From positions 868,001-932,000 of the forward strand of contig NZ_CP060694.1 in the NCBI RefSeq assembly GCF_014352935.1: a DNA stretch of 64,000 nucleotides, given 5' to 3'. This document shows positions 1 to 64,000 of the stretch, one piece after another (within the stretch, counting starts at the first letter, position 1; every line of letters begins with the position of its first letter). The position numbers were made by a program, and so were the translations under genes. The notes under the pieces were generated by a model, which was given only the letters and a program-made list of their open reading frames with translations, was not told the origin of the DNA and did not search any database. The stretch is from Aliarcobacter cryaerophilus (GTDB lineage: Bacteria; Campylobacterota; Campylobacteria; Campylobacterales; Arcobacteraceae).

Positions 1-1
1 A

Positions 2-793
2 GGACTTATTTATAATATATCTAAAGTTCTTTTTGCAAATAATTTAAATATTGACCAAAATGCTGAGTATGTGGATGAAGAGACAAATGAGTTTTTCATG
101 AGAAGTTTAATCAGTGGAAAAGTTATGGAAACTATTTTGCAAAAAGAACTAAAAGAGGTTTTGCCAAATGGTGCAAAAATAACTTTAAATAAAAATACAA
201 AAAAAGATGTTGTTCTTCTTGTTACAAAAGAGAGCCATGTTTTAGGAGATTTACTTATAAGATATAGTTCAAATGAGCTAAATGCAAATATCAAAGCAGT
301 TATTGGAAATCATGAAGATTTAAGAAATTTAGTTGAGAAATTTGACATTCCATTTTTTTGTATAAGTGCTACAAATTTGAGTAGAGATGAGCATGAAAGA
401 GCAGTTTCTCAAAAAATTGATGAATTTAATCCAGAGATTATAGTTTTAGCAAAATATATGAGAATACTATCTTCACAGTTTGTAGAAAAATATGAAGGTA
501 AAGTTTTAAATATTCATCACTCTTTTTTGCCTGCATTTATTGGAGCAAATCCATACAAACAAGCATTTGAAAGAGGTGTTAAAATTATTGGAGCAACTGC
601 GCATTATGTGACAAATGATTTAGATGAAGGTCCAATTATTTTCCAAGATGTTGTAAGAGTTGATCATTCATATAGTTGGGAAGATATGCGAAATGCTGGT
701 AGAAATGTTGAAAAAATTGTACTTTCAAATGCTTTTGAACTACTTTTAAATGACAGAGTATTTATTCATAAAAATAAAACGGTGATTTTATAG
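2..793 (+). CDS. purU: Formyltetrahydrofolate deformylase PurU, 5' end outside the window
   Basis: PurU hydrolyses 10-formyltetrahydrofolate to formate and tetrahydrofolate, which supplies formate for purine synthesis and balances one-carbon pools. The reading frame is open from base 2. The first visible residues (GLIYNISKVLFANNLNI) and the later NEFFMRSLISG look like the N-terminal ACT domain, so the GTG at 71 is an internal valine codon and not the start. The catalytic formyltransferase-like domain follows, with VLAKYMRILS, the active-site segment NIHHSFLPAFIGANPY and the GATAHYVTNDLDEGPII block. Only a short N-terminal piece is missing. It is followed with a 1-bp overlap by trmL. Confidence 0.93.
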   Translation, partial: GLIYNISKVLFANNLNIDQNAEYVDEETNEFFMRSLISGKVMETILQKELKEVLPNGAKITLNKNTKKDVVLLVTKESHVLGDLLIRYSSNELNANIKAVIGNHEDLRNLVEKFDIPFFCISATNLSRDEHERAVSQKIDEFNPEIIVLAKYMRILSSQFVEKYEGKVLNIHHSFLPAFIGANPYKQAFERGVKIIGATAHYVTNDLDEGPIIFQDVVRVDHSYSWEDMRNAGRNVEKIVLSNAFELLLNDRVFIHKNKTVIL

Positions 794-1263
794 TGTTTAA
801 TATAGTACTTCATGAACCAAGAATGCCAGGAAACGTAGGAACGATAGGAAGAACTGCTGTTGCTTTAAAATGTAAACTTCATTTAATAAAACCTTATGGT
901 TTTGGAGATATTACTGAAAAAGAGGTGCGAAGAGCAGGACTTGATTATTGGAAAGATTTAGAACTTTTTGAGTATGAAAATATTGAAGATTTTTGGGCAA
1001 GAAACCCATTTTCTTCTAGACATTTTTTTGCTACAACAAAAACAACTCAACCTTATTTTGAGGCAAAATTTGAATCAGGGGATTATATATATTTTGGAAG
1101 AGAAGATGCAGGATTACCTTCATATATTTTAGATAAAAATAAAGAGAGTTGTATAACAATTCCAATGGCAAAAATTGCAAGAAGTTTAAATCTCTCAAAC
1201 TCTGTATCTATAATTTGTTATGAAGCTTTAAGACAAAACTATATAAATTTTGAGACTATTTAA
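793..1263 (+). CDS. trmL: tRNA (cytidine(34)-2'-O)-methyltransferase TrmL
   Basis: A small SPOUT-class methyltransferase that 2'-O-methylates the wobble nucleotide of certain tRNA-Leu species using S-adenosylmethionine. The 156-residue length is normal for TrmL. Visible SPOUT motifs are LHEPRMPGNVGTIGRTA near the N-terminus, YIYFGREDAGLP in the middle and the knot segment CITIPMAKIARSLNLSNSV near the C-terminus. It starts with GTG, whose G is also the last base of the purU stop codon, and its stop overlaps the brnQ ATG, so the three genes look cotranscribed. The usual TrmL substrates are other tRNA-Leu isoacceptors, so the link to the tRNA-Leu locus further on is probably coincidental. Confidence 0.93.
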   Translation: MFNIVLHEPRMPGNVGTIGRTAVALKCKLHLIKPYGFGDITEKEVRRAGLDYWKDLELFEYENIEDFWARNPFSSRHFFATTKTTQPYFEAKFESGDYIYFGREDAGLPSYILDKNKESCITIPMAKIARSLNLSNSVSIICYEALRQNYINFETI

Positions 1264-2558
1264 TGAAAACATCTAACATAACAAGAGATACTTTAATACT
1301 AGGATTTGCAATTTTTTCTATGTATTTTGGGGCTGGAAATATTATTTTCCCACCATATTTAGGATTAATAAGTTCTAGTGATTGGAAAATATCTTTTTTT
1401 GCATATTTTTTAGCCGATATTGGATTTGCTACATTTGCTATGTTTGCTTTGCTTAAAGTTGGAGGAAATGTAGATAATTTAACTTCTAAATTAGGAACAA
1501 TTAACGGAAAAATACTTATGGCAATAATTATTTTATGTATTGGTCCATTAATTGCACTTCCAAGAACAGGAGCTGTAACTTATGAGATGTTGGTAGTTCC
1601 ATATTTTGGAGCTAGCACTTTTAACTCTTTAATCACATCTATAATTTATTTTGGTTTAATTCTATTTTTTACATTAAGACCAACTTCTATGATTGAAATA
1701 TTGGGAAAGGTATTATCTCCTTTGCTATTTTTATCTTTAATTATTTTAATAATAAAAGGAATTTTCACTCCAATTGGAGAGATATCACAAAACACTACAA
1801 ATGATAGACTGTTTTTTGATGGTCTTCTTTTGGGTTATCAAACTTTAGATATTTTAGCAGCTTTAGCATTTGGAATTATTATTATAAAAATATTAAAAAC
1901 AAAAGGTTATACAAACAAAAAAACAAACTTTAAAATAGTTGGATATGCTTCTTTAATTGCTGCTTTTGGAATAATGCTTGTATATTTTGGTTTGACATAT
2001 TTAGGAGCAACTTCTAGTTTAGTTTATGAAACTAATATTGAAAAAGTAACACTTTTAAATAATATTATATACCAACTTTTTGGAAGCAATGGAGCTATTA
2101 TTTTAGCATTTGTAGTATTTTTAGCTTGTTTTACAACAGGATCTGCACTTGTAAGTGTTACTGCTGAGTATTTCTCAAAAGTAAGCCAAGGAAGGTTTAG
2201 TTATAAAAAATTGGTTATTTTAACTTCACTTTTTGCAGTAGTTGTTACAAATTTTGGCTTAGAAAGTATAATTAATTTTGCAGCACCAATTTTATTTATA
2301 GTATATCCAGCTGCTATTATTTTAGTTATTTTGGCATTTTTTGATAACTATATAGACAATTTAAATATCTACAAATTTTCAAGTTTCGGAGCAATTATAT
2401 ACTCAATTTTTGAACTTATATCAAATAGTTATTTAAAGTTATCATTTATGGAAAATATTCCTTTGGCAAAAGAGGGATTAGGCTGGATTTTACCAGCAAT
2501 CATTTTTGGAATTATTGGGTTTTTAATTAAAAGTAAAAGAGTTCGTTCTAAAGTATAG
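1263..2558 (+). CDS. brnQ: Branched-chain amino acid transporter, BrnQ/LIVCS family
   Basis: An inner-membrane cation symporter for leucine, isoleucine and valine. The 431 residues form about twelve hydrophobic segments. The N-terminal motif FAIFSMYFGAGNIIFPPYLG is the family hallmark, and ALAFGIIIIK and FLACFTTGSALVSV are further conserved stretches. Its ATG overlaps the trmL stop (TAATG). The 3' end overlaps a hairpin that looks like its terminator, and it converges with a small minus-strand gene whose stop lies 11 bases inside brnQ. Confidence 0.9.
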   Translation: MKTSNITRDTLILGFAIFSMYFGAGNIIFPPYLGLISSSDWKISFFAYFLADIGFATFAMFALLKVGGNVDNLTSKLGTINGKILMAIIILCIGPLIALPRTGAVTYEMLVVPYFGASTFNSLITSIIYFGLILFFTLRPTSMIEILGKVLSPLLFLSLIILIIKGIFTPIGEISQNTTNDRLFFDGLLLGYQTLDILAALAFGIIIIKILKTKGYTNKKTNFKIVGYASLIAAFGIMLVYFGLTYLGATSSLVYETNIEKVTLLNNIIYQLFGSNGAIILAFVVFLACFTTGSALVSVTAEYFSKVSQGRFSYKKLVILTSLFAVVVTNFGLESIINFAAPILFIVYPAAIILVILAFFDNYIDNLNIYKFSSFGAIIYSIFELISNSYLKLSFMENIPLAKEGLGWILPAIIFGIIGFLIKSKRVRSKV

Positions 2559-2571
2559 AACGGCTCTTTTT
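2538..2571 (+). terminator. Rho-independent terminator of brnQ
   Basis: The sequence forms a stem of CGTTCT (2544-2549) with AGAACG (2557-2562), extended past a small internal mismatch by AGAG/CTCT. It runs straight into five T (2567-2571). It overlaps the last codons of brnQ and the stop of the convergent small gene. Confidence 0.7.
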
Positions 2572-2781
2572 AAGAACTTTAGAAACAGCATTATACTTTT
2601 TTTCTAGCTCAACTCTTTTTTTAATATTATCTTTATCTATATTTTTTAATTCATCTTTTATTTTACTTTTCTTATTTTCAAGCTCTTCTATTATATTTAG
2701 AAGTTTTTTCTCTTGAGAAACTTTTAGATTATCTTTTTCTAAATATTTTTTTACTTTATCAACAATTTTACTTAGTTTCAT
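2548..2781 (-). CDS. Small charged coiled-coil protein, unknown function
   Basis: About 77 residues, rich in lysine and glutamate and predicted almost entirely helical (KIVDKVKKYLEKDN, then EELENKKSKIKDELKNIDK). There is no signal peptide or membrane segment and I recognise no family. Two in-frame ATGs exist. The upstream one (2787) touches the GGAG sequence, while the one at 2781 has that ribosome-binding site at about 6 bases, so I chose 2781. The gene overlaps the 3' end of the Na/Pi cotransporter gene and is probably translationally coupled to it. Confidence 0.6.
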   Translation of the reverse strand: MKLSKIVDKVKKYLEKDNLKVSQEKKLLNIIEELENKKSKIKDELKNIDKDNIKKRVELEKKYNAVSKVLKKSRSIL

Positions 2782-4528
2782 TTTCATCTCCTATTTGTTT
2801 AACTATACCATCATTTAAGAATAAAATATTAGCAACTTTTACAAGTTTTTTCTGAATAGAGTAACCCGTAGCACTATCGTTCATATATGAAGTTGCCATT
2901 GTTGCTTTTATTTTATCTTCCCTTATAAGTGTATCTAGCTCTTCACTACTTGCTAAATCATTATGTGCTAACTCAGTTTTTATAAGTTCAAATTGAGTTA
3001 ATTGGTCTGAATCATTTTCTAACATAGAAAGAGTATTTATATCTATTAGCATCTCTGCTAACTCTTTTCTTAAAATATTATACTCTTCTTTGATATACTC
3101 ATTTTTACTTTTTAAGTAAAAATTTACATTTTTTTGAATATCTCTTGTATCTCTTAACACCTCTACAAGTAAAACAGCGGCACGTTTTAGTTCATCAACT
3201 TTTTTGTGTTGAAAATCAAACATATTTTCTTGTGCAAAAGATGAAAATTTTACAATTTCACTATAAAGTGCTTTAAGATTTTTTTGATAAATCTCATCAA
3301 TATCTGTATCTATAATAGTCAACTCTTTTGCTAATTGAACTTTTAGTGTCTCTCTTGTAAGTCCTGTTGTGTGTATATTTAAAGCATGTAACATAGCTTT
3401 TTGACAATTTTCATATAGATTTATAATCTCTTTTCTTAAAGCTGCCAAAGAGGCATCAGGATTTGATAAAACAGATTGATTAAGATATTTTGGTTTTGAA
3501 GCAGAAGATACCTTTTTTTGTATCAATTTTTCTGATAATTTTACTAATAAAGATATTGCTGGAGTTAGTAAAATAACTCCAGTTACAGAAAAAATAGTAT
3601 GGAAAAGTGCTAATTTCATACCATAATTATTATCGCTAACTCCTAAAAATGGTGCTATAAAATCTGTTAAATCTATAAATTGATAGATTAAAATAGTTAT
3701 AAATGTTGCTGAAATTAGGTTAAATAAGAAGTGAATAAGAGCTACTCTTTTTCCATTTTCATTTGAAGCAAATGATGCTAAAATTGTTGTAAGTGTTGTA
3801 CCAACATTTGCTCCAATTGCTAGTGCTATTGCATTTACATAAGTAATACTATCTGCATTTAAAGCTGTAATAACTATAGCTAAAGTTGCAGCACTTGATT
3901 GTATAACAACAGTAATTAAAATTCCAATTAAGATATAAACAATAATTCCTAAATATCCTTCCATAGCGTAAGATGCTAAATCAATAGAATTTTTCATAAT
4001 ATCAAAACCATCTTTCATATATGAAATACCAAGGAAAATAAATCCTAAACCTAAAAGAACATTTCCGCTCCCTTTTACTCCATTTGATTTAAAAAATCTT
4101 AAAACAACTCCAAAAACAAGCATAGGAAAAGCATAAGTTGAAATTTTTACATCAACTCCTAAGCTTGAAACTATCCAAGCAGTTGTTGTACTTCCTACGT
4201 TTGAACCAAAAACAATACCAACTGCTTGAACTAGAGTAAGAAGTTCGGCACTTAAAAAAGATACAACAATTAAAGTAATAATTGTTGAACTTTGAACCAC
4301 TGAAGTTGATAAAAATCCAGTTGCAATAGCATAAAGAGTATTGCTAGTAAACTTTTCTAAAAGTTTCTCTAATATACCACCAGATAGTTGTTTAAAACCA
4401 TCTTGCATAAAAAACATACCAATTATAAAAATAGCAATTCCACTTAAAATAACAGTGAAATTTTCATCAGCAATAACTACATACCCTAAAAGTATTAAGA
4501 AAAAAGGAATAGCAGCGCTTTTTAACAA
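2768..4528 (-). CDS. Na+/phosphate cotransporter family protein with PhoU-like C-terminal domain
   Basis: Inner-membrane transporter of the NptA/YjbB type, 586 residues. The N-terminal ~340 residues contain two inverted PNaS repeats, each with the hallmark QSS motif (STSVVQSSTIITL and VVIQSSAATLAI), among about nine membrane segments. The C-terminal ~230 residues are helical and charged like PhoU, the usual regulatory or cytoplasmic partner domain. The start is TTG, supported by AGGAG 7 bases upstream and by the lack of a nearby ATG. A short coiled-coil gene follows in the same transcript. Confidence 0.88.
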   Translation of the reverse strand: MLKSAAIPFFLILLGYVVIADENFTVILSGIAIFIIGMFFMQDGFKQLSGGILEKLLEKFTSNTLYAIATGFLSTSVVQSSTIITLIVVSFLSAELLTLVQAVGIVFGSNVGSTTTAWIVSSLGVDVKISTYAFPMLVFGVVLRFFKSNGVKGSGNVLLGLGFIFLGISYMKDGFDIMKNSIDLASYAMEGYLGIIVYILIGILITVVIQSSAATLAIVITALNADSITYVNAIALAIGANVGTTLTTILASFASNENGKRVALIHFLFNLISATFITILIYQFIDLTDFIAPFLGVSDNNYGMKLALFHTIFSVTGVILLTPAISLLVKLSEKLIQKKVSSASKPKYLNQSVLSNPDASLAALRKEIINLYENCQKAMLHALNIHTTGLTRETLKVQLAKELTIIDTDIDEIYQKNLKALYSEIVKFSSFAQENMFDFQHKKVDELKRAAVLLVEVLRDTRDIQKNVNFYLKSKNEYIKEEYNILRKELAEMLIDINTLSMLENDSDQLTQFELIKTELAHNDLASSEELDTLIREDKIKATMATSYMNDSATGYSIQKKLVKVANILFLNDGIVKQIGDENETK

Positions 4529-4648
4529 ACTAATTCTCCTTGCGAATTTTGTATTTATTGATTGTATCTAAAAGTAAATTAATGTTAATAAGCAAGATTT
4601 AGTTAAAATATTTACTAAAAAAATCTATATTTTGGGAATTATTTAATA

Positions 4649-5020
4649 ATGTATGAGAAATATAAAAAAGAGTTGTCACTAGCAAAAAATAAACTTTTAG
4701 CAATTGATTTCTTTTTAGAAAAAGATAGTGATTATATTGCAACTTTTGGAAATGGAACTACATGGAAAATAGATTTTAATGGTAAATGGTATGATAATTA
4801 TATTTATATTAGTATAAGAAATGAGGCAAGTTCTGAGAATATTTTAGGTCAAAAAGGTGTTCCTATTTGGATGCTAATAAAGATTTTTGGTTTGAACTCA
4901 AAAGATTTAACAACAGAAGATAAACTTGATTTTATAATAGAACATAAAAATAAAATTTTTGATGAAAATTTTAAATATAAAAACATATATGACAATATCA
5001 GAAAAAATATAAAAGGGTAA
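4649..5020 (+). CDS. Uncharacterised 123-residue cytoplasmic protein
   Basis: I do not recognise the family. The protein is soluble, with no signal peptide or membrane segment. It has an alpha-helical N-terminus (YEKYKKELSLAKNKLLAIDF), then a sheet-like part (YIATFGNGTTWKIDFNGKWYDNYIYISIRN) and the segment GQKGVPIWMLIKIFGL. It is the first gene of a tight group (a 4-bp gap to the next gene, then a response regulator and kinase), so it may belong to the same regulatory unit. Confidence 0.65.
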   Translation: MYEKYKKELSLAKNKLLAIDFFLEKDSDYIATFGNGTTWKIDFNGKWYDNYIYISIRNEASSENILGQKGVPIWMLIKIFGLNSKDLTTEDKLDFIIEHKNKIFDENFKYKNIYDNIRKNIKG

Positions 5021-5024
5021 GAGT

Positions 5025-5390
5025 ATGATTGATACTACAATTATTATTATATCAATTTTTGTTTTTTTGTTTATATTGAAAAAATTTAATGTATTAAAGC
5101 AGATAGCTTACGGAGGAAGACTTGAGAGTGATTTTCAAGGTTGTTATATTATAAGTTATCCAAAAAGTGCAGAACTTCACAATAAAGGTCAAGCTTTTGA
5201 TATAGATATTGATGAATTTTTTAGATTAAATCCAAAACTAAAAGGCAAAATTCCTATAGAAAAACGATTAGGAATAAGAGAGAATGATTCCCTTTCTGTT
5301 GAAATGGAGTTAAAAGAGAGAAAAAAAATAGAGAAAAAATATTCAAATATTACAAAACAAAAACCTAAAAAGAGAAAAGAAAATGTATAG
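5025..5390 (+). CDS. Uncharacterised membrane-anchored protein
   Basis: 121 residues with one N-terminal membrane helix (TTIIIISIFVFLFILKKF), then a small folded part and a very basic lysine/arginine-rich tail (ERKKIEKKYSNITKQKPKKR). I recognise no family. Its last codons overlap the start of the downstream response regulator by 8 bases, which suggests coupled translation. The role is unknown. Confidence 0.65.
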   Translation: MIDTTIIIISIFVFLFILKKFNVLKQIAYGGRLESDFQGCYIISYPKSAELHNKGQAFDIDIDEFFRLNPKLKGKIPIEKRLGIRENDSLSVEMELKERKKIEKKYSNITKQKPKKRKENV

Positions 5391-6048
5391 TATTTTACTT
5401 TTAGAAGATGATTTGTTATTTGCCTCTAGTATTGAAGATTTTTTAGTTTGTGAAGGATTTTGTGTAGATATTGCAAAAGATGGTGAAGAGGTATTTGATT
5501 TTACTTTTCATAAAAATTATGATTTATATATTTTTGATATAAATGTTCCAAAAATAGATGGATTAAAGACTCTTGAGAATTTAAGAGGAAGCTCTGATAA
5601 TACACCAACTATTTTTTTAACTTCATATAAAGATAAAGATACATTAAAAGATGCTTTTGTGAAAGGTTGTGATGATTATTTAAAAAAACCAGTTGATTTA
5701 GATGAGTTGATTTTAAGAATAAAAGCTATATTTAAAAGAGAAAATAAAGGTTTTGATAATGTAATTTTAGAAGAAGATTTAATTTATAATAAAAAAGAGA
5801 AAAGATTATATAAAGGTAAAAATGATTTAAAGCTTCCTGTAAAAGTTTTGGAGTTATTGGAACTTTTTATAGAAAATGAGAAAAAAATTATCTCAAAAGA
5901 TATGATAGTTGATAGATTGTGGAGTAAATCTCAAACTCACAGTGATGGCTCAATTAGAGTTTATATAAATAGTTTAAAAAATATTTTTGAAAAAAAACAG
6001 AATGTAATAACAAATATAAAGGGAATAGGGTATAGATTTGAACTTTAA
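5383..6048 (+). CDS. OmpR-family two-component response regulator
   Basis: 221 residues. The receiver domain (about 1-115) has the acidic pair EDD, the phospho-acceptor aspartate in LYIFDINVPKIDGL, the conserved threonine/serine region TIFLTSYKDKD and the lysine in DYLKKPVD. The C-terminal winged helix (about 125-221) ends with SDGSIRVYINSLKNIF and GIGYRFEL, typical of OmpR/PhoB DNA-binding domains. It overlaps the kinase gene by 11 bases. The target genes are not evident from this sequence. Confidence 0.93.
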   Translation: MYSILLLEDDLLFASSIEDFLVCEGFCVDIAKDGEEVFDFTFHKNYDLYIFDINVPKIDGLKTLENLRGSSDNTPTIFLTSYKDKDTLKDAFVKGCDDYLKKPVDLDELILRIKAIFKRENKGFDNVILEEDLIYNKKEKRLYKGKNDLKLPVKVLELLELFIENEKKIISKDMIVDRLWSKSQTHSDGSIRVYINSLKNIFEKKQNVITNIKGIGYRFEL

Positions 6049-6889
6049 AAGAGTATATTTTTATCTTTCAAGTTTTACTTTAGTTTTTTTTACTATTTTA
6101 CTTGTTCTTTTTTTAAACTATTTTTTAATTTTCGAGATGAAAATTATAGAAAACAGTCTGTTTCTTATCCTTTTTTTGACACTTTTTGGCTCTTTATTTT
6201 TTTTATTAATATCTTCAAAAATTTTAAAACCAATCTTTCAAAGTGAAGAAAATATAAAAAATAGTATAAAAAATAGGCTTCATGAATTAAATATTCCAAC
6301 ATCTACAATAAAAATAAATCTTCATCTTCTAAAAAAAGATTTAACTGACTCAAAAAGTTTAATAAGATTAGAGAGAATAGAAAAAGCAAACGATAGTCTA
6401 AGCTATTTGTATAATAATATGGAGTATGAATTAAAAAAAGAGTTTGAAAATATAGATTTAGAAGATTTTTATTTGCTTGATGCGTTAAAGAGCTCTTTAG
6501 ATAAATTTGAAGATATAAAAAAAGATACAATTATTGAACTTTTTGTTCCAAATAATGTAGTTTTACATAGTGATTACAATGGTTTTATAATAGTTTTAGA
6601 TAATCTTATTTCTAATGCTATTAAATATAATTGTAAAGAGAATCCATATATCAAAATATCATTTGAAAATAAGGTATTATCAATTTTTAATAAAGGTGTG
6701 GGAATTGACACGAAAAATATTATGTTAGTTTTTGATAGGTATTTTCAGGAAAATTCACAAAACATAGGATATGGAATAGGACTTGCTGTTGTAAAAGAGT
6801 TTTGTGATAAAAATGGTATAGGAATAAATATCGAAAGCTTTGAAGATGGAAATAGGATAAATCTAAATATGAAGAGTATTTTAAATTAA
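6038..6889 (+). CDS. Small sensor histidine kinase
   Basis: 283 residues, the partner of the regulator just upstream. Two membrane helices lie near the N-terminus (about 5-27 and 35-53) with almost no periplasmic loop between them, so the signal is probably sensed in the membrane or through another protein. The phospho-accepting histidine is in RLHELNIPTSTIKIN. The ATPase part has the N box NLISNAIKYN, a G1 box (NKGVGID) and a G2 box (GYGIGLAVVKEF). HAMP and PAS domains are absent. It converges with the RNase H gene and overlaps it by 9 bases. Confidence 0.88.
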   Translation: MNFKRVYFYLSSFTLVFFTILLVLFLNYFLIFEMKIIENSLFLILFLTLFGSLFFLLISSKILKPIFQSEENIKNSIKNRLHELNIPTSTIKINLHLLKKDLTDSKSLIRLERIEKANDSLSYLYNNMEYELKKEFENIDLEDFYLLDALKSSLDKFEDIKKDTIIELFVPNNVVLHSDYNGFIIVLDNLISNAIKYNCKENPYIKISFENKVLSIFNKGVGIDTKNIMLVFDRYFQENSQNIGYGIGLAVVKEFCDKNGIGINIESFEDGNRINLNMKSILN

Positions 6890-7393
6890 ACTCTCTTTCT
6901 CTTTAAATTCATCTCTTAATGCACTTCTTGAAGCTTTATCAACAAGATTGAAAACATAATCAATATTATCTTTTAGAATGGTTTTTTTGTGACCTTTTAC
7001 TTTAATAATATTAAGATTTAATCTACTCTCTTTTTCAAAAAAATCTTTATATAAATCATGATTTTTTAATAGTTTTCCAGTTCCTGATTGATAGTTATTT
7101 TCTACTAACTTAGATTTTCTATTTTTTAAATTAACTATATTTTGACAATCTGTATAAACTTCAATTAAAATATTTGATAAATCATTTTTCTCTTTTTCTA
7201 TCTCATTTATTGCCCATAGTAAAGATTGAAGTTCTATTCTTGTAGAGCTGGTATTTTCAAATTTTTTTATTTTTATACTTTTATTTAATGATTCTAAGAT
7301 AATATCTTTATCGTTTTTAACTAAAAATGCAGCAAAACCAACTTTTGCTTTTGGATTTACGCTTGAATCTGTAAAAAGTTCTATTTTTTCCAA
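6881..7393 (-). CDS. RNase H-like ribonuclease
   Basis: 170 residues with the RNase HI fold. The carboxylate residues appear in order: aspartate in ELFTDSSVNP, glutamate in STRIELQSLLWAI, aspartate in EVYTDCQNI, a histidine in KVKGHKK and the last aspartate in NLVDKASR. It would degrade the RNA strand of RNA-DNA hybrids. The C-terminal aspartate sits in a DKASR context rather than the common DxLAR. Whether it is the main RnhA of this organism cannot be told from this window. Confidence 0.82.
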   Translation of the reverse strand: MEKIELFTDSSVNPKAKVGFAAFLVKNDKDIILESLNKSIKIKKFENTSSTRIELQSLLWAINEIEKEKNDLSNILIEVYTDCQNIVNLKNRKSKLVENNYQSGTGKLLKNHDLYKDFFEKESRLNLNIIKVKGHKKTILKDNIDYVFNLVDKASRSALRDEFKEKESLI

Positions 7394-7527
7394 TTTTATA
7401 TCTTTATAATTTATTATTTTTAAAGAGACAAGACTAACATATTTTTGCTATTAAAAAGCTCATTGGTTGTTATGTTCATTATGTTAGAATAAACTTTTAA
7501 AATTGTATATAATTAAAAGGTGTTTAT

Positions 7528-7923
7528 GTGGCTATTTTTGCTTTACAATATTTGGCGGGTGGATTTTTAGATGAAGATTTACAACATTTTAATAAAAAAT
7601 TTGATGATTGGTGCGTATCTTTTGATAATTATGAAGATGCTTTAACTCTTGCAAAAACTCTTCCAAACTTTGAAAATATAGATATTGTAGAGATAACTCC
7701 ATTGAGTTATCCAAAATATTTTTTCCCTGAGCTTCAAGGTACTATTTATGCAACAAGACAAATTGAAGATAATATTATTTGTGTAGTAGAACCATTTATT
7801 GGTTCAAGTTTTAGAATTGCAGTATGTAATCTTAAAACAAAAAAAGTAAGATTTCTTAAAACTCATTATAAAACTATACCAAGTATTGAAGTTGCTTTTG
7901 CTAATTTTAAGGAACAATATTAA
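7528..7923 (+). CDS. Conserved-looking hypothetical protein, 131 residues
   Basis: A soluble protein of mixed alpha/beta character and no recognised family (FALQYLAGGFLDED at the start, VVEPFIGSSFRIAVCNLKTKK near the end). It starts with GTG. AAAAGG lies 7 bases upstream of this GTG, whereas the overlapping ATG at 7526 is in a frame that stops almost at once. TATAAT (7508-7513) and TAGAAT (7485-7490) upstream are possible -10 elements. It is the last host gene before the inserted element. Confidence 0.7.
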   Translation: MAIFALQYLAGGFLDEDLQHFNKKFDDWCVSFDNYEDALTLAKTLPNFENIDIVEITPLSYPKYFFPELQGTIYATRQIEDNIICVVEPFIGSSFRIAVCNLKTKKVRFLKTHYKTIPSIEVAFANFKEQY

Positions 7924-7976
7924 ATTTTTTTTTGATAAATTTTATAAAAAATATAAACTTAATTTTAGTTATTTAA

Positions 7977-8031
7977 TGGTGCGGATGGCGAGATTTGAAC
8001 TCGCACACACGTAATGCACTACCACCTCAAG
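7977..8031 (-). pseudogene. 3' half of the host tRNA-Leu(GAG), cut off by the element
   Basis: Read on the minus strand this is the anticodon loop onward: the anticodon region CTTGAGGTG, stem strand GGTAG, a long variable arm, T arm GCGAG-TTCAAAT-CTCGC, acceptor strand CATCCGC and ACCA. The 5' half is missing here and lies at 22050-22088. Joined at the 9-bp core, the two halves give an 85-nt tRNA whose acceptor (GCGGATG/CATCCGC) and anticodon (CTACC/GGTAG) stems pair perfectly. This half has no promoter of its own in tRNA orientation and should be non-functional. Confidence 0.92.
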
Positions 8032-8063
8032 ACGGAGATTTTCCCCATTATATAGTAACTATG

Positions 8064-8096
8064 ACTACTACTGTGCAATATGTGTGCAGTAGTAGT
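8064..8096. repeat. Inverted repeat beside the left attachment site
   Basis: ACTACTACTG (8064-8073) pairs with CAGTAGTAGT (8087-8096) around a 13-nt loop. Two TGTGCA words (8072-8077, 8083-8088) lie in the loop and its edges. It sits between the core and the integrase stop codon. It could be a transcription stop for int or an integrase arm-binding site; there is no clear T run. Confidence 0.55.
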
Positions 8097-8099
8097 ATG

Positions 8100-9263
8100 C
8101 TATTTTAGTTGAAAAGTCTTACTTTCAACTTTAACCATCATATTAAAAATATTTTGTTGTTTCTGTGCTTTAAGTTTATCGTGTTCAAGTTTTAAAATTC
8201 TTGGGTCGATATAGTGTTTTTCAGTAATTTTAGAACCTTTTGAATGTCCCATTACTTTTTGAATATCCTCCAAGTTTTCACCACCATAACTCATAACTGA
8301 AGCATAAGACCTTCTCGTTGCATATAATGTTTTATACTCAACATTTATTTGTTTTAATAGTGGTTTTAAATGATAATCTACAATAGTTTTAGATTCTCTA
8401 TAATATCTACCATCTTTATTAATAAAAAGCCACTCATTTGATGGTCTTAATTCATAATAAGTTTTTAGTAGTTTTACTAATTCAGGAAAAAGTTGTATTT
8501 TTCTAAAATGATTTTTATTACTTAATGACTTTTCATTTTGTTCTGAAATTATACCTTTTGTAATACTTCTTTTAAGTGATAGTTTTTCTGTTTCAAAATC
8601 AAAATCACTCCATTTTAAAGCCATACATTCACCTGTTCTTAGTCCTAATTTAAAAGATAATTCCATAAAAACTTTAAACCAACCCTTTGCATTACTTAGA
8701 ATAAGAGATATTTCTTCAGTTGTATAAGCTTGTGTATTTTTTGGAATGTAACATAGGTCAATTGATTTTACACTTCTTGATTGAACTGGATTTTTCTCAA
8801 TTAAATCATTATCATAAGCATAATCAAATATAATATTTAAAAGATTTTTAATTCTTTTAATTCTATCGTTACATACCTCTTTTTTTTGTTTTTCTAATAA
8901 ATTCACAATATCTAATGGTTTAATGTCTTCTAGTGTAAATTGTTTAAAAGTTGGTAATATTCTATTTCTAAAAAGTCTTTCAAGTTCTTTCTGACTTGAT
9001 TTTTGTCTTCTTGAACTTGTAAGTTCCAATACCATATTACCAAACTGCTCAAAGTTATTTGTTACAATAACATTCTTTTTTTTATCTAGGATAGAATGTA
9101 AAACATCTAATGGTTTATTTTTGTTCATCCATTGTTTTGTAGTAGGACTAATTTTTTTACCAGTTGATAATCTATATAGTTTACCATTTATAGAACCGTG
9201 TACATAAATAACATTATTTCTAATTTTAAAGACCCCATCACCTTTTATTAAAATATTACTCAT
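8100..9263 (-). CDS. Tyrosine recombinase (integrase) of the element
   Basis: 387 residues. It catalyses integration and excision by breaking and rejoining the 9-bp core in tRNA-Leu. An N-terminal AP2-like arm-binding part (about 15-60) and a core-binding SAM-like domain (about 70-165) precede the catalytic domain. Active-site residues are arginine 209 in LRTGECMALKW, the arginine of LYATRRSYAS (about 317), histidine 340 in KVMGHSKGS and the nucleophile tyrosine 351 in EKHYID. The first residue of the usual HxxR box is tyrosine instead of histidine, a tolerated variant. Its ATG overlaps the stop of the excisionase-like gene (ATGA). Confidence 0.93.
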   Translation of the reverse strand: MSNILIKGDGVFKIRNNVIYVHGSINGKLYRLSTGKKISPTTKQWMNKNKPLDVLHSILDKKKNVIVTNNFEQFGNMVLELTSSRRQKSSQKELERLFRNRILPTFKQFTLEDIKPLDIVNLLEKQKKEVCNDRIKRIKNLLNIIFDYAYDNDLIEKNPVQSRSVKSIDLCYIPKNTQAYTTEEISLILSNAKGWFKVFMELSFKLGLRTGECMALKWSDFDFETEKLSLKRSITKGIISEQNEKSLSNKNHFRKIQLFPELVKLLKTYYELRPSNEWLFINKDGRYYRESKTIVDYHLKPLLKQINVEYKTLYATRRSYASVMSYGGENLEDIQKVMGHSKGSKITEKHYIDPRILKLEHDKLKAQKQQNIFNMMVKVESKTFQLK

Positions 9264-9517
9264 TTTGAACTCCTCATCAAAATAGTAATTGCTGCTTTTT
9301 GTGATGCATACATTTTACTACCATCTATATAATAATCTACTTCAGGTTCAAAGTTATTTATTAAAAATTGTCTAATTGATTGTCTGCTTTTCCCCGTTGT
9401 TTCAGATAAATAACTTACACTTGCTTTTTTAGGAATTAACATTTTAATCATTCGTTTTAATTCAGATAACATACCTTTTATTTCAAGATATTCTGTTGTG
9501 TTTGATATAGTATTCAT
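9260..9517 (-). CDS. Small DNA-binding protein, probable excisionase-like factor
   Basis: 85 residues. The central part (KKASVSYLSETTGKSRQSIR) reads as a helix-turn-helix resembling MerR/excisionase-type domains, followed by DGSKMYASQKAAITIL, which could form the wing and last helix. The gene is translationally coupled to the integrase, the usual place for a recombination directionality factor or integrase regulator. The assignment rests on position and the helix-turn-helix look; no family signature is decisive. A GGAG-type ribosome-binding site precedes the ATG. Confidence 0.6.
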   Translation of the reverse strand: MNTISNTTEYLEIKGMLSELKRMIKMLIPKKASVSYLSETTGKSRQSIRQFLINNFEPEVDYYIDGSKMYASQKAAITILMRSSK

Positions 9518-9543
9518 TGTATTTTTATCTCCATTCTTATTTT

Positions 9544-10872
9544 TTAAGAAACTTTTTTTATTTCAATTTGTTTAAATTTAAAAATATTCATAGAATTAGT
9601 ATTTTTCTCAACTCTATTTTTGAACATAAGAATTTCAACACATTTTTTTCCAACAGTTCCATTTTTGTAAATCACATCTTTTTTTACATATTTATAATCT
9701 TCATCTTTTGAAAAATTTTCAAGGTGAGGATTGTGATTGTTATAGTAAATAAATGAATATTTACTATCTTTTATTTTATTTAAAAGTTTTCTATGATTAA
9801 AATCATTGATACCATAGTTATATGAACAATTTGTAAAATCTTTTGAAGTAGAAACTTCTTCATAATTAACATAAGGAGGGTCAAATAAAACAAGTGCAGT
9901 AGAATCATTTTTTATTTTATTCATAACTGTTTCATAATTTTTGATTGAAAATTTAATATTTCCTAAGTTGAAGATTTTATTATATATCTCAACTTTGTTA
10001 ATAATTAATGGTATTTGTTTTAATTTATTTTGACAATAACAAAATGTGAATCTATTAGTTTGAGTATCCATATTAAAAGATAACATTCCACCTTGTGTAT
10101 TATGAATTAAATATAAAAAAATAGCTGCTCTTTTTGGATTCATTATTTTTTTAGCTTCAAGATTAGTAAACTCTTTATGAAGATTTTCAAATAATTCTTT
10201 TCCTTCCTCTTTATTTGTAGGATAGAATTTATTATGAGTTCTGTAATAGTTTAATTCAAATGAAGCCAAATGTCTTTGAACTTGCTTTGGATTTTTTTGA
10301 ACTTGTTTATATGCATTAATTAAAGATGGATTTTTATCACTTAATTGTATATCTTCGATTCCATTTTCTATTAATAATGGCAATGAATTATAAACAGAAC
10401 CAAATCCACCTAAAAATGGTTCTGAATATGATTTAAATTGTTTAGGATTTTTTAATAGTATTGAATTAAGAATATTTTGTTGTATATTTTTGTGTTTTTG
10501 TTTTCCTCCTCCATAAGGTAAAAAAACAAATCTTTTAGTATCTGTATCATCTGAAAAAGAATTTGTATTAATAATTTCTTTAGATTTACTTCTTAAAAAA
10601 TTATATAAATATGATTTATCAAAAAAATTATTTAATCTTTTAATTTCTTGGTGTAATGAATAATCTTTACTGTAAAGAACTAAAGATAATGTTCTATATA
10701 TCCAAGCAGAAATATGAGGTTTTTTTATATTTTGTTTTAATATATTTAAGATGATTTCTTTTGATTCATTTTGAACTTTTTTAAAATCTTCTAACATAAT
10801 TTGTTTTTGTTCTGTAATTTGAACTTGTGGAAGTATTTCTAAAACTGATGAACATAAAATTTTCTTTGTCAT
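9544..10872 (-). CDS. D12-class N6-adenine DNA methyltransferase
   Basis: 442 residues. It transfers a methyl group from S-adenosylmethionine to adenine in DNA. The order of motifs fits the Dam/D12 (alpha) class: a glycine-rich segment LPYGGGKQKH at about 118-127, the SAM-binding motif SEPFLGGFGSV at 150-160, LSDKNPSLINAY at 177-188 and the catalytic DPPY at 331-334. The first ~110 residues are an extra helical domain not found in Dam itself. No nuclease gene is next to it, so it may be an orphan modification enzyme. It is read in the same direction as the excisionase-like and integrase genes with a 26-bp gap, and divergently from the WYL gene. Confidence 0.9.
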   Translation of the reverse strand: MTKKILCSSVLEILPQVQITEQKQIMLEDFKKVQNESKEIILNILKQNIKKPHISAWIYRTLSLVLYSKDYSLHQEIKRLNNFFDKSYLYNFLRSKSKEIINTNSFSDDTDTKRFVFLPYGGGKQKHKNIQQNILNSILLKNPKQFKSYSEPFLGGFGSVYNSLPLLIENGIEDIQLSDKNPSLINAYKQVQKNPKQVQRHLASFELNYYRTHNKFYPTNKEEGKELFENLHKEFTNLEAKKIMNPKRAAIFLYLIHNTQGGMLSFNMDTQTNRFTFCYCQNKLKQIPLIINKVEIYNKIFNLGNIKFSIKNYETVMNKIKNDSTALVLFDPPYVNYEEVSTSKDFTNCSYNYGINDFNHRKLLNKIKDSKYSFIYYNNHNPHLENFSKDEDYKYVKKDVIYKNGTVGKKCVEILMFKNRVEKNTNSMNIFKFKQIEIKKVS

Positions 10873-10940
10873 AACCGAATCCTTATTGATTTAAAGTTCA
10901 GAAGTAAAACAAATATAGTTTCTTAAAAGTAGATTTATGT

Positions 10941-10946
10941 TATAAT
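10941..10946 (+). promoter_or_regulatory. -10 element for the WYL-domain gene
   Basis: TATAAT lies 28 bases before the preferred ATG (10969). Transcription would begin near 10953, leaving a short leader with GGGG before that ATG. This argues against the earlier ATG at 10957, which would be almost leaderless. The 84-bp gap is shared with the divergent methylase gene, so both promoters sit there. Confidence 0.6.
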
Positions 10947-10968
10947 TTCCTTTTTTATGGGGTATGCA

Positions 10969-12327
10969 ATGACACAAGAAAGATTTCAAGAATTACTAAA
11001 AAATGATGAATTTAAAAGCTTTAAAAAAAGAGTTGATAGTGGAAAATTTGATAATATTGATTGGTTTAATCTTGAAAATGAAATAGAAAAAATTGCAGAT
11101 AGTGAAAATAAATCTTATGAATATCATAAAATTTATGAGTATTTTCTAGAAAATAGATTTACACAAATCAAAAAATATGTAGTAAAACCAACTGATTTAA
11201 ATATTGTTTTTGATGAGATACTTAATGAACTTATTTGTAATTTAGATACCTTTATAAAAGTAAGTGATTTTTATAATGCAAATTATCAAATTGAATCTAC
11301 TATAAAAAATCAAGTAACTAAAACTATAAATTATTTACTTGACTATAATGTAATTGAAAAAGCTAAAAAAGGTGAGGGTGTTGAGTATAAAACAAATAGT
11401 GAGTTTTGGCACAAACAAGTAAATAATTACATAATAAATGATAGTGAAATACTTCAAGAGTTAAGTCCAATAATTGCTAGTTATATAAAAAATGGAAATA
11501 TAAAAACATATAATATTCAAAAACTTTTTTATAAATTTTCTAAAATTATTGAATATTCAATAATCCCTGCAATTGAACATAATCCATTATTAAATACAGA
11601 GTTTAACATACAGATTGCTTGTGAAAATGAAGAATCAATAGAAATTATTTATAATGAAGAAAAAATTGAAATTACACCATCTAGAATAGTAATTAAAAAT
11701 GATAGTAAAAAATATGTTCAAATAAAAGATGGTAAAAAAACTGACTATATTCCATTAAATGCTATAAAGATTTATGATGAATCAATTTCAAATGTAAATT
11801 CTAAACCAATAAAAAACTCAACTATGTTGTCTATTCCAACAACAAATTTATCAATTAATACAAATTTTGAAACAAGCCAAGAAGAAGAGGAAATTATAGA
11901 AGTAATCTTAGAGTGTGATAGCATAGTTTATGAATATTTTAAAATGAAACCATTAAAAAATATGAAAGTATTTGATACAGAAGATAAATTAAAAGAATTT
12001 CATATAAATTATGAAATAGAACCTAAAAACAATAATTTTTATATAGTTGCACAAGATAGAAAAGAAATGATTATTAGTACTGTTCTACATACTTTACCAC
12101 ACACAAAGATTATTAATAATGATAAATTAAATGATGAGTTGATTTCAAGATTTAAAAAATATGTGCAAGATATTGGATTTAAAATTTGTGATGAGACAAC
12201 ACCACCTACACCAACAAATCCAACCGAACCATCTTCAAAAAATCAAGATAAAAAATCAAATAAATCTATACAAAAAACTAAATATAAACAATTAAATTGG
12301 ATAGATGATGATAATCTAAGCTTCTAA
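10969..12327 (+). CDS. WYL-domain protein, probable transcriptional regulator of the element
   Basis: About 452 residues from ATG 10969 (an upstream ATG at 10957 is less likely). The N-terminal ~190 residues are helical and show no clear helix-turn-helix. A WYL-like domain follows, with IEIIYNEEKIEITPSRIVI, KKYVQIKDGKKTDYIPL and NAIKIYD. A WCX-like domain (about 315-405) follows that, with IEVILECDSIVYEYFKMKPL, a short strand region, then EMIISTVLHTLPHTKII and a final helix. The tail is proline- and lysine-rich. WYL proteins usually regulate DNA repair, mobile-element or defence genes. Its position, divergent from the methylase-excisionase-integrase run, fits a switch for the element. The family call comes from pattern similarity only. 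Confidence 0.55.
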   Translation: MTQERFQELLKNDEFKSFKKRVDSGKFDNIDWFNLENEIEKIADSENKSYEYHKIYEYFLENRFTQIKKYVVKPTDLNIVFDEILNELICNLDTFIKVSDFYNANYQIESTIKNQVTKTINYLLDYNVIEKAKKGEGVEYKTNSEFWHKQVNNYIINDSEILQELSPIIASYIKNGNIKTYNIQKLFYKFSKIIEYSIIPAIEHNPLLNTEFNIQIACENEESIEIIYNEEKIEITPSRIVIKNDSKKYVQIKDGKKTDYIPLNAIKIYDESISNVNSKPIKNSTMLSIPTTNLSINTNFETSQEEEEIIEVILECDSIVYEYFKMKPLKNMKVFDTEDKLKEFHINYEIEPKNNNFYIVAQDRKEMIISTVLHTLPHTKIINNDKLNDELISRFKKYVQDIGFKICDETTPPTPTNPTEPSSKNQDKKSNKSIQKTKYKQLNWIDDDNLSF

Positions 12328-12335
12328 ACATATAT

Positions 12336-13679
12336 TTAGAATTCTATATTTCTTCCAAAATCTTGATTTTTTAATTTTAAATCTTCTTTTTTATGTTTTA
12401 TCTTTTCATTTATGTATTGAATATAATTGTTATAAAGGTCAAGTTTTTTGGAAAATATTTCATCTTTTGTTTTTAAATGTAGATTATTTTCCTTACTTAG
12501 ATACTTTTGTATATCAAGCTTTGAACCTAAAAAATGTTTTATTTCCTGATGTTTGTCTTTATTATAAAATAAAGATACTAATTCAGTTTCAATATTTTTA
12601 ATTTTTCTTTGGAATTTAATTTGTCTATTTTTAATCTCATACTCAATATGTCTTCTTTTTAAAATCTCTTCTTCTTTCCAATAATTCTTATTTCTGCAAA
12701 TAGATGTTATAAATTCCTCTTGAGTAATAACATTATCCTTTAATTTTTGTTTTTGTAGTTTTTTAAAAAAACTGTGTTCAAATTTTGAATATAAACTAAA
12801 ATCAGTTAGTTCTGATGAGGTTCTTTGTTGATAAATCGTTAAATCATTTAAAAATTGATTACTTAAAACACTTTTTGTAAAAGATAGTTTTTTTACTGAT
12901 TCAGAAATTGTTTTTATGTGTTCATTTGCTTCTTGAATTGATTTATGTAATGAATCCATTTCTTTAAATATATTTTCTCTCTGTGCAAAAATATAGTGTT
13001 TTTGAAGCCTTGAAAAATTCATAGTTTCATTTTTATTTTTAAAAATTACTTTTGAGAGTTGATGTAAAGTCGATATTTCATCCTTAATAATTATTGATTT
13101 TAATTTCTCTTGATGATAGTTTTTAATTTTGTCGATTTTTTGTTCTTTCATCTCTGAAAAGGTCTTAATTCCTAATTTTTCCCTTGTTTTTTTTAGTGAA
13201 TAATTTTCTATATAGTTATTCATCAAAGATTTTTTATAATTAATTTTAAATTCTTTAGCTGTTTGTGTTTTATTTGAAACTACCAAGTGGTAATGTTCCA
13301 TTAAAATATCTTCACCATTTTCATTTTTTCTAGTTTTTTCTTCTATTGCAAGCAAATAGTTTTGATTTTTAAAATCTAATTGTATTTTTGAAATAAATGA
13401 TTCTCTTAAAATTAATCTCTCACTATCATTCATTTGTTCCCACCGATTAATTTTACACGGAGATATAATTATATGTTTTAATCGCTCTTCATCTTCAATA
13501 GTTCCATTCTCATAAAGTTTTATTTTTCCTTCTTTTGCTTCTGATTTTAGATAGTTAATTAGTCCAAATTTTGATTGATTTAAATAGTGTTTATCCTCAT
13601 TATTTTGATTTTGAGTGACTTTAACTATTGGTTGTAAAATCTCTTCATTAATTGATTTTTTTAATTTAAATTTTTTCAT
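12336..13679 (-). CDS. Putative relaxase (mobilization protein)
   Basis: 447 residues. A relaxase nicks oriT and leads the single strand into a recipient. The N-terminal ~135 residues show HYLNQSKFGLINYLK (a candidate nucleophile tyrosine near residue 32), then LKHIIISP at 68-75 and the metal-site-like stretch EHYHLVVSN at 128-136. These resemble motifs I to III of MOB relaxases, although the full HxDxxxHxHxxxN pattern is reduced to EHYH. The remainder is helical and highly charged. It ends a co-directional run of four genes that begins beside an IncP-like nick site, and it follows a MobC-like gene; this context is the main support. The exact MOB class is unclear. Confidence 0.62.
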   Translation of the reverse strand: MKKFKLKKSINEEILQPIVKVTQNQNNEDKHYLNQSKFGLINYLKSEAKEGKIKLYENGTIEDEERLKHIIISPCKINRWEQMNDSERLILRESFISKIQLDFKNQNYLLAIEEKTRKNENGEDILMEHYHLVVSNKTQTAKEFKINYKKSLMNNYIENYSLKKTREKLGIKTFSEMKEQKIDKIKNYHQEKLKSIIIKDEISTLHQLSKVIFKNKNETMNFSRLQKHYIFAQRENIFKEMDSLHKSIQEANEHIKTISESVKKLSFTKSVLSNQFLNDLTIYQQRTSSELTDFSLYSKFEHSFFKKLQKQKLKDNVITQEEFITSICRNKNYWKEEEILKRRHIEYEIKNRQIKFQRKIKNIETELVSLFYNKDKHQEIKHFLGSKLDIQKYLSKENNLHLKTKDEIFSKKLDLYNNYIQYINEKIKHKKEDLKLKNQDFGRNIEF

Positions 13680-13691
13680 TTTAAATTTTTC

Positions 13692-14168
13692 CTATTTTAG
13701 AGTTGATTTAATTTTGTTTAAAAAGGAACCCAACAGAATAATTTTCTGTTTGTTGTCCTTTTCTTGATTTACTTTTAAAATAAGTTTGTTGATATTTGGA
13801 ATATTTAAAATTTTAAATAAACTATCATAATCTTTTTCTACATCCCTTTGGAACTTTAACTTTTTATTATTTATAGCTTTTAAGTTTCCAACAAAAATAG
13901 CTGATGAAGTTATATTTTTAATGGTTTCTTCATTGATTTTTGTTTTATCAATAGTATTTTGAGAGATTAATAAATATAGTAAATCTTCAAATTGTCTTAA
14001 GATATGGTTTTTTAAAAAATCTTCATTTGTATATGATTGAACAGATGAGAAGATTTTTTCTTTACAATAAGCAGTTAAAGTCTTATTTGAATTTATGACA
14101 CTTTGTAAAAGAGTGTCATATTCTATATTGGTTAAATAAACTGCAATTTTTTTCTTTTTATTTTCCAT
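13692..14168 (-). CDS. MobC-like ribbon-helix-helix mobilization accessory protein
   Basis: 158 residues. The N-terminus (KKKIAVYLTNIEYDTLLQSV followed by TLTAYCKEKIFSSV) has the strand-helix-helix pattern of relaxosome accessory proteins such as MobC, which bind oriT and help the relaxase open the nick region. The rest is helical. It is 12 bp upstream of the relaxase-like gene in the same direction. Bacterial MobC proteins are often of similar size. The call depends on both pattern and position. Confidence 0.6.
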   Translation of the reverse strand: MENKKKKIAVYLTNIEYDTLLQSVINSNKTLTAYCKEKIFSSVQSYTNEDFLKNHILRQFEDLLYLLISQNTIDKTKINEETIKNITSSAIFVGNLKAINNKKLKFQRDVEKDYDSLFKILNIPNINKLILKVNQEKDNKQKIILLGSFLNKIKSTLK

Positions 14169-14177
14169 TTTATAATC

Positions 14178-14630
14178 CTAGAAACCACTTAAAAAAATAG
14201 AATTGATTGATTGGGAAAATGAGTCACCCATTATTTTTGAATTATTCTTTAAATAGACCATCCAATCATTAATGTTGAAATTATTCATTTTTCCCATATT
14301 TTTAGCGATATTTTCTTTTTCAATTGCAGATAATTTTTTATCTTTAAATAGTTTTTTTAATTTTTCAACTTCATCTTTGTATCTATTAAGTTCGTTTGTT
14401 TTTTTGATATTTAAAAGTTCATTATTAATAGTTTGGAGTTTTAAATGAGATTGTTTTAGAAAAAAATCTTTAGAACTTTTTACACTACTATTTAATGCTT
14501 TTTCTTTTAATTGTTTTGCTTCAGAAAAATTTTCTTTAAATTTCTTTATATCAGCGTATGTAAGTTGCGTATATTTGAATAACTCATAAGTTTCTTCATA
14601 CAATTCGTTTAAATTTTTTATTGATGCCAT
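14178..14630 (-). CDS. Helical, lysine-rich protein of the mobilization operon, unknown function
   Basis: 150 residues, almost entirely helical and charged (EEKAKQLKEKALN-like pattern, then DEVEKLKKLFKDKKLSAIEK) with a coiled-coil character and no membrane segment. It lies between the 101-residue gene and the MobC-like gene with gaps of about 10 bp, so it is surely cotranscribed with them. A role in the relaxosome or in element maintenance is plausible but is inferred only from position. Confidence 0.6.
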   Translation of the reverse strand: MASIKNLNELYEETYELFKYTQLTYADIKKFKENFSEAKQLKEKALNSSVKSSKDFFLKQSHLKLQTINNELLNIKKTNELNRYKDEVEKLKKLFKDKKLSAIEKENIAKNMGKMNNFNINDWMVYLKNNSKIMGDSFSQSINSIFLSGF

Positions 14631-14642
14631 ATTCGTTCCTTT

Positions 14643-14948
14643 TTATTTATTTTTTTTATCTAAATATTTGTCAAAGTCATTATTTAAATTTGATTTTGGT
14701 TTGTTTGGATTCTTTTTTAATAAGTACTGATTTGATAGTATTTTTAAAACTCTAAATTCATCTTTTGTAAAATAAATAGTAAAAGTTTTTTCTTTGATAT
14801 TTAATAGTCGAGTTTTTAGTTTATTTCTAATATTTACGATTATTAGTATATCAATGTTTTTAGAATCTAAAATTTCAACATTATTAAATACTTCACTAAA
14901 CTTTTCAATACTTTTTTTTGTTAGGGTTAAAGAAATAGTTTGATTCAT
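14643..14948 (-). CDS. First gene of the mobilization operon, unknown 101-residue protein
   Basis: A small basic protein with alternating strand-like segments (QTISLTLTKKSIEKF, IDILIIVNIRNKL, TFTIYFTKDEFRVL) and a lysine/asparagine-rich tail. The pattern could fit a small DNA-binding fold but I recognise no family. AAGGAC precedes the ATG by about 6 bases, and a TATAAT lies upstream. It is the gene nearest the oriT-like site. Confidence 0.6.
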   Translation of the reverse strand: MNQTISLTLTKKSIEKFSEVFNNVEILDSKNIDILIIVNIRNKLKTRLLNIKEKTFTIYFTKDEFRVLKILSNQYLLKKNPNKPKSNLNNDFDKYLDKKNK

Positions 14949-14981
14949 ATAAAGTCCTTTTCAAAATACTTAGATATTAGT

Positions 14982-14987
14982 ATTATA
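14982..14987 (-). promoter_or_regulatory. -10 element for the mobilization operon
   Basis: Minus-strand TATAAT about 35 bases upstream of the 14948 start, with AAAGGAC as ribosome-binding site between them. It is the only good -10 match close to this operon and lies between the operon and the oriT-like hairpin. Confidence 0.5.
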
Positions 14988-15063
14988 AAAAATATGATAA
15001 ATATAAAAAATTTTAAATTTATTTGTATATTTTTGATGATTTTACTTTTTAACTAACCCCATA

Positions 15064-15097
15064 CATACCTTGTTGAAACAAGTATGTCTATCCTGCT
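15064..15097 (+). other. Candidate origin of transfer (oriT) with IncP-like nick site
   Basis: An inverted repeat (ACATAC-C-TTGTT at 15064-15075, AACAAGTATGT at 15078-15088, one bulged C) is followed by exactly 8 bases, CTATCCTG, and then C. CTATCCTG^C is the nick-region sequence of the IncP/RP4 plasmid group, where the nick also falls 8 bases after an inverted repeat. The predicted nick is between 15096 and 15097. The site lies 116 bp upstream of the mobilization operon, the usual position. The match is by eye and nicking is untested. Confidence 0.72.
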
Positions 15098-15180
15098 AAT
15101 AAAATTTTTAAAAATTTGCTTTACTTTTCTTCTTGTTTTATTAATATAGGTATATATAAAAAATTAGGGTTGGAGAAAAA

Positions 15181-16230
15181 ATGACAAGAAGAAATTATAA
15201 ACAAAATTCAAAATATTTATATTTACAGAAAAAAATAAAACAATCACAATATGCTAAAAACATTACGTTTATTTCTAAAAATAATATAATTTATACATTA
15301 GAAGATATTAATAATTATAATGAGAAAATTAAATCTTCAATTATTGAAAATGAAATTAATTCTATACATAGAGCTTTAGATAAAAAAATATCTATATTTA
15401 AAACAACAACTATAAAATCAAATTACAATTTATCTACTAACCAATCAAGCAAAGATATTGATAGACAATTAAAAGTTCAGTATAAGCAACTAAAAGATTA
15501 TCACCAATATAAAAATCAATTCAAATTAAATGGTAAAAGATTGGAAAACAAAAGTGTTAAAATTTATGAATTAACAGGAGCTTTAAATCTACATTCAAAT
15601 TCTATTGATATTTTAAAATCCAAAGCAGATTTAGAACACTATATAAAATCAATAATATATGCAAAAAAGAAATTTGATATTGGTAGAATTGAGTTATGTA
15701 TTACATCTTACACATTAAAACATATAAAAAATCTATTTAAAGATTTTAAAATTAGAGTAAATAATAAATATATTACTTTAAATTTAAAATTTGAAAATCA
15801 TATTTATATTATTGAAGAAAAAGGGAAAATAGAGAAGGGTAGCTATATATATTTTACATTACTTGATAAGGAAAAGAATAGCAAAATGAATCTGGTTAGA
15901 TATTTTTATAAAAATATTTTAACAGAACGATATACTAAAAAACCAACTAAAGAACATACGATATTTTCGAAATTAGGCATTAGAATTAAACAGTTTTCAA
16001 AAGATTTTTTTAACCGTAAAGTTCAAAAACATATACTTTATAAAACAAATAACAAGCTATATTTTATGATTAAAAATAAAAAAAATAATATAAAATTATC
16101 TCCAACAAAAAAAGATTTAAAATCATTTTTATTTTATACAGCATCATTATATAGAAAAAGGATTTTATTTTTATTTGTTAAAAAATTTGTTTTTTACTCC
16201 AAAACTAATCAAAATTTGTTCAAATTGTAG
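15181..16230 (+). CDS. Unknown basic 349-residue protein of the element
   Basis: I do not recognise it. It is extremely rich in lysine, asparagine and tyrosine, with no signal peptide. The N-terminal half is helical (NYKQNSKYLYLQKKIKQSQ), the middle has strands (GRIELCITSYTLKHIKNLFK, NHIYIIEEKGKIEKG), and the end is hydrophobic and basic (RILFLFVKKFVFYSKT). The ribosome-binding site GGAG lies 8 bases before the ATG. It is transcribed away from the oriT-like site, opposite to the mobilization operon. It could act in transfer or replication, but nothing in the sequence decides this. Confidence 0.55.
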   Translation: MTRRNYKQNSKYLYLQKKIKQSQYAKNITFISKNNIIYTLEDINNYNEKIKSSIIENEINSIHRALDKKISIFKTTTIKSNYNLSTNQSSKDIDRQLKVQYKQLKDYHQYKNQFKLNGKRLENKSVKIYELTGALNLHSNSIDILKSKADLEHYIKSIIYAKKKFDIGRIELCITSYTLKHIKNLFKDFKIRVNNKYITLNLKFENHIYIIEEKGKIEKGSYIYFTLLDKEKNSKMNLVRYFYKNILTERYTKKPTKEHTIFSKLGIRIKQFSKDFFNRKVQKHILYKTNNKLYFMIKNKKNNIKLSPTKKDLKSFLFYTASLYRKRILFLFVKKFVFYSKTNQNLFKL

Positions 16231-16605
16231 ATTGAAAACTTATGAAAATAGATTTATGAGAAGTATTTTAACAATAATAATATAAATTGTTAAAGTAAAA
16301 TATAAAATTTTCTTTTATTTATTATTAAGAATTATAGGTTAAAAAGATTTTTATAAAAGGTAGATTTATTGAGGAATGTGAGAAAAAAGTTTTTTGATAA
16401 AGATATAATTTTTGAAATTTTGAAAGAGTATTTAATGAGCTTATATTAGGAGAAAAGTAAGATAAATATTTATAAATATATCTAGGAAATCATTAGTGAT
16501 TATTATGATGAAATAACTTATAAAGTTCCTATTTGTGAATATTTTTAATTAATTAACAATTCAGTAATTATAAATTAGCTAGACTTTCGTTTATAAGGAG
16601 TTCAT
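16231..16605. other. 375-bp gene-free stretch with a possible relic reading frame
   Basis: Very AT-rich. One frame from 16372 to 16548 reads plausibly as protein (RNVRKKFFDKDIIFEILKEY, EKSKINIYKYI, EIISDYYDEITYKVPICEYF) but is broken by two in-frame TAG codons. It may be the remains of a lost gene. AAGGAG (about 16597) at the end is the ribosome-binding site of the endonuclease gene. I see no RNA gene or clear terminator here. Confidence 0.35.
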
Positions 16606-18657
16606 ATGCCATTATCAATAACAGATTTTGTTGAAAAAATTATTCCGGGTAATTATTGGTTAACTAAGTCAATGGAGTTTTCAAAAGTAAATTCAAGTGG
16701 TACATTATGGTATTTAAAGAAATGGATTGTTTATTACAAATATTTATTTTTTAAAGATACAATTACTCAAAAAGATTACAATGAAATAAGAGATATATTT
16801 ATTTCATTTATTGATACTTTACCAGATAATGAACATGTTCGTGAAAATGCAGAAAATTTCTTTTTTGAAATTGATATTAGAAACAACGAAAGTTTTTTGA
16901 CATTAAATGATTTTCTTAATAATATACCTAATTTATCAACATCAAATGAATTACAACAGTATAGAATAAGTGCAAAAAAATTTTATTTTATTTATATAAT
17001 GAATGTTGGTGGACAAGCAGGATACAAAAAAGATATTAAACAATGGATTATTGAAAAGAATTCGTATTATAATGTTTTAGAAAAACTCAAAATCAAATTA
17101 TTAATAGATGATAAAGAATCAGATTATAGTATGTTGATTTCAGATTTTCCAGCTTCATTTAGAAATGAAAGACAAATTTTCTTTTATTATGGATTATTTC
17201 ACGGTAATGAAAAAGCTGATTTAAATGGTTTTTACAATTTAACAAATATAGGCAAATTAATTATAAATGCATCTTTCGATGAGTTATTGTTAATATGGGA
17301 ACATCAAAAAATTAAAATGGTTTCACAGTCTCCTATTACTGATATCCAGAATTTAAGTAGAGATATTCCTATAGATTCTGAAAAATTTAATACTTGTTTT
17401 CATCCTTATGTTTCTTTTTTGGAAATTATGGTGAATAATAATACTATTACATTAGATGATTATCAATATGTAATCTCTAGAGTTAGCCAAGAAGATAATT
17501 TAAAAGAGATATCAGATAGTATTTCTGATATTTTAACAGAATCTAAAGCAAAAATTTCGAACTTCAATAGAATTGCAGATAAAAAAATTGATGATTTTAA
17601 AAAGGAATTGGTAAAGTTTATTTTAGGTATTTCTGAAATGAAGAAAGATAAAGGAAGTAATTATTTTTCTTTCTTAACAAAATATGAAAATAAAAAAGTT
17701 AGTGTTTCAGATTCAGACAAAGCAAAATTTGTTTTGAAAAATTATAAATATATAACAAATTATTTAGATGAACAATATTTAGAAAGATACAATCAATTTA
17801 AAAATGAATTGAGAAATAAATATAATTCAAATACAAATAGTCAAGTATATGAAATTGATATTAATTTGAAGTATGAGTGGAGTAAATATATAATTAATCT
17901 AGATAAAAATTTATACTTTGGACTAATTTATATTTTATGTTCATTAAAAATAAGTAAATATGATTATGATTTAGATGAAAATATGTTTGGAAAAGAATTC
18001 AATAATTTTAAATCATTATTGAAATCATTTGGAATAAAGAAGAAACTAGATTTTATTAATTTAATGATGGGAATACAAGATACTTTTAAAGTTGAAGAAA
18101 AGCTTTTAGTTAGTGTTTCTGAGGATGATTATTCAATGACAGATTTTATTAATTTAGAAATTGAAGTTTCAATTGAAAAACTTTCTGAAATATCTAGACG
18201 AGCATCAGTCAATAATGTTATATCAAGAAAAAGAGATACAACATTAATACAAACAATAAAAACATATTATAATAAATACTATTTAACCGATGAAAGATTA
18301 ATTAAATGTGATTGCTGTAAGGAGACTACATTTTTAACGACAAACAATTATCCTTATATAGAATTTCACCATTTAATACCATTTTCAACAGATTATGGTC
18401 CGGACCATTATTTAAATTTATTTGGATTATGTCCAAATTGTCATAGAAAAATGCATTTTATAAGCACTGAAAGTAAAAATGCGTTATACTCTGACTTATC
18501 ATTGAATAATAATATGCAAAAAACATTAAAAAATAGAATAAGCGATTTATTAAGTGAAAACATACTTGAGCCTATTCATTTGGAGTTTTTATTAAAAGAG
18601 AAAATTATATCAAGAGAAGAATATGAGAGATATATGAATGGTGAAATAGCAGTATAA
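16606..18657 (+). CDS. Restriction endonuclease with AlwI-like region and C-terminal HNH nuclease domain
   Basis: 683 residues. The N-terminal ~260 residues resemble AlwI/MlyI-type type II enzymes, especially NLTNIGKLIINASFDELLLI followed by WEHQKIKMVSQSPIT. The C-terminal domain is an HNH nuclease: cysteines at about 568-571 (CDCC), histidines 588-589 in IEFHHLIPFS, asparagine near 604 and CPNCH at 609-613. It probably cuts unmodified foreign DNA at the site protected by the two methylases that follow. Its TAA overlaps the first methylase ATG, and AAGGAG precedes its own ATG. The recognition sequence cannot be read from this sequence. Confidence 0.75.
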   Translation: MPLSITDFVEKIIPGNYWLTKSMEFSKVNSSGTLWYLKKWIVYYKYLFFKDTITQKDYNEIRDIFISFIDTLPDNEHVRENAENFFFEIDIRNNESFLTLNDFLNNIPNLSTSNELQQYRISAKKFYFIYIMNVGGQAGYKKDIKQWIIEKNSYYNVLEKLKIKLLIDDKESDYSMLISDFPASFRNERQIFFYYGLFHGNEKADLNGFYNLTNIGKLIINASFDELLLIWEHQKIKMVSQSPITDIQNLSRDIPIDSEKFNTCFHPYVSFLEIMVNNNTITLDDYQYVISRVSQEDNLKEISDSISDILTESKAKISNFNRIADKKIDDFKKELVKFILGISEMKKDKGSNYFSFLTKYENKKVSVSDSDKAKFVLKNYKYITNYLDEQYLERYNQFKNELRNKYNSNTNSQVYEIDINLKYEWSKYIINLDKNLYFGLIYILCSLKISKYDYDLDENMFGKEFNNFKSLLKSFGIKKKLDFINLMMGIQDTFKVEEKLLVSVSEDDYSMTDFINLEIEVSIEKLSEISRRASVNNVISRKRDTTLIQTIKTYYNKYYLTDERLIKCDCCKETTFLTTNNYPYIEFHHLIPFSTDYGPDHYLNLFGLCPNCHRKMHFISTESKNALYSDLSLNNNMQKTLKNRISDLLSENILEPIHLEFLLKEKIISREEYERYMNGEIAV

Positions 18658-19505
18658 TGGATGTATTAGAATTTGTAGATTTAAAAAAAAATATTAATGT
18701 TGAAGAGTTATATTCAAAAATAATTCATGCAAATAATGTAGATGTATTAAAATTATTACCTGAGAATTCTATAGATTTAATTGTAACAAGTCCTCCATAT
18801 GATGATTTGAGAGATTATGAACAACAAATAATTTGGAATTTTGAGAAATTTAAAGTAATAGTAGATGAATTATATAGAATAATGAAAGATGGTGGAACTA
18901 TAGTTTGGGTAGTTTCAGATAAAACAAAAGAAGGAAATAAATCATTAACAAGTTTTAAACAAGCAATTTATTTTCAAGATATAGGATTTAATATATATGA
19001 TGTGATTATCTATGAAAAAGCTGGTTCTGGACCGCCTCATCCCAAGAGATATTTTAATACATTTGAATATATGTTTATAATTACAAAGGGTAAACCAAAA
19101 ACAGTTAATTTATTAACTGATAAAAAGAATAAATGGGCGGGTGTCGAAACTTATTCTGAGATTACAAGAAGAGAAAAAGATGGTACTTTGACTAATAAGG
19201 GTAAAAAGACTGTTGGCGAATATGGAATTAGAACTAATATTTGGAGATATATTAATGGAAAGAATTTTTCAACAAAAGATAAAATAGCATATAAGCATCC
19301 AGCTATTTTCCCTGAAAAGTTGGCAGAAGACCATATTCTATCTTGGAGTAATGAAGGAGATGTTGTTTTAGATATTTTTGGAGGTAGCGGAACAACAGTG
19401 AAACAGGCAGAACTATTAAATAGGAAATGGATTTATATAGATAAAGTAAGAGAATATTGTGAAATAACTATAAAAAGAATGGAAGATTTAAAGAATGGAA
19501 ACTAA
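18657..19505 (+). CDS. Amino DNA methyltransferase M1 of the restriction-modification operon
   Basis: 282 residues of the beta-type order, catalytic motif first: TSPPY at 44-48 (LIVTSPPYDDLRDYE) and the SAM-binding motif DIFGGSGTT near the C-terminus (FGGSGT 241-246). Such enzymes make N6-methyladenine or N4-methylcytosine; TSPPY alone does not decide. The target-recognition part lies between the motifs (about 110-220). It probably modifies one strand of an asymmetric site, with M2 modifying the other. It overlaps the endonuclease gene by 1 base and M2 by 11 bases. Confidence 0.87.
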   Translation: MDVLEFVDLKKNINVEELYSKIIHANNVDVLKLLPENSIDLIVTSPPYDDLRDYEQQIIWNFEKFKVIVDELYRIMKDGGTIVWVVSDKTKEGNKSLTSFKQAIYFQDIGFNIYDVIIYEKAGSGPPHPKRYFNTFEYMFIITKGKPKTVNLLTDKKNKWAGVETYSEITRREKDGTLTNKGKKTVGEYGIRTNIWRYINGKNFSTKDKIAYKHPAIFPEKLAEDHILSWSNEGDVVLDIFGGSGTTVKQAELLNRKWIYIDKVREYCEITIKRMEDLKNGN

Positions 19506-21102
19506 TTTATTATTTCAAACAATAATTTATGAAGCTCAAGATATTGATTTGTCAATAATTAAAATTAGTCAATTAAAACAAATGTTAAACAGTAGTGGAA
19601 ATCTATTTATTATTGCAAATAATATCTATAAAAATGGAATTATTGAAAATTCTTTTTTTGATTTTATTGAAATAGCGTTAAATAATGAATTAAAATACGT
19701 TAATACAATAGTATTTCCTATTGAGAATTCAAAAGAAGGACTTAATCATAATATAAAATATTTGATTTGGTTCGTTCAAGATTATAATTTAATGACTTTT
19801 AATAAAGATACTATTAGAGAAAAACATATATGGAAAGATGTTGAGTGGGGAAAGCGTAAAAAGAATTATAATGAAAAAGGTAAAGACCCTAGTAATGTTT
19901 GGATACCAACGATTGATGATGGTAAAGGAAAAATTACTAGTCACATAATATTATCAATAGAACAAATTATCAATAGATGTTTAGTATCAACAACTAAGAA
20001 AAATGACCAAATCCTTATTGAAATGGGATACGATTTAAATAAAAAAGATTTAATAGGTGAAAGAAAAATAAAGATTTTAACAAATTCACTTGTAATAAAT
20101 AATAGTAGTTTAGATAATAGTAGTTTAGATAATAGTAGTTTAGATAATAGTAGTTTAGATAATAGTAGTTTAGATAATAGTAGTTTAGATAATAGTAGTT
20201 TAGATAATAGTAGTTTAGATAATAGTAGTTTAGATAATAGTAGTTTAGATAATAGTAGTTTAGATAATAGTAGTTTAGATAATAGTAGTACTGCAGATGT
20301 GTATTTTAAAAGTTCTGAATCTATGAAAGAAATTAAAGATAATAGTGTTTCCTTAATGGTCACATCTCCACCTTATTGGGATTTAAAGAACTATTTTAAA
20401 AAAGGTCAAATAGGACAAGAAAACTATGAAGATTATTTAAATCGATTGGATAGTATTTGGAAAGAAACATTTAGAGTTTTAAAATTAGATGGGAGTATGT
20501 GGATTAATATTAATACAAGAACAAAAGATAAAAAGCCTATTTTGATTCCTCATGATATTATTAAGAGGTGTAAAAAGATAGGTTTTAAATTAAAAGATAT
20601 AATTATTTGGCATAAATCATCAGGAATTCCAACTCATAAAAATAATTTAGTAGACAAGTATGAATATTTTTTATGGTTTAGTAAAACAAACAAAACAAAT
20701 CTTAATATTAATAATATAAAAGAGTTAAATGATTATAAAAATAATTATTTGAATAATGGATTAATTTGGAATATAAATAGAAAAGCAGGTAGCGTAGGAA
20801 AAGATTTCATTCATCCAGCAATATATCCTACAGAATTAATTGATAGAGTTATAAAATTAATGACAATTGAAAATGATATTGTAATTGACCCTTTTCTTGG
20901 ATCTGGTACATCAATGTTGTCATCTTTAAAGAACAATAGAAATTTTATTGGATATGAGTATAATGAAGATTTCTTAGATTTAATGAATTATAGAATTAAT
21001 GAAGATAAATTGAATAGTAAAAACTCAATAAATTTTCATTTTAGTAAAAGAATCATAAATAAAAACAAAGTATTTAGGAAAGATAGTATTGATGGAAACT
21101 GA
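19495..21102 (+). CDS. DNA methyltransferase M2: degenerate methylase-like half joined by NSSLD repeats to an intact methylase
   Basis: 535 residues. The C-terminal half is a complete beta-type methylase, with TSPPYWDLKNYF at 290-301 and DPFLGSGTS at about 465-473. The N-terminal half (1-200) follows the same domain order, with KYLIWFVQDYN matching EYFLWFSKTNK and SHIILSIEQIINR matching HPAIYPTELIDR. Its own catalytic SPPY and SAM-binding GxGT motifs are absent. The middle (203-262) is twelve tandem NSSLD units plus NSS. I read it as a fusion in which the first methylase lost activity but may still help target recognition. It overlaps M1 by 11 bases and the next gene by 11 bases. Confidence 0.83.
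   Translation: METNLLFQTIIYEAQDIDLSIIKISQLKQMLNSSGNLFIIANNIYKNGIIENSFFDFIEIALNNELKYVNTIVFPIENSKEGLNHNIKYLIWFVQDYNLMTFNKDTIREKHIWKDVEWGKRKKNYNEKGKDPSNVWIPTIDDGKGKITSHIILSIEQIINRCLVSTTKKNDQILIEMGYDLNKKDLIGERKIKILTNSLVINNSSLDNSSLDNSSLDNSSLDNSSLDNSSLDNSSLDNSSLDNSSLDNSSLDNSSLDNSSLDNSSTADVYFKSSESMKEIKDNSVSLMVTSPPYWDLKNYFKKGQIGQENYEDYLNRLDSIWKETFRVLKLDGSMWININTRTKDKKPILIPHDIIKRCKKIGFKLKDIIIWHKSSGIPTHKNNLVDKYEYFLWFSKTNKTNLNINNIKELNDYKNNYLNNGLIWNINRKAGSVGKDFIHPAIYPTELIDRVIKLMTIENDIVIDPFLGSGTSMLSSLKNNRNFIGYEYNEDFLDLMNYRINEDKLNSKNSINFHFSKRIINKNKVFRKDSIDGN
20101..20289 (+). repeat. Twelve perfect 15-bp tandem repeats inside methylase M2
   Basis: The unit AATAGTAGTTTAGAT occurs 12 times without a mismatch (20101-20280), followed by a 9-base partial copy. 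As 15 is a multiple of three, each unit adds NSSLD and copy changes keep the frame. Perfect identity over 180 bp suggests recent or ongoing slippage. The other strand also reads open (LLLSK units) but that is only a shadow. Confidence 0.97.
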
Positions 21103-21499
21103 AGAATTGAGATTAAAAATATATGAGAGGTTAGGATTAGAGATTGGTAGTCTAAAATCTGAAAGTGGTAATGATTGGGTTCGTGCAGAAAAAGAAATTT
21201 TAGAGGAATATAGAAATACGATATTTGAAAAGCTAAAAGAACTAAATTCTATTGAATATTTAAACATAAATAAAGATAGTGATGAATATTGTTTAGTTAT
21301 AAATTCTAATTCTTTATTATTGCAAAATGCTAAAGTAATTATTGCAAAAAGAGATGATTTAGATAAAGTAGATATTAACAAATTAATTTTAGATGGAAAT
21401 AAAGATATTCTTATCAATTTAACAAAATATCAAAAATTATCATCAGATGAAATAGATTTAATAATTCCCAAAAGTACATATTTAGTAAAAAAAATTTAA
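21092..21499 (+). CDS. Small unknown protein ending the restriction-modification operon; frame may continue to 21612
   Basis: 135 residues from ATG 21092 (TTG 21089 just before it is unlikely); AGGAA lies 11 bases upstream. It reads as a soluble alpha/beta protein (ELRLKIYERLGLEIGSLKSE, EEYRNTIFEKLKELNSIEYL, ILINLTKYQKLSSDEIDLII). I recognise no family. The frame stops just after an A8 run. In the -1 frame the sequence continues without a stop for about 37 codons (NLIENQILTSEQKEKLV, ESNLDYSELLNKFVTMIS), which looks like genuine coding sequence. The functional protein may therefore be about 172 residues. Being cotranscribed with the methylases, it may regulate or assist the system. Confidence 0.6.
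   Translation: METEELRLKIYERLGLEIGSLKSESGNDWVRAEKEILEEYRNTIFEKLKELNSIEYLNINKDSDEYCLVINSNSLLLQNAKVIIAKRDDLDKVDINKLILDGNKDILINLTKYQKLSSDEIDLIIPKSTYLVKKI
21487..21494 (+). other. A8 run at a probable frameshift site
   Basis: Eight A lie in the context GTA AAA AAA ATT TAA, so the heptamer A AAA AAA is in the right phase for -1 ribosomal slippage. One added A in the DNA, or transcript slippage, would give the same longer protein. A homopolymer of this length can also vary between cells. Confidence 0.6.
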
Positions 21500-21612
21500 T
21501 TGAAAATCAAATACTTACATCAGAGCAAAAAGAAAAACTAGTATTATTGATGAAAGAAAGTAATCTTGATTATTCAGAATTGTTAAATAAATTTGTTACA
21601 ATGATTTCGTAA

Positions 21613-21933
21613 ATAAATTTAATAATGAGTTGTACATTTTATATAATAAAATTACTTGTATCATAATAATACTAAATTTATACGGAATTAATAAGTTTTA
21701 TTTATTAGTTCTAATATAAAATTTAACTTAAGAAAAAGTGCACCAGAAATTATGAAATTTTTATTAAATTGTGCACTAAAGTGTGCACTAAAGTTAACAA
21801 GATTAATACATTTTGACAATATAAAATTAAAATAAGATTTTGAAAGTAAGAAGAATTATATAAAAATCACAAGCAACAATTACATTTTTCTTTTAAAAAG
21901 AAAATTATAAATTAAATTAGAATACCCATAAAA
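21613..21933. other. 321-bp gene-free right end of the element
   Basis: No gene is seen. It contains three GTGCAC words (21738, 21771, 21783), the last two inside the tandem 12-mer GTGCACTAAAGT. The rest is plain AT-rich sequence leading up to the intact tRNA-Leu. Confidence 0.6.
21771..21794. repeat. Tandem 12-bp repeat GTGCACTAAAGT, possible integrase arm sites
   Basis: Two perfect adjacent copies (21771-21782, 21783-21794), each with the palindrome GTGCAC; a third GTGCAC lies at 21738-21743. Similar TGTGCA words occur at the left end (8072, 8083). Words shared by both ends near the cores are what integrase arm-type or excisionase sites would look like. This role is inferred. Confidence 0.5.
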
Positions 21934-22017
21934 TGGTGCGGATAACTGGATTTGAACCAGCACAAGTTTCCTTATGAGCACCTCAAGCCCACGTGTCTAC
22001 CATTCCACCATATCCGC
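21934..22017 (-). tRNA. Intact tRNA-Leu(GAG) carried by the element
   Basis: 84 nt including CCA. The acceptor stem GCGGATA/TATCCGC pairs perfectly. The anticodon stem TGGGC/GCTCA has one G-U pair, the loop TTGAGGT gives anticodon GAG, and there is a long variable arm and the T arm CTGG-TTCAAAT-CCAG. It differs clearly from the split host gene in the anticodon stem, variable arm and T stem, so it was brought in and is not a duplicate. It lies 32 bp downstream of the host 5' half on the same strand and can be read from the old promoter. It also contains the 9-bp core (21979-21987). Confidence 0.95.
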
Positions 22018-22049
22018 AATTCTAAATTTAACACCACGCTTTTAAAAGT

Positions 22050-22088
22050 CACCTCAAGGTAGCGTGTCTACCGTTCCACCACATCCGC
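22050..22088 (-). pseudogene. 5' half of the host tRNA-Leu(GAG)
   Basis: On the minus strand: acceptor GCGGATG, D arm, stem strand CTACC and loop TTGAGGT up to the core CACCTCAAG (22050-22058). The sequence then changes to element DNA. Its partner half is at 7977-8031. It keeps the native upstream region and so may still be transcribed as a 5' fragment ahead of the intact tRNA. Confidence 0.92.
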
Positions 22089-22130
22089 ATAGAAAAAATA
22101 GACCGAAATTATATCTATTTTTTCTTAAGC

Positions 22131-22631
22131 TTATCTATATTCGTTTTTATATTCTACATAATGTTTTGCATGGTCAATTAAACCTTGAACTTCCTCATCG
22201 CTTAACTCTCTTACAACTTTTGCAGGGCTTCCCATAATTAAGCTTTTTGGTGGGAAAACTTTGCCATATGTTACCAAAGAATTTGCTCCTACGATACTTC
22301 CTTCACCAATTACTGCATTATCTAAAATTGTAGCACTCATTCCTATTAGACAGTTATTTTCAATAGTACATCCATGAAGCATAACTTTATGACCAACTGT
22401 TACATTATCACCAATAATTGTTTTTGTATTTGTATCTGTATGAATACAAGATAGATCTTGAATATTTGTATTTTTACCAATTCTAACCTCATTTACATCA
22501 GAACGAATAACACAACCAAACCAAACAGAACTATCTTCTGCTATTTCTATATTTCCAATTAAATCTGCACTTGGTGCAATCCAAGCAGATGGTGCGATTT
22601 TTGGGTAAAACTCTTTAAATTTTAATATCAT
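22131..22631 (-). CDS. Gamma-carbonic-anhydrase-like hexapeptide-repeat protein (YrdA/PaaY family)
   Basis: 166 residues of left-handed beta-helix repeats (IAPSADLIGNIEIAEDSSVW, then GDNVTVGHKVMLHGCTIEN). The metal-binding histidine positions of gamma-class carbonic anhydrases are visible in IHTDTNT, VTVGHKVMLHGC. Many relatives have no shown carbonic anhydrase activity, so the substrate is uncertain. The C-terminal helix (EEVQGLIDHAKHYVEYKNEY) completes the trimer-type fold. It is the first host gene to the right of the element. Confidence 0.88.
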   Translation of the reverse strand: MILKFKEFYPKIAPSAWIAPSADLIGNIEIAEDSSVWFGCVIRSDVNEVRIGKNTNIQDLSCIHTDTNTKTIIGDNVTVGHKVMLHGCTIENNCLIGMSATILDNAVIGEGSIVGANSLVTYGKVFPPKSLIMGSPAKVVRELSDEEVQGLIDHAKHYVEYKNEYR

Positions 22632-22730
22632 AATTTTCTCCTAAATATAAATTAGGATTGTATAAAAAAAAAGTAGCAATAAAATTACAAATATTTTTTA
22701 TTTTTTTGCTCAAAATTTTAAAATATTTAA

Positions 22731-22736
22731 TATAAT
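22731..22736 (+). promoter_or_regulatory. -10 element of the dlt-like operon
   Basis: TATAAT 38 bases before the dltC-like start, in the gap between the divergent carbonic-anhydrase-like gene and the operon. AGGAAA at 22764-22769 is the ribosome-binding site. Confidence 0.6.
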
Positions 22737-22773
22737 TCCGTTTGTTTTAGATAAAAAAATTTTAGGAAATAAA

Positions 22774-23007
22774 ATGGATATTGCTAATAGAATTAAACCT
22801 TTGGTTGAAGAGATTGCTTTTAAAAGTGTTGAAATAGATGAGCCATTATATACATCAAATTTAATTGATAGTATGGGAACAGTTGATTTAGCAATGATGT
22901 TAGAAGATGAGTTTGATATCAAAATTGATACTAGAGATATTATAGAGAGTAATTTTGACAGTATTAGTAAATTAGTTAACTACATAAAAAGTAGAATTGG
23001 TGAATAA
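22774..23007 (+). CDS. dltC: DltC-like acyl carrier protein
   Basis: 77 residues. It carries the activated acyl group (D-alanine in Gram-positive bacteria) on a phosphopantetheine arm attached to serine 33 in NLIDSMGTVDLAMM. The acidic helices and length fit DltC better than fatty-acid ACP, and the next four genes are the other Dlt components. It overlaps the dltD-like gene by 11 bases. In this organism the carried amino acid is not proven to be alanine. Confidence 0.82.
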   Translation: MDIANRIKPLVEEIAFKSVEIDEPLYTSNLIDSMGTVDLAMMLEDEFDIKIDTRDIIESNFDSISKLVNYIKSRIGE

Positions 23008-24127
23008 TCGTCTAGTTTTAAATATTTCTGCTCTATTTTCTGCATTTTTTGTAGTTTTTATTATACTTTTTTTTACAAAAGATAGATTGTTTGAGTATTA
23101 TTTTACTTATTTAGAATCTCTTAAAAAAACAGTTGAACTACAAAGTGATTTAGAAAGTGGAAAAATTGTATTGTTTGGTTCTTCAGAATTAGTATTTTAT
23201 CCTAGTCAAAAATTTTTACCACAAAACTTTTTTAATAATGATTTAAAGATACCTTTAAGAGTTCAAGGAAATGAAGGTCATCAATCATTTGTAATATTAT
23301 CTCAATTAGCAGCCTTTGATAATAAAAAAGTTAGAGAAAATGCAAAAGTGGTAGTTCTTTTATCTCCTAGTTGGTTTACAGGAAGTAGTGACAACGGTCT
23401 TACTATGGCAAAATTTTTAGAATATATGAATTTAGGTATGATGAATAAACTCTATTTTGAAGGTCAAACTCAAGATAAGTATAAATTTTTAATAAGTGAT
23501 TATATTCAAAATAATATCTCATATATCAAAGATCCAACTTTTATATATCAAACACCATATAAAGAGATGAAAGATGAATATATAAATAATAAAATTAAAA
23601 AATTTATGATAGAAAAATTTGATGAAAAGTATGTAAAATCGCAAGATATTAAATATTTTAAGCAATATTTGAATTTTGATGATTTAAAAAATGAAGCAAA
23701 AAATATAGAAATTTCATCTTCAAATAATAATCTTGGAATTAACAATGAGTATTATTTAAAATATGTTGAACCACAAATTGCAAAAAATAGCTTCCCATTT
23801 GAAATAGTAATCCCTCCATCTTTGGAAAAAAATGAAGAGTATCAAGATTTTTTAGATTTACTAGATTTTTTAGATAGCTACAAAATTAAACCACTTTTTA
23901 TAATGCAAGATTTACACCCTTATGTATTTAGTAAAAATAGAGAAAATGCAAACTTACTTATGGAAACAATAAAATCAAAAGTTTTGGAACATAACTTTGA
24001 ATATATGGATATGTGGACATATAAAAAAGAGGATTATGAGATTGGAACATTAACAGATATTGTTCATTTTGGTGAGTTAGGTTGGGTTAAAGCCAATCAA
24101 AAAATAGTTGATTATTTTGTTAAATAA
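22997..24127 (+). CDS. dltD: DltD-like envelope acyltransferase
   Basis: 376 residues, held by one N-terminal membrane helix (LNISALFSAFFVVFIILFF) with the rest outside the inner membrane. The nucleophile serine lies in VLFGSSELVFYPSQ, and the C-terminal DIVHFGELGWVKAN supplies the aspartate and histidine, as in the DltD hydrolase-like fold. In Gram-positive bacteria DltD passes D-alanine to the teichoic acid acceptor. The acceptor here is unknown, as Gram-negative cells lack teichoic acids. It starts with GTG inside the dltC-like gene. Confidence 0.83.
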   Translation: MVNNRLVLNISALFSAFFVVFIILFFTKDRLFEYYFTYLESLKKTVELQSDLESGKIVLFGSSELVFYPSQKFLPQNFFNNDLKIPLRVQGNEGHQSFVILSQLAAFDNKKVRENAKVVVLLSPSWFTGSSDNGLTMAKFLEYMNLGMMNKLYFEGQTQDKYKFLISDYIQNNISYIKDPTFIYQTPYKEMKDEYINNKIKKFMIEKFDEKYVKSQDIKYFKQYLNFDDLKNEAKNIEISSSNNNLGINNEYYLKYVEPQIAKNSFPFEIVIPPSLEKNEEYQDFLDLLDFLDSYKIKPLFIMQDLHPYVFSKNRENANLLMETIKSKVLEHNFEYMDMWTYKKEDYEIGTLTDIVHFGELGWVKANQKIVDYFVK

Positions 24128-24136
24128 GGAAATCTT

Positions 24137-24277
24137 TTGAGATATTTTTTTAAATTCTTTTTTATATATCTGCTTTTGATAGTTGGTCTTTTGTATATTT
24201 TAGCTGATGAAAATATAAATGATTTAAGTGGGAATGATGTTGATTCTACTGTTGAATTTGTATATGAGGAGTTTTAA
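24137..24277 (+). CDS. dltX: DltX-like 46-residue membrane peptide
   Basis: A short gene with a TTG start, preceded by AAGGAAA. It encodes RYFFKFFFIYLLLIVGLLYI (one membrane helix), a short acidic part and the C-terminus VEFVYEEF. DltX peptides of Gram-positive bacteria have this layout and end in a conserved F-x-Y-x-E-F-like motif whose tyrosine region is needed for D-alanylation. The stop overlaps the dltB-like ATG (TAATG). It sits between dltD and dltB, which explains the otherwise empty 150-bp gap. It is too short for routine gene calling. Confidence 0.75.
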   Translation: MRYFFKFFFIYLLLIVGLLYILADENINDLSGNDVDSTVEFVYEEF

Positions 24278-25416
24278 TGTATGATTTTTTTCCTTTTTCA
24301 GGAGTTGGATTTTTTATAATAAGCTTTTCATTTATTCTTTTCTTACATATATTTAAAAATATTTTAAGTAAATTTATCTCATATAAAATGGTTATTTTTA
24401 TAGCTGTTGTTGTTTATATATCTTTTGCTATTCCTGACTCTTATCTGATCTTTTTACTTCTTATTTATACTTATGTTATTTACTATATTTTTGTAAAAAA
24501 CGGTTACAAAGAGACACTTTTTGCAATGATTGTTATAGCCTTTCCTATGATGTTACATAAAATTGATTTAGATAATCCAATGTTTAAAATTATAGGTATT
24601 TCATATATTACATTTAGAACTATTCAAGCAATAGTTGATAGTCATAACTATGGAAAACTATCATTTTTTGAGTTTACATCATTTTTACTATTTCCTACAA
24701 CTCTACTAGCAGGTCCAATAGATAGATCATACAGATTTCAAGAGGATTTACAAAAAGGTTATGAAAATTTAACTTTAGCAAATATATTAAAAGGTTGGGA
24801 AATTTTAGTTGTTGGAGTTTTATTTAAATTTGTTTTTGCAAAGCTTGTTACTATGTATTGGCTTGGAAAAATAGATGAAAATAGTATCTTGTTTTTTGAT
24901 ATGGCAAATAGTGCATATGCATACACAACTTATCTTTTTTTTGATTTTGCTGGGTATAGTGCAATGGCTGTTGGATTAAGTATAATGATGGGTATTTTTG
25001 TTCCAATGAACTTTAATCATCCATATCTTGCACCAAATCCACAAGATTTCTGGAGAAGATTTCATATAACTTTAGGGAGTTGGCTAACTGATTACTTCTT
25101 TAAACCATTATATAAATATCTTCATAATTTTGATTTTCTAAAGAAAAGAAAGTTACTTATACAAAATATTGCAATAACATGTACTTTTTTGCTTATGGGA
25201 GTTTGGAATGGTTTAAATTGGTACTTTATTTTTAGTGGTTTTTTATTTGGAATCTATTCAAGTATTCATAACTCTTATGTTTTGTATGTTAAAAAGGGTG
25301 GATATGACTATTTTTCATTTTTTCCAGATATTATAAGTATAAATTTAAAAAGATTTTTGATGATAAATGCAGCAGTTTTTGCTCTATATTTTTTTAGTGG
25401 AAGGGTTCCTTTATGA
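24277..25416 (+). CDS. dltB: DltB-like MBOAT membrane acyltransferase with an altered active-site motif
   Basis: 379 residues with about ten or more membrane segments. DltB moves the acyl group from the DltC arm across the membrane. The MBOAT segment DFWRRFHITLGSWLTDYFF is present with histidine 263. In the second family motif, normally (M)GxWHGxxW, this protein has LLMGVWNGLNWYF, so the usual histidine is asparagine 311. It may act on another acyl group, use histidine 263 or be weakened. A CDS-level start/stop overlap links it to the DltX-like gene, and it overlaps dltA by 4 bases. Confidence 0.82.
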   Translation: MYDFFPFSGVGFFIISFSFILFLHIFKNILSKFISYKMVIFIAVVVYISFAIPDSYLIFLLLIYTYVIYYIFVKNGYKETLFAMIVIAFPMMLHKIDLDNPMFKIIGISYITFRTIQAIVDSHNYGKLSFFEFTSFLLFPTTLLAGPIDRSYRFQEDLQKGYENLTLANILKGWEILVVGVLFKFVFAKLVTMYWLGKIDENSILFFDMANSAYAYTTYLFFDFAGYSAMAVGLSIMMGIFVPMNFNHPYLAPNPQDFWRRFHITLGSWLTDYFFKPLYKYLHNFDFLKKRKLLIQNIAITCTFLLMGVWNGLNWYFIFSGFLFGIYSSIHNSYVLYVKKGGYDYFSFFPDIISINLKRFLMINAAVFALYFFSGRVPL

Positions 25417-26849
25417 GATTCGATTTTAAACTTTTAGATTTTGTTGAGTGTGAAAAAGATTTTGACAAATTGGCTGTTTGTGGAAGTGACAAAGATTTAA
25501 CGTGGAGTGAGTTAAAAAATGAAGTAGATAGTTTTAAGAAAAAACTTCAAAAATATAATCTTCCAAAAGGGCATCCAGTTCTTATTTATGGACATAAGGA
25601 AGTAGATTTTATTGTAAGTATTATAAGCTGTATGAGTTTAGGGTTTCCATATATTCCTATTGATACAATTTATCCAAAAGATAGAGTTGATAAAATAGCA
25701 AGTATTGTAAAATCTTCTATTAAGATAGATACAATAGAAAATAAAATAGATTTTAATCAAAGCAATATATCTACTTCATATTTATTAAGTGACCCAATAA
25801 TTTATATTATTTTTACATCAGGAAGTACAGGTGAACCAAAAGGGGTTCAAATTACACAAAACTCTATTTTGGATTTTGAAAAGTGGTTAAATAGTGATTT
25901 TGGACTATCAAAAGATAGTGTATTTATGAATCAAGCACTTTTTAGTTTTGATTTATCTGTTTATGAATTAGTTGGTTTTTTATCTTTAGGAGCAACTATT
26001 GTTTTAAATAGTAAAGATACTATAGAAAATCATCTTCTATATTTTGAAAGATTGAAAAAATACTCTTGCGATGTTTGGGTTTCAACGCCATCATTCATTA
26101 GTAAGCTTTTACTTTCATCTGAGTTTGAAGAAAAAAATATAAAAAGTTTAAAAACTTTTCTTTTTTGTGGAGAGGTTTTACCTTCAAACACTGTAAAAAG
26201 AATAAAAAATAGTTTTCCATCTTCTATTGTTTTAAATACATATGGACCAACAGAAGCTACAGTTGCTACAACTTTGATAGAAATCACCTCTGATATTTTA
26301 GAAAAATATTCAAAAAATTTACCAATTGGTTATGTAAAAGAGAATTCAAAGATAAATTTATTAGATATTGATGAGCAAAATATTGGTGAACTTGAGATTG
26401 TTGGAGACAATGTATCTATTGGATATTTTAAAAATGAAGAGTTAAATAAGCAAAAATTTGAGAAAAAATATGAAAAAAGAAGTTTCAGAACAGGAGATTT
26501 CGGTTATTTTGAAGATAATTTACTATTTTTTGCAAATAGAAAAGATGAACTTATAAAACTTCATGGATTTAGAATAGAACTAGGTGAGATAGATAAAGAG
26601 CTTCTTATTGATAAAATGGTAAGTGAATCTATAACAATTCCACTAAAAAGGGGAAATGATGTTGCAAAGATTATCTCTTTTGTTATAGGTTCTAAATCTT
26701 TAGATATTGAAGTTTTAAAGCATAATATCTCAAAAAATCTTCCATACTATATGATTCCATCAGATATTGTTGTGTTAGATAAATTTCCATACAATTCAAA
26801 CCATAAAATTGATAAAAATGAGTTGATAAATATTTATAAAAGTATATAA
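25413..26849 (+). CDS. dltA: DltA-like amino-acid-activating ligase
   Basis: 478 residues, an ANL adenylating enzyme that would activate an amino acid (D-alanine in DltA) with ATP and load it on the DltC-like carrier. Motifs in order: phosphate loop IIFTSGSTGEPKGVQ near 130-145, NTYGPTEATVATT in the middle, RTGDFGYF, DELIKLHGFRIELGEID, and the C-terminal lysine in NSNHKIDKNEL. Size and neighbours favour DltA over a general acyl-CoA ligase. It ends the operon and is followed by a hairpin terminator. Confidence 0.86.
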   Translation: MRFDFKLLDFVECEKDFDKLAVCGSDKDLTWSELKNEVDSFKKKLQKYNLPKGHPVLIYGHKEVDFIVSIISCMSLGFPYIPIDTIYPKDRVDKIASIVKSSIKIDTIENKIDFNQSNISTSYLLSDPIIYIIFTSGSTGEPKGVQITQNSILDFEKWLNSDFGLSKDSVFMNQALFSFDLSVYELVGFLSLGATIVLNSKDTIENHLLYFERLKKYSCDVWVSTPSFISKLLLSSEFEEKNIKSLKTFLFCGEVLPSNTVKRIKNSFPSSIVLNTYGPTEATVATTLIEITSDILEKYSKNLPIGYVKENSKINLLDIDEQNIGELEIVGDNVSIGYFKNEELNKQKFEKKYEKRSFRTGDFGYFEDNLLFFANRKDELIKLHGFRIELGEIDKELLIDKMVSESITIPLKRGNDVAKIISFVIGSKSLDIEVLKHNISKNLPYYMIPSDIVVLDKFPYNSNHKIDKNELINIYKSI

Positions 26850-26874
26850 AACAAAGAGTTTTATCTCTTTGTTT
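26849..26874. terminator. Terminator between dltA and the DUF2325 gene
   Basis: AAACAAAGAG (26849-26858) pairs with CTCTTTGTTT (26865-26874) around a 6-base loop. The stem is bordered by short T or A runs on both strands, so it can serve both convergent genes. Confidence 0.65.
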
Positions 26875-26882
26875 ATATAAAT

Positions 26883-27215
26883 TTACAGTTCTTTATTATA
26901 GCAGTTTGCATAACATTGGCTACAATCTTTGATCCCCATAATTTTTACATATTCATCATATACACAAGATATTGATCTTTTAGCACAAATAAATGGAATA
27001 TTTCTTTTTTTAGCTTCATTTTTATATTTTAGCATTGTATTGTGGTTTAAAAAAGATGTTAGCATAACTATACAATCTGTATCTTGTGGCACTTTTTTCT
27101 TAGGTGCTGAAGATTTCTTTCTTGCATCCCAGTGATTTATAGTTTTTGCTCCAATTTGTGTTAGCATAGAAGATATTTGAGATATTTGGTCTCCGCCAAT
27201 TATTAAAATACTCAT
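26883..27215 (-). CDS. DUF2325 family protein, possibly iron-regulated
   Basis: 110 residues. The N-terminus SILIIGGDQISQISSML and the middle CIVMLTSFLNHNTMLKYKN match the DUF2325 layout. Several cysteines sit in the C-terminal half (FICAKRSISCVYDEY, CSQCYANC), which suggests metal or redox binding. The function of the family is unknown. Two operators resembling Fur boxes lie 15 and 70 bases upstream of the start, so expression may respond to iron. Confidence 0.78.
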   Translation of the reverse strand: MSILIIGGDQISQISSMLTQIGAKTINHWDARKKSSAPKKKVPQDTDCIVMLTSFLNHNTMLKYKNEAKKRNIPFICAKRSISCVYDEYVKIMGIKDCSQCYANCYNKEL

Positions 27216-27229
27216 TATTTCCCTTTATA

Positions 27230-27246
27230 TTGATAATTAATATCAA
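27230..27246. promoter_or_regulatory. Fur-like operator 1
   Basis: TTGATAATTAATATCAA is a near-perfect palindrome close to the Fur consensus half-site TGATAAT. It lies 15 bases upstream of the DUF2325 start. Confidence 0.5.
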
Positions 27247-27284
27247 AATATTAGTGGAATAAAACTTTGATTTTTATTAAAATA

Positions 27285-27299
27285 TGATAATTGATATCA
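27285..27299. promoter_or_regulatory. Fur-like operator 2
   Basis: TGATAATTGATATCA repeats the same half-sites 55 bp further upstream. Two such sites in one promoter region support a shared regulator, Fur or a relative. Confidence 0.5.
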
Positions 27300-27332
27300 A
27301 AAAGAAAAAGATTTTTTAAAAGAGATGTAAAA

Positions 27333-27356
27333 AACAACTAGGCTACGCTAGTTGTT
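27333..27356 (-). terminator. Rho-independent terminator of the lytic transglycosylase-like gene
   Basis: A perfect 9-bp stem AACAACTAG/CTAGTTGTT with a 6-base loop. On the minus strand it is followed by six T. It lies just beyond the stop of the gene ending at 27362. Confidence 0.85.
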
Positions 27357-27361
27357 ATATT

Positions 27362-27859
27362 TTACACGTTGAATTTTTTTAGTTCTTTAATTATTAGAGC
27401 AATCTCTTTTGAGTACTCTTTTGCTTGTTTGCTATTAAATTTATAACCAGCATTGTAGCTTCCCCAAACTTTTGTCCAATCATTTCTATGGATTTTTTGC
27501 CAAAAAGTAAGTTCTTCTATCGCATTTTTTGTAGCAAACTGAAAATCTGAAACCAATTTTGATGCAAAAACATTTCTATTCCAAGTAGTATCTTTTATAT
27601 TTTGTCTACTTAAAACAGTTTTAATATTTGCTTGATAAAGACCAAAATCTTTTGTGTCAAGATTTACCATATACTCACCAAGTTTTGATTCTTTGATTGC
27701 TATTGCCATCAAAGTATAACTAAGTCCAGTATCTTGCCCATGTTTTTTTATCTCTTTTAGTGTCTCTAGTTGCTCGGGCGTTAAGTTTTTTATATCTACA
27801 TTAGATGCAAAAACATTAGAAATAAATAGTAAAATCAGTAATAAAGATTTAAATTTCAA
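27362..27859 (-). CDS. Secreted lytic-transglycosylase-like protein
   Basis: 165 residues. A signal peptide (KFKSLLLILLFISNVFA) is followed by a lysozyme-like domain. IAIKESKLGEYMV holds the catalytic-type glutamate in the ES motif, DFGLYQANIK corresponds to the GLMQ-like motif, and WGSYNAGYKF to the YNAG motif. It probably cleaves peptidoglycan in the periplasm, perhaps during growth or assembly of envelope machines. It is single and has its own terminator. Confidence 0.8.
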   Translation of the reverse strand: MKFKSLLLILLFISNVFASNVDIKNLTPEQLETLKEIKKHGQDTGLSYTLMAIAIKESKLGEYMVNLDTKDFGLYQANIKTVLSRQNIKDTTWNRNVFASKLVSDFQFATKNAIEELTFWQKIHRNDWTKVWGSYNAGYKFNSKQAKEYSKEIALIIKELKKFNV

Positions 27860-28390
27860 TGTTTTCTCCTTTATAAAATTTTTTTAATAGGTATAAATAG
27901 TATTTTAAAATTGTGTAATAATTGTAAAATGAGATTAATTTAATCCAATATCTATATATTTTCTAACTTTTAAAATTTCATCTTTATCAAATTTTGCTTC
28001 TAAAATTGTTTTATTATCATCTTTTATAATATTTCCAAATGGCGATATTATAGCACTTCCTTTTGCCATATTATCGTTTGCACTATTACTTGCAATTACA
28101 AAACTTTGATTAACTAAAGCTAAAGCTTTACTAATAGTTTCATAATGTTCTTTTCTTTTTATTCCCCACATAGCAGGATTTAAAATAATATCAGCACCTT
28201 TTATCTGTTCCCAAAGAGTAGGAAATCTAAGCTCAAAACATATTAAAGTTGCTATTTTTAGACCATTTATATCTATAATTTTTATGTTACTATCTTTTGA
28301 TGGAGTAAAATATTTATCCTCATCTCCTAGAGGAAAAAGTTTTATCTTATCTTGAGTATGGACAATATTTTTATTAAAAAAGATAAATAA

Positions 28391-29953
28391 CTTAACTTTC
28401 GCACGTTAAGTTGATTAAAATTGTAGCTAAATCTCCCTAAAATATTACTGCTATAGGTAATAATATTATCCTTGTTGACATAAAAATAATTTAGTTGTTT
28501 TTCTATGATATTTTTCTATTTTGAACTCTCAATAAATCCCTTAAATAGGTATTTTAGCTATAATATCTATTATATTAAAGGGTAAGAATGCAGATAGAAT
28601 CTAAGATAATAAGCATCATAAACGACAAACTAAAGAATCCAATTTATGAAACATTGCGACTATTAAATATGAAAACGATTTTAACAAAGAGCAATTTTTC
28701 TAAAAAAGAGGGAGTTGCTGTTCATATGGTTGTATTACACTTTGTATATATGCTAGTTATGAATAAAAAAATATCAACTTTTATGGATCAGAGTAATGAT
28801 AGCTTTAAAAAAGATGTCTATTACAGACTACTTGCTAATGCTCACTACAACTGGAGAAAACTATTATCACTTAGTTCTTTAAAGATTTTATCACTGCTTC
28901 ATAAAGTACAAGATGCAAAGCTAGTAAGAGTTCTTATACTTGATGATACTGTTGAAGATAAAGTTGGTAAAAATATAGAGGGAAGTTGTGATAACCTTTG
29001 GAGCAATAAAGCAAAGAGAAAAATCAGAGGTGTAAATGTTGTATCACTAAACTATAGTGATGGTTATTCAAATTTTATGTTGGACTTTGCAATTGCTATG
29101 AATAATTATGCAAGGGTAAAGATAGAAGAGTTTACAAATATTATTGATCATCGAACCAATGCACATAAGCGAAGATTGGAAAGCTTAAAAGGGAAATCAC
29201 AAATTGCTATAGAGATGATTAAAAGAGCAGTAGCTAGTGGTATATATGCAGATTATCTGCTTGTGGATAGTTGGTATTCTAAACCTGTGTTTATAGAAAC
29301 AATGAATGAGCTAGGATTGCAAGTTATTTCAAGAATGGTAAACAATGATAGAATCTGGAACTTCACAGGGGAGAAAAAAACTCTTGATGGTATCTATAAC
29401 AAGTTTAAAAAGCTTAAAACTATTAAGATGGGTCAATATGGCAAAAAGATAAAGTTTGAATACTTCGGGGTCATAGTTGAACATAAAAAAGCAGGAAAAT
29501 TAAAAATTGTTTTTATAAAAACCAAAGAGAATCTCATCCCTATTGTATCTACAAACTTAGACTTGAGTGATGAAGAAATTATCGATATTTACAAACGACG
29601 ATGGGATATAGAACAAGGGTATAAAGAACTTCGTGAACACTTTGGGTTTGGTAAAGAAGAAAATCGAATTTATGAAGCACTTATTGCTCGCATAACACTC
29701 TCATTTTTTACATACAATGTTGTTAGCTATATAAATCGTATCAGTAATGAACCAAAAACTATTGGTGGATTGTTTAAAGATCTAGAATGTGAACTTCACA
29801 CCTTGGCAATTGCTATGCAAGCATTTTTAGCTATTTTAGATGAGATTGCAAAAATTGAAGAAGTTGTCAATAGAAATGAGGATTTTACAGCAATAATCGA
29901 TCTATTAAGAGATGTGACTGGAAAACTACTTGGTTTTAGGTGCGAAAGTTAAG
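28391..29953 (+). mobile_element. IS4-type insertion sequence inside the nitrilase gene
   Basis: The ends are inverted repeats CTTAACTTTCGCAC (28391-28404) and its complement (29940-29953). The flanks carry a 7-bp direct duplication TAAATAA (28384-28390, 29954-29960). A 15-bp repeat with a 5-bp duplication AAATA is an equally valid reading. The only gene is the transposase. The left end also has a GTTAAG that can fold back on CTTAAC. Confidence 0.92.
28588..29952 (+). CDS. IS4-family-like DDE transposase
   Basis: 454 residues. The DDE residues are visible in VLILDDTVEDK (first Asp, about residue 119), YLLVDSWYSKP (second Asp) and YKRRWDIEQGYKELREHFG, which gives the Y-2-R-3-E-6-R/K signature of IS4-type enzymes with its glutamate. 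The stop codon lies inside the right inverted repeat. The gene looks intact, so the element may still move. The exact IS subgroup is not determined. Confidence 0.9.
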   Translation: MQIESKIISIINDKLKNPIYETLRLLNMKTILTKSNFSKKEGVAVHMVVLHFVYMLVMNKKISTFMDQSNDSFKKDVYYRLLANAHYNWRKLLSLSSLKILSLLHKVQDAKLVRVLILDDTVEDKVGKNIEGSCDNLWSNKAKRKIRGVNVVSLNYSDGYSNFMLDFAIAMNNYARVKIEEFTNIIDHRTNAHKRRLESLKGKSQIAIEMIKRAVASGIYADYLLVDSWYSKPVFIETMNELGLQVISRMVNNDRIWNFTGEKKTLDGIYNKFKKLKTIKMGQYGKKIKFEYFGVIVEHKKAGKLKIVFIKTKENLIPIVSTNLDLSDEEIIDIYKRRWDIEQGYKELREHFGFGKEENRIYEALIARITLSFFTYNVVSYINRISNEPKTIGGLFKDLECELHTLAIAMQAFLAILDEIAKIEEVVNRNEDFTAIIDLLRDVTGKLLGFRCES

Positions 29954-30217
29954 TAAATAATCTATTGTAAAATTTATCATCTTCTTTTATAATTGTTGTA
30001 ATTGCTATAATTTTATTTTCTGAAAGCTCTTTTATCTCATCTATTGCTTTTATTGAAAAAATACTAGCTTCTTCCATCTTATCATATGCAAAACCTACAA
30101 GTGCTAATTCAGGTGCTAAAATTAGTGACTCATTTTTACAAGAGATAATTAAATTTTTCAAATTTTCAAGATTTGTTTCAAAGTTTTCACAAGTTTTCAT
30201 TTGAAGAGATATTAAGT

Positions 30218-30733
30218 TCATTTTTCTCCTTTTTCTAAATTTAGTAGATACTCTTTTATCCAAATTCCACCAGTGTAACCACCTATATTTCCATTATTTG
30301 CTATTACTCTATGGCAGGGTACAATTATACTTAAATTATTTTTACCATTTGCATTTGCAACAGCCCTATATGCTTTTTCATTTCCAATATTTTTTGCTTC
30401 TTCTTTGTAGCTAATAGTTTGTCCATACTCTATTTTTTGTAAAGCTTCCCAACATTTTATTTGAAAAGGAGTTCCTATTAGCCTAATTGGAATTGTAAAA
30501 TTATCTCTTTGATTTTTAAAATACTCATCTAACTCTATTTTTAATTTTTGAAATTTACTATCATCTTCTACAATATTTGAAGCTTTTAATATTTTTTTGA
30601 AGCTCTTTAGTTTTTTATTACAAAACTCTTTTTCAAAAGGTACAAAGAGTATTAGTTCCTCTTGAAAAATAGCTGCAAACATTATAAGTTTTTGAGTTTG
30701 AATAGTTGTTGTATAAATGGTGTAATCTTTCAT
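30218..30733 (-). CDS. ogt: Methylated-DNA-[protein]-cysteine S-methyltransferase (Ogt/MGMT)
   Basis: 171 residues. It repairs O6-methylguanine by moving the methyl group to its own cysteine in the motif IVPCHRVIANNGNIGGYTGG. The DNA-binding helix-turn-helix is in GTPFQIKCWEALQKIEYGQT followed by YRAVANANGKNNL. It overlaps the start of the nitrilase gene by 4 bases (ATGA), which shows the original two-gene transcript. Confidence 0.93.
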   Translation of the reverse strand: MKDYTIYTTTIQTQKLIMFAAIFQEELILFVPFEKEFCNKKLKSFKKILKASNIVEDDSKFQKLKIELDEYFKNQRDNFTIPIRLIGTPFQIKCWEALQKIEYGQTISYKEEAKNIGNEKAYRAVANANGKNNLSIIVPCHRVIANNGNIGGYTGGIWIKEYLLNLEKGEK

Positions 30734-30869
30734 ATTATGAATTGTAACATAATCATATAGAAGATTTAGTTTTCAATAATAAAAAATAAAAATGGATTCT
30801 CTTTTTTTGTATATAGTAAATTTATCTGTATAGATGTATAATTTTGCTAATTTATGATGAGGAAAATAT

Positions 30870-31487
30870 ATGAAAAAAATTGCATTTGTAATTTTATTGT
30901 TTAGTGTTTGTAATTTGTTTGCTCAAAATAACAGATATGATATAAAATCTGGTATTGTTGAATATGATATTTTAGGAACTACAAATTCAAAAGATCATAC
31001 TTTTACTGGAAGTAGTATTTTGTATTTCAAAGATTTTGGTAATTTAGAGTTATTTGATGAGATTATTACTCAAAAAAGAGGTTCTATAGTGGAAGAGGAG
31101 AGAAATACGTATAAAATTTCAAAAGGTAAAATCTATACAGCAGATTTTAATGATGAGATAATTTATTCTCAAGATTTAAGTGTTGATGATGAAAATCCTA
31201 TTGCAAATACAAAAAATAGAGAAGCATTTAAAGAGATGGGTGCAAAATTTTTGGGTAATGAGAATATTTTAGGATATAAGTGCGATATTTGGGAGTTAGG
31301 TGAGTATAAAATTTGGGTTTATAATAGTGTTCCTCTAAAGCAAATTAGTAAATCTTTAGGTGTTGAGCAAATGCAAATTGCTAAAAATGCAAACTTTAAT
31401 ATAGATATAAAAGATAATAAATTTAAACTACCAAATTTTCCGGTAAAAGCTATAGATGTGATTATAGGAGAGGGTGAAGAAGAATAA
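30870..31487 (+). CDS. Secreted hypothetical protein, DUF4412-like
   Basis: 205 residues with a signal peptide (KKIAFVILLFSVCNLFA). The mature part is rich in beta strands, with SGIVEYDILGTTNSKDHTF early and NENILGYKCDIWELGEYKIW later. The latter resembles the central pattern of periplasmic DUF4412-type proteins. I do not know a function. It is transcribed alone from a TATAAT at 30837-30842 and ends at a strong hairpin. Confidence 0.7.
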   Translation: MKKIAFVILLFSVCNLFAQNNRYDIKSGIVEYDILGTTNSKDHTFTGSSILYFKDFGNLELFDEIITQKRGSIVEEERNTYKISKGKIYTADFNDEIIYSQDLSVDDENPIANTKNREAFKEMGAKFLGNENILGYKCDIWELGEYKIWVYNSVPLKQISKSLGVEQMQIAKNANFNIDIKDNKFKLPNFPVKAIDVIIGEGEEE

Positions 31488-31490
31488 AAG

Positions 31491-31524
31491 TAGATTGAAG
31501 AATTTTCTTCAATCTATTTTTTTT
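31491..31524. terminator. Strong bidirectional terminator
   Basis: TAGATTGAAGAA (31491-31502) pairs with TTCTTCAATCTA (31505-31516), followed by eight T on the plus strand. It serves the 30870 gene and the convergent GH17 gene whose stop is at 31523. Confidence 0.85.
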
Positions 31525-33415
31525 AGTTTAATAGTTTCTTATTTTTATCTTTTGTTATAGTGTAAAGTACGATAATAAATGCAATAGCTCCTAAAAATGT
31601 ATTTGTAAGCATCGAAGCTAAAATACTTAAAACTAAAGCAGTGATTATAAATGGTTTTTTATCTACTAATAGTGCAAACACAGAAGCTATAATTGCTGCA
31701 ATTCCAATATAGTTGAAATATAGTAAATACCAAACATTTCCAACAATTGAACATAAGAATCCACCACCATTTAGTTTACAAGAAATATCCATATCTCTAT
31801 TCATAATAAAACCATGTTTGAATAATAAAATAGCAATACAAATAGCTACAATATAAATAATTGGTTTTTTTAACTCATTTAAACTACTGTTTTTTAGAGA
31901 ACCAACGCATAATATAATCACAAATACAAGATTTATAACAGCTAAAATATTACTAAAAATATTTAGAGTTGTTTCGTTGTAAACCATTACAAGAGTGTTT
32001 ATAAATAAAATAATAGCAAATAGTCTTTCAAAATTTCCAAATTTTAATCTATCAAATTTACCAAAATATGACCATAGGAATGAAATAGCAAGGATTATTA
32101 ATCCATAAATTTCAAAATTCTCATATCTTCCATTGTAAGCTATATTTACAGTCATAATAAATACAAAAATCATACTAAAATAGAAAGCAACTTTAGAAAT
32201 AATCTCATATTGATTTTTAGAAACTATATGTTTTAAAAGTTCATAATACACATAAAGCTGTGTTCCTAAAAGTAAAACAGCCCAAATAGCTTCCAAATTA
32301 TTTCTTGAGATTACAACATACTGTTCAACTTGAAGCATAAATAAAGTTGCAAATACTGTATTTACAACACTAAAAGTTATAAGTCTAATTGTTGATGTTT
32401 GTTCATTTTTAAATCGAAGAAAAAATCCAAGTATTAAAACCAAAGAACCAAAAGCTAAATATAGATAGTTAGGAAAGTTAGAAACATCTCCACTAAATAC
32501 ATTTTTATCTGCTCTATCTTTATCAAAAATTCCCCAGAAACCACCAACAGCACCTTCGCTTTTTCTTTTCCAAGGTTGGTCTATTGCTTCTATTATATTG
32601 TATTGCCAGTTATGTTCATTTGCTAGTTTTACAAAATCTCTTATATAAATTGCTTGATTTATCTTGCTAGGAGCTGCATCTTCTCTCATTCTTCCTTCAC
32701 TTGGCCATCCTGTTTCACCAATTAAAATATTTGATGTTCCAAGCTCTTTTTCTACTTCAAGTCTTACATTTTTTACATGTTCAATTGAATCATGAATATT
32801 TTTTGGTTCATCTTCCCAATATGGCAAAATATGAATAGTTACAAAATCTGTAAGCTCTTTTATTTTTGGATATTTAAGCCAAAATTCCCAAACATCTGCA
32901 TAAGTTACAGGATATTGTGGAAGAGCTTCTTTTACCTCTTTTATATATTTTGCTAGTTGTACATCAGTTTGATCTCCTCTTAGAAGAACCTCATTTCCTA
33001 CAATAATTGCTTTTATAACTTCAGGATATTTTTTTGCTAACTCTTTTAAAGTAGCAATTTCAGCAACTGCTTGTTTCTCCTCTTTCCCTATCCAAATTCC
33101 CATTAAAACTTGCATTCCTAACTCTTTTGCAACTTTTGGAACAAGCTCTTGACCAACAGTTGAATAAGTTCTTACACAAGAAGTATATTTAGAAAGAAGT
33201 TCCATATCTTTTCTTATGTTCTCTTCTTTTAAAACCATTCCTTTATCAAAGAAAAATGGTGATTCATCTTTTCCATAAGGAGCATAAGATACACATTGAA
33301 GTTTATCAAAGCTATTTGAATTATCTTTTAAAATTGCCTTTTCACCTAAATAATGCCAAAAAAATAGTGTTGCAATAACACTACAAAATATTAAAAAAAG
33401 TCTATTTGTACTCAT
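31523..33415 (-). CDS. Membrane protein with glycoside hydrolase family 17 domain
   Basis: 630 residues. One N-terminal membrane helix is followed by a GH17-like (beta-glucanase/transglycosylase) domain, about 35-310. It opens with CVSYAPYGKDESPF and has catalytic glutamates in IIVGNEVLLRG (proton donor) and ILIGETGWPSEGR (nucleophile). About nine further membrane segments follow. Such proteins in Gram-negative bacteria are tied to making or remodelling periplasmic beta-glucans. No glucan synthase gene is next to it. Its start overlaps the proA stop by 4 bases. Confidence 0.82.
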   Translation of the reverse strand: MSTNRLFLIFCSVIATLFFWHYLGEKAILKDNSNSFDKLQCVSYAPYGKDESPFFFDKGMVLKEENIRKDMELLSKYTSCVRTYSTVGQELVPKVAKELGMQVLMGIWIGKEEKQAVAEIATLKELAKKYPEVIKAIIVGNEVLLRGDQTDVQLAKYIKEVKEALPQYPVTYADVWEFWLKYPKIKELTDFVTIHILPYWEDEPKNIHDSIEHVKNVRLEVEKELGTSNILIGETGWPSEGRMREDAAPSKINQAIYIRDFVKLANEHNWQYNIIEAIDQPWKRKSEGAVGGFWGIFDKDRADKNVFSGDVSNFPNYLYLAFGSLVLILGFFLRFKNEQTSTIRLITFSVVNTVFATLFMLQVEQYVVISRNNLEAIWAVLLLGTQLYVYYELLKHIVSKNQYEIISKVAFYFSMIFVFIMTVNIAYNGRYENFEIYGLIILAISFLWSYFGKFDRLKFGNFERLFAIILFINTLVMVYNETTLNIFSNILAVINLVFVIILCVGSLKNSSLNELKKPIIYIVAICIAILLFKHGFIMNRDMDISCKLNGGGFLCSIVGNVWYLLYFNYIGIAAIIASVFALLVDKKPFIITALVLSILASMLTNTFLGAIAFIIVLYTITKDKNKKLLN

Positions 33416-34650
33416 TTTGTTCTAACTTGTCCTTGTCCGTAAATTTTATATTTAAATGTTGTTAAATCATTTATTCCCATAGGTCCTCTTGAGTGAAGTT
33501 TGTTTGTAGAAATTCCAACTTCAGCACCAAGTCCAAACTCTCCTCCATCTGTAAATCTAGTACTTGCATTTGCATATACACAAGCTGCATCAACTTCATT
33601 TAAAAATTTATTTATGGCAGTATAATTTTCACTTAAAATTGCTTCAGAGTGTCCTGAACCATGTTTTGATATATGATCTATCGCTTCATTTAAATTTTCT
33701 ACGACTTTTATATTTAAAATATTTTCTAAATACTCTATATCAAAATCTTCCTCTTTAGCTGGAGCAATTTTTATATATCCTAAAGTTTTTGGACAACCTT
33801 TTAAAATAGTTCCATGCGCACTAAGCTCTTCTTGAAGTCCTGGTAATATATAAGAAGCTATCTCTTCATGAACTAAAAGAGTTTCTAAAGAGTTGCAAGC
33901 ACTTGGTCTTTGACATTTAGCATTTACTACAATATTTATAGATTTTGTTGCATTTGCATCTTTGTCTATAAAAGTATGACAAACTCCTTTATCATGTTTG
34001 ATTACAGGTATGCTAGAGTTTTGAGTGATAAATTTAATTAAAGCTTCACCACCTCTTGGAACTATCAAATCTACATATTTATCTTCAACAATCAATTTTG
34101 CAACACCTTCACGGCTACTATCAGGAAGTAGTGAAACTATCTCTTTTGGAAGATTGTTTTTTTCTAAAACATCTTGTATTATTTTAGCTATTGCTCTATT
34201 TGAGTTTTCAGCCTCTTTCCCACCTTTTAAAACACAAACATTTCCACTTTTAAAACAAAGTGCTGCTGTATCGCTTGTTACATTTGGACGACTCTCATAA
34301 ATGATTGCAATAACACCGATAGGAATTGATACTTTTTGAATATTTAAGTTGTCTTTAGTAAGCCAACCATCTAAAACTCTTCCAACTGGTTCTGTTTGAG
34401 AAGCAATTTGTCTTATAGCATTTGCCATATCTTGAATTCTACTATCGTTTAAGTATAATCTATCTTGCATTGCAGAGCTTAAATCAAGTTCACGTGCAAG
34501 TTTCATATCTTTAATATTTTCTTCAATAATGAAACAAGAGTTTTCTTCAAGTGCATCTGCAAATTCTAGAAGAGTTTTATTTTTGATAGCTGTGCTTAAA
34601 GTTGCTACAACACGACTACTCTCTTTTGCTTTTTGTAGAAATTCTTTCAT
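33412..34650 (-). CDS. proA: Gamma-glutamyl phosphate reductase (glutamate-5-semialdehyde dehydrogenase)
   Basis: 412 residues. It reduces gamma-glutamyl phosphate with NADPH in proline synthesis. Recognisable stretches are PIGVIAIIYESRPNVTSDTA, ALCFKSGNVCVLKGGKEA, the catalytic cysteine in CQRPSACNSLETLLVHE and the C-terminal GEFGLGAEVGISTNKLHSRG. Length is normal. The proB partner is not in this window. The gene is cotranscribed with the GH17 membrane protein. Confidence 0.95.
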   Translation of the reverse strand: MKEFLQKAKESSRVVATLSTAIKNKTLLEFADALEENSCFIIEENIKDMKLARELDLSSAMQDRLYLNDSRIQDMANAIRQIASQTEPVGRVLDGWLTKDNLNIQKVSIPIGVIAIIYESRPNVTSDTAALCFKSGNVCVLKGGKEAENSNRAIAKIIQDVLEKNNLPKEIVSLLPDSSREGVAKLIVEDKYVDLIVPRGGEALIKFITQNSSIPVIKHDKGVCHTFIDKDANATKSINIVVNAKCQRPSACNSLETLLVHEEIASYILPGLQEELSAHGTILKGCPKTLGYIKIAPAKEEDFDIEYLENILNIKVVENLNEAIDHISKHGSGHSEAILSENYTAINKFLNEVDAACVYANASTRFTDGGEFGLGAEVGISTNKLHSRGPMGINDLTTFKYKIYGQGQVRTK

Positions 34651-34709
34651 AGATTTTTCCTAAAAATTTTGTGTAAATATACTAAAGTTTGGCTTTGTAT
34701 AGGCTTTGT

Positions 34710-35462
34710 TTATAAAATGTGATTTATAGGTCCATTTCCTCTTCCAAAATTTGGAGCATTTTTTATAGCTTTGTAGATATATTGTTTTGATTTTTTTATA
34801 CTTTTACAAAGAGATTTATCTCTTGCAATAAGTGAAGCAATAGAGGCACTAAAACTACAACCTGTTCCATGAGTATTTGAAACGTCAGCTTTTTTACCTT
34901 TAAATATCTTAATTTTCCCATTTTTTTTCAATAAAACATCTACTGTTTGATTATCACTTTTTATTATATTTTTAAAGATAATATTTGTTGGAATATCTTT
35001 TAAGTTTTTTATATCGTTTATATTTTCTACATCAAAAAAAAGTTTGGCTTCTAAACTATTTGGTGTTATTAAATAAGCATATTTAAAGTTTGATTTTAAA
35101 CTATTTATAGCTTCATCATCAAGTAGTTTTGAACCAGCTCTTGAAATAGCAACAGGGTCTAAAACTATTGGAATATTTAAATCTTTTATAGTTTCAAAAA
35201 CTTCAAAAATAAGCTCTTTTGAGCTTAGCATTCCTATTTTTATACAATTTACTTTAAAATCTTCTATTACGGATTTTATCTGTTTTACTACAAATTCAGG
35301 TTTTAAAACAACTACATCAGTAACTCCTAAAGTATTTTGTACTGTAACTGCTGTAATTGCTGTTGTCATAAAAACTTTGTGATAAAATCCACTTTTTATA
35401 TCAGCTTGAATACCAGCTCCACCGCTACTATCACTTCCTGCTATGCTTAAAACTATTTTCAT
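34710..35462 (-). CDS. thiD: Hydroxymethylpyrimidine/phosphomethylpyrimidine kinase
   Basis: 250 residues of the ribokinase fold. It makes HMP pyrophosphate for thiamine synthesis. Motifs are IAGSDSSGGAGIQADIK at the N-terminus, PVAISRAGSKLLDDEA in the middle and the catalytic NTHGTGCSFSASIASLIA near the C-terminus. Length fits ThiD. No other thiamine genes are nearby. Confidence 0.94.
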   Translation of the reverse strand: MKIVLSIAGSDSSGGAGIQADIKSGFYHKVFMTTAITAVTVQNTLGVTDVVVLKPEFVVKQIKSVIEDFKVNCIKIGMLSSKELIFEVFETIKDLNIPIVLDPVAISRAGSKLLDDEAINSLKSNFKYAYLITPNSLEAKLFFDVENINDIKNLKDIPTNIIFKNIIKSDNQTVDVLLKKNGKIKIFKGKKADVSNTHGTGCSFSASIASLIARDKSLCKSIKKSKQYIYKAIKNAPNFGRGNGPINHIL

Positions 35463-35674
35463 ATTCTGCCTTTTTACATTTCGTATTCCTTATTTAAAAG
35501 GAACCTATAATTTTTTGACTACTTTTTAATGCAATTTATGAAAATTGCTAAAAGTAGGAAAACTCTAAAGAAATCAACGAGTTGATTTAAAACTTGTTAA
35601 ATCTAAAAATATGTTAAGTATAATTAAAAAAAGGTTAAAATGCTCCTATAAATTGCTAACAAATAGGAAAATAG

Positions 35675-35989
35675 ATGAAAATCAAAGATATTTTAAAATC
35701 AAAATCAAAAGAGCTTGTAAACATAGCAAGTGAAAATACAACAAAACTTTTTGACTATCCAAAAATTAAAAGCAAACAACTAAAAGATATGATAAATTTA
35801 AAGATTAGAGAAAAAGCAATAATAGCAACAAAAGCTAGATTAATTGAAAATAGTAAAAATATAAATGATTTTAGTGATGAAGATTTAGAGATAATTATTG
35901 CTGATGAAGAGAGAAAAATAGTTGATGATTTAAAAACAAAATCTTTAGTAGTAGCTCTTGCAGCTTTAGGTATAAACTTCTTTATGTAA
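35675..35989 (+). CDS. Unknown 104-residue helical protein
   Basis: A charged helical protein (KIKDILKSKSKELVNIASEN, then DFSDEDLEIIIADEERKIVD) ending in a short hydrophobic stretch (SLVVALAALGINFFM) that could touch or enter the membrane. No family recognised. It is 9 bp upstream of a small membrane-protein gene and probably forms a pair with it. AGGAAAA precedes the ATG. Confidence 0.6.
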   Translation: MKIKDILKSKSKELVNIASENTTKLFDYPKIKSKQLKDMINLKIREKAIIATKARLIENSKNINDFSDEDLEIIIADEERKIVDDLKTKSLVVALAALGINFFM

Positions 35990-35998
35990 GGATAATAA

Positions 35999-36364
35999 AT
36001 GTTTAAACAAATGAAATCAGCTCTTTTTTGGTACTACTTATATAAGTTTAGAAAAAGAGCTATTTTTATCTTCTTTCTTCTTTTAGTGGCACTTTTTTCT
36101 GGATTTATATATGGTGATGTTGTTGAGTATTTAAAACTTACACAAAATATTGAGTATTTAAAATATGTTTTAGCTCTAAAATGGTTTATAATAATTTTTA
36201 ACTCTTTATTATCTATTTATCTAATTTTAACACTTTTTAAAAATAGTGAAATTCAAGAAAAGAGTAGTGTAAAAAAGATAAAGTTGAAACTAAAAATAGT
36301 TTTACTCAAAGAGAAACTGAGCTTTTACATAAGAAAAAACTTACAAATAAAGCTGAAAATATAA
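35999..36364 (+). CDS. Unknown small membrane protein
   Basis: 121 residues with two membrane helices (RAIFIFFLLLVALFSGFIYG and KWFIIIFNSLLSIYLILTLF) and a basic tail rich in lysine (KKIKLKLKIVLLKEKLSFYI). No family recognised. It follows the 104-residue gene closely and is likely to be made with it. Confidence 0.6.
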   Translation: MFKQMKSALFWYYLYKFRKRAIFIFFLLLVALFSGFIYGDVVEYLKLTQNIEYLKYVLALKWFIIIFNSLLSIYLILTLFKNSEIQEKSSVKKIKLKLKIVLLKEKLSFYIRKNLQIKLKI

Positions 36365-36525
36365 TAAAAAATAGATAAAATCATTTTTAGTATAAAATAA
36401 AAATATCTTAAAATTGTCTTAAAATAAGTTTTTTAATCTTAATTAAATTTTAATATGTCACAATATGAAAAAATTATCTTTTTATTTTTCTTAAAAAATC
36501 TAAACCTTTAAAATGAAATGAGTAT

Positions 36526-37104
36526 ATGATGAGAGTGGTTGTAGGCATAATAACTGATAATAAAGAAATATTATTATTAAAAAAGAATAATCCAGATTGG
36601 CAAAAAGGTTTATACAATGGAATTGGTGGAAAAGTTGAATTAAATACAACTCCACTTGAAACAATAATAAAAAAATGTCAAGAGGAGTTAGGTGTAAATA
36701 TTTCAAATTGGATAGAGTTAGATAATGAAATATCATCAAGTGGTATAGAGATTGTATATTTTTTGACTACTTTAAATGAAGGTGAAATAAAAAAGCTACA
36801 AAGCCAAACAGATGAAAGAGCAGAACTATTTTCTATAAATAATCTTCCTACAAATATACTTCAAGATTTAAAAATTCAAATAGAGAGACAATTTTTTAAA
36901 CCAAAAAATAAGATGAATAGAAAAACAAAATTGCTTATTTATATTTTGATTCCTATATTTATTATTTTACTCTCTTTAATGATTGTTGGAAAAATTAAAA
37001 CAGGTAGTTTCTTATACTATCTTACAGATAAAAAAGAGGATATAGATAAAGATAAATCAGTAGAATTTATAAAAGGTTTTAAATCAAAATTGTTTGGAGA
37101 GTAA
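36526..37104 (+). CDS. Nudix-like hydrolase domain with C-terminal membrane helix
   Basis: 192 residues. Residues 1-125 read as a Nudix domain with the box IGGKVELNTTPLETIIKKCQEELGV. The first glutamate of the standard GX5E is threonine and the RE of REUXEE is KC, but the EE pair is kept, so metal binding and activity may be reduced or changed. Residues ~137-157 form a membrane helix (LLIYILIPIFIILLSLMIVG), followed by a short charged tail. Nudix enzymes cleave nucleoside diphosphate derivatives; the membrane tail is uncommon. ATG 36529 is an alternative start. Confidence 0.72.
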   Translation: MMRVVVGIITDNKEILLLKKNNPDWQKGLYNGIGGKVELNTTPLETIIKKCQEELGVNISNWIELDNEISSSGIEIVYFLTTLNEGEIKKLQSQTDERAELFSINNLPTNILQDLKIQIERQFFKPKNKMNRKTKLLIYILIPIFIILLSLMIVGKIKTGSFLYYLTDKKEDIDKDKSVEFIKGFKSKLFGE

Positions 37105-37105
37105 T

Positions 37106-37744
37106 TTATAGAAGTTTTTCAAGCTCATCTAGCTTATTTATAAAAAAATCAGCTTTTGTAAAATCTTGATTTTTTGTAAACTCATTTTTTACAACAATAC
37201 AATCAATATTTGCTCTTTTTGCACTCTCTAAACCTCTTTGAGAATCTTCCACAATTATTGCTTCGAAAGGTTTTGAACAAAATCTTTCTAAACCTTTTAG
37301 ATATGGTTCTGGATTTGGTTTTGCTTTTTCATAATCTTCAACACAAAGTACAAAATCCATAAAATCAGCAATTCCTCTATTTTTATGAATTAGCTCAAAA
37401 TCAACTCTTCTTGAAGTTGTAATTATCGCCATTTTATATTTTTTTGATAGGTTTTTTAAAATATCTTTTACTTTTGGTATGTTTATATCTTTTGTTTGTA
37501 AGAATTCTTGATAAAAACTATCTCTTAATTTTCGGTGTTTTTCTATAATATCTTTTTCAATATTATAAATTTCTGCTAGTTCAAAAGCACTTCCACCTTT
37601 TACCATAATGTTTTGGTAAAAATCCATCTCAAGATTTAAACCCAAAAGAGCAAGAGATTTTTTATTTGCTTCAAAGTACCATTTTTCAGTTTCAACCAAA
37701 ACACCATCATTATCAAAAAGAATATATTTTTTTAAATTTTTCAT
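37106..37744 (-). CDS. HAD-superfamily phosphatase, beta-phosphoglucomutase-like
   Basis: 212 residues. The nucleophile motif is LFDNDGVLVETEKWYF, the threonine motif KMAIITTSRRVDFEL and the acidic motif AIIVEDSQRGLESAKRANID, with a helical cap between the first two. Members act on small sugar phosphates or similar compounds. Substrate unknown. The nucleophile motif reads FDNDG instead of the common FDxDG(V/T), which still fits. It converges with the Nudix-like gene. Confidence 0.85.
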   Translation of the reverse strand: MKNLKKYILFDNDGVLVETEKWYFEANKKSLALLGLNLEMDFYQNIMVKGGSAFELAEIYNIEKDIIEKHRKLRDSFYQEFLQTKDINIPKVKDILKNLSKKYKMAIITTSRRVDFELIHKNRGIADFMDFVLCVEDYEKAKPNPEPYLKGLERFCSKPFEAIIVEDSQRGLESAKRANIDCIVVKNEFTKNQDFTKADFFINKLDELEKLL

Positions 37745-37774
37745 TTTTTAACCTTTAAAAAAGATAATAAAAAA

Positions 37775-37796
37775 AGGAAGCCGTTTAAAGCTTCCT
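37775..37796 (-). terminator. Terminator of the mla-like operon
   Basis: AGGAAGC/GCTTCCT with an 8-base loop; read on the minus strand it is followed by a T run. It lies downstream of the LOG-family gene that ends the operon. Confidence 0.78.
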
Positions 37797-37914
37797 TTGT
37801 TTTATAGGAGGAGAAAAAGTTAAAATTAATTAACTTGTAAGAGAATTATATAAATTCATCATTAACCTCTTATAAATACAAAATTAATAGATAGTAAATA
37901 AGAGCAATTTTATC

Positions 37915-38478
37915 TTATTTATCCCATTTTGCCTTTGGAGCTTCATAATTTTTTATTTTTTCTATAATTTCATCAATATTATCACTAACAATCAACATAT
38001 CAACAAATCTTCTATCCATAAAACCACTGTTTGAGCAAGAGTAGAAAAATTCAATTAATTTATCATAATATCCATTTATATTTACAAAAGCACATGGTTT
38101 TTTATGATATCCAATTTGTGAAGATGCAATTACATCAATAATCTCTTCAAATGTTCCATAACCACCTGGAAGAGCTATAAAAGCATCGCTTAGCTCCTCC
38201 ATTTTTGCTTTTCTCTCTCGCATACTATCTACTTTATATATTTTTGAAATATTTGTATTTTCAAGCTCTTTTCCAACTAAATCAAAAGTTATTACACCTG
38301 TTACTTTATTTCCTAAACTTAAAGATTTATTTGATATAACTCCCATTAATCCTTGTTTTGAACCACCATAAACAATATTTATATTATTTAAATATAATTT
38401 TTCTGCAAGTTCTATAGTTTTTTCTTCATATATTTTACTATTTCCAAAAGCAGAACCACAATAAATCGCTACATTCAT
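37915..38478 (-). CDS. LOG-family phosphoribohydrolase
   Basis: 187 residues with the Rossmann-like start NVAIYCGSAFGNSKIYEEKT, the segment RERKAKMEELSDAFIALPGG and the hallmark PGGYGTFEEI. LOG proteins, often misnamed lysine decarboxylases, cleave nucleoside 5'-monophosphates such as cytokinin ribosides. Its cellular role in bacteria is not clear. It ends the mla-like operon, starting 12 bp after the exporter gene. Confidence 0.87.
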   Translation of the reverse strand: MNVAIYCGSAFGNSKIYEEKTIELAEKLYLNNINIVYGGSKQGLMGVISNKSLSLGNKVTGVITFDLVGKELENTNISKIYKVDSMRERKAKMEELSDAFIALPGGYGTFEEIIDVIASSQIGYHKKPCAFVNINGYYDKLIEFFYSCSNSGFMDRRFVDMLIVSDNIDEIIEKIKNYEAPKAKWDK

Positions 38479-38490
38479 AAATTAATTCTC

Positions 38491-40965
38491 CTAATTCTTT
38501 GTTTTAAATGGTTTAAATATAAATAGCAATCTTGGAAGTAAAATAAGATTTGCTATTAAAACACTAATCATTACAACTGCTGTTAAAAGACCAAAATATA
38601 TAGTTGGAACTAGATTTGAAAGCATTAAGATTGAGAATCCGATAACAACAATAATTGTTGTATGATACATAGGATGACCAACTGTATTTATTGCTTTATT
38701 TATTGATACTTTATAGTTTCCATGACTTTGTTTGTACTCAAAATCAAATCTATGCATAAAATGAATAGTATCATCAACAGCGATTCCTAAAGCAATAGCT
38801 GCAATTGTAATTGTCATTATATCTAGTGGTATTTTAAGCCAACCCATAATTCCAAAAACAAGGGAAATAGGTATTAAATTTGTAATTAAAGCTATTAAAA
38901 CCATTTTTATATTTCTAAATAGTATTAAAAACATAATTCCTAAAACGAAAATAGAAGCTCCAGCAGTTGAAATTTGTGACTCAAATAGTGATTGAAGCAT
39001 ATTATTGTACAAAATCATAAGGTTTGTAAGTCTAAAAGTTGTATCTTTGTTTGTGATAATATCTTCTAAATCTCTATTAATCTTTTTTATAAGTTCATTT
39101 CTTCTTAACTCATCATTTGAGTCAATTATTCTCATACTAATTCTAGCTTCATTTGCTTCAATATTTACAAAAGGGCTTAAAATAAGTTTTTTATAATCTT
39201 CTGGAAGTTGATTGTAAATAAGTGCTAGAGTTATTCCATCTAAATCTTTATTATCATTTAAAGTTTTTCCAATCTTAAGTAAAGTTGCTAAGGATTGAAC
39301 TTTTCCAACTTCAGGAATATTATCAAGATAGTCATGTATTTTTGTTATTAACTCCATTTTATCTTGAGAAAACCAGTATTGTTTATCATCATTTTTTGAT
39401 ATAAATTCGTTTTCAAAATCATCAAAATCACTATTTTCTTCTATTTTTACTATATTTTTATCTTCTTTAAATTTTATAATAACATCAAGAGGAGTTGTTC
39501 CTCCTAGGTTTTCATCAATTACTTTCATACCTTTGTAAATTTCGGTATTTGATTTAAAATAGTTTATAAAAGAGTTTTCAACAAAAATTTTTGAACTTCC
39601 AACAATAGAAAAAATTGTAGTTAAAATTGCCAAAGTAATTATAATTTTTCCACGGTTAATTATAATATTTGGTAATTTTGGTATAAAAGATCTTATTTTC
39701 TCTTTTTTTTCAACTTCCGCTCTTTTGCCAATAAGTATCAAAAAGATTGGAAAATATATAAAAGTTAAAACTAAAGATACCAAAATACCAACACTCATCA
39801 TAAGCCCTAGATTTATAACAGGTTCAATATTTGATAAAACCAAAGATGAAAAACCAACAACTGTTGTAATAATTGCAAAAAAAGATGGAATTAGTTTTGA
39901 TAAAACAGTGTTTATTGTTAGTTTATATTGACTTGCATTTTTGTATTTGAAGTACAACTCTTTATATCTTTCGACTAAGTGAACTACCATTGACATTGTT
40001 ATTATAAGTTGTAAGGCAACAAAGTTTGAAGATATTACTGTAACTTCCCAAGAAAATATTCCCAAAATCCCAGATGTACTTAAAATTGAGATAAAACAGA
40101 TAAATAGAACTATAAAAACCCATCTAAAGCTTCTAAAAATGTAGTATAAAACAAAGATAAAAATGAAAATAAGACTAATCCCATAAATCAACAAATCATT
40201 TTTGACAAAATGAACAGCATCATTAGCTATCATACTAACTCCGCCTAAGAATATCTTTGCATCACCTTCATAATTTTTGATAACATTTCTAATATCTTCA
40301 ATATTTTTGCTATCTTTTACTCTTGAAGTTTCTCTATACTCTTTAAACTCTAAGTTATTTCTTTCTAGTTCTTCTATATCTTCTTTAGTTAAAGCTTGAA
40401 CATCTTGTTTTTTTAAAAGATTCTCTCTTTTTTCAATAAATTCAAAATATTTTTTATCATCTTTTAGGTGAAGGATTAAAGCAGTTGTTTTAAAATCTGC
40501 ACTTACAAGAGCATTTTTATATAAAGGTGAGTTTAAAAACTCATTTTCTACTAAAGACTTATCAAACTCTTTTGTACTTAAACTATCAACTCCTGCAACT
40601 AAGTCTGAAATAGGACGAATTGGAGATTGAAGAAGTGGAACTGTAAGAATTGAATCAACTTTTGCAATATTTTCAACTTTTTCAAAATCATTAGAGATAT
40701 TTTTTATAGTATTTAAAGTTTCATCATCTAAAAGATTTTTTTTTGGACTAAAAGTAACTATTAAAAAGTTTGAGTTTTCATACTTCTTAAAACTCTCTCT
40801 AAAAAATTTTAAATCTTCATCATCTTCAAGAAGCAGTGTTTCTGCACTTGCATCAATTTGGACATCTTTTGCATTATAAGAAAGGTAGCTCACAAAAATT
40901 GTGGCTACTATTAAAAATAAAAAAGGATACTTAAAAATTAAAGTATCATATATTTTTTTATACAT
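38491..40965 (-). CDS. RND/MMPL-superfamily lipid exporter-like protein
   Basis: 824 residues in two repeats. Each repeat has one helix (PFLFLIVATIFVSYLSY; IIITLAILTTIFSIVGSS), a large periplasmic loop and a five-helix bundle. MTITIAAIALGIAVDDTIHF in the second repeat is the typical proton-relay stretch. It resembles the RND exporters associated with hopanoid or phospholipid transport. It lies in one operon with mlaA and mlaC, with a 3-bp gap after mlaC, so it probably moves lipids through that system. Confidence 0.85.
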   Translation of the reverse strand: MYKKIYDTLIFKYPFLFLIVATIFVSYLSYNAKDVQIDASAETLLLEDDEDLKFFRESFKKYENSNFLIVTFSPKKNLLDDETLNTIKNISNDFEKVENIAKVDSILTVPLLQSPIRPISDLVAGVDSLSTKEFDKSLVENEFLNSPLYKNALVSADFKTTALILHLKDDKKYFEFIEKRENLLKKQDVQALTKEDIEELERNNLEFKEYRETSRVKDSKNIEDIRNVIKNYEGDAKIFLGGVSMIANDAVHFVKNDLLIYGISLIFIFIFVLYYIFRSFRWVFIVLFICFISILSTSGILGIFSWEVTVISSNFVALQLIITMSMVVHLVERYKELYFKYKNASQYKLTINTVLSKLIPSFFAIITTVVGFSSLVLSNIEPVINLGLMMSVGILVSLVLTFIYFPIFLILIGKRAEVEKKEKIRSFIPKLPNIIINRGKIIITLAILTTIFSIVGSSKIFVENSFINYFKSNTEIYKGMKVIDENLGGTTPLDVIIKFKEDKNIVKIEENSDFDDFENEFISKNDDKQYWFSQDKMELITKIHDYLDNIPEVGKVQSLATLLKIGKTLNDNKDLDGITLALIYNQLPEDYKKLILSPFVNIEANEARISMRIIDSNDELRRNELIKKINRDLEDIITNKDTTFRLTNLMILYNNMLQSLFESQISTAGASIFVLGIMFLILFRNIKMVLIALITNLIPISLVFGIMGWLKIPLDIMTITIAAIALGIAVDDTIHFMHRFDFEYKQSHGNYKVSINKAINTVGHPMYHTTIIVVIGFSILMLSNLVPTIYFGLLTAVVMISVLIANLILLPRLLFIFKPFKTKN

Positions 40966-40968
40966 AAA

Positions 40969-41559
40969 CTATTGATTTTTAAACTGTTTAAACATTTCAT
41001 CAAAAGATTTCTCTTTTAGAAGTCCAGCAAATTGTTGTCTATAAGTTTGTATAATACTAACACCAACTAAATCAATATCATAGATAAACCATTCACCATT
41101 TTTTTCATAAAAATTGTAGTTTATACTATAATTTCCTTCTTTCCCTATAAGTTCAGTTTTTAGTTGAAGTCTTGTATTATTATATGGTTCAAGAGTTAAG
41201 ATTTTTACTTTTTGATCATTATAAAGCTCTAGTTTATCGCTATAAGATTTTTTTATCTTATCTTCGAATACTTCACTAAACTCTTTTTGTTTTGCCTCAT
41301 CTATACTATTCCAAGCATCTTTTCCAAGAGCTATTTTTGCCATAAGATCAAAATCAAAAGTGTCATCTACAATAGTGATAACTTCTTTTTTCATCTCCTC
41401 TTTTGACAAGCTTTTATCTTTTAAAACCAACAATACTTTGTCTATTTTATTTTCCATTTGAGTTTTTATATCCTCTTTTTTAAGTGCATAACTACTAGAA
41501 GATATTGTTAATAAAATTATTAAAATTTTTAATAAACTATTTTTAAATATATTACTCAT
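40969..41559 (-). CDS. mlaC: MlaC-like periplasmic phospholipid-binding protein
   Basis: 196 residues with a signal peptide (SLLKILIILLTISSSSYA). MlaC/Ttg2D features include VDDTFDFDLMAKIALGKDAW, EFSEVFEDKIKKSYSDKLEL and a C-terminal QTYRQQFAGLLKEKSFDEM. It carries phospholipid between the outer and inner membranes. It overlaps mlaA by 8 bases. Other Mla parts (MlaF/E/D/B) are not in the window. Confidence 0.86.
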   Translation of the reverse strand: MSNIFKNSLLKILIILLTISSSSYALKKEDIKTQMENKIDKVLLVLKDKSLSKEEMKKEVITIVDDTFDFDLMAKIALGKDAWNSIDEAKQKEFSEVFEDKIKKSYSDKLELYNDQKVKILTLEPYNNTRLQLKTELIGKEGNYSINYNFYEKNGEWFIYDIDLVGVSIIQTYRQQFAGLLKEKSFDEMFKQFKNQ

Positions 41560-42286
41560 TTATCTCTCTTTCTCTTTTTTGATTATAAGAATCTCTTAAA
41601 TATGGGTATAAATCTATAGCATCTCGTTTAATAATCTCATACATATTTGGGTTAAAAGAGTACTCATTTACTTTATACCAAGAGTCAATTGCTATTGCTT
41701 GTCCTATATTTTGAGGAATTTTATACTCCAATGTATTGTGTCCTAATCTATCAGTTGGCGATAATAAGAAATCACCCGCAAGCCCTATAATATCTCTAGG
41801 ATTTGAAGGTCCTAAAAGTGGTAAAACTATATGAAAACCTTGACCAACTCCCCAATATCCTAAAGTTTGTCCAAAATCTTCTCTATAAATTTTCATGCCT
41901 AAAGTATTTGTTGCTTGATCCATAAATCCACCAAATCCCCAGATAGTATTTACCAAAAATCTTCCTAACTCTTTTCCTGCATTTTCAAATTTAAACTGTA
42001 AAAGATTATTTGCAAATCTAATAGGAAAAAATAGATTTGTAAAAAAGTTATTTATACCAGTTCTTGCAACTTCTGGTACAACATAAGCATAACCTTTTGC
42101 TGTTGGAGTTAGAACATATGTATAAAAACTATCATTAAAAGATGTCATAACTCTGTTGTATCCACTTAGTGGATCAAACACTACACTATTTGTGGGTTTA
42201 AACTCATTTTCTAAATCTTCAGGAAAATTTCCTTCATTTGCAAAGCAAAATATTGATAGTAATAATGTTAATAATATTTTTCTCAA
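41552..42286 (-). CDS. mlaA: MlaA/VacJ-family outer-membrane lipid-asymmetry protein
   Basis: 244 residues with a signal peptide (KILLTLLLSIFCFANEG). The family stretches are FDPLSGYNRVMTSFNDSF, GINNFFTNLFFPIRFANNLL, FGQTLGYWGVGQGFHIVLPL and GPSNPRDIIGLAGDFLLSP. MlaA removes misplaced phospholipid from the outer leaflet. The only cysteine of the signal region is in IFCF, a poor lipobox, so it may not be a lipoprotein. It is the first gene of the operon. Confidence 0.88.
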   Translation of the reverse strand: MRKILLTLLLSIFCFANEGNFPEDLENEFKPTNSVVFDPLSGYNRVMTSFNDSFYTYVLTPTAKGYAYVVPEVARTGINNFFTNLFFPIRFANNLLQFKFENAGKELGRFLVNTIWGFGGFMDQATNTLGMKIYREDFGQTLGYWGVGQGFHIVLPLLGPSNPRDIIGLAGDFLLSPTDRLGHNTLEYKIPQNIGQAIAIDSWYKVNEYSFNPNMYEIIKRDAIDLYPYLRDSYNQKREREINE

Positions 42287-42410
42287 AATGGTCCTTTTTA
42301 AATAAAAATAAAATTGTAGCTAAAGTTTATAAAGAGAAAACTTTAACTATTTTATTAATATATTTTTAGATACAATACCACCTAAAAAATATTATTTTAT
42401 GGAGTTTTTT

Positions 42411-43121
42411 ATGGGAAGAGCTTTTGAATATAGAAAAGCAGCAAAGATGAAAAGATGGGGAAATATGTCAAGAGTATTTCCAAAATTAGCTAGAGCTATC
42501 GAAGTTGCAGCAAAAAGTGGTGTTCCTGATCCTGAAATGAATTCAGCTTTAAGAACTGCTATTTTAAATGCAAAAGCTGAAAATATGCCAAAAGCAAATA
42601 TCGATGCAGCTATAAAAAGAGCAACAGGAAAAGACTCAGCAAACTTTTCTGAAGTTAATTTTGAAGGTAAAGGACCTCATGGAGTTTTAGTTTTTGTTGA
42701 AACAGCAACAGACAACAACACAAGAACAGTTGCAAATATAAAAATGTATTTTAATAAAACACAAGGACAAGTTGTACCAACTGGTTCTTTAGAGTTTTTC
42801 TTTGATAGAAAAGCTATTTTTGAATTTGCAAAACCAGCTAATTATGAGCTAGAAGAGCTAGAACTGGAGCTAATAGATGCTGGACTTGAAGAGCTTGAAG
42901 AAGAGGATGGTTTATGTTTAGCTTATGCAAACTATACTGACTTTGGAAATATGAATCAAAAATTTGAAGAACTTGGAATTGAACTTACAAAAGCAGAGTT
43001 AAAAAGAATTCCAAATAACCCACAAGAGTTTACGGAAGCACAACAAGAAGATATTGGAAAGCTTATAGAAAAGCTAGAAGATGATGATGATGTGCAAGCT
43101 GTTTATACAAATATTGCATAA
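42411..43121 (+). CDS. yebC: YebC/PmpR-family protein
   Basis: 236 residues from ATG 42411. GGAG at 42401-42404 fits this start better than the ATG 12 bases earlier. The N-terminus [20 protein letters not shown] and the block [20 protein letters not shown] are hallmarks. YebC-type proteins act as translation factors or transcriptional regulators; the role here is not fixed by sequence. TACAAT at 42371-42376 is a likely -10 element. Confidence 0.93.
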
Positions 43122-43192
43122 AAATCAAAAGTAGGGTGTAGTATTTTAATCTATACCCTAAGAAAATATAAAATCTTTACAAAATTTAAAAT

Positions 43193-44959
43193 CTAATTTA
43201 TAAGTTGATGTTTTACAAAATCTTTATAATGTCCTGTTTTATCTTCAAGTTCTAAATGAGTTCCACTTTGTACTAATTCACCATCTTCAAGTACAAAAAT
43301 CTTTGAAGCATTTTTTACAGTGCTTAATCTGTGAGCGATTGTAATTACTGTTTTATCTTTTAAAATATTTTCAAGATTTTCAAAAAGTTTTGTCTCTGTT
43401 TGTACATCTAAAGCTGAAGTTGATTCATCGAAAATAACTACGCTAGGATTTGCTAAAATCATTCTAGCAATTGATAATCTTTGTCGCTGACCACCACTTA
43501 GTCTTATTCCCATTTTCCCAACAATAGTATCTAAACCATCTGGTAAATTTTCAAGCATAGAGTTTAATTGAGCTATTTTTAAAGCCTCTTTAATCTTTTC
43601 ATTACTTATATCTTCACCCATTGTAAGATTAAATCGTAAAGTATTATTAAATAAAATAGGCATTTGAAGTACCAAAAATATATGCTCTCTTAAGCTCTTT
43701 TTTGAAATATTATCAATACTTATATCGTTGTACAAAATATCACCACTATTTTTTGCATAAAATCCAGCTATAAGTTGTGAAATAGTAGTTTTTCCACTTC
43801 CACTAGCTCCAATTATTGCAACTTTTTCACCACTTTTTATAGAAAAACTAATATTTTTTAATGTTGTTTTATCTTCTGTATAAGAAAAAGTAAGATTTTT
43901 AAGAGTTATATCTATCTTCTTATCTTTTAACTCTATATTTCCATCACTTTCAGTTTTTAGTTCTAAAACTTTGTTAATTCTTCCAATAGCTGCTTTTGCA
44001 CTAGCAAGAGAGTATTGAATAGATAAAATCTCTTGAACAGGAGTCATAATAAACCAAATGTATCCAAACATAGCAAACATAAGTCCAATTGATAAATCAC
44101 TATAAGCTACTAATAAAAGTCCTGTTGCTCTAAATATTTCAAAAGCAAAAAGGAAAATTGTATATGAAAACTTTTCATAGGCTACACTTTTGTAGTTGAA
44201 CTCATTTGAAGCTCTTTTTATATCTTCAGCTTTTTTTATAGATGTATCAAAAAAATTCTCTTCTTTATTACTTGCTTTTATTTGAGAAAATAGGTCTAAA
44301 GTCTCATTTATATTATTTTGGAAAGCTTCAATAGTGGCATTTTCCTCTTTTTTAAGTTCACCTGTTTTTTTAGCAATTCTTCTTGATATTATTGCAATTG
44401 TTGGTTGAGTTAAAAGTATCATTAATCCTAAAACAAAATCTATTTTTATAATTACAAAACCAACAGCTAAAAGAGTCAAAGAAGAAGTTATAAGTTTGCT
44501 TGAAACATTTACAATAAAACTATCAAGAGTGTTTACATCTGTTATTAAGTTTGCAGATATCTTTCCACTTCCTAAACTTTCATATTCATTCATATTTACT
44601 TTTTTTAGATGATTTAGGAGTTTTACTCTAATGTCAAATATTACTATTTTTGATATTTTTGTAAATATTTTTGTATTTATAACTCCAAAAATAAAGTGAA
44701 AAGCTCGTAAACAAATCACAACAACAGTAACAATTGCAATATAATAAAAAGCATTTCCGCTACCAAAAAACTCATTTATATTGTTTACAAAAAAGTCTGG
44801 TTTATTTAGTAATACTTCATCAACTAAAAGTGGAAGTAAAAGAGGAATAGGAACGCTTATTAAAATTCCTATTACTGTAAAAATTTGTCCTAAAATTAGT
44901 GCTTTTTTATTTTTTAATAAAAGTTTATATATAGATTTTAAAGATATTTTGTTATTCAT
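43193..44959 (-). CDS. ABC exporter (membrane and ATPase domains fused)
   Basis: 588 residues. Six membrane segments (1-320) are followed by an ATPase domain with Walker A IGASGSGKTTISQL, signature LSGGQRQRLSIARMI, Walker B SVVIFDESTSALD and switch histidine in TIAHRLSTVKN. A type-IV exporter half acting as a homodimer or paired subunit. The substrate (lipid, drug or peptide) is unknown. It is transcribed alone. Confidence 0.88.
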   Translation of the reverse strand: MNNKISLKSIYKLLLKNKKALILGQIFTVIGILISVPIPLLLPLLVDEVLLNKPDFFVNNINEFFGSGNAFYYIAIVTVVVICLRAFHFIFGVINTKIFTKISKIVIFDIRVKLLNHLKKVNMNEYESLGSGKISANLITDVNTLDSFIVNVSSKLITSSLTLLAVGFVIIKIDFVLGLMILLTQPTIAIISRRIAKKTGELKKEENATIEAFQNNINETLDLFSQIKASNKEENFFDTSIKKAEDIKRASNEFNYKSVAYEKFSYTIFLFAFEIFRATGLLLVAYSDLSIGLMFAMFGYIWFIMTPVQEILSIQYSLASAKAAIGRINKVLELKTESDGNIELKDKKIDITLKNLTFSYTEDKTTLKNISFSIKSGEKVAIIGASGSGKTTISQLIAGFYAKNSGDILYNDISIDNISKKSLREHIFLVLQMPILFNNTLRFNLTMGEDISNEKIKEALKIAQLNSMLENLPDGLDTIVGKMGIRLSGGQRQRLSIARMILANPSVVIFDESTSALDVQTETKLFENLENILKDKTVITIAHRLSTVKNASKIFVLEDGELVQSGTHLELEDKTGHYKDFVKHQLIN

Positions 44960-45044
44960 AGAGCCATTATATCAATTTTTTGCTACAATAAACAATTATT
45001 CTACAGTTCTTGAGTAAAGTAAAAATAAAAAAAGAGTTGGATCT

Positions 45045-45287
45045 ATGCGGAAGTTAATTTTGTGTTTTTTTATTTTAATGACTTTTGGTTTTGCAAAAGA
45101 GAATTTTAGCCAAATGAGTAATCAGGAGCTAATAGAGATTATAGGGTTTGTTGATGAGAAAGATATGGCAGATTTTCAAAAAGAGCTAGAAATAAGATTG
45201 GGAAAGATGAATACTCATGAAAAAGCTCAATATGAAAAAAGATTAGTTGAAACACCTGAAAGAAAGATAATTGAAGATGAAGAGTAA
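45045..45287 (+). CDS. Small secreted DUF1104 protein
   Basis: 80 residues with a signal peptide (RKLILCFFILMTFGFA) and mature motifs NFSQMSNQELIEIIGFV and FQKELEIRLGKMNTHEKAQY typical of DUF1104, common in Campylobacterota and of unknown function. It overlaps the response regulator gene by 17 bases and probably shares its transcript. Confidence 0.83.
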   Translation: MRKLILCFFILMTFGFAKENFSQMSNQELIEIIGFVDEKDMADFQKELEIRLGKMNTHEKAQYEKRLVETPERKIIEDEE

Positions 45288-45945
45288 AATTTTACTGCTT
45301 GAAGATGATTATAACTTAAGCGAAACAGTTTGCGAATATTTTGAAGAAGAGGGTTTTGATGTAGTTTGTGTACATGATGGAGATGACGCTTTGTCAAAAA
45401 TATATGAACAAAACTTTGACTTACTTCTTTTAGACGTAAATGTTCCAAAAAAGAGTGGTTTTGAAGTATTAAAAGAGGTTAGAGCTATTGGAAAAACAAC
45501 TCCTGCAATATTTATAACATCTTTAAACTCTATGAGTTCTTTAGAAGAGGGATTTCTTAGTGGTTGTGATGATTATATTAGAAAACCTTTTGAGATAAAA
45601 GAGTTACTATTAAGAGTTCAAACTTTAATAAAAAAAGAGTTTTCAAATAAAAACGAAGTAGTTGAAATTTCTGCTAATGTTACATTTAATACAATCTCAA
45701 ATGAACTAAAATCAAATAATGAAGAGATAAAATTAAATTTAAAAGAGTTAAAACTTTTGAAATTTTTTCTTCAAAATCCAAATGAACTACTCTCTCACGA
45801 TAGAATTTATGATTTTGTTTGGGATTATGATGAAGAATATAGTGATAACTCTTTAAGAACTTATATAAAAAACCTTAGAAAGATTTTGGGAAAAGATAAA
45901 ATTGTTAGTTTTAAAAAGCTCGGGTATAGATTTATCCAAGAGTGA
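45271..45945 (+). CDS. OmpR-family response regulator
   Basis: 224 residues. The receiver has the acidic pair LLEDDYN, the phospho-acceptor in LLLLDVNVPKKSGFEVLKE, PAIFITSLNS and the lysine in YIRKPFEIKE. The C-terminal winged helix ends with SDNSLRTYIKNLRKIL and KKLGYRFIQE. It works with the kinase that follows and is coupled to the DUF1104 gene. It has the same layout as the regulator at 5383. Confidence 0.92.
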   Translation: MKMKSKILLLEDDYNLSETVCEYFEEEGFDVVCVHDGDDALSKIYEQNFDLLLLDVNVPKKSGFEVLKEVRAIGKTTPAIFITSLNSMSSLEEGFLSGCDDYIRKPFEIKELLLRVQTLIKKEFSNKNEVVEISANVTFNTISNELKSNNEEIKLNLKELKLLKFFLQNPNELLSHDRIYDFVWDYDEEYSDNSLRTYIKNLRKILGKDKIVSFKKLGYRFIQE

Positions 45946-47095
45946 AACTAGAACTATTATTGGGTTTAGTTTAATTTACTCAATATTAGTTTTGGTTATT
46001 TTGGGTGTTATTACTTTTTTATATTATCAATTTAAAAAAGATTTAATGCTTCAAGATGTTAGACAAACTCTTCAAAACTACTCAAATACTCAAATTGCAA
46101 ATTTAAAAGAGTTGCACATTAATATTGATAAATCAGATATATATCCAAGAGATGAAAGATTTAATTCGGCTATTTATGATAGCTCAAAAAAGAAAATTTT
46201 TTCAACTTTACTTATGGGTGATGTAAAACTAGATGAAGTTATATATTTAAAAGATGGGTATATTCATTTAATCAAAGAGCCAGAATCTTACTATTTAGGT
46301 AGTAAATATGTAATTGTTGAGATAGAAGATGATAATATTTGGTTTGCAAATATTAAATATAAAATGCTTTTTTGGTTTTTGTTTTCATTTATTTTGCTTC
46401 TATTTGTTGGATATTTTATTGCAAAACTATTTTTAAAACCAATGAGAGAGTCTATACAAATGCTTGATAGATTTATAAAAGATACAACGCATGAGTTAAA
46501 TACTCCAATTGCTGCAATTTTATCAAATATACAGATGATAAATAAAGATAATATTGATGAAAAGTTAGCAAAAAAGATAAATAGAATAGAAATAGGTGCA
46601 AAAACAATTTCAAATATATACGAAGATTTAACTTTTGTCTCTTTAAATAATCAGATAATCTCAAATAATGAAAAGTTGAATTTTTCTCAAATTTTAAATC
46701 AAAGAGTTGATTTTTTTAAATCAATTGCTAATAGTAAACAAATTGAGTTTATTTTAGATATAAAAGAGAATGTTTTTATAGTTTGTGATATAAAAAAACT
46801 ATCAAAACTAATAGATAATATTCTTTCTAATGCAATAAAATATAATAAGTTTCAAGGATTTATAAAAGTTACTTTAAAAGATAAAATTTTGATAATTGAA
46901 GATAGTGGAAAAGGTATGAGTAAAGATAATTTAGCAAATCTTTTTACAAGATATAAAAGATTTGATAAAAGTGTAGGTGGCTTTGGAATAGGGCTTAATA
47001 TTGTATCTCTTATAGCAAAAGAGTATGATTTGAAAATTGATGTTATTTCAAAAATTGATGTAGGAACAAGGATAAAAATAAGATGGCAAGATTAG
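45902..47095 (+). CDS. Sensor histidine kinase
   Basis: About 397 residues. Two membrane helices (FSLIYSILVLVILGVITFLY and MLFWFLFSFILLLFVGYFIA) frame a periplasmic domain of about 100 residues. The phospho-histidine is in DTTHELNTPIAAILSNIQMI, the N box in LIDNILSNAIKYNKF, and the ATP lid in GGFGIGLNIVSLIA. The start is uncertain: no ATG is in range, and TTG 45902 (inside the regulator gene) is the best candidate. It overlaps the cytochrome gene by 13 bases. Confidence 0.87.
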   Translation: MLVLKSSGIDLSKSETRTIIGFSLIYSILVLVILGVITFLYYQFKKDLMLQDVRQTLQNYSNTQIANLKELHINIDKSDIYPRDERFNSAIYDSSKKKIFSTLLMGDVKLDEVIYLKDGYIHLIKEPESYYLGSKYVIVEIEDDNIWFANIKYKMLFWFLFSFILLLFVGYFIAKLFLKPMRESIQMLDRFIKDTTHELNTPIAAILSNIQMINKDNIDEKLAKKINRIEIGAKTISNIYEDLTFVSLNNQIISNNEKLNFSQILNQRVDFFKSIANSKQIEFILDIKENVFIVCDIKKLSKLIDNILSNAIKYNKFQGFIKVTLKDKILIIEDSGKGMSKDNLANLFTRYKRFDKSVGGFGIGLNIVSLIAKEYDLKIDVISKIDVGTRIKIRWQD

Positions 47096-47421
47096 TGATT
47101 TTTTTATGTTTAACATCTATTTTTGCTTTTTCTAATCCAAAAAATATTTATGAAAGAAATTGTGTGACTTGTCACAATAGAATTCCTGTTACTATAGATA
47201 AATACTTTTATAGATATTTACTTGAATATAGTAGCGAAGAAGATGTTAAAAAAGCTATGTTTGAGTTTTTAAAAAACCCTACAAAAGAGAAGAGTTTGAT
47301 GTCTGAATCAATTATAAAAAGATTTGGCTTAAAGAAAAAAACAAGACTAAGTGACAATGAATTAAAAGAGGCTTTGGATATTTATTGGAGTGAGTATAAT
47401 CTTTTTGATAAATTAAAGTAA
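47083..47421 (+). CDS. Small periplasmic c-type cytochrome
   Basis: 112 residues with a signal peptide (RLVIFLCLTSIFAFSNP) and a single heme-c site CVTCH in NIYERNCVTCHNRIPV. The rest is helical without a clear distal methionine motif. It is coupled to the kinase gene, so it may be a redox partner or part of the signal sensed by the two-component system. Physiological role unknown. Confidence 0.82.
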   Translation: MARLVIFLCLTSIFAFSNPKNIYERNCVTCHNRIPVTIDKYFYRYLLEYSSEEDVKKAMFEFLKNPTKEKSLMSESIIKRFGLKKKTRLSDNELKEALDIYWSEYNLFDKLK

Positions 47422-47441
47422 AAGAGAGATTATCTCTCTTT
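47421..47441. terminator. Terminator between the cytochrome and PAS-protein genes
   Basis: AAAGAGAGAT pairs with ATCTCTCTTT with almost no loop, and A or T bases flank both sides. It serves both convergent genes and overlaps the PAS gene stop. Confidence 0.6.
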
Positions 47442-47825
47442 AGTTATAAGCTCTTTGTAAAGCTTTTCATGAGCTTCTATCTCAACTCTACTAGCTTTTC
47501 TTCTACAAGATAAAAATCCTTTTGTATTTTCACTAGTAACTGTTGGAAATACAGTTGCATAAACCCAATAAAAATCTCCGTTTTTTGCACGATTTTTTAC
47601 ATATCCTGTCCAAATATTACCTTTTTTTACAGTTTCCCATAAATCTTTAAATGCAACTTTTGGCATATCTTTATGTCTTATTATATTGTGTGGTTGACCA
47701 ATTAACTCATCTATATCATAACCTGCAATCTTACAAAAATCATCATTTGCAAATAATATGATACCTTTTTCATCTGTTTCACTCACTAAAAAAGTGTAAT
47801 CATTAAGCACTATCTCTTTTGACAT
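47430..47825 (-). CDS. cetB: PAS-domain energy-taxis protein, CetB-like
   Basis: 131 residues that are one PAS domain with the Aer-type pattern: ILFANDDFCKIAGYDIDELI, GQPHNIIRHKDMPKVAFKDL, WETVKKGNIWTGYVKNRAKN and GDFYWVYATVFPT. Aer-like domains bind FAD and report redox state. It lies 14 bp downstream of a chemoreceptor gene without a PAS domain, as in the bipartite CetA/CetB system of Campylobacter. It would pass its signal through that receptor. Confidence 0.85.
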   Translation of the reverse strand: MSKEIVLNDYTFLVSETDEKGIILFANDDFCKIAGYDIDELIGQPHNIIRHKDMPKVAFKDLWETVKKGNIWTGYVKNRAKNGDFYWVYATVFPTVTSENTKGFLSCRRKASRVEIEAHEKLYKELITKER

Positions 47826-47839
47826 ATCTACTCCTTAAT

Positions 47840-49240
47840 TTAACTTACTTTTTTAGTTTTTGCATCTTCCACTAAAATTTTTGCCATAGCTAAAGTTTCA
47901 TTTGCAATTATTGCAACATTGCTAGCTTCACTAGCATTTTCTTGAGTTACTCTATCCAAAATAGATACAGCATCATTTATTTGTTCTATCCCTTTTAATT
48001 GTTCACTAGAAGCAATACTTACATCTTGAATAATATCTATAGTTTCAGAAATTAATTTATTTAAGTTACTATATCCAGCTTTCATCTCATCGGATATTTT
48101 TTTACCATCATTTGTTTTGCTTGTAGCATTTTCAACTAAATCTTTTATCTCTTTTGCAGCTTCTGCACTTCTATTTGCTAAATTTCGTACTTCTTGTGCA
48201 ACAACTGCAAAACCTTTTCCAGCTTCACCAGCGGTTGCAGCTTCAACAGCGGCATTTAACGATAGAATGTTTGTTTGGAATGCTATTTGATCAATTACTT
48301 CTATAGCTTCATTTATTGCTTCAACTTTCGCATTTATCTCATCCATAGAAGAAGCTGTTTTATTTGCTAAATTTTCACCTAAAATTACACTATCTTTTAC
48401 ATCTTTACTTAAGTTTGACATCTTATGAGCATTTTGAGTGTTATTTTTTGTTATACCTGTAATCTCTTCAAGCGCAGCAGCTGTCTCTTCAAGACTTGCT
48501 GCTTGTGCATTTGCTTTGTTTGCTAAATTTTCAACACTTCTATTCATAGTTAAAGAGTTTTTTTCTAGTAATGCCCCATTTTTTAGATTATGTTTAGCAT
48601 TGTTATTTAATTCAGAACCAAGTTGATTAATCTGCTCCATAGCAAGTTTCATTTTACCTTTTAAAATAGGATTTATATTTACCTGTCTTCTATAATCATG
48701 CTCAGAATAAAGTCCTATAATCTCAACTAAATCTTCAATATTTGTATTTGCTCGAACTAACATTTTATTTACAACTTCTTTTAAAGTATGTACCATAAAG
48801 TTTGATGTACTTGAAGTTATTTGTGTAGAGTATATACCTTGAGCTACTTTGTCAAGAGCAATTACCAACTCTCCCAAAACATGCATATCATCTTTTCTCA
48901 TTCTATCGTATTTATCAAAATATTGGTTCAACTCCTTAAGTATAGCTCCTATATCATCATTTTTTATATATTCAGCTTTTCTAATATTATTTGTTTTGAA
49001 AAACATATAATCCATAAGATTTTCTATATACTCTTTTATTCTATTAATACCACCTACAACTCTTTGCATAGAGTTATAATTTATATATCCAACTATAATA
49101 GCAAATACAATGTTTACAGCAATAATAGCAGATATTTTATGATCACTTAAGATAGCAACAGTACTAATAGCAGCAAAACCAATTTGGCTTAGAACCATAT
49201 TTAAGAAAAAACGTTGTTTTGAGGTAAGATTCATAAACAT
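47840..49240 (-). CDS. cetA: Methyl-accepting chemotaxis protein, CetA-like
   Basis: 466 residues. Two hydrophobic helices near the N-terminus ([20 protein letters not shown] and [17 protein letters not shown]) have almost no periplasmic part, so it senses no external ligand by itself. A HAMP-like linker and a long coiled coil follow, with the hairpin tip [20 protein letters not shown], the CheA/CheW contact region. It fits CetA, which couples the PAS protein to the chemotaxis system. Confidence 0.85.
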
Positions 49241-49333
49241 TTAGAAACCTTTTTATAAGATTAGAAATTATAGATAAATAACTTTTAAATACATCTTAAG
49301 TACAATTGACAAAGATACCATATAATAGATGTT

Positions 49334-50017
49334 TTAAGAGTTTTTAAATAAAGTTGATCCAACTCTTATTAAGTTTGAGCCACATGCGATTGCAAGTTCA
49401 AAATCTCCACTCATTCCCATAGAACAGTATCTTGCACCAAAAGGTTTTAGTGAATCAAAAATTTCTTTTGTAATAATAAAACTATCTTTTATTATTTTTT
49501 CATCTTCACTATTTGCTCCAATAGTCATAACACCTTTTAAAATAATATTTGGACATATATTAATAATATTTTTATATATTTCTACTGCATCTTTTGGGTC
49601 AACTCCACTTTTACTATCTTCATAACTTGAGTTTATTTGAAGTAAACAAGAGATTTTTTTATTTTTTTCAACTAATCTCTTATTTAGCTCAATTGCAAGT
49701 TCTAAAGAGTCCAAAGAGTGAATTAAAGTTGGGTTTAGGTCTATTAGATTGTTTATTTTATTTTTTTGTAAAGTACCAACAAAATGCCACTCTATTGGAA
49801 GTTCATCTAAAGCTTTAGATTTATCTCTTAAATCTTGAACTTTGTTCTCTCCAAAGGCTCGCTGACCAACTTCGTAAAGAGTTTTAATATCTTCAATAGT
49901 TGAATATTTTGAAATACCAACAATTTTTACTATATGATGCTCACTAACTCTAAGTCTAGCTGCTTCAACTTTTGTAATTAAGTTGTCGAGATTTTTTGTA
50001 GCAATAATTTTTTCCAT
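49334..50017 (-). CDS. YggS-family pyridoxal-phosphate-binding protein
   Basis: 227 residues of alanine-racemase-like fold. The lysine holding the cofactor is in VKIVGISKYSTIEDIKTLYE, with AFGENKVQDLRDK, IEWHFVGTLQKNKINNL, HSLDSLELA and MGMSGDFELAIACGSNLIRVG following. YggS/PLPHP proteins maintain pyridoxal-phosphate balance. It ends the pyrD operon, 10 bp after rseP. Confidence 0.92.
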   Translation of the reverse strand: MEKIIATKNLDNLITKVEAARLRVSEHHIVKIVGISKYSTIEDIKTLYEVGQRAFGENKVQDLRDKSKALDELPIEWHFVGTLQKNKINNLIDLNPTLIHSLDSLELAIELNKRLVEKNKKISCLLQINSSYEDSKSGVDPKDAVEIYKNIINICPNIILKGVMTIGANSEDEKIIKDSFIITKEIFDSLKPFGARYCSMGMSGDFELAIACGSNLIRVGSTLFKNS

Positions 50018-50027
50018 AAAATACCTT

Positions 50028-51086
50028 TTAGTTATTTAAAAATATTCTGTTAATATCGTTATAAATTCCAAGTAGCATCAAGCTTCCTAAAATCAACCAT
50101 CCCATTATTGTAAGAAACATAAAAACTTGATCACTAGGTTTTTTTCTCATAATCATCTCGTATAGATTAAACATAATATGTCCACCATCAAGTGCTGGAA
50201 TAGGAAGAAGATTTAAAACTCCTAAATTTACAGATATTAAAGCTGTGATTGTTAAAAGTGCTATTAAAGAGCTTTCACTAGCATCACTTATAACTTTTCC
50301 AATAGTAATAACTCCACCAATTTCACTACTAGGAATTACTCCAGATATTAGTTTTTGAACACCTTGAAAAATCATAGTTGATGCAAAAATAGTTTTTTCA
50401 TAAGCATAAAGTAAAGAGTCAAAAAAACCTAATTCTAAAGTTACTAATTCGCCTTTTGGTGCTACACCTATCATTCTTTTTTTAATATTTTCATTAAACA
50501 TATTTTGACTATCACTAACTACAGGATTAATTGTTTTTAGGATAATTTGATTATCTCTTTTTATATAAAACTGTAGAGAGCCTTGAGAGCTTGTTATAAC
50601 TTTACCTATTTCATCCCAAGATTTTATATCTATGTCATTTATTCTTATAATCTCATCATTAGTTTGTAATCCAGAAACTGCTGCAACAGAGTTTGGGCTG
50701 ATATTTCCAATAACAGGAGCTAAAGTTTTAGCACCCATAAGTGCAATATTAAAGTATAAAATAGCTGCTAAAATAAAGTTTGCAAATGGACCTGCAAATA
50801 ATATGATAATTCTTTGCCAAGGTTTTTTTGTATTGTATGAGTCATTTCCAGTTTCTACTAAAGTAGGGTTTGAGTCATCTTGACCTTTCATTTGTACATA
50901 TCCACCAAGAGGTATCATAGCAAACTGCCAAGTTGTACCTGCCCAATATTTACTATAAATTGCTTTTCCAAATCCAATTGAAAACTTTTCAACCTTTACA
51001 CCAAAAAATCTTGCTGCTAAAAAGTGTCCTAATTCATGAAAAAATACTAAAAAAGATAAAACCAGTAAAAAAGTAATAGTACCCAA
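50028..51086 (-). CDS. rseP: RIP site-2 zinc metalloprotease RseP
   Basis: 352 residues. The zinc motif HELGH lies in VFFHELGHFLAARFFGVKV at the N-terminus, a PDZ domain (about 110-190, VIGNISPNSVAAVSGL) lies in the periplasm, and the third metal ligand is in NLLPIPALDGGHIMFNLYEM. It cuts membrane-anchored regulators inside the membrane. Targets are not known here. It follows pgsA by 8 bp. Confidence 0.92.
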   Translation of the reverse strand: MGTITFLLVLSFLVFFHELGHFLAARFFGVKVEKFSIGFGKAIYSKYWAGTTWQFAMIPLGGYVQMKGQDDSNPTLVETGNDSYNTKKPWQRIIILFAGPFANFILAAILYFNIALMGAKTLAPVIGNISPNSVAAVSGLQTNDEIIRINDIDIKSWDEIGKVITSSQGSLQFYIKRDNQIILKTINPVVSDSQNMFNENIKKRMIGVAPKGELVTLELGFFDSLLYAYEKTIFASTMIFQGVQKLISGVIPSSEIGGVITIGKVISDASESSLIALLTITALISVNLGVLNLLPIPALDGGHIMFNLYEMIMRKKPSDQVFMFLTIMGWLILGSLMLLGIYNDINRIFLNN

Positions 51087-51094
51087 AAAAATCC

Positions 51095-51640
51095 TTAAGC
51101 TTTGAAGTAATCTCTAGTATATTCAAAACCAGAGTATAGAGTTAAAGCTACAGCAAACCATAAAAGAGTTGTTGCATATGGCCAATTCATAATTAAAAAT
51201 CCAATAGCAAACATTTGAGCTACTGTTTTTACTTTTCCAGCCATTGTACTTGCTACATTTTTGCCTTCAGCTACTGCAACAACTCTAAGACCTGTTATAA
51301 AAAACTCTCTTGAAAGTATTAAAAAAACAGCCCATACATCAGCTCTATCAATAACCATTAAACCCAAAAAACCTGCAAGAACAAGCATTTTATCAGCAAG
51401 TGGATCTAAAATTCCACCAAGTTTTGTCATTTGATCCCAAGTTCTTGCAATATATCCATCAAAAAAATCTGTAACAGAAGCAATTACAAATATAAGTCCA
51501 GCAAAATAGTCAAACCAAGACGGATGCCAAGATGAAAAAATAGGATTGTGTCTGTCAATAAAAAACCATAGCATTAGCGGTGCTAATGCTATTCTAAAAA
51601 GTGCTAAAATATTTGGAAGATTTAACGATGCTTTTGTCAT
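51095..51640 (-). CDS. pgsA: CDP-diacylglycerol-glycerol-3-phosphate 3-phosphatidyltransferase
   Basis: 181 residues with several membrane helices. The CDP-alcohol phosphotransferase motif DxxDGxxARxxxxxxxxGxxxDxxxD is complete in TDFFDGYIARTWDQM and TKLGGILDPLADK. It makes phosphatidylglycerol phosphate. Its start overlaps the stop of the reductase gene upstream. Confidence 0.94.
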   Translation of the reverse strand: MTKASLNLPNILALFRIALAPLMLWFFIDRHNPIFSSWHPSWFDYFAGLIFVIASVTDFFDGYIARTWDQMTKLGGILDPLADKMLVLAGFLGLMVIDRADVWAVFLILSREFFITGLRVVAVAEGKNVASTMAGKVKTVAQMFAIGFLIMNWPYATTLLWFAVALTLYSGFEYTRDYFKA

Positions 51641-52419
51641 TATCTAAAAGTTGTCCCACCATCAACAATTAATGTGTGACCTGTAATCCAAGAAGCATCA
51701 TTTGTACACAAGAAATAACAAGATTGTGCTAAATCTTCTGGTTGACCAATTCTATTTAATGGAGAGTATTCAGCAGTTTTTGCTTTTACTTCTTCATAAT
51801 TTGTAAATGCTTTAAGAGCATCAGTATCTATAGGACCTCCTGAAACTGCATTTACTCTAATATTAAATTCACCTAATTCATTTGCAGCATATCTAACCAT
51901 TGCTTCAACTGCAGCTTTATTTGTTCCATGACCTGCATAATTTTCAATATACACTAAATTTCCAGTAGAGCTTAAACTAACTATTGCTCCACCACCAATT
52001 TTTTGCATTCTTTTTGCTGCTTGTTGTGCTCCACATACAAAAGCATTTACCGTTGCAGTATAAATATTGTTTAATCCTCTTGGTTTTAATTTCATAAATT
52101 TACCATAACCACCAACAACTGCTCTTCCATAAATCATCGCATTTGAAATAAAGAAATCTACTCTATCAAAGTCTTTATCTATTTCTTCAAATAGTTCAGA
52201 ATATTTTTCAGGCTCTAAAATATTAAATGGATATGCACGACATTTTACACCAAATTTTTTCTCAACATCTTTACAGATTTCTTGAGCTACTTCACCATTT
52301 GAGTTGTAAGTAAATGCTACATTTACACCATTACTTGCGAATTTATAAACACACTCTTTACCAATACCTTTTGTTCCACCTGAAATTACTAAAGTTTTCC
52401 CTTGCATGTTATTATTCAT
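51640..52419 (-). CDS. Short-chain reductase, FabL-like enoyl-ACP reductase
   Basis: 259 residues of SDR fold. The NAD(P)-binding motif is TLVISGGTKGIGKECVYKF and the catalytic pair is Y-x6-K in YIENYAGHGTNKAAVEAMVR. The x6 spacing is that of enoyl-ACP reductases (FabL/FabI), while ordinary SDRs use YxxxK, so the last step of fatty-acid elongation is a better guess than ketoacyl reduction. The C-terminus SWITGHTLIVDGGTTFR is normal. A start at residue 5 (52407) is also possible. It lies between dapA and pgsA. Confidence 0.82.
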   Translation of the reverse strand: MNNNMQGKTLVISGGTKGIGKECVYKFASNGVNVAFTYNSNGEVAQEICKDVEKKFGVKCRAYPFNILEPEKYSELFEEIDKDFDRVDFFISNAMIYGRAVVGGYGKFMKLKPRGLNNIYTATVNAFVCGAQQAAKRMQKIGGGAIVSLSSTGNLVYIENYAGHGTNKAAVEAMVRYAANELGEFNIRVNAVSGGPIDTDALKAFTNYEEVKAKTAEYSPLNRIGQPEDLAQSCYFLCTNDASWITGHTLIVDGGTTFR

Positions 52420-53306
52420 TATTTTATTACCTCATATTTTATTAAAATTTTTTCTAATTTTTGCATTGTTTCTGCACTTGGATTAGTCAAAGGTAGTCTA
52501 AATTCTAAACTATCTAATAATCCAGATAAATACATAGCAGCTTTAATTGGAATAGGGTTACTTTCACAAAATAGAACTTTGTTTAATTCAAATAGATCAT
52601 TATGAATTTTTAAAGCTGTTTGAAAATCTCCACTCATAACTGAGCTTACAAGTTTTGATTTTAAATTTGGAACTAAATTTGAAGTTACAGATATAATACC
52701 TTTTGCACCACTTGCTAACATTGCAAAATCTACACTATCATCACCTGAGAAAACAAAGAAATTTTCTCTTTGTGAAATAATTGCAGTAGCTCGTTCAAGT
52801 GAACCAGTTGCCTCTTTTATACCATAAATATTTTTTACATCATCAAAAAGTCTAATAGCTGTCTCTGGTAATAAATCAACACCAGTACGTCCTGGAACAT
52901 TATATAACATAAAAGGGATTTCAACTGATTGAGCTATTGTTTTATAGTGCTGATATAGTCCTTCTTGAGTTGGTTTATTATAGTATGGAGCTATTGATAA
53001 AATTCCATTTGCCCCAATCTCTTGAGCGAATTTTGCAATATCACATGCTTCACTAGTTGCATTTGAACCAGCTCCTGCAAGAACTTTTACTTTTGTATTT
53101 TTACAAGTAGCAACTGCTACTTCTATACACTCTTTGTGTTCTTTATGTGAAAGTGTAGCGCTTTCACCTGTTGTCCCTACTGGAGAAACAGCATCTACAC
53201 CATTTGCAATTTGTCTTTTTATAAGAGTTTCATATTTTTCTAAATCAAGTTTTCCATTTTTAAATGGTGTAACTAAAGCAGTCATAGAGCCAATAATGGT
53301 ATCCAT
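52419..53306 (-). CDS. dapA: 4-hydroxy-tetrahydrodipicolinate synthase
   Basis: 295 residues. It condenses pyruvate and aspartate semialdehyde in lysine and peptidoglycan synthesis. Motifs are VSPVGTTGESATLSHKEH, MLYNVPGRTGVDL with the tyrosine, and the Schiff-base lysine in IYGIKEATGSLERA. FVFSGDDSVDFAMLASGAKG follows. Length is normal. It is part of the pyrD operon. Confidence 0.95.
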   Translation of the reverse strand: MDTIIGSMTALVTPFKNGKLDLEKYETLIKRQIANGVDAVSPVGTTGESATLSHKEHKECIEVAVATCKNTKVKVLAGAGSNATSEACDIAKFAQEIGANGILSIAPYYNKPTQEGLYQHYKTIAQSVEIPFMLYNVPGRTGVDLLPETAIRLFDDVKNIYGIKEATGSLERATAIISQRENFFVFSGDDSVDFAMLASGAKGIISVTSNLVPNLKSKLVSSVMSGDFQTALKIHNDLFELNKVLFCESNPIPIKAAMYLSGLLDSLEFRLPLTNPSAETMQKLEKILIKYEVIK

Positions 53307-53316
53307 CTTTTTCCTT

Positions 53317-54633
53317 TTATTGTTTATTTTCTTTTAAAATAAGAGTTGTTGAATTCTCTTTTACTAAATATTTTTTTGCAACATTTACAATATCTTCAAC
53401 TTTTAGTTTTTCTAAATTTGCTTCATACTCTAAAAGTGGTTTTATATTGTCACGAACTAGATAAGTTCCAAAAAGAGAAGCTACATCGCTAGAGCTTTCT
53501 AAAGAGTAGATAAAGTCTGCTTTTGTATTTATTTTAAGCTTATCTAACTCTTTTTCTTTAATTTCGCCTTTTTGAATTTTCGATATTATATCTAAAATCT
53601 CTTTTTCTATTTTTAAAGCATCAACATTTTCATTCGCAACAGCCATAAACATAAAAACTCCAGGATCTTTTAACTCCATATTATAAGCATAAACACTATT
53701 TGCTAATCTTTTTTCATCTACTAAAACTTTTTGTAAAATTGAGCTTTTACCACTGCTTAAAAGTTGAGATAAAGCACTTAATGCTATTTGATCTTCATGT
53801 TCAAAATTTGGAATATGATAAGTCATAGCAAGCATTTGTACATTTGATTCTTTATTTATAATTGCTCTTCTTTCACCGTCTTGTTTTGGTTCTACTGTAT
53901 GAACAGAACTAGGCATCTCTTTTGTGTTTTTTATATCTTTGAAGTGTTTCTCAACATAAGAAAAAACATCATCTTTTTTTATATCTCCAGCAACTACTAC
54001 TATTGCATTTTGTGGTTGATAATATGTTGAGTGAAAATCTTTTATATCTTCAATTGTCCAATTTTTTATATCATCCATAAATCCAATTGGAGTCCAGTGA
54101 TATGGGTGATAAATAAAAGTATTATTAAAAACTCTAAATTGCAAATATCCCATTGGGTTATTATCTGTTCGCCAACGTCTCTCTTCTGCTACAACATCAC
54201 GCTCTGGTTGAAACTCTTCATCATTTAAAGTTAGATTTTGCATAAGTTCACTAAAAAGTTCAAGAGATTTATCTGTATTTTTTGATGAAGTTTTTATATA
54301 GTAGTGCGTGTAATCAAAGCTAGTTCCTGCATTGTTTACTCCTCCAAAACCTTTTACAATCTCATCAAACTCTCCAGCTTTTAGATTTTTTGTTGATTTG
54401 AAGTTTAAATGTTCTAACATATGGGCGATTCCACTTTTCCCCATAACTTCATTTCTGCTTCCAACTTTGTAAAAAATATCAACAGAGACTACATTTGTGT
54501 TGTTATCCATAGGAATTGCAACAATTTGTAATCCATTGTCTAAGTTTTTTGTATAATAATTTGGCAAACTATTTGCACTCATAAACTCTCCAATAAAAAT
54601 ATAAATTATAAAAATTCTTAAGAAATTTCTCAT
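53317..54633 (-). CDS. M16-family zinc peptidase
   Basis: 438 residues with a signal peptide (LRIFIIYIFIGEFMSANS). The inverted zinc motif HxxEH is in SGIAHMLEHLNFKST and the further glutamate is in ERDVVAEERRWRTDN. Length fits a two-domain M16B peptidase of the processing-protease type, probably periplasmic. The exact substrate is unknown. It overlaps pyrD by 1 base. Confidence 0.9.
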   Translation of the reverse strand: MRNFLRIFIIYIFIGEFMSANSLPNYYTKNLDNGLQIVAIPMDNNTNVVSVDIFYKVGSRNEVMGKSGIAHMLEHLNFKSTKNLKAGEFDEIVKGFGGVNNAGTSFDYTHYYIKTSSKNTDKSLELFSELMQNLTLNDEEFQPERDVVAEERRWRTDNNPMGYLQFRVFNNTFIYHPYHWTPIGFMDDIKNWTIEDIKDFHSTYYQPQNAIVVVAGDIKKDDVFSYVEKHFKDIKNTKEMPSSVHTVEPKQDGERRAIINKESNVQMLAMTYHIPNFEHEDQIALSALSQLLSSGKSSILQKVLVDEKRLANSVYAYNMELKDPGVFMFMAVANENVDALKIEKEILDIISKIQKGEIKEKELDKLKINTKADFIYSLESSSDVASLFGTYLVRDNIKPLLEYEANLEKLKVEDIVNVAKKYLVKENSTTLILKENKQ

Positions 54634-55691
54634 TATCTTAAATTTGCTCCAATAGCTTCAGAAATATTATCGTAGCCATCAGCTTTTAAAAGTTCTAGTA
54701 AATCTTGATTTATCTTTCTAACCATTGAAGGTCCTTCAAAAATTAAACTAGAATAAACTTGTACTAAAGAAGCCCCATTTTTTATTCTTTCATAGGCTTG
54801 ATTTGCATTTGAAATTCCACCAACACTTATTAATATAGTTTTTCCATAAAGCTCACGAGCAATCTCTTTAAATAAAAGTGAAGATTTTTCACTAAGGCAA
54901 GCACCACTTAATCCTCCAAAATCTTTACAATTTGGAACTAAACTATAATCAATAGTTGTGTTTGTTGCAATAATTCCAGCTGCTCCACTATTTATAGCAG
55001 TTTTACATAACTCTATTGCTGTTTGTACTTCCATATCAGGTGCAATTTTTAATAAAATTGGTTTATTCGTAAGAGTTTTTGCCATAGAGAAAAGTTCATT
55101 TATAAACTTCTCATTTTGTAAATCTCTTAAATTTGGTGTATTTGGACTTGATATATTTATTACAATATAATCACCATAAGATTCTAACTTTTTAATTAAA
55201 GTTTTATAGTCATTTAAAGCATACTCTTCTGGAGTTGTTTTATTTTTTCCAATATTTACCCCAATAGGTATAGAAAAAGGGTAAACTTTTTTTAGATTTT
55301 TTAAAACTGCGTGAGCTCCTAAATTATTGAATCCCATTGCATTTTGAACAGATTTATATTCAGGATATCTAAACATTCTAGGTTTTGGATTTCCATCTTG
55401 TGGCATAGGAGTAGTTGTTCCAATCTCTGTAAATCCAAATCCCATACTTTTCATAGCTTTAACCATTGTTGCATTTTTATCAAATCCAGCTGCAAGACCT
55501 ACAGGATTTTCAAATTTTACATTAAAAATTTTTTGATGAAGTCTTTCATCACTTATAAAATTCTTTTTTTCATAATAGTTTTTTAGTAACTTACATTTTC
55601 CTAGAAGTTTTAAACCAGATTCAGCAATATTATGAGCTTTTTCAGGTTCAAACATAAATAGTATTTTTTTTAGATTTTCATAACTAAACAA
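54633..55691 (-). CDS. pyrD: Dihydroorotate dehydrogenase (quinone), class 2
   Basis: 352 residues. A membrane-associated N-terminal helix region (FSYENLKKILFMFEPEKAHN) is followed by the FMN-binding barrel with NPVGLAAGFDKNATMVKAM, GTTTPMPQDGNPKPRMFRY, NISSPNTPNLRDLQ and GGISNANQAYERIKNGASLV. It oxidises dihydroorotate with quinone in pyrimidine synthesis. It starts the operon that runs through the M16 peptidase, dapA, reductase, pgsA, rseP and yggS genes. Confidence 0.95.
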   Translation of the reverse strand: MFSYENLKKILFMFEPEKAHNIAESGLKLLGKCKLLKNYYEKKNFISDERLHQKIFNVKFENPVGLAAGFDKNATMVKAMKSMGFGFTEIGTTTPMPQDGNPKPRMFRYPEYKSVQNAMGFNNLGAHAVLKNLKKVYPFSIPIGVNIGKNKTTPEEYALNDYKTLIKKLESYGDYIVINISSPNTPNLRDLQNEKFINELFSMAKTLTNKPILLKIAPDMEVQTAIELCKTAINSGAAGIIATNTTIDYSLVPNCKDFGGLSGACLSEKSSLLFKEIARELYGKTILISVGGISNANQAYERIKNGASLVQVYSSLIFEGPSMVRKINQDLLELLKADGYDNISEAIGANLR

Positions 55692-55736
55692 AGACTTTCC
55701 TTTTTTTAAAAATTCAAATATATTAGCAAAAAATAA

Positions 55737-57446
55737 TCAAATATTTGCTGAATTATACAATCTTTGGTACTCTGTGCTATTTTCTAAAAGCTCTTCTTGA
55801 GTTCCAATATCTACAATTTCTCCATTTTTAAAGAGAGCAATTTTTGAAGCATTTCTTATAGTGCTTAATCTGTGAGCTATTACAAAAGTAATTCTATCTT
55901 TACTAACTTCTTCTATTACTTGACTTATTAAAGATTCGCTTTTGTTATCTAATGCAGATGTTGCTTCATCTAAAATTAATATTTTTGGATTTTTATATAA
56001 AGCTCTTGCTATTGCAATTCTTTGTCTTTGACCACCGCTTAAATTTGTTCCAAATTCATCTAAAACTGTGTTAATACCTTTTTTCATACTTAAAACAAAT
56101 TCATAAGCATGTGCTTGTTTTAAAGCTTCTATAACTTTTAAATCATCAAGTTCTTCACCATAAGATACATTTGCTGCAATTGTATCATTAAAAATATATA
56201 CTCTTTGAGTTACAATACTTATGTTTTCTCTTAAAGTTTTCAAAGATAAATCTTTTATATCTATATTATCAAAAGTTATTTTTCCTGCACTTGAATCATA
56301 AAATCTAACCAAAAGATTTATTAAAGATGATTTGCCTCCACCACTATCGCCTACTAGAGCTATTATTTCACCTTTTTTTGCTTCAAGATTTATATTTTTT
56401 AAAGCTTCAAGATCATCATATTTTAAAGATACATTTTCAAATTTAATAATATTTATACTATCTATTTTTTCTATTTCTCCAGATTTTATAGATGGAGATT
56501 TTTCAAAAATACTATTGATTCTCTCATTTGCTGCAAGTGCATCTTGCATCTTATTGTATAAACCAGATATTCTTTTTATTGGAGTATAAAGCATAAAAAG
56601 TGCTGCTATAAAAGAGCTGAATTCTCCTGTTGTTAATTCACCACTAATAACTTTGCTTCCACCAACCAAAATAACAGCTCCAAAAGCTAAACTTCCTAAT
56701 ATTTCCATAAGTGGAGATGTTAGTTCGTTTGTTTTTACTGCTTTCATATTGTATTTAAAGAAAATCATATTAAATACACTAAATTTTTTTGCTTCTAAAA
56801 TTTCAGTGTTATTTGCTTTTATTATCTCAATATTATTAAACGATTCTGTAAGGCTTGATGTAATATCTGAGTTGCTCTCTTGAGATTTAAAAGATAGTTT
56901 TTTCATCTTTTTTGCTAGTAAACTTAAAGGATAAAAAGCCAAAGGTAAAACAATAAGTCCATAAAATGCAAGTTCAGGCGAACGATAAATTACAAGTGCA
57001 ACTAAAGCAACAATAGTTAAGCTCTCTCTTATTATCTCGGCTAAATAGCCTGAAACTGCACTTTGAATTCTATTTATATCATTTATTATTCTACTTACAA
57101 GCTCTCCTCCATGTGTTTTTTGGAAAAAATCTAAGTCCAATTTTAAAACATGTGAAAAAAGTCTATCTCTTATAATTCTTGTAATATCTTGCCCAATATA
57201 AGATATAAAATATGCTTGAATATATCCACCAAAACCTTTTGCTGCATATAAAATAACTACGATTATTGGCATAATATACAACATATCTACATTTTTATTT
57301 ATAAAAATATCATCTAAAAGAGGCTGAATAGCATAAGCTGTTCCAGCAGTTGCACTTGCAACTAGAATAATTCCAATAAAAGCATAAAAAATCTGTAATT
57401 TATAGTTTTTATAAAATGGTGTGTATTGTTTAAAAAAATTTATCAT
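55737..57446 (-). CDS. msbA: Lipid A/lipid ABC exporter MsbA
   Basis: 569 residues. Six membrane helices (1-310) are followed by an ATPase domain with Walker A LVGDSGGGKSSLINLL, signature LSGGQRQRIAIARALY and Walker B KILILDEATSALDN. Size and the QRVYIFNDTIAANVSYG segment fit MsbA, which flips lipid A-core across the inner membrane. The position next to murJ supports an envelope role. It could be another lipid exporter of this class. Confidence 0.85.
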   Translation of the reverse strand: MINFFKQYTPFYKNYKLQIFYAFIGIILVASATAGTAYAIQPLLDDIFINKNVDMLYIMPIIVVILYAAKGFGGYIQAYFISYIGQDITRIIRDRLFSHVLKLDLDFFQKTHGGELVSRIINDINRIQSAVSGYLAEIIRESLTIVALVALVIYRSPELAFYGLIVLPLAFYPLSLLAKKMKKLSFKSQESNSDITSSLTESFNNIEIIKANNTEILEAKKFSVFNMIFFKYNMKAVKTNELTSPLMEILGSLAFGAVILVGGSKVISGELTTGEFSSFIAALFMLYTPIKRISGLYNKMQDALAANERINSIFEKSPSIKSGEIEKIDSINIIKFENVSLKYDDLEALKNINLEAKKGEIIALVGDSGGGKSSLINLLVRFYDSSAGKITFDNIDIKDLSLKTLRENISIVTQRVYIFNDTIAANVSYGEELDDLKVIEALKQAHAYEFVLSMKKGINTVLDEFGTNLSGGQRQRIAIARALYKNPKILILDEATSALDNKSESLISQVIEEVSKDRITFVIAHRLSTIRNASKIALFKNGEIVDIGTQEELLENSTEYQRLYNSANI

Positions 57447-57499
57447 ATATTCCCTAAAATTAAAAAAAAGTCTTTAATTTTATCAAATGTTTGCTAAAA

Positions 57500-58843
57500 C
57501 TAATAGTTCTTAAACATTTTAACAAATTTATCAAAACCAAAAGCTCTTAAAGTAAGAAAAAATAGTACAAAACCACTTAGTGTTCCTGAAAAAGCTAAAC
57601 CAGCTGCTCCAAAAGGTTTTATTAGAATTAAAGAGAATATAATATTTGCAACTAAACTTTGAGCAGATATTTTAGCAGTTAGCACTTGTTGCTCTTTTGC
57701 ATATAGCCAAAGTGAAAATATTTTTGCTAAGCCAAAAGGCAAAAGTCCTATTAAATACATTTTTAAAATTAGTGCAGTGTTTATTGTATCTTCACTTGTA
57801 AAAGCACCTCTTTGGAATAGAAGTTCTATAATAAATTTATCAAGAGCTATTCCTACAACCATTGAAATTGTTAAAACAGCAAATAAAATTAGAGCTGATT
57901 TTTTCATAAGTTTTAGAGCTTCATCTTCATTTTTATTTTTTATAGCCTTTGCAACCATTGGAAAAAGTGCTATTGAAGTTGCTATTGCAAAAATTGCAAG
58001 AGGTAGTTGAAAAACTCTATTTGCATAGTATAAATATGATATAGAACCACTAATTAACATTGAAGCTAGCCAAGTATCTATAAAAGCTGAAATATGCATA
58101 GTTGAAGAGCCTAAAGTTGCTGCAAAGAAGTTTTTATAAAACTTATTTTCCTCTTTTTTCTTATGATTTTTAAATATAAATATTTTTCCTAAATTTGCTC
58201 TTCTAATTGCAATCATATGAACAATTACTTGCAAAATTCCACCAAATAAAACCCCAAAAGATAGATAAAATGTAATTGTATATTGCTCAAGACCTTTTGC
58301 AATAATCAAACTAGCGATCATTGATAGATTTAAAAGTGCAGTTGAGTATGCAGTTGTTGCAAAATGGTGTTTATATTGAAGTAAAGCACCCATAAAAGTT
58401 ACCACAAAAATAAGAGGTAAATAGTAGAAATTTATAGCAAATAGTGGTGCAGCTAAATTAATTGTTTCTTCACTAAATCCAATAGCAAAAGCTTTTGCAA
58501 AAAGATGTGAAAACATAGTAACAATCAAAGATAAAACAATTAAAAAAGCTAAAATTTGTAAAAATATAATAGATGAAAATCTTATTTTATATTTTGATTT
58601 TGCATATGAAGGAATAAAAGCTTGTGTAAAAGCACCATCAGCAAAGATACTTCGAAATAAATTTGGAAATTTAAATGCTATAAAAAATATATCAGAATAG
58701 ACATTTGCTCCTAAAATTGAAGCTGTCATTAAATCTCTTATAAAACCTGTTATTCTTGAGACCAAAATACCTGAGCTATTTGTAAAAATTGATTTTAACA
58801 ATCTACTTTTTTGGCTATTCTTTTGGCTACTTTTTTGATTCAT
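57500..58843 (-). CDS. murJ: Lipid II flippase MurJ
   Basis: 447 residues with about 14 membrane helices and the family start FTNSSGILVSRITGFIRDLM, followed by IFFIAFKFPNLFRSIFADGA and FTQAFIPSY. MurJ moves peptidoglycan precursor across the inner membrane. It overlaps the upstream nuclease-like gene by 4 bases. Confidence 0.93.
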   Translation of the reverse strand: MNQKSSQKNSQKSRLLKSIFTNSSGILVSRITGFIRDLMTASILGANVYSDIFFIAFKFPNLFRSIFADGAFTQAFIPSYAKSKYKIRFSSIIFLQILAFLIVLSLIVTMFSHLFAKAFAIGFSEETINLAAPLFAINFYYLPLIFVVTFMGALLQYKHHFATTAYSTALLNLSMIASLIIAKGLEQYTITFYLSFGVLFGGILQVIVHMIAIRRANLGKIFIFKNHKKKEENKFYKNFFAATLGSSTMHISAFIDTWLASMLISGSISYLYYANRVFQLPLAIFAIATSIALFPMVAKAIKNKNEDEALKLMKKSALILFAVLTISMVVGIALDKFIIELLFQRGAFTSEDTINTALILKMYLIGLLPFGLAKIFSLWLYAKEQQVLTAKISAQSLVANIIFSLILIKPFGAAGLAFSGTLSGFVLFFLTLRAFGFDKFVKMFKNY

Positions 58844-60414
58844 TTTAACTCTTTGTAGTCATCTTTAGTATGAAAAATTATTTGCATATTTCCTCTAAAT
58901 GAACCTAATTGTGCATTTAATATCTCTATTTTAGAACCATCTTTTGGTAAAATATTTTTATCTTTTGCAAACAATTTTATAGTTTTTCCACCATTAATTT
59001 GCAAATTACCTTTTGTAACAAAACCTTTTAAATTTGTAATTACTTCATTTTCATATTTAAAATCGAAAATATCTATTTTTGAACCATCTAAAAATAAATC
59101 TTTATAGTTTTTAAAACTACTATTCTCTTTTAAAATATTAAAATCTTTTATCTCTTTTAAACCATAAAAATCATAGATTTGATTAACTTGAATATTATAA
59201 GAAAATCCTTCTTTTAAATCTTTTGCACCTTTAAAAATATAAATTGCTCTATTGTTTTCTTGTTTTATTATTGCTTTGTCACCATTTTTGTATAAAACTA
59301 TAATATTCTCTAAAAATATTGGAAATAGAAGCTTCTCCTTTTTGTAAAGAGATGATATTTCACTCTTTTTTTCAATATTTTTTTCCAGTTTTTTTATACT
59401 ATTATTTGAGTTATTTGTTGAAAATAGTGCAAAAATAGGAAGATGGTCTGAAAAACCTTCACCTTTATGTATTTTTTCATCTCTATTTTGGCTCATTTTC
59501 CATCGGTTTATATCATTTTTTTCAAATAAATAATTTGGTTTAAATACTGAAAATGAGCCTTTTATATATGAAAAATCTTTATTTTTTGCTAAAGAAGAGC
59601 TTATTATCATATTATCAGGTGTGTTATTTTGATTTCTAAATTTTGTTGAAAATCTCTCATTTGTAGGAAGTTCTAACCAAAGATTGTAGTGAACTTTTTT
59701 ATCAAAACTATTAATTTCATCTAAAATAATAAATTTATCATCAACAGTTGTATTTAAAATATGATTTATTCCAGTAATACCAGCTGTTATATTTAATCTT
59801 TGATTATTTTTAAATGTTTGAAACTCATTATAATCAGAGTTAAAATCCCCTAATAAAATATAATAGGAATCATTTGGAAGCTCTTTTAATCTATCATATA
59901 AAGTTTTTGCATATTTAACTCTATAATTTTCAGGTGATTTTTTAGAAGGCCAATGATTATTGAAAATTTTAAATTCTAAATTTTCTAGTTTAAAAGTTGT
60001 TTCTAAAATTGGTCTATAAACTGCTTTTTCAAATTTAACATTTAAGTTTTGGCTATTTTTTATTGGAATTTTTGATAAGAAGCCAAGTCCTACTGCACTT
60101 GATGGATATTTTGTAAAGTTATAATATGAATATTGTGGTAATTTTTGTTTTAATAGTTTTATTAAATTTTCATTTTCTATCTCTTGTAGAGCAATAATAT
60201 CAGCATCTAAATCTTCTATTACTTTTATTATATTTTCTAATTTTATGTTGAAATTTCTTTGATTCCATAATGATTTATTATTTGGAATATACTCATCGTA
60301 TTCTGTTTTATCGTAGCTTAAATCAAAGAAATTTTCTACATTATAAGATGCTATTTTTAAATTTTGAGCATTTAAAAAAGTAGCAAAAATAAAGATTATT
60401 AGATATTTATACAA
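58840..60414 (-). CDS. Secreted endonuclease/exonuclease/phosphatase-family protein
   Basis: 524 residues with a signal peptide (KYLIIFIFATFLNA). The EEP domain occupies about 18-335: IASYNVENFFDLSYD, IIALQEIENENLIKLLKQ with the catalytic glutamate, FNNHWPSKKSP, LLGDFNSDYNEFQTF with aspartate and asparagine, and FSDHLPIFALFS with aspartate and histidine. The C-terminal ~170 residues form beta-rich (OB-like) parts. It is likely periplasmic or surface-attached and may cleave DNA or a phosphodiester. It is cotranscribed with murJ. Confidence 0.82.
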   Translation of the reverse strand: MYKYLIIFIFATFLNAQNLKIASYNVENFFDLSYDKTEYDEYIPNNKSLWNQRNFNIKLENIIKVIEDLDADIIALQEIENENLIKLLKQKLPQYSYYNFTKYPSSAVGLGFLSKIPIKNSQNLNVKFEKAVYRPILETTFKLENLEFKIFNNHWPSKKSPENYRVKYAKTLYDRLKELPNDSYYILLGDFNSDYNEFQTFKNNQRLNITAGITGINHILNTTVDDKFIILDEINSFDKKVHYNLWLELPTNERFSTKFRNQNNTPDNMIISSSLAKNKDFSYIKGSFSVFKPNYLFEKNDINRWKMSQNRDEKIHKGEGFSDHLPIFALFSTNNSNNSIKKLEKNIEKKSEISSLYKKEKLLFPIFLENIIVLYKNGDKAIIKQENNRAIYIFKGAKDLKEGFSYNIQVNQIYDFYGLKEIKDFNILKENSSFKNYKDLFLDGSKIDIFDFKYENEVITNLKGFVTKGNLQINGGKTIKLFAKDKNILPKDGSKIEILNAQLGSFRGNMQIIFHTKDDYKELK

Positions 60415-60594
60415 GTTTTATTTCCAAATTTTTTGGAAATTGTAGCAAATATTTTATTTTTAAATGGTAAATGTAAAATATTTATTACTCTATTTTTTAA
60501 TAAAATTTATTATTTGATAATTTCCAAGAATAATTTGATTTTTTTTTTGATATAATCATGAACATTGTACTGTATATATAAAAAAGGAAAATTT

Positions 60595-61002
60595 ATGCTG
60601 AATATTTCAGGATTATTAAAAGATTATGACTTAAAAGTTACTCCACAAAGAGTTGCTATTGTTGAAGAGTTATATACGAATGGGCATATGAATATTGATG
60701 AAATTTATAAAAAATTGATACAAAGATTTCCATCAGTTTCTCTTGCAACTATTTATAAAAATATAAACTCTATGGTTGAGAGAGTTTTTCTAAGTGAAGT
60801 TAAAATTCCAAATGAAAAATCTGTTTATGAGTTGATAAAAACTGAGCATGCACACTTAGTTTGTAAAGATTGTGGATTTATTGAAGATATTATGCTTGAT
60901 TCAAGTGATATAGTGGAGCAAGTTTCTAAACTTACTCCTTTTAAAGTAGATTCAACAAATATTGTTTTAAGTGGTGTTTGTAGTAAATGTACAAACTGTT
61001 AG
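60595..61002 (+). CDS. perR: Fur-family metalloregulator, PerR-like
   Basis: 135 residues from ATG 60595. AAGGAAA just upstream supports it over an in-frame ATG 30 bases earlier. The DNA-binding helix is in FPSVSLATIYKNINSMVERV, the metal site HAHLVCKDCGFIEDI, and the zinc cysteines are CKDC and CSKCTNC. The short N-terminus (LNISGLLKDYDLKVTPQR) is closer to PerR than to Campylobacterota Fur, which is longer. It would control peroxide or iron genes. TATAAT at 60551-60556 is the -10 element. Confidence 0.85.
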   Translation: MLNISGLLKDYDLKVTPQRVAIVEELYTNGHMNIDEIYKKLIQRFPSVSLATIYKNINSMVERVFLSEVKIPNEKSVYELIKTEHAHLVCKDCGFIEDIMLDSSDIVEQVSKLTPFKVDSTNIVLSGVCSKCTNC

Positions 61003-61003
61003 T

Positions 61004-61423
61004 TTAAGAGTTTCTAACTATTAAACTAGAAGGAAGATTGAATTGTTTTATAAGTTCTTCTTCCTTTTGTCTATGTTCCCCATTATCAACTTCGTGGTCA
61101 TACCCTAAAAGATGCAAAAGACCGTGAATAAAAAGTAAATTTAACTCATCTTCTTCACTATGCCCATACTCTTTGGCTTTCTCTTTTACAAAATCTATTG
61201 AAATTATAATAGTTCCTAAAGGTAAATGTTCAAAATCTCCATCAACAGGAAAGCTTAAAACATCTGTTGCTTCATCTTTTTTTCTGTGTTCAAGGTTTAT
61301 CTCTTTTATTGTTTGATTATCTACAATAATTAACTCTAAATCTTTTTTTGTAAGAGAGGTAACTATTTTTTCAAGTGCTACTAAATTCACCAAAAAATCT
61401 GTTTGATTTTCAAAATCTATCAT
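61004..61423 (-). CDS. ybeY: Endoribonuclease YbeY (rRNA maturation factor)
   Basis: 139 residues. The zinc motif HxxxHxxxxxH is in FIHGLLHLLGYDHEVDNGEH. Other YbeY blocks are NQTIKEINLEHRKKDEATDV, LSFPVD and LGTIIISIDFVKEKAKEY. It takes part in 16S rRNA 3' end processing and ribosome quality control. It converges with perR. Confidence 0.94.
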   Translation of the reverse strand: MIDFENQTDFLVNLVALEKIVTSLTKKDLELIIVDNQTIKEINLEHRKKDEATDVLSFPVDGDFEHLPLGTIIISIDFVKEKAKEYGHSEEDELNLLFIHGLLHLLGYDHEVDNGEHRQKEEELIKQFNLPSSLIVRNS

Positions 61424-61488
61424 TTTTTATCCTAAATTAATATATTTTTAATAGTATATAACTTTTAAAATAAATCCAAGGAGAGAAG

Positions 61489-61902
61489 ATGAGTTTAACA
61501 GTAGGGAAAAAAGCATCAATTGATTATAAAGTTGAGAAAAAAGATTTAGCATCAAATCTAAATATTTCGGCTGATTTAACTTTTCCAGAAGTTTTTGCAA
61601 CAGCTAGAATGATAGCTTTAATGGAGTGTAGTGCAGCAAAATTAATGTTACCACTATTAAAAGATGATGAAAAAAGTGTTGGTGTAAATGTAAATATTAC
61701 ACATATGGCAGCAACTTTAGAAAATGATGTAGCTATTTCAACAGCAACTTTTGTTGGAATGGAAGGGAAACTTTATAAATTTGAGATTGAAGTAATTGAT
61801 AGTGCAGGAGTTTGTGGAAGAGGAACACATACAAGAGCTATTGTTTCAACTTCAAGACTTATTGAAGGTGCTAAAAAAAGAGCCTTAGCAAATAAGAATT
61901 AG
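61489..61902 (+). CDS. Thioesterase-like hot-dog protein
   Basis: 137 residues of the hot-dog fold, similar to the fluoroacetyl-CoA thioesterase (FlK-like) group: FPEVFATARMIALMECSAAK, VGVNVNITHMAATLENDVAI, FEIEVIDSAGVCGRGTHTRA. It probably hydrolyses a small acyl-CoA. Substrate unknown. It ends at a strong hairpin shared with radA. Confidence 0.83.
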   Translation: MSLTVGKKASIDYKVEKKDLASNLNISADLTFPEVFATARMIALMECSAAKLMLPLLKDDEKSVGVNVNITHMAATLENDVAISTATFVGMEGKLYKFEIEVIDSAGVCGRGTHTRAIVSTSRLIEGAKKRALANKN

Positions 61903-61908
61903 ATTATT

Positions 61909-61940
61909 AAGTAATAGAGCTTAAAAAAGCTCTATTACTT
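61909..61940. terminator. Terminator shared by the thioesterase and radA genes
   Basis: A perfect 14-bp stem AAGTAATAGAGCTT/AAGCTCTATTACTT with a 4-A loop. The last radA codons form one arm. Confidence 0.85.
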
Positions 61941-63270
61941 TTGATACCTCATCAACTGCAAAAGTTTTTAAATCTAATTTTAGATTTGTTTTTTGAGCAA
62001 TTATTGCTTTTTTAATTCCTTGAGCTTGAGCCTCTTTTAATCTTAAATCTATAGAATAAACATCTTTTATTTCACCAGTTAGTGAAACTTCACCAATAAA
62101 TACAGACTCTTTTGAAATTGGTCTATCTCGAAAACTTGAGATAATTGCAGCAATTACTGCTAAATCAGCACTACTCTCTTTAATCTTTATTCCACCACTA
62201 ATATTTATAAACACATCATAATGATTAAAAGGTAAGTCTAATTTTTTCTCTAAAAGAGCTAAAAGCATAGTTAAACGGTTTGTATCAAAACCAGTGGCAC
62301 TTCTTTTTGGATTTGGAAAAGTTGTTTCGCTTACAAGTGCTTGAACTTCAAGAATAATTGCACGACTTCCTTCCATACTAACAGTTAAACTTGAACCACT
62401 TTGACTTTTGCTTTTATCAAAAAACTTTGACGCTATATCTTTTGCACTTACAAGTCCTTCTTGTGTCATCTCAAAAATTCCAATTTCTGAAGTTGAACCA
62501 AACCTATTTTTGAAACCTCTTAACATTCTTAGTTCCCTGCTTGCTTCTCCTTCGAAGTATAAAACTGTATCAACCATATGTTCTAACACTCTAGGACCTG
62601 CAATACTTCCATCTTTTGTAATATGACCAATTATAAACATAGCAATATTTGACTCTTTTGCTTTTCTCATAAGCTCAAAAGTAATCTCTCGAACTTGTGA
62701 AACACTTCCAGGGCTTGAGTTTAAATGACCTGAATATATTGTTTGAATTGAGTCAATAATACAAACTTCATAATCAATTCTAAGAAGTTCACTCATAATC
62801 TCTTCAAGTTTTATCTCACTTAATAAGAAAAGTTCATTGTGGTTTGCATCAAGACGATTTGCTCTTAGTTTTATCTGTCCAGCACTCTCTTCTCCAGATA
62901 CATAAAGTACTTTTTTTCCTGACTTTGCAATACTTCCTGCAACTTTTAAAAGAAGAGTTGATTTTCCAACTCCTGGGCTTCCTCCAATAAGTGTTAAACT
63001 TCCAGGAACAACTCCTCCACCTAAAACTAAATCAAATTCATAATTAAAAGATGAAAATCTTGAAACATCATCTTGTAAAATCTCTGTTATTGGTCTTGCT
63101 TTTGAACTAGAACTATTTGCTGTTATGGTTTGCTTTAAAACCTCTTGTTGTACTTCATTTAACTCTAGAAAACTATCCCAAGAGTCGCAACTAGGACATT
63201 TTCCAAGCCATTTACTAGATTGCTCACCACAGTGTTGGCACTCAAATAGAGTATTTTTTTTCTTTGCCAT
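61921..63270 (-). CDS. radA: DNA repair protein RadA
   Basis: 449 residues. It helps branch migration in recombination repair. The N-terminal zinc finger is CQHCGEQSSKWLGKCPSC, Walker A is GGSPGVGKSTLLLKVA, the RadA motif KNRFG is in LRGFKNRFGSTSEIGIF, and a Lon-like C-terminal domain follows (DVFINISGGIKIKESSADL). Length is normal. Its 3' end forms the terminator with the convergent thioesterase gene. Confidence 0.95.
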   Translation of the reverse strand: MAKKKNTLFECQHCGEQSSKWLGKCPSCDSWDSFLELNEVQQEVLKQTITANSSSSKARPITEILQDDVSRFSSFNYEFDLVLGGGVVPGSLTLIGGSPGVGKSTLLLKVAGSIAKSGKKVLYVSGEESAGQIKLRANRLDANHNELFLLSEIKLEEIMSELLRIDYEVCIIDSIQTIYSGHLNSSPGSVSQVREITFELMRKAKESNIAMFIIGHITKDGSIAGPRVLEHMVDTVLYFEGEASRELRMLRGFKNRFGSTSEIGIFEMTQEGLVSAKDIASKFFDKSKSQSGSSLTVSMEGSRAIILEVQALVSETTFPNPKRSATGFDTNRLTMLLALLEKKLDLPFNHYDVFINISGGIKIKESSADLAVIAAIISSFRDRPISKESVFIGEVSLTGEIKDVYSIDLRLKEAQAQGIKKAIIAQKTNLKLDLKTFAVDEVSKVIELF

Positions 63271-63409
63271 ATTTTGCCTTTTTGGAATAAAATTTTAGTA
63301 AGATAAATTAAAATTAATAAGATTATTAAATCCCAAATTTTACAATAAACCCATTTTTAAAAGAGTTTATTATATTATAAAATCTTTAAACTCATATTGA
63401 AAGAATATT

Positions 63410-64000
63410 ATGAAAAAGAGCATTACAATTATCGATACATTTGGATTTTTATTTAGAAGTTATTTTGCACTTCCACCTTTGCGATCAAACAGAGGTTTCC
63501 CAACTGGACTTTTAACAGGTTTTATTAACTTTGTTGCTGGAATTGGAAAAGATTTTAAGACAGATTATATAGTTTTTGCTCTTGATGCAAAAGGTACAAC
63601 TTTTAGAAATGAGTTATTTGATAACTACAAAGCTCAAAGACCAGATGTTCCTGAAGATTTATTAACTCAGCTTCCAGTTGCAATATCTTGGGTTGAGAAA
63701 ATGGGATTTAAAATAGCTATTAGAACTGGATATGAAGCTGATGATATGGTTGCTTCAATTGCAAAAGATGCAAAGGAAAAAGGCTTTGAGGTAAGAATTG
63801 TATCTCATGATAAAGATTTATATCAACTAATTGATGATGCAAATAGTGTATATTTGTTTGACCCAACTAAAAAACAGATTATTAATGAAGCAAAATGTAT
63901 AGAAAAATATGGAGTTACTCCAAAGCAGTTTATAGATTATCAAGCATTAGTTGGTGATACAGCTGATAATATTCCAGGAGTAAAAGGAGTTGGTGCAAAA
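63410..64000 (+). CDS. polA: DNA polymerase I, N-terminal part, runs off the window
   Basis: The first 197 residues of the 5'-3' exonuclease domain are visible: SITIIDTFGFLFRSYFALPP, FDNYKAQRPDVPEDLLTQLP, GYEADDMVASIAKDAKEKGF, VRIVSHDKDLYQLIDD and the helix-hairpin-helix GDTADNIPGVKGVGAK at the edge. These aspartates bind metal in the flap nuclease. The polymerase domain must lie outside the window. Confidence 0.93.
   Translation, partial: MKKSITIIDTFGFLFRSYFALPPLRSNRGFPTGLLTGFINFVAGIGKDFKTDYIVFALDAKGTTFRNELFDNYKAQRPDVPEDLLTQLPVAISWVEKMGFKIAIRTGYEADDMVASIAKDAKEKGFEVRIVSHDKDLYQLIDDANSVYLFDPTKKQIINEAKCIEKYGVTPKQFIDYQALVGDTADNIPGVKGVGAK

Follow-up and report, generated by a model that had tools for sequence, protein, structure and literature searches.

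A genomic island in Aliarcobacter cryaerophilus splits the host tRNA-Leu(GAG) gene and carries a complete tRNA-Leu(GAG) of its own

Two halves of a tRNA-Leu(GAG) gene lie 14 kb apart in the genome of Aliarcobacter cryaerophilus, with a complete gene for the same isoacceptor between them, which raises the question of whether the halves were once a single gene and which tRNA now serves the cell. All coordinates are those of the window, the whole stretch of 64,000 nucleotides that was analysed. The orphaned 3' half, including CCA, occupies 7977–8031 and the orphaned 5' half 22050–22088, both on the minus strand and exactly where an initial annotation had placed them. The sequence CACCTCAAG is common to both halves (attL core at 8023–8031, attR core at 22050–22058), and CTTGAGGTG occurs in both on the minus strand and also within the internal tRNA at 21979. 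From left core to right core the element spans 8023–22058 (14,036 bp) and sits inside the anticodon loop of the host gene. Both halves are well preserved and pair perfectly when joined, and joining them once at the core yields an 85-nt tRNA-Leu(GAG) that is called by ARAGORN. The program called no host tRNA at the attL junction and none at the attR junction, where only the separate internal gene was found. The target gene is thus regenerated at neither end of the element, unlike in Islander-type islands, and because the attachment site of the element (attP) lacks the tRNA 3' half, the host gene is destroyed on integration.

A 322-nt query of the joined flanks was used to search for empty sites, and the undivided locus was present in genomes of the same genus. 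Four of these (G012, G016, G020, and G025) have an intact, contiguous tRNA that is 100% identical to the joined 85-nt sequence, with flanks that align contiguously across the junction at 90%–96% identity. The identity of the tRNA together with the contiguous flanks excludes chance, and the empty sites establish the element as a precise 14,036-bp insertion into a formerly single gene. The initial annotation had claimed that the halves were once one gene and had predicted an intact joined tRNA in relatives lacking the element; both claims held, the first also by the ARAGORN call. It had further named two findings that would refute it, a second intact copy of the host-type gene or relatives in which the halves are never joined, and neither was met.

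The complete tRNA-Leu(GAG) carried by the element is 84 nt long (21934–22017, minus strand) and is 73% identical to the original host gene, consistent with the earlier claim that its sequence is different. No other intact Leu-GAG gene occurs in the genome. A tRNA list for the single-contig 2.02-Mb complete genome was built from 49 Rfam tRNA matches, with the fetched stretches typed using ARAGORN, and contains one Leu tRNA each for GAG, CAA, TAA, and TAG, the GAG gene being the internal one. A genome-wide scan for Leu-GAG-like 5' halves, allowing one mismatch, returned the orphan half and the internal gene only. Neither the list nor the scan gave evidence of a second host-type tRNA-Leu(GAG) in the complete genome. 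The tRNA has therefore been replaced by the element's copy, not rebuilt. In a comparison with a second carrier (G007), the replacement tRNAs of the two genomes are 96% identical and their host tRNAs 85%, while host and replacement are 70%–73% identical within these genomes. Replacement tRNAs therefore track the element, not the host.

CTT and CTC together make up ~24% of Leu codons in the larger ORFs of the window (CUU 23.5%; CUC is rare, at 0.7%), and a severe effect is therefore expected from losing the sole GAG tRNA. The initial annotation had made dependence of the host conditional on this being its only GAG-leucine tRNA. That condition is satisfied by the tRNA list and the pattern scan, and dependence is a sound inference that has not been demonstrated. 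We consider it likely that the cell relies on the tRNA segment of the element, loss of which would probably be harmful or lethal. Essentiality itself is inferred and remains uncertain, since tRNA-Leu(UAG) might possibly read CUU.

The gene content of the element is that of an island with restriction-modification cargo. A 387-aa tyrosine integrase is encoded at 8100–9263 (minus strand; Pfam PF00589, PF22022, and PF14659), and integrases 85%, 80%, and 44% identical to it occupy the same target in other genomes. The adjacent gene for a small 85-aa protein (9260–9517, minus) has no family match and is kept beside the integrase in G007 (71%) and G009 (45%); from its position it could be a recombination directionality factor or DNA-binding protein, although this is only a candidate function. 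Cargo genes code for a D12/Dam-type adenine DNA methyltransferase (9544–10872, minus; PF02086), a 456-aa protein with no family matches and an uninformative AlphaFold model (10957–12327, plus), an HNH endonuclease with a McrA-like C-terminal domain (16606–18657, plus; PF01844; PADLOC type IV REase; PDB 6ghc), which is likely a restriction gene, and two N6/N4 DNA methyltransferases (18657–19505 and 19495–21102, plus; PF01555; PADLOC). A 349-aa protein of unknown function (15181–16230, plus) has a partial homologue, 57% identical over 96 aa, beside the decayed 3' half of the element in G417. Four ORFs without a family match (12336–13679, 13692–14168, 14178–14630, and 14643–14948, minus; together 12336–14948) may be mobilization genes, by appearance only. 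Searches of Pfam, NCBIfam, and PHROG with the candidate ORFs gave no match to relaxase or conjugation genes, and the ORF at 12336–13679 has no plasmid relative and a single-sequence AlphaFold model that was uninformative.

There was no evidence of a phage origin in the searches made. Comparison of ten element proteins with PHROGs identified integrase and methyltransferase matches only, with no structural genes, and the phage relatives of the integrase that were compared do not exceed ~29% identity. Phage records contain no DNA similar to the element, plasmid records contain no close copy of it, and neither the tandem-half signature described below nor the integrase is present in viral contigs. 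The element is best described as a genomic island, apparently not a phage as far as these searches reach and probably mobilizable, with the mobility of this copy inferred from its relatives.

We searched for the same arrangement in other genomes using a signature composed of a Leu-GAG 5' half followed by another Leu D-arm within 14–44 nt of the anticodon. Among 399 genomes of the order, five have the signature and none has a control pattern read backward. A scan of 84,980 species genomes returned 10 stretches, eight of them real and distributed among Sulfurimonas, Aliarcobacter, Halarcobacter, other Campylobacterota, and one bin labelled Cloacimonadota (G415); the neighbourhood of this bin is unclassified, and it was not counted as spread beyond Campylobacterota. 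The other two, both Bacteroidales, are scaffold artefacts in which N-filled scaffolds join different tRNAs, and they were dropped. Loci with longer spacers were reached through an integrase search.

In at least 17 genomes, nearly all Campylobacterota, an orphan 5' half precedes a complete replacement tRNA of the same orientation by 11–45 nt. All 17 contain a single replacement tRNA-Leu(GAG), together with either one orphan 5' half or two. In every case the internal tRNA matches the broken gene in isoacceptor type and adjoins the core, and ARAGORN identified it as intact in all genomes with complete sequence (16/16); the copy in G005 runs off a contig end. Orphan halves decay in other genomes (the 5' half in G022 and G381, the 3' half in G417) while the replacement tRNA stays intact. 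The eight integrases at least 42% identical to that of the window element, counting its own (G000) and those of G005, G007, G009, G432, G446, G447, and G460, all directly adjoin a tRNA-Leu 3' half, and joining the two ends gives host tRNAs with a Leu-GAG fold in G007, G009, G432, and G447. In G005, a draft metagenome bin, the integrase end is of type A and the replacement tRNA of type B, and the two are on separate contigs. A related integrase in G444 is apparently adjoined by the 3' half of a tRNA-Met(CAT).

Cargo varies among these elements, and those of the window, G007, and G009 have only the integrase and the small adjacent ORF in common. The G007 element codes for a NACHT protein and an FtsK-like ATPase, the G009 element for a type IIG restriction enzyme, a DrmD/helicase-like protein, and an AriAB-like protein, and the decayed G417 copy for type I restriction-modification. 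Different elements occupy the same host gene in G446 and G447, as judged from a near-identical upstream flank. G432 and G447 belong to two genera and have unrelated flanks; their elements share 99.0% identity across 20,403 bp, and the alignment ends at the tRNA on both sides, which shows transfer of this element between genera.

Direct-repeat pairs spaced 11–12 bp apart are present at each element end. On the left (P-like) side of the window element, a TGCACA pair 11 bp apart lies within an inverted repeat after the integrase gene (8072–8088, minus); on the right (P'-like) side, at 21738–21787 (minus), there is a TGCACA pair 12 bp apart (21770–21787) and a third GTGCAC at 21738. The motif is TGCACA in G000 and G432, TTCTCA in G009, and TTCTCGG in G446 and G460, whereas in G007 the TGCACA repeats are degenerate on one side. 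Five of six elements (G000, G009, G432, G446, and G460) have the same motif on both sides, which occurred in 0 of 1000 shuffles for each. The right-hand pair is located beyond the replacement tRNA, and the repeats flank the core and the tRNA together. Arm-type sites of lambda-like integrases look like such paired repeats, and the repeats are likely to be arm-type integrase sites, although this is inferred without binding data. With the right-hand pair beyond it, the replacement tRNA would therefore lie inside attP and be hard to separate from the integration module. No fragment of the target tRNA beyond the 9-bp core is present in attP, which, taking the repeats as arms, contains a complete tRNA.

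A candidate host promoter of the split gene was identified at 22108–22137 (minus strand), with TATAAT at 22108–22113, 20 nt upstream of the 5' half, and a -35-like TAGATA at an 18-nt spacing; it rests on a consensus match only. Six of the 17 genomes have an exact TATAAT before the 5' half (~7% expected per site from shuffles), and none of the 17 has one before the replacement tRNA. The spacer between half and replacement is ~32 nt in the window and only 11 nt in G009 and G005. In nine of the 17 genomes, the region before the 5' half contains no sequence within one mismatch of a -10, and in several genomes a terminator-like hairpin of the upstream gene is located there. The promoter reading therefore rests on the subset with a match. 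We regard expression of the replacement from the host tRNA promoter as likely, but it is inferred and there are no expression data.

Taken together, the locus is very probably the product of a site-specific island that breaks tRNA-Leu(GAG) and carries a substitute inside attP, behind the host promoter, on which the cell probably depends; expression, essentiality, and excision are inferred parts of this explanation. The tyrosine integrase would recombine the 9-bp core in the anticodon loop, leaving the promoter and the host 5' half upstream and placing the replacement 11–45 nt downstream in the same direction. In the simplest reading, the host promoter would then give a precursor of 5' half, spacer, and tRNA, which RNase P would trim. 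The sole tRNA-Leu(GAG) would now be element-borne, leaving the cell probably dependent on that segment.

A possible alternative is that the element tRNA is self-sufficient, with a promoter of its own as in actinobacteriophages, and that its closeness to the 5' half is incidental. For the Fionnbharth tRNA, a dedicated promoter has been demonstrated (PMC10865867), a TATAAT lies within the left arm of attP in G000, and a weak promoter-like match (TTTAAA-16-TAGAAT, 9/12) precedes the replacement at 22046–22019 on the minus strand. This match, however, would initiate inside the tRNA, the 11-nt spacers are too short for a promoter, the absence of an exact -10 before the replacement extends to 17/17 genomes, and orientation and close placement are the same at all 17 loci. 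We therefore retain the host promoter as the preferred source of expression.

Two further alternatives concern the role of the internal tRNA. It could be an extra copy if the halves were transcribed and assembled in trans as a split tRNA, which would fit the good preservation and perfect pairing of the halves in the window. Bacteria are not known to have the tRNA splicing endonuclease and ligase of archaeal split tRNAs, and we rejected this reading, which is all but excluded, because the halves are decayed in G022, G381, and G417 while the replacement is intact. The internal tRNA could instead be an incidental passenger, with loss of the host tRNA tolerated if every CUN codon were read by tRNA-Leu(UAG). 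A modified U34 could in principle allow such wobble, and CUC is rare, but CUU is common among Leu codons, and the internal tRNA is invariably the same isoacceptor, beside the core, and intact in 16/16 while orphan halves decay, making a passenger very unlikely. Replacement of the host tRNA by an element-borne substitute remains the favoured explanation.

The initial annotation had emphasized the cut inside the anticodon loop as unusual, and this did not hold. Islander lists 2,083 anticodon-centred islands and 1,836 at the T-stem/junction region (PMC4383910), and its class A islands (PMC4383910; Williams 2002 cited there) likewise combine a tyrosine integrase with an anticodon-loop crossover; in these, a tRNA fragment within attP restores the target, whereas only a 9-bp core is present here. 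What sets the element apart is the lack of any rebuilding of the target, in place of which it brings a complete xenologous tRNA. The closest parallel is tRNA-dependent lysogeny, named in 2024 (mBio) for actinobacteriophages, including mycobacteriophages Fionnbharth, LeBron, and Gaia and Gordonia phages, in which the need for the phage tRNA after integration was proven experimentally (PMC10865867). Both systems have a tyrosine integrase and a short core in a host tRNA (8–17 bp there, 9 bp here), a target tRNA left unrestored, and an element-borne, divergent tRNA of matching isotype that takes the place of a single-copy host gene, the only one for its isoacceptor. Of the defining features open to a sequence test, only that of a temperate phage is lacking, according to the PHROGs scan and the DNA search of phage records. 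Those elements are phages of Actinobacteria, and in Fionnbharth the tRNA is located away from att under a separate promoter; the elements described here have no detected phage genes, carry restriction-modification and defence-type cargo, and hold their tRNA inside attP (as inferred above) behind the host 5' half, with replacements that are apparently re-targeted. We conclude that the element works like tRNA-dependent lysogeny and make no claim of membership in "lysogeny".

Two other systems are similar. In Sinorhizobium meliloti, a tRNA-Leu(UAG) is reported to be inactivated by a prophage with a xenologous substitute, and some islands also carry tRNA genes; its authors state that there is no evidence of element-borne tRNAs as new sites (PMC11476347), in contrast to the three genomes with serially stacked halves found here. 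In Lactobacillus johnsonii, the junction tRNA of prophage Lj965 is not rebuilt and a cognate tRNA is on the prophage, although Lj965 is a phage and its host belongs to Firmicutes (cited in PMC10865867). No precedent in Arcobacter or Campylobacter was found in the open-access literature searched, coverage of which is incomplete. The principle is thus known from phages, and what is new is the attP-embedded, putatively promoter-capturing layout, the apparently non-phage defence-type cargo, the Campylobacterota hosts, and the stacking. With these elements, tRNA-dependent integration is no longer confined to temperate phages but reaches Campylobacterota and islands that are apparently not phages. 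A single recombination event would break a probably essential gene and supply its substitute, apparently under the host promoter, a simple route for an island to become hard to lose without a toxin-antitoxin pair. It would also explain sharp differences in tRNA-Leu(GAG) sequence between close relatives.

Stacked halves were identified in three genomes. In a Sulfurimonas bin (G414), two different halves lie ahead of an intact gene. In G381 the outermost half is decayed, with an acceptor stem matching the 3' half 12 kb away, and is followed by a second half and then the intact gene. In G447, two consecutive orphan halves precede the intact replacement, and the second half is a piece of that replacement, forming a perfect 71-bp repeat unit. 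The three cases point to replacement tRNAs being targeted in turn, although re-targeting is inferred. A bolder reading, towards which we lean only slightly, is that defence-carrying islands of Campylobacterota bring a complete tRNA-Leu(GAG) in attP, which integration sets behind the host tRNA promoter; with its core kept, this tRNA can be hit by the next island, so that a probably essential tRNA is serially replaced and not vertically inherited. Stacked halves would then be a record of successive invasions and could serve to count island turnover. G447 contains one element body only, and its arrangement may reflect a self-targeted second insertion from which one body was later lost by recombination, a possibility that is inferred from the repeated halves.

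In genome G023, the tRNA-Leu(GAG) gene targeted by the island bears a different insertion of 5.7 kb (L089, G023:C8:113500-121000), noted at L089 positions 621-692 and 6300-6386. It is flanked by a 72-nt 5' fragment of the tRNA at one end and by an identical, complete tRNA at the opposite end, the arrangement of a conventional element that restores the gene. A related integrase (39-41% identical) was identified in G444 (L194, G444:C97). Downstream, it adjoins an apparent 3' half of tRNA-Met(CAT) split in the anticodon loop, which suggests that the same strategy is used at this second tRNA as well.

In the draft metagenome bin G005 (L090 and L188, contigs C12 and C68), a type-B replacement tRNA lies behind the host 5' half and a type-A integrase (93%) at the tRNA 3' half. 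Either a hybrid element or a mixture of strains could account for this pairing. An orphan tRNA 5' half and a replacement tRNA are also present in G415, a bin labelled Cloacimonadota (L182, G415:C40:236000-255900). Neither an integrase nor a tRNA 3' half was detected within about 39 kb, and the locus is conceivably a fossil in which the replacement tRNA alone survived.

Within the island, the second of the two N6/N4 cargo methyltransferases (535 aa, window 19495-21102, + strand) contains a perfect 15-bp tandem repeat of 12.7 copies (20099-20289), encoding in-frame NSSLD units that separate its two domains; copy number might vary among strains. Elsewhere in the Aliarcobacter cryaerophilus genome, a tRNA-Phe called by ARAGORN (L032, G000:C1:85201-85287) scores under the Rfam tRNA cut-off and probably represents a structured RNA, either tRNA-like or of another kind.

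Follow-up and report, generated by a model that had tools for sequence, protein, structure and literature searches.

A hairpin followed by an IncP-type nick word, on the forward strand at 15063-15096 of the window (the whole stretch of DNA analysed here, 64,000 nucleotides), is very probably the origin of transfer (oriT) of a helper-dependent integrative mobilizable element. Our main interpretation, and the best reading of the findings described below, is that the oriT has a MOBP/IncP layout and belongs to an element that depends on a helper for its movement. The element would need the conjugation machinery of that helper, while nicking would probably be carried out by its own putative relaxase, P0001, which is encoded in the mobilization (mob) operon next to the site.

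Hairpin and nick region

The site and its conserved flank consist of the following parts:

15063-15087, + strand: oriT inverted repeat/hairpin, ACATAC(c)TTGT-TGAA-ACAAGTATGT, 25 nt with one bulged C
15088-15096, + strand: nick region, CTATCCTG followed by C, predicted nic at 15095/15096
15097-15123, no strand assigned: flank TAATA-AAATTTTTAAAAATTT, a palindromic A+T stretch common to the window and the related genome G244

The + strand at 15063-15096 reads ACATACCTTGTTGAAACAAGTATGT, then CTATCCTG, then C. A hairpin with one bulge, the nick word and a C had been described in the sequence-only reading and are present as described; the span given there was 15064-15097, and the hairpin starts one base further left, at 15063. 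The hairpin folds as 6 bp, the bulged C, 4 bp and a 4-nt loop, with a stability of -5.2 kcal/mol using DNA parameters (z = -3.9), and none of 200 shuffled sequences folded as well. The last base of its 3' arm is 15087, leaving 8 nt to the predicted nick at 15095/15096, in agreement with the spacing claimed for it; the hairpin-to-nick spacing of RP4 is exactly 8 nt. The word TATCCTGC at 15089-15096 fits the MOBP/IncP nick consensus (C/T)ATCCTG(C/T). As in other oriTs of this type, the inverted repeat lies directly 5' of the nick region, and the site adjoins relaxase and accessory genes and is conserved together with them. The conserved flank TAATA-AAATTTTTAAAAATTT is a possible candidate for an accessory-protein site.

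The 7-mer TATCCTG occurs at about chance frequency in the window (6 observed versus 5.1 expected). When random positions were sampled, 17 out of 2500 (0.7%) had a comparably stable hairpin 7-9 nt to their 5' side. The window has five YATCCTGY words, and the one at 15089-15096 alone has such a hairpin, a coincidence of about 3% for the window. Taken alone, the combination of hairpin and nick word in the window is suggestive; conservation in relatives makes the case decisive.

Seven loci with P0001 homologues were compared, namely the window and loci in genomes G244, G016, G454, G646, G682 and G694. In each of the seven, the intergenic region preceding the operon holds a single TCCTGCT, which lies on the other strand than the operon; its distance to the operon start is 144-157 nt at six loci and 206 nt at one. 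It corresponds to window positions 15091-15097 and is invariant in the alignment of the seven loci. The expected number of occurrences per intergenic region is 0.001-0.02, and the naive product of 2e-15 is overstated because the loci are related. Next to the word, a hairpin better than those of shuffled sequences was detected in five loci (window, G454, G646, G682 and G694), and was indistinct by the same comparison in G244 and G016. The arms of the hairpin vary in sequence between loci but keep their pairing, as with ACATAC/GTATGT in the window and TATTA/TAATA in G454. This placement of TCCTGCT at 7/7 loci, with the hairpin at 5/7, supports the proposed oriT of MOBP/IncP layout.

Identity of the nick word with that of RP4/IncP, as originally claimed, holds for the window and G244 but does not extend to the wider family, where the other five loci have TTCCTG instead of ATCCTG. 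The search of relatives for hairpin plus TATCCTG that had been suggested succeeded for the TCCTGCT core and for most hairpins, but found ATCCTG in only two of the seven loci. As judged from the alignment, the exact RP4 word is a trait of the window/G244 sub-branch, and the whole family keeps TCCTG/CT (the slash marks the predicted nick). GTCTATCCTGCTAATA is intact in both members of this sub-branch despite diverged intergenic flanks and a relaxase identity of 54%. Among 104 genomes of the family, the 15-mer TCTATCCTGCTAATA was found in only two, the window genome and G244, and these are also the only two with the relaxase homologue.

Similar arrangements are known from other systems. The oriT/TraI system of RP4 (IncP-alpha, MOBP) has the same nick word, CTATCCTG followed by C (RP4 oligonucleotide ...CTTCACCTATCCTGCCCGG; PMC3772185), and an inverted repeat directly 5' of it. 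RP4 differs in having no sequence in common with the window outside the nick word, and the window has a relaxase unmatched by PF03432 in an element without Tra/Trb genes. VirD2 of tfs4, from Helicobacter pylori, cleaves TATCCTGC in the intergenic region that precedes its own gene, and an inverted repeat adjoins the nicked word (PMC3772185). This relaxase likewise falls outside the classical MOB clades, and H. pylori probably belongs to the same phylum as the window. However, tfs4 is a self-transmissible island whereas the window element has no T4SS, and VirD2 has conventional motifs whereas motif III of P0001 resembles E...HxH. Bacteroides NBU1-type elements, as listed in a table of PMC5704250, resemble the window element in tRNA-Leu integration, a MobP-type mobilization module and helper dependence. 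They belong to another phylum, the similarity to MbpA is weak, and the window insertion differs in that it breaks the tRNA in its anticodon arm and in that the element brings a whole tRNA-Leu with it.

The mobilizable element and its genes

The site lies within an element with the following features:

8023-22049, no strand assigned: integrative mobilizable element, 14,027 bp, with the 9-bp core CACCTCAAG at 8023 and 22050
8100-9263, - strand: tyrosine integrase, encoded at the left end
12336-13679, - strand: P0001, putative relaxase, 447 aa, with relaxase-like motifs and a coiled-coil C-terminal part
13692-14168, - strand: P0002, MobC/NikA-like RHH accessory protein
14178-14630, - strand: P0003, small operon protein, 150 aa, with a conserved counterpart in G244 alone (36%)
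14643-14948, - strand: P0004, small operon protein, 101 aa, encoded at the head of the operon, conserved in G244 (37.5%)
15181-16230, + strand: P0005, 349 aa, encoded nearest to the oriT on its predicted leading side
16606-21102, + strand: leading-side cargo, an HNH nuclease (type IV REase-like) and two N6/N4 DNA methyltransferases

With an integrase, a precise insertion site, and mob genes and an oriT in the absence of a T4SS, the 8023-22049 segment is, by its sequence, an integrative mobilizable element. It splits a tRNA-Leu(gag) in the anticodon arm (7977-8031 and 22050-22088), and joining the flanks at 22050 restores an 85-nt tRNA-Leu. A right end at 21979, inside the tRNA, was rejected, as flanks joined there yielded no tRNA. 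A complete tRNA-Leu(gag) lies within the element itself, at 21934-22017, so that a whole replacement is carried as opposed to the usual 3' fragment alone. In the congener G198 the site is empty, with continuous flanks (88% identity) around an intact tRNA-Leu, and G244 has a syntenic element inserted in tRNA-Arg.

No T4SS or coupling protein was recognised among the scanned ORFs of the element, and VirB4 is absent from the whole genome, consistent with the earlier description of an element lacking conjugation machinery. VirB4 was detected in 9 of the 104 family genomes, so possible helpers exist in relatives.

The site had also been placed just upstream of a mobilization operon, and indeed the operon runs leftward from 14948 to 12336, away from the site, in the order P0004-P0003-P0002-P0001. 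The G244 orthologue of P0002 scored against the NikA-like family of Pfam with an E-value of 9.6e-5 and 22.9 bits, below the cut-off of 27. P0005 is 57% identical to a 477-aa protein of G244 (L006 15412-16845) and about 130 aa shorter at the C-terminus, and is perhaps truncated in the window. P0005 had no family match, and tblastn of its homologue against plasmids and phages gave no match. P0007 (456 aa, 10957-12327), also without a family match, is conserved beside the relaxase in the G244 and G454 elements; a Dam-like methyltransferase (9544-10872) is another gene that these elements have kept. An ArdC-like antirestriction protein is encoded just downstream of the relaxase in the G244 element (L006 11585-12616). 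A Rep3 replication initiator lies beside the oriT-like site in the G454 locus (L013 11171-12142), suggesting that this locus is an integrated plasmid or plasmid-like element. One of the two cargo methyltransferases of the window bears pentapeptide-like repeats.

By analogy with RP4 and H. pylori tfs4 VirD2, we infer nicking by P0001 with MobC and a direction of transfer. The integrase would excise the element as a circle, and MobC (P0002) and P0001 would come together at the hairpin. The predicted cut by P0001, made via Y43, falls on the + strand between CTATCCTG and C, at 15095/15096, and P0001 would stay attached to the 5' end at 15096. The coupling protein and T4SS of a helper would then export the strand. 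Transfer would run to the right, so that P0005 and the restriction/methylation genes would be the first to enter and the mob genes would follow at the end.

A divergent putative relaxase

P0001 has three motif-like stretches: LINYL (Y43, motif I-like), KHIIISP (H69-S73-P74) and E113...HYHLVVS (H129-x-H131). The arrangement of Y43, H69 and E113...H129/H131 resembles relaxase motifs I-III. Homologues were found in six other genomes of the order, with identities of 54% (G244), 26% (G016) and down to about 21%; Y43, H129 and H131 are invariant in the seven homologues, and E113 is also present in all of them. A match in G073 (L009) was rejected as a P0001 relative because it is a methyltransferase. 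Scans of genome contigs and viral contigs with P0001 and alignment A3 gave no match, nor did tblastn of the relaxases against plasmids and phages.

No family in Pfam or NCBIfam and no relaxase in the PDB was matched by P0001, and the PF03432 Relaxase profile had no match in P0001, its relatives or the whole genome. A profile of the P0001 family was compared with 15 PF03432 relaxases of the same order using hhalign, and the similarity was weak, with a best probability of 19%. At these weak scores the HxH region aligned in register in 14 of the 15, and the top three scores were those of RP4-like relaxases. Control scores, from reversed relaxases and unrelated window proteins, were mostly lower, with some overlap below the top three. 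In the gapped alignments, also weakly scored, the first motif-III His position falls on E113. A model of the N-terminal part (pLDDT 79, pTM 0.71) would place E113 and H129 on adjacent strands (108-118/124-135). Foldseek with this model found no relaxase in the PDB, and matches in the structure search with the full-length model were swamped by coiled coils. The metal site of P0001 appears to be E-H-H (E113, H129 and H131) and probably not HHH.

We regard the cognate relaxase as a putative, highly divergent one that is not recognisable as an RP4 TraI/PF03432 protein, and PF03432/MOBP membership is not claimed. We give roughly even chances to an undescribed relaxase family of this order whose members combine an E-H-H metal site with a long coiled-coil tail, cut TCCTG/CT oriTs beside hairpins and escape present profiles.

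Alternative explanations and significance

Integrative mobilizable elements can replicate by rolling circle, and the site could double as, or mainly be, the double-strand origin from which the excised circle replicates in this way; P0001 would then be the initiator and mobilization secondary. This would fit the common chemistry of relaxases and rolling-circle initiators, as outlined in a passage of PMC4814116, and nothing else in the element was recognised as a replication initiator. However, conjugative processing is favoured both by the MobC/NikA-like partner and by the IncP-type nick word, and a separate Rep3 initiator lies beside the copy of the site in the G454 locus; we consider a replication origin unlikely. 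A little less probable is that the oriT is real and meant for the RP4-like relaxase of a helper acting in trans, a form of oriT mimicry in which nicking is not the task of P0001. Both RP4 TraI and H. pylori VirD2 cut at ATCCTG (PMC3772185), and P0001 goes unrecognised by profile libraries, yet across the 104 genomes the 15-mer goes with the P0001 homologue alone, and the site is found beside P0001 homologues in 7/7 loci.

Palindromes also occur between divergent genes, here the mob operon and P0005, and MobC-type RHH proteins can autoregulate (PMC4175270), so that the site might be a transcriptional operator or terminator resembling an oriT. The conserved feature is an asymmetric word on one fixed strand, unlike a symmetric operator, and the hairpin has no T-run after it, making this reading very improbable. 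A chance juxtaposition of hairpin and 7-mer would agree with the lack of enrichment of TATCCTG in the window, but is effectively refuted by the conservation and placement of the site in seven loci and its exclusive co-occurrence with the relaxase.

As an oriT of a helper-dependent element, the site is a further IncP-like one, and the more unusual aspect is the relaxase, which is divergent, unmatched by profiles and probably equipped with an E-H-H site. If real, the E-H-H site would be a new metal-site variant among HUH relaxases. The restriction/methylation cargo would sit on the leading side of transfer. Callers of mobilizable elements depend on relaxase profiles, and islands of the type found in the window look immobile because their relaxase is missed by Pfam and NCBIfam; the oriT word offers a direct means of finding them. 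Should the undescribed relaxase family prove true, there would be a class of mobilizable islands that are currently annotated as immobile.
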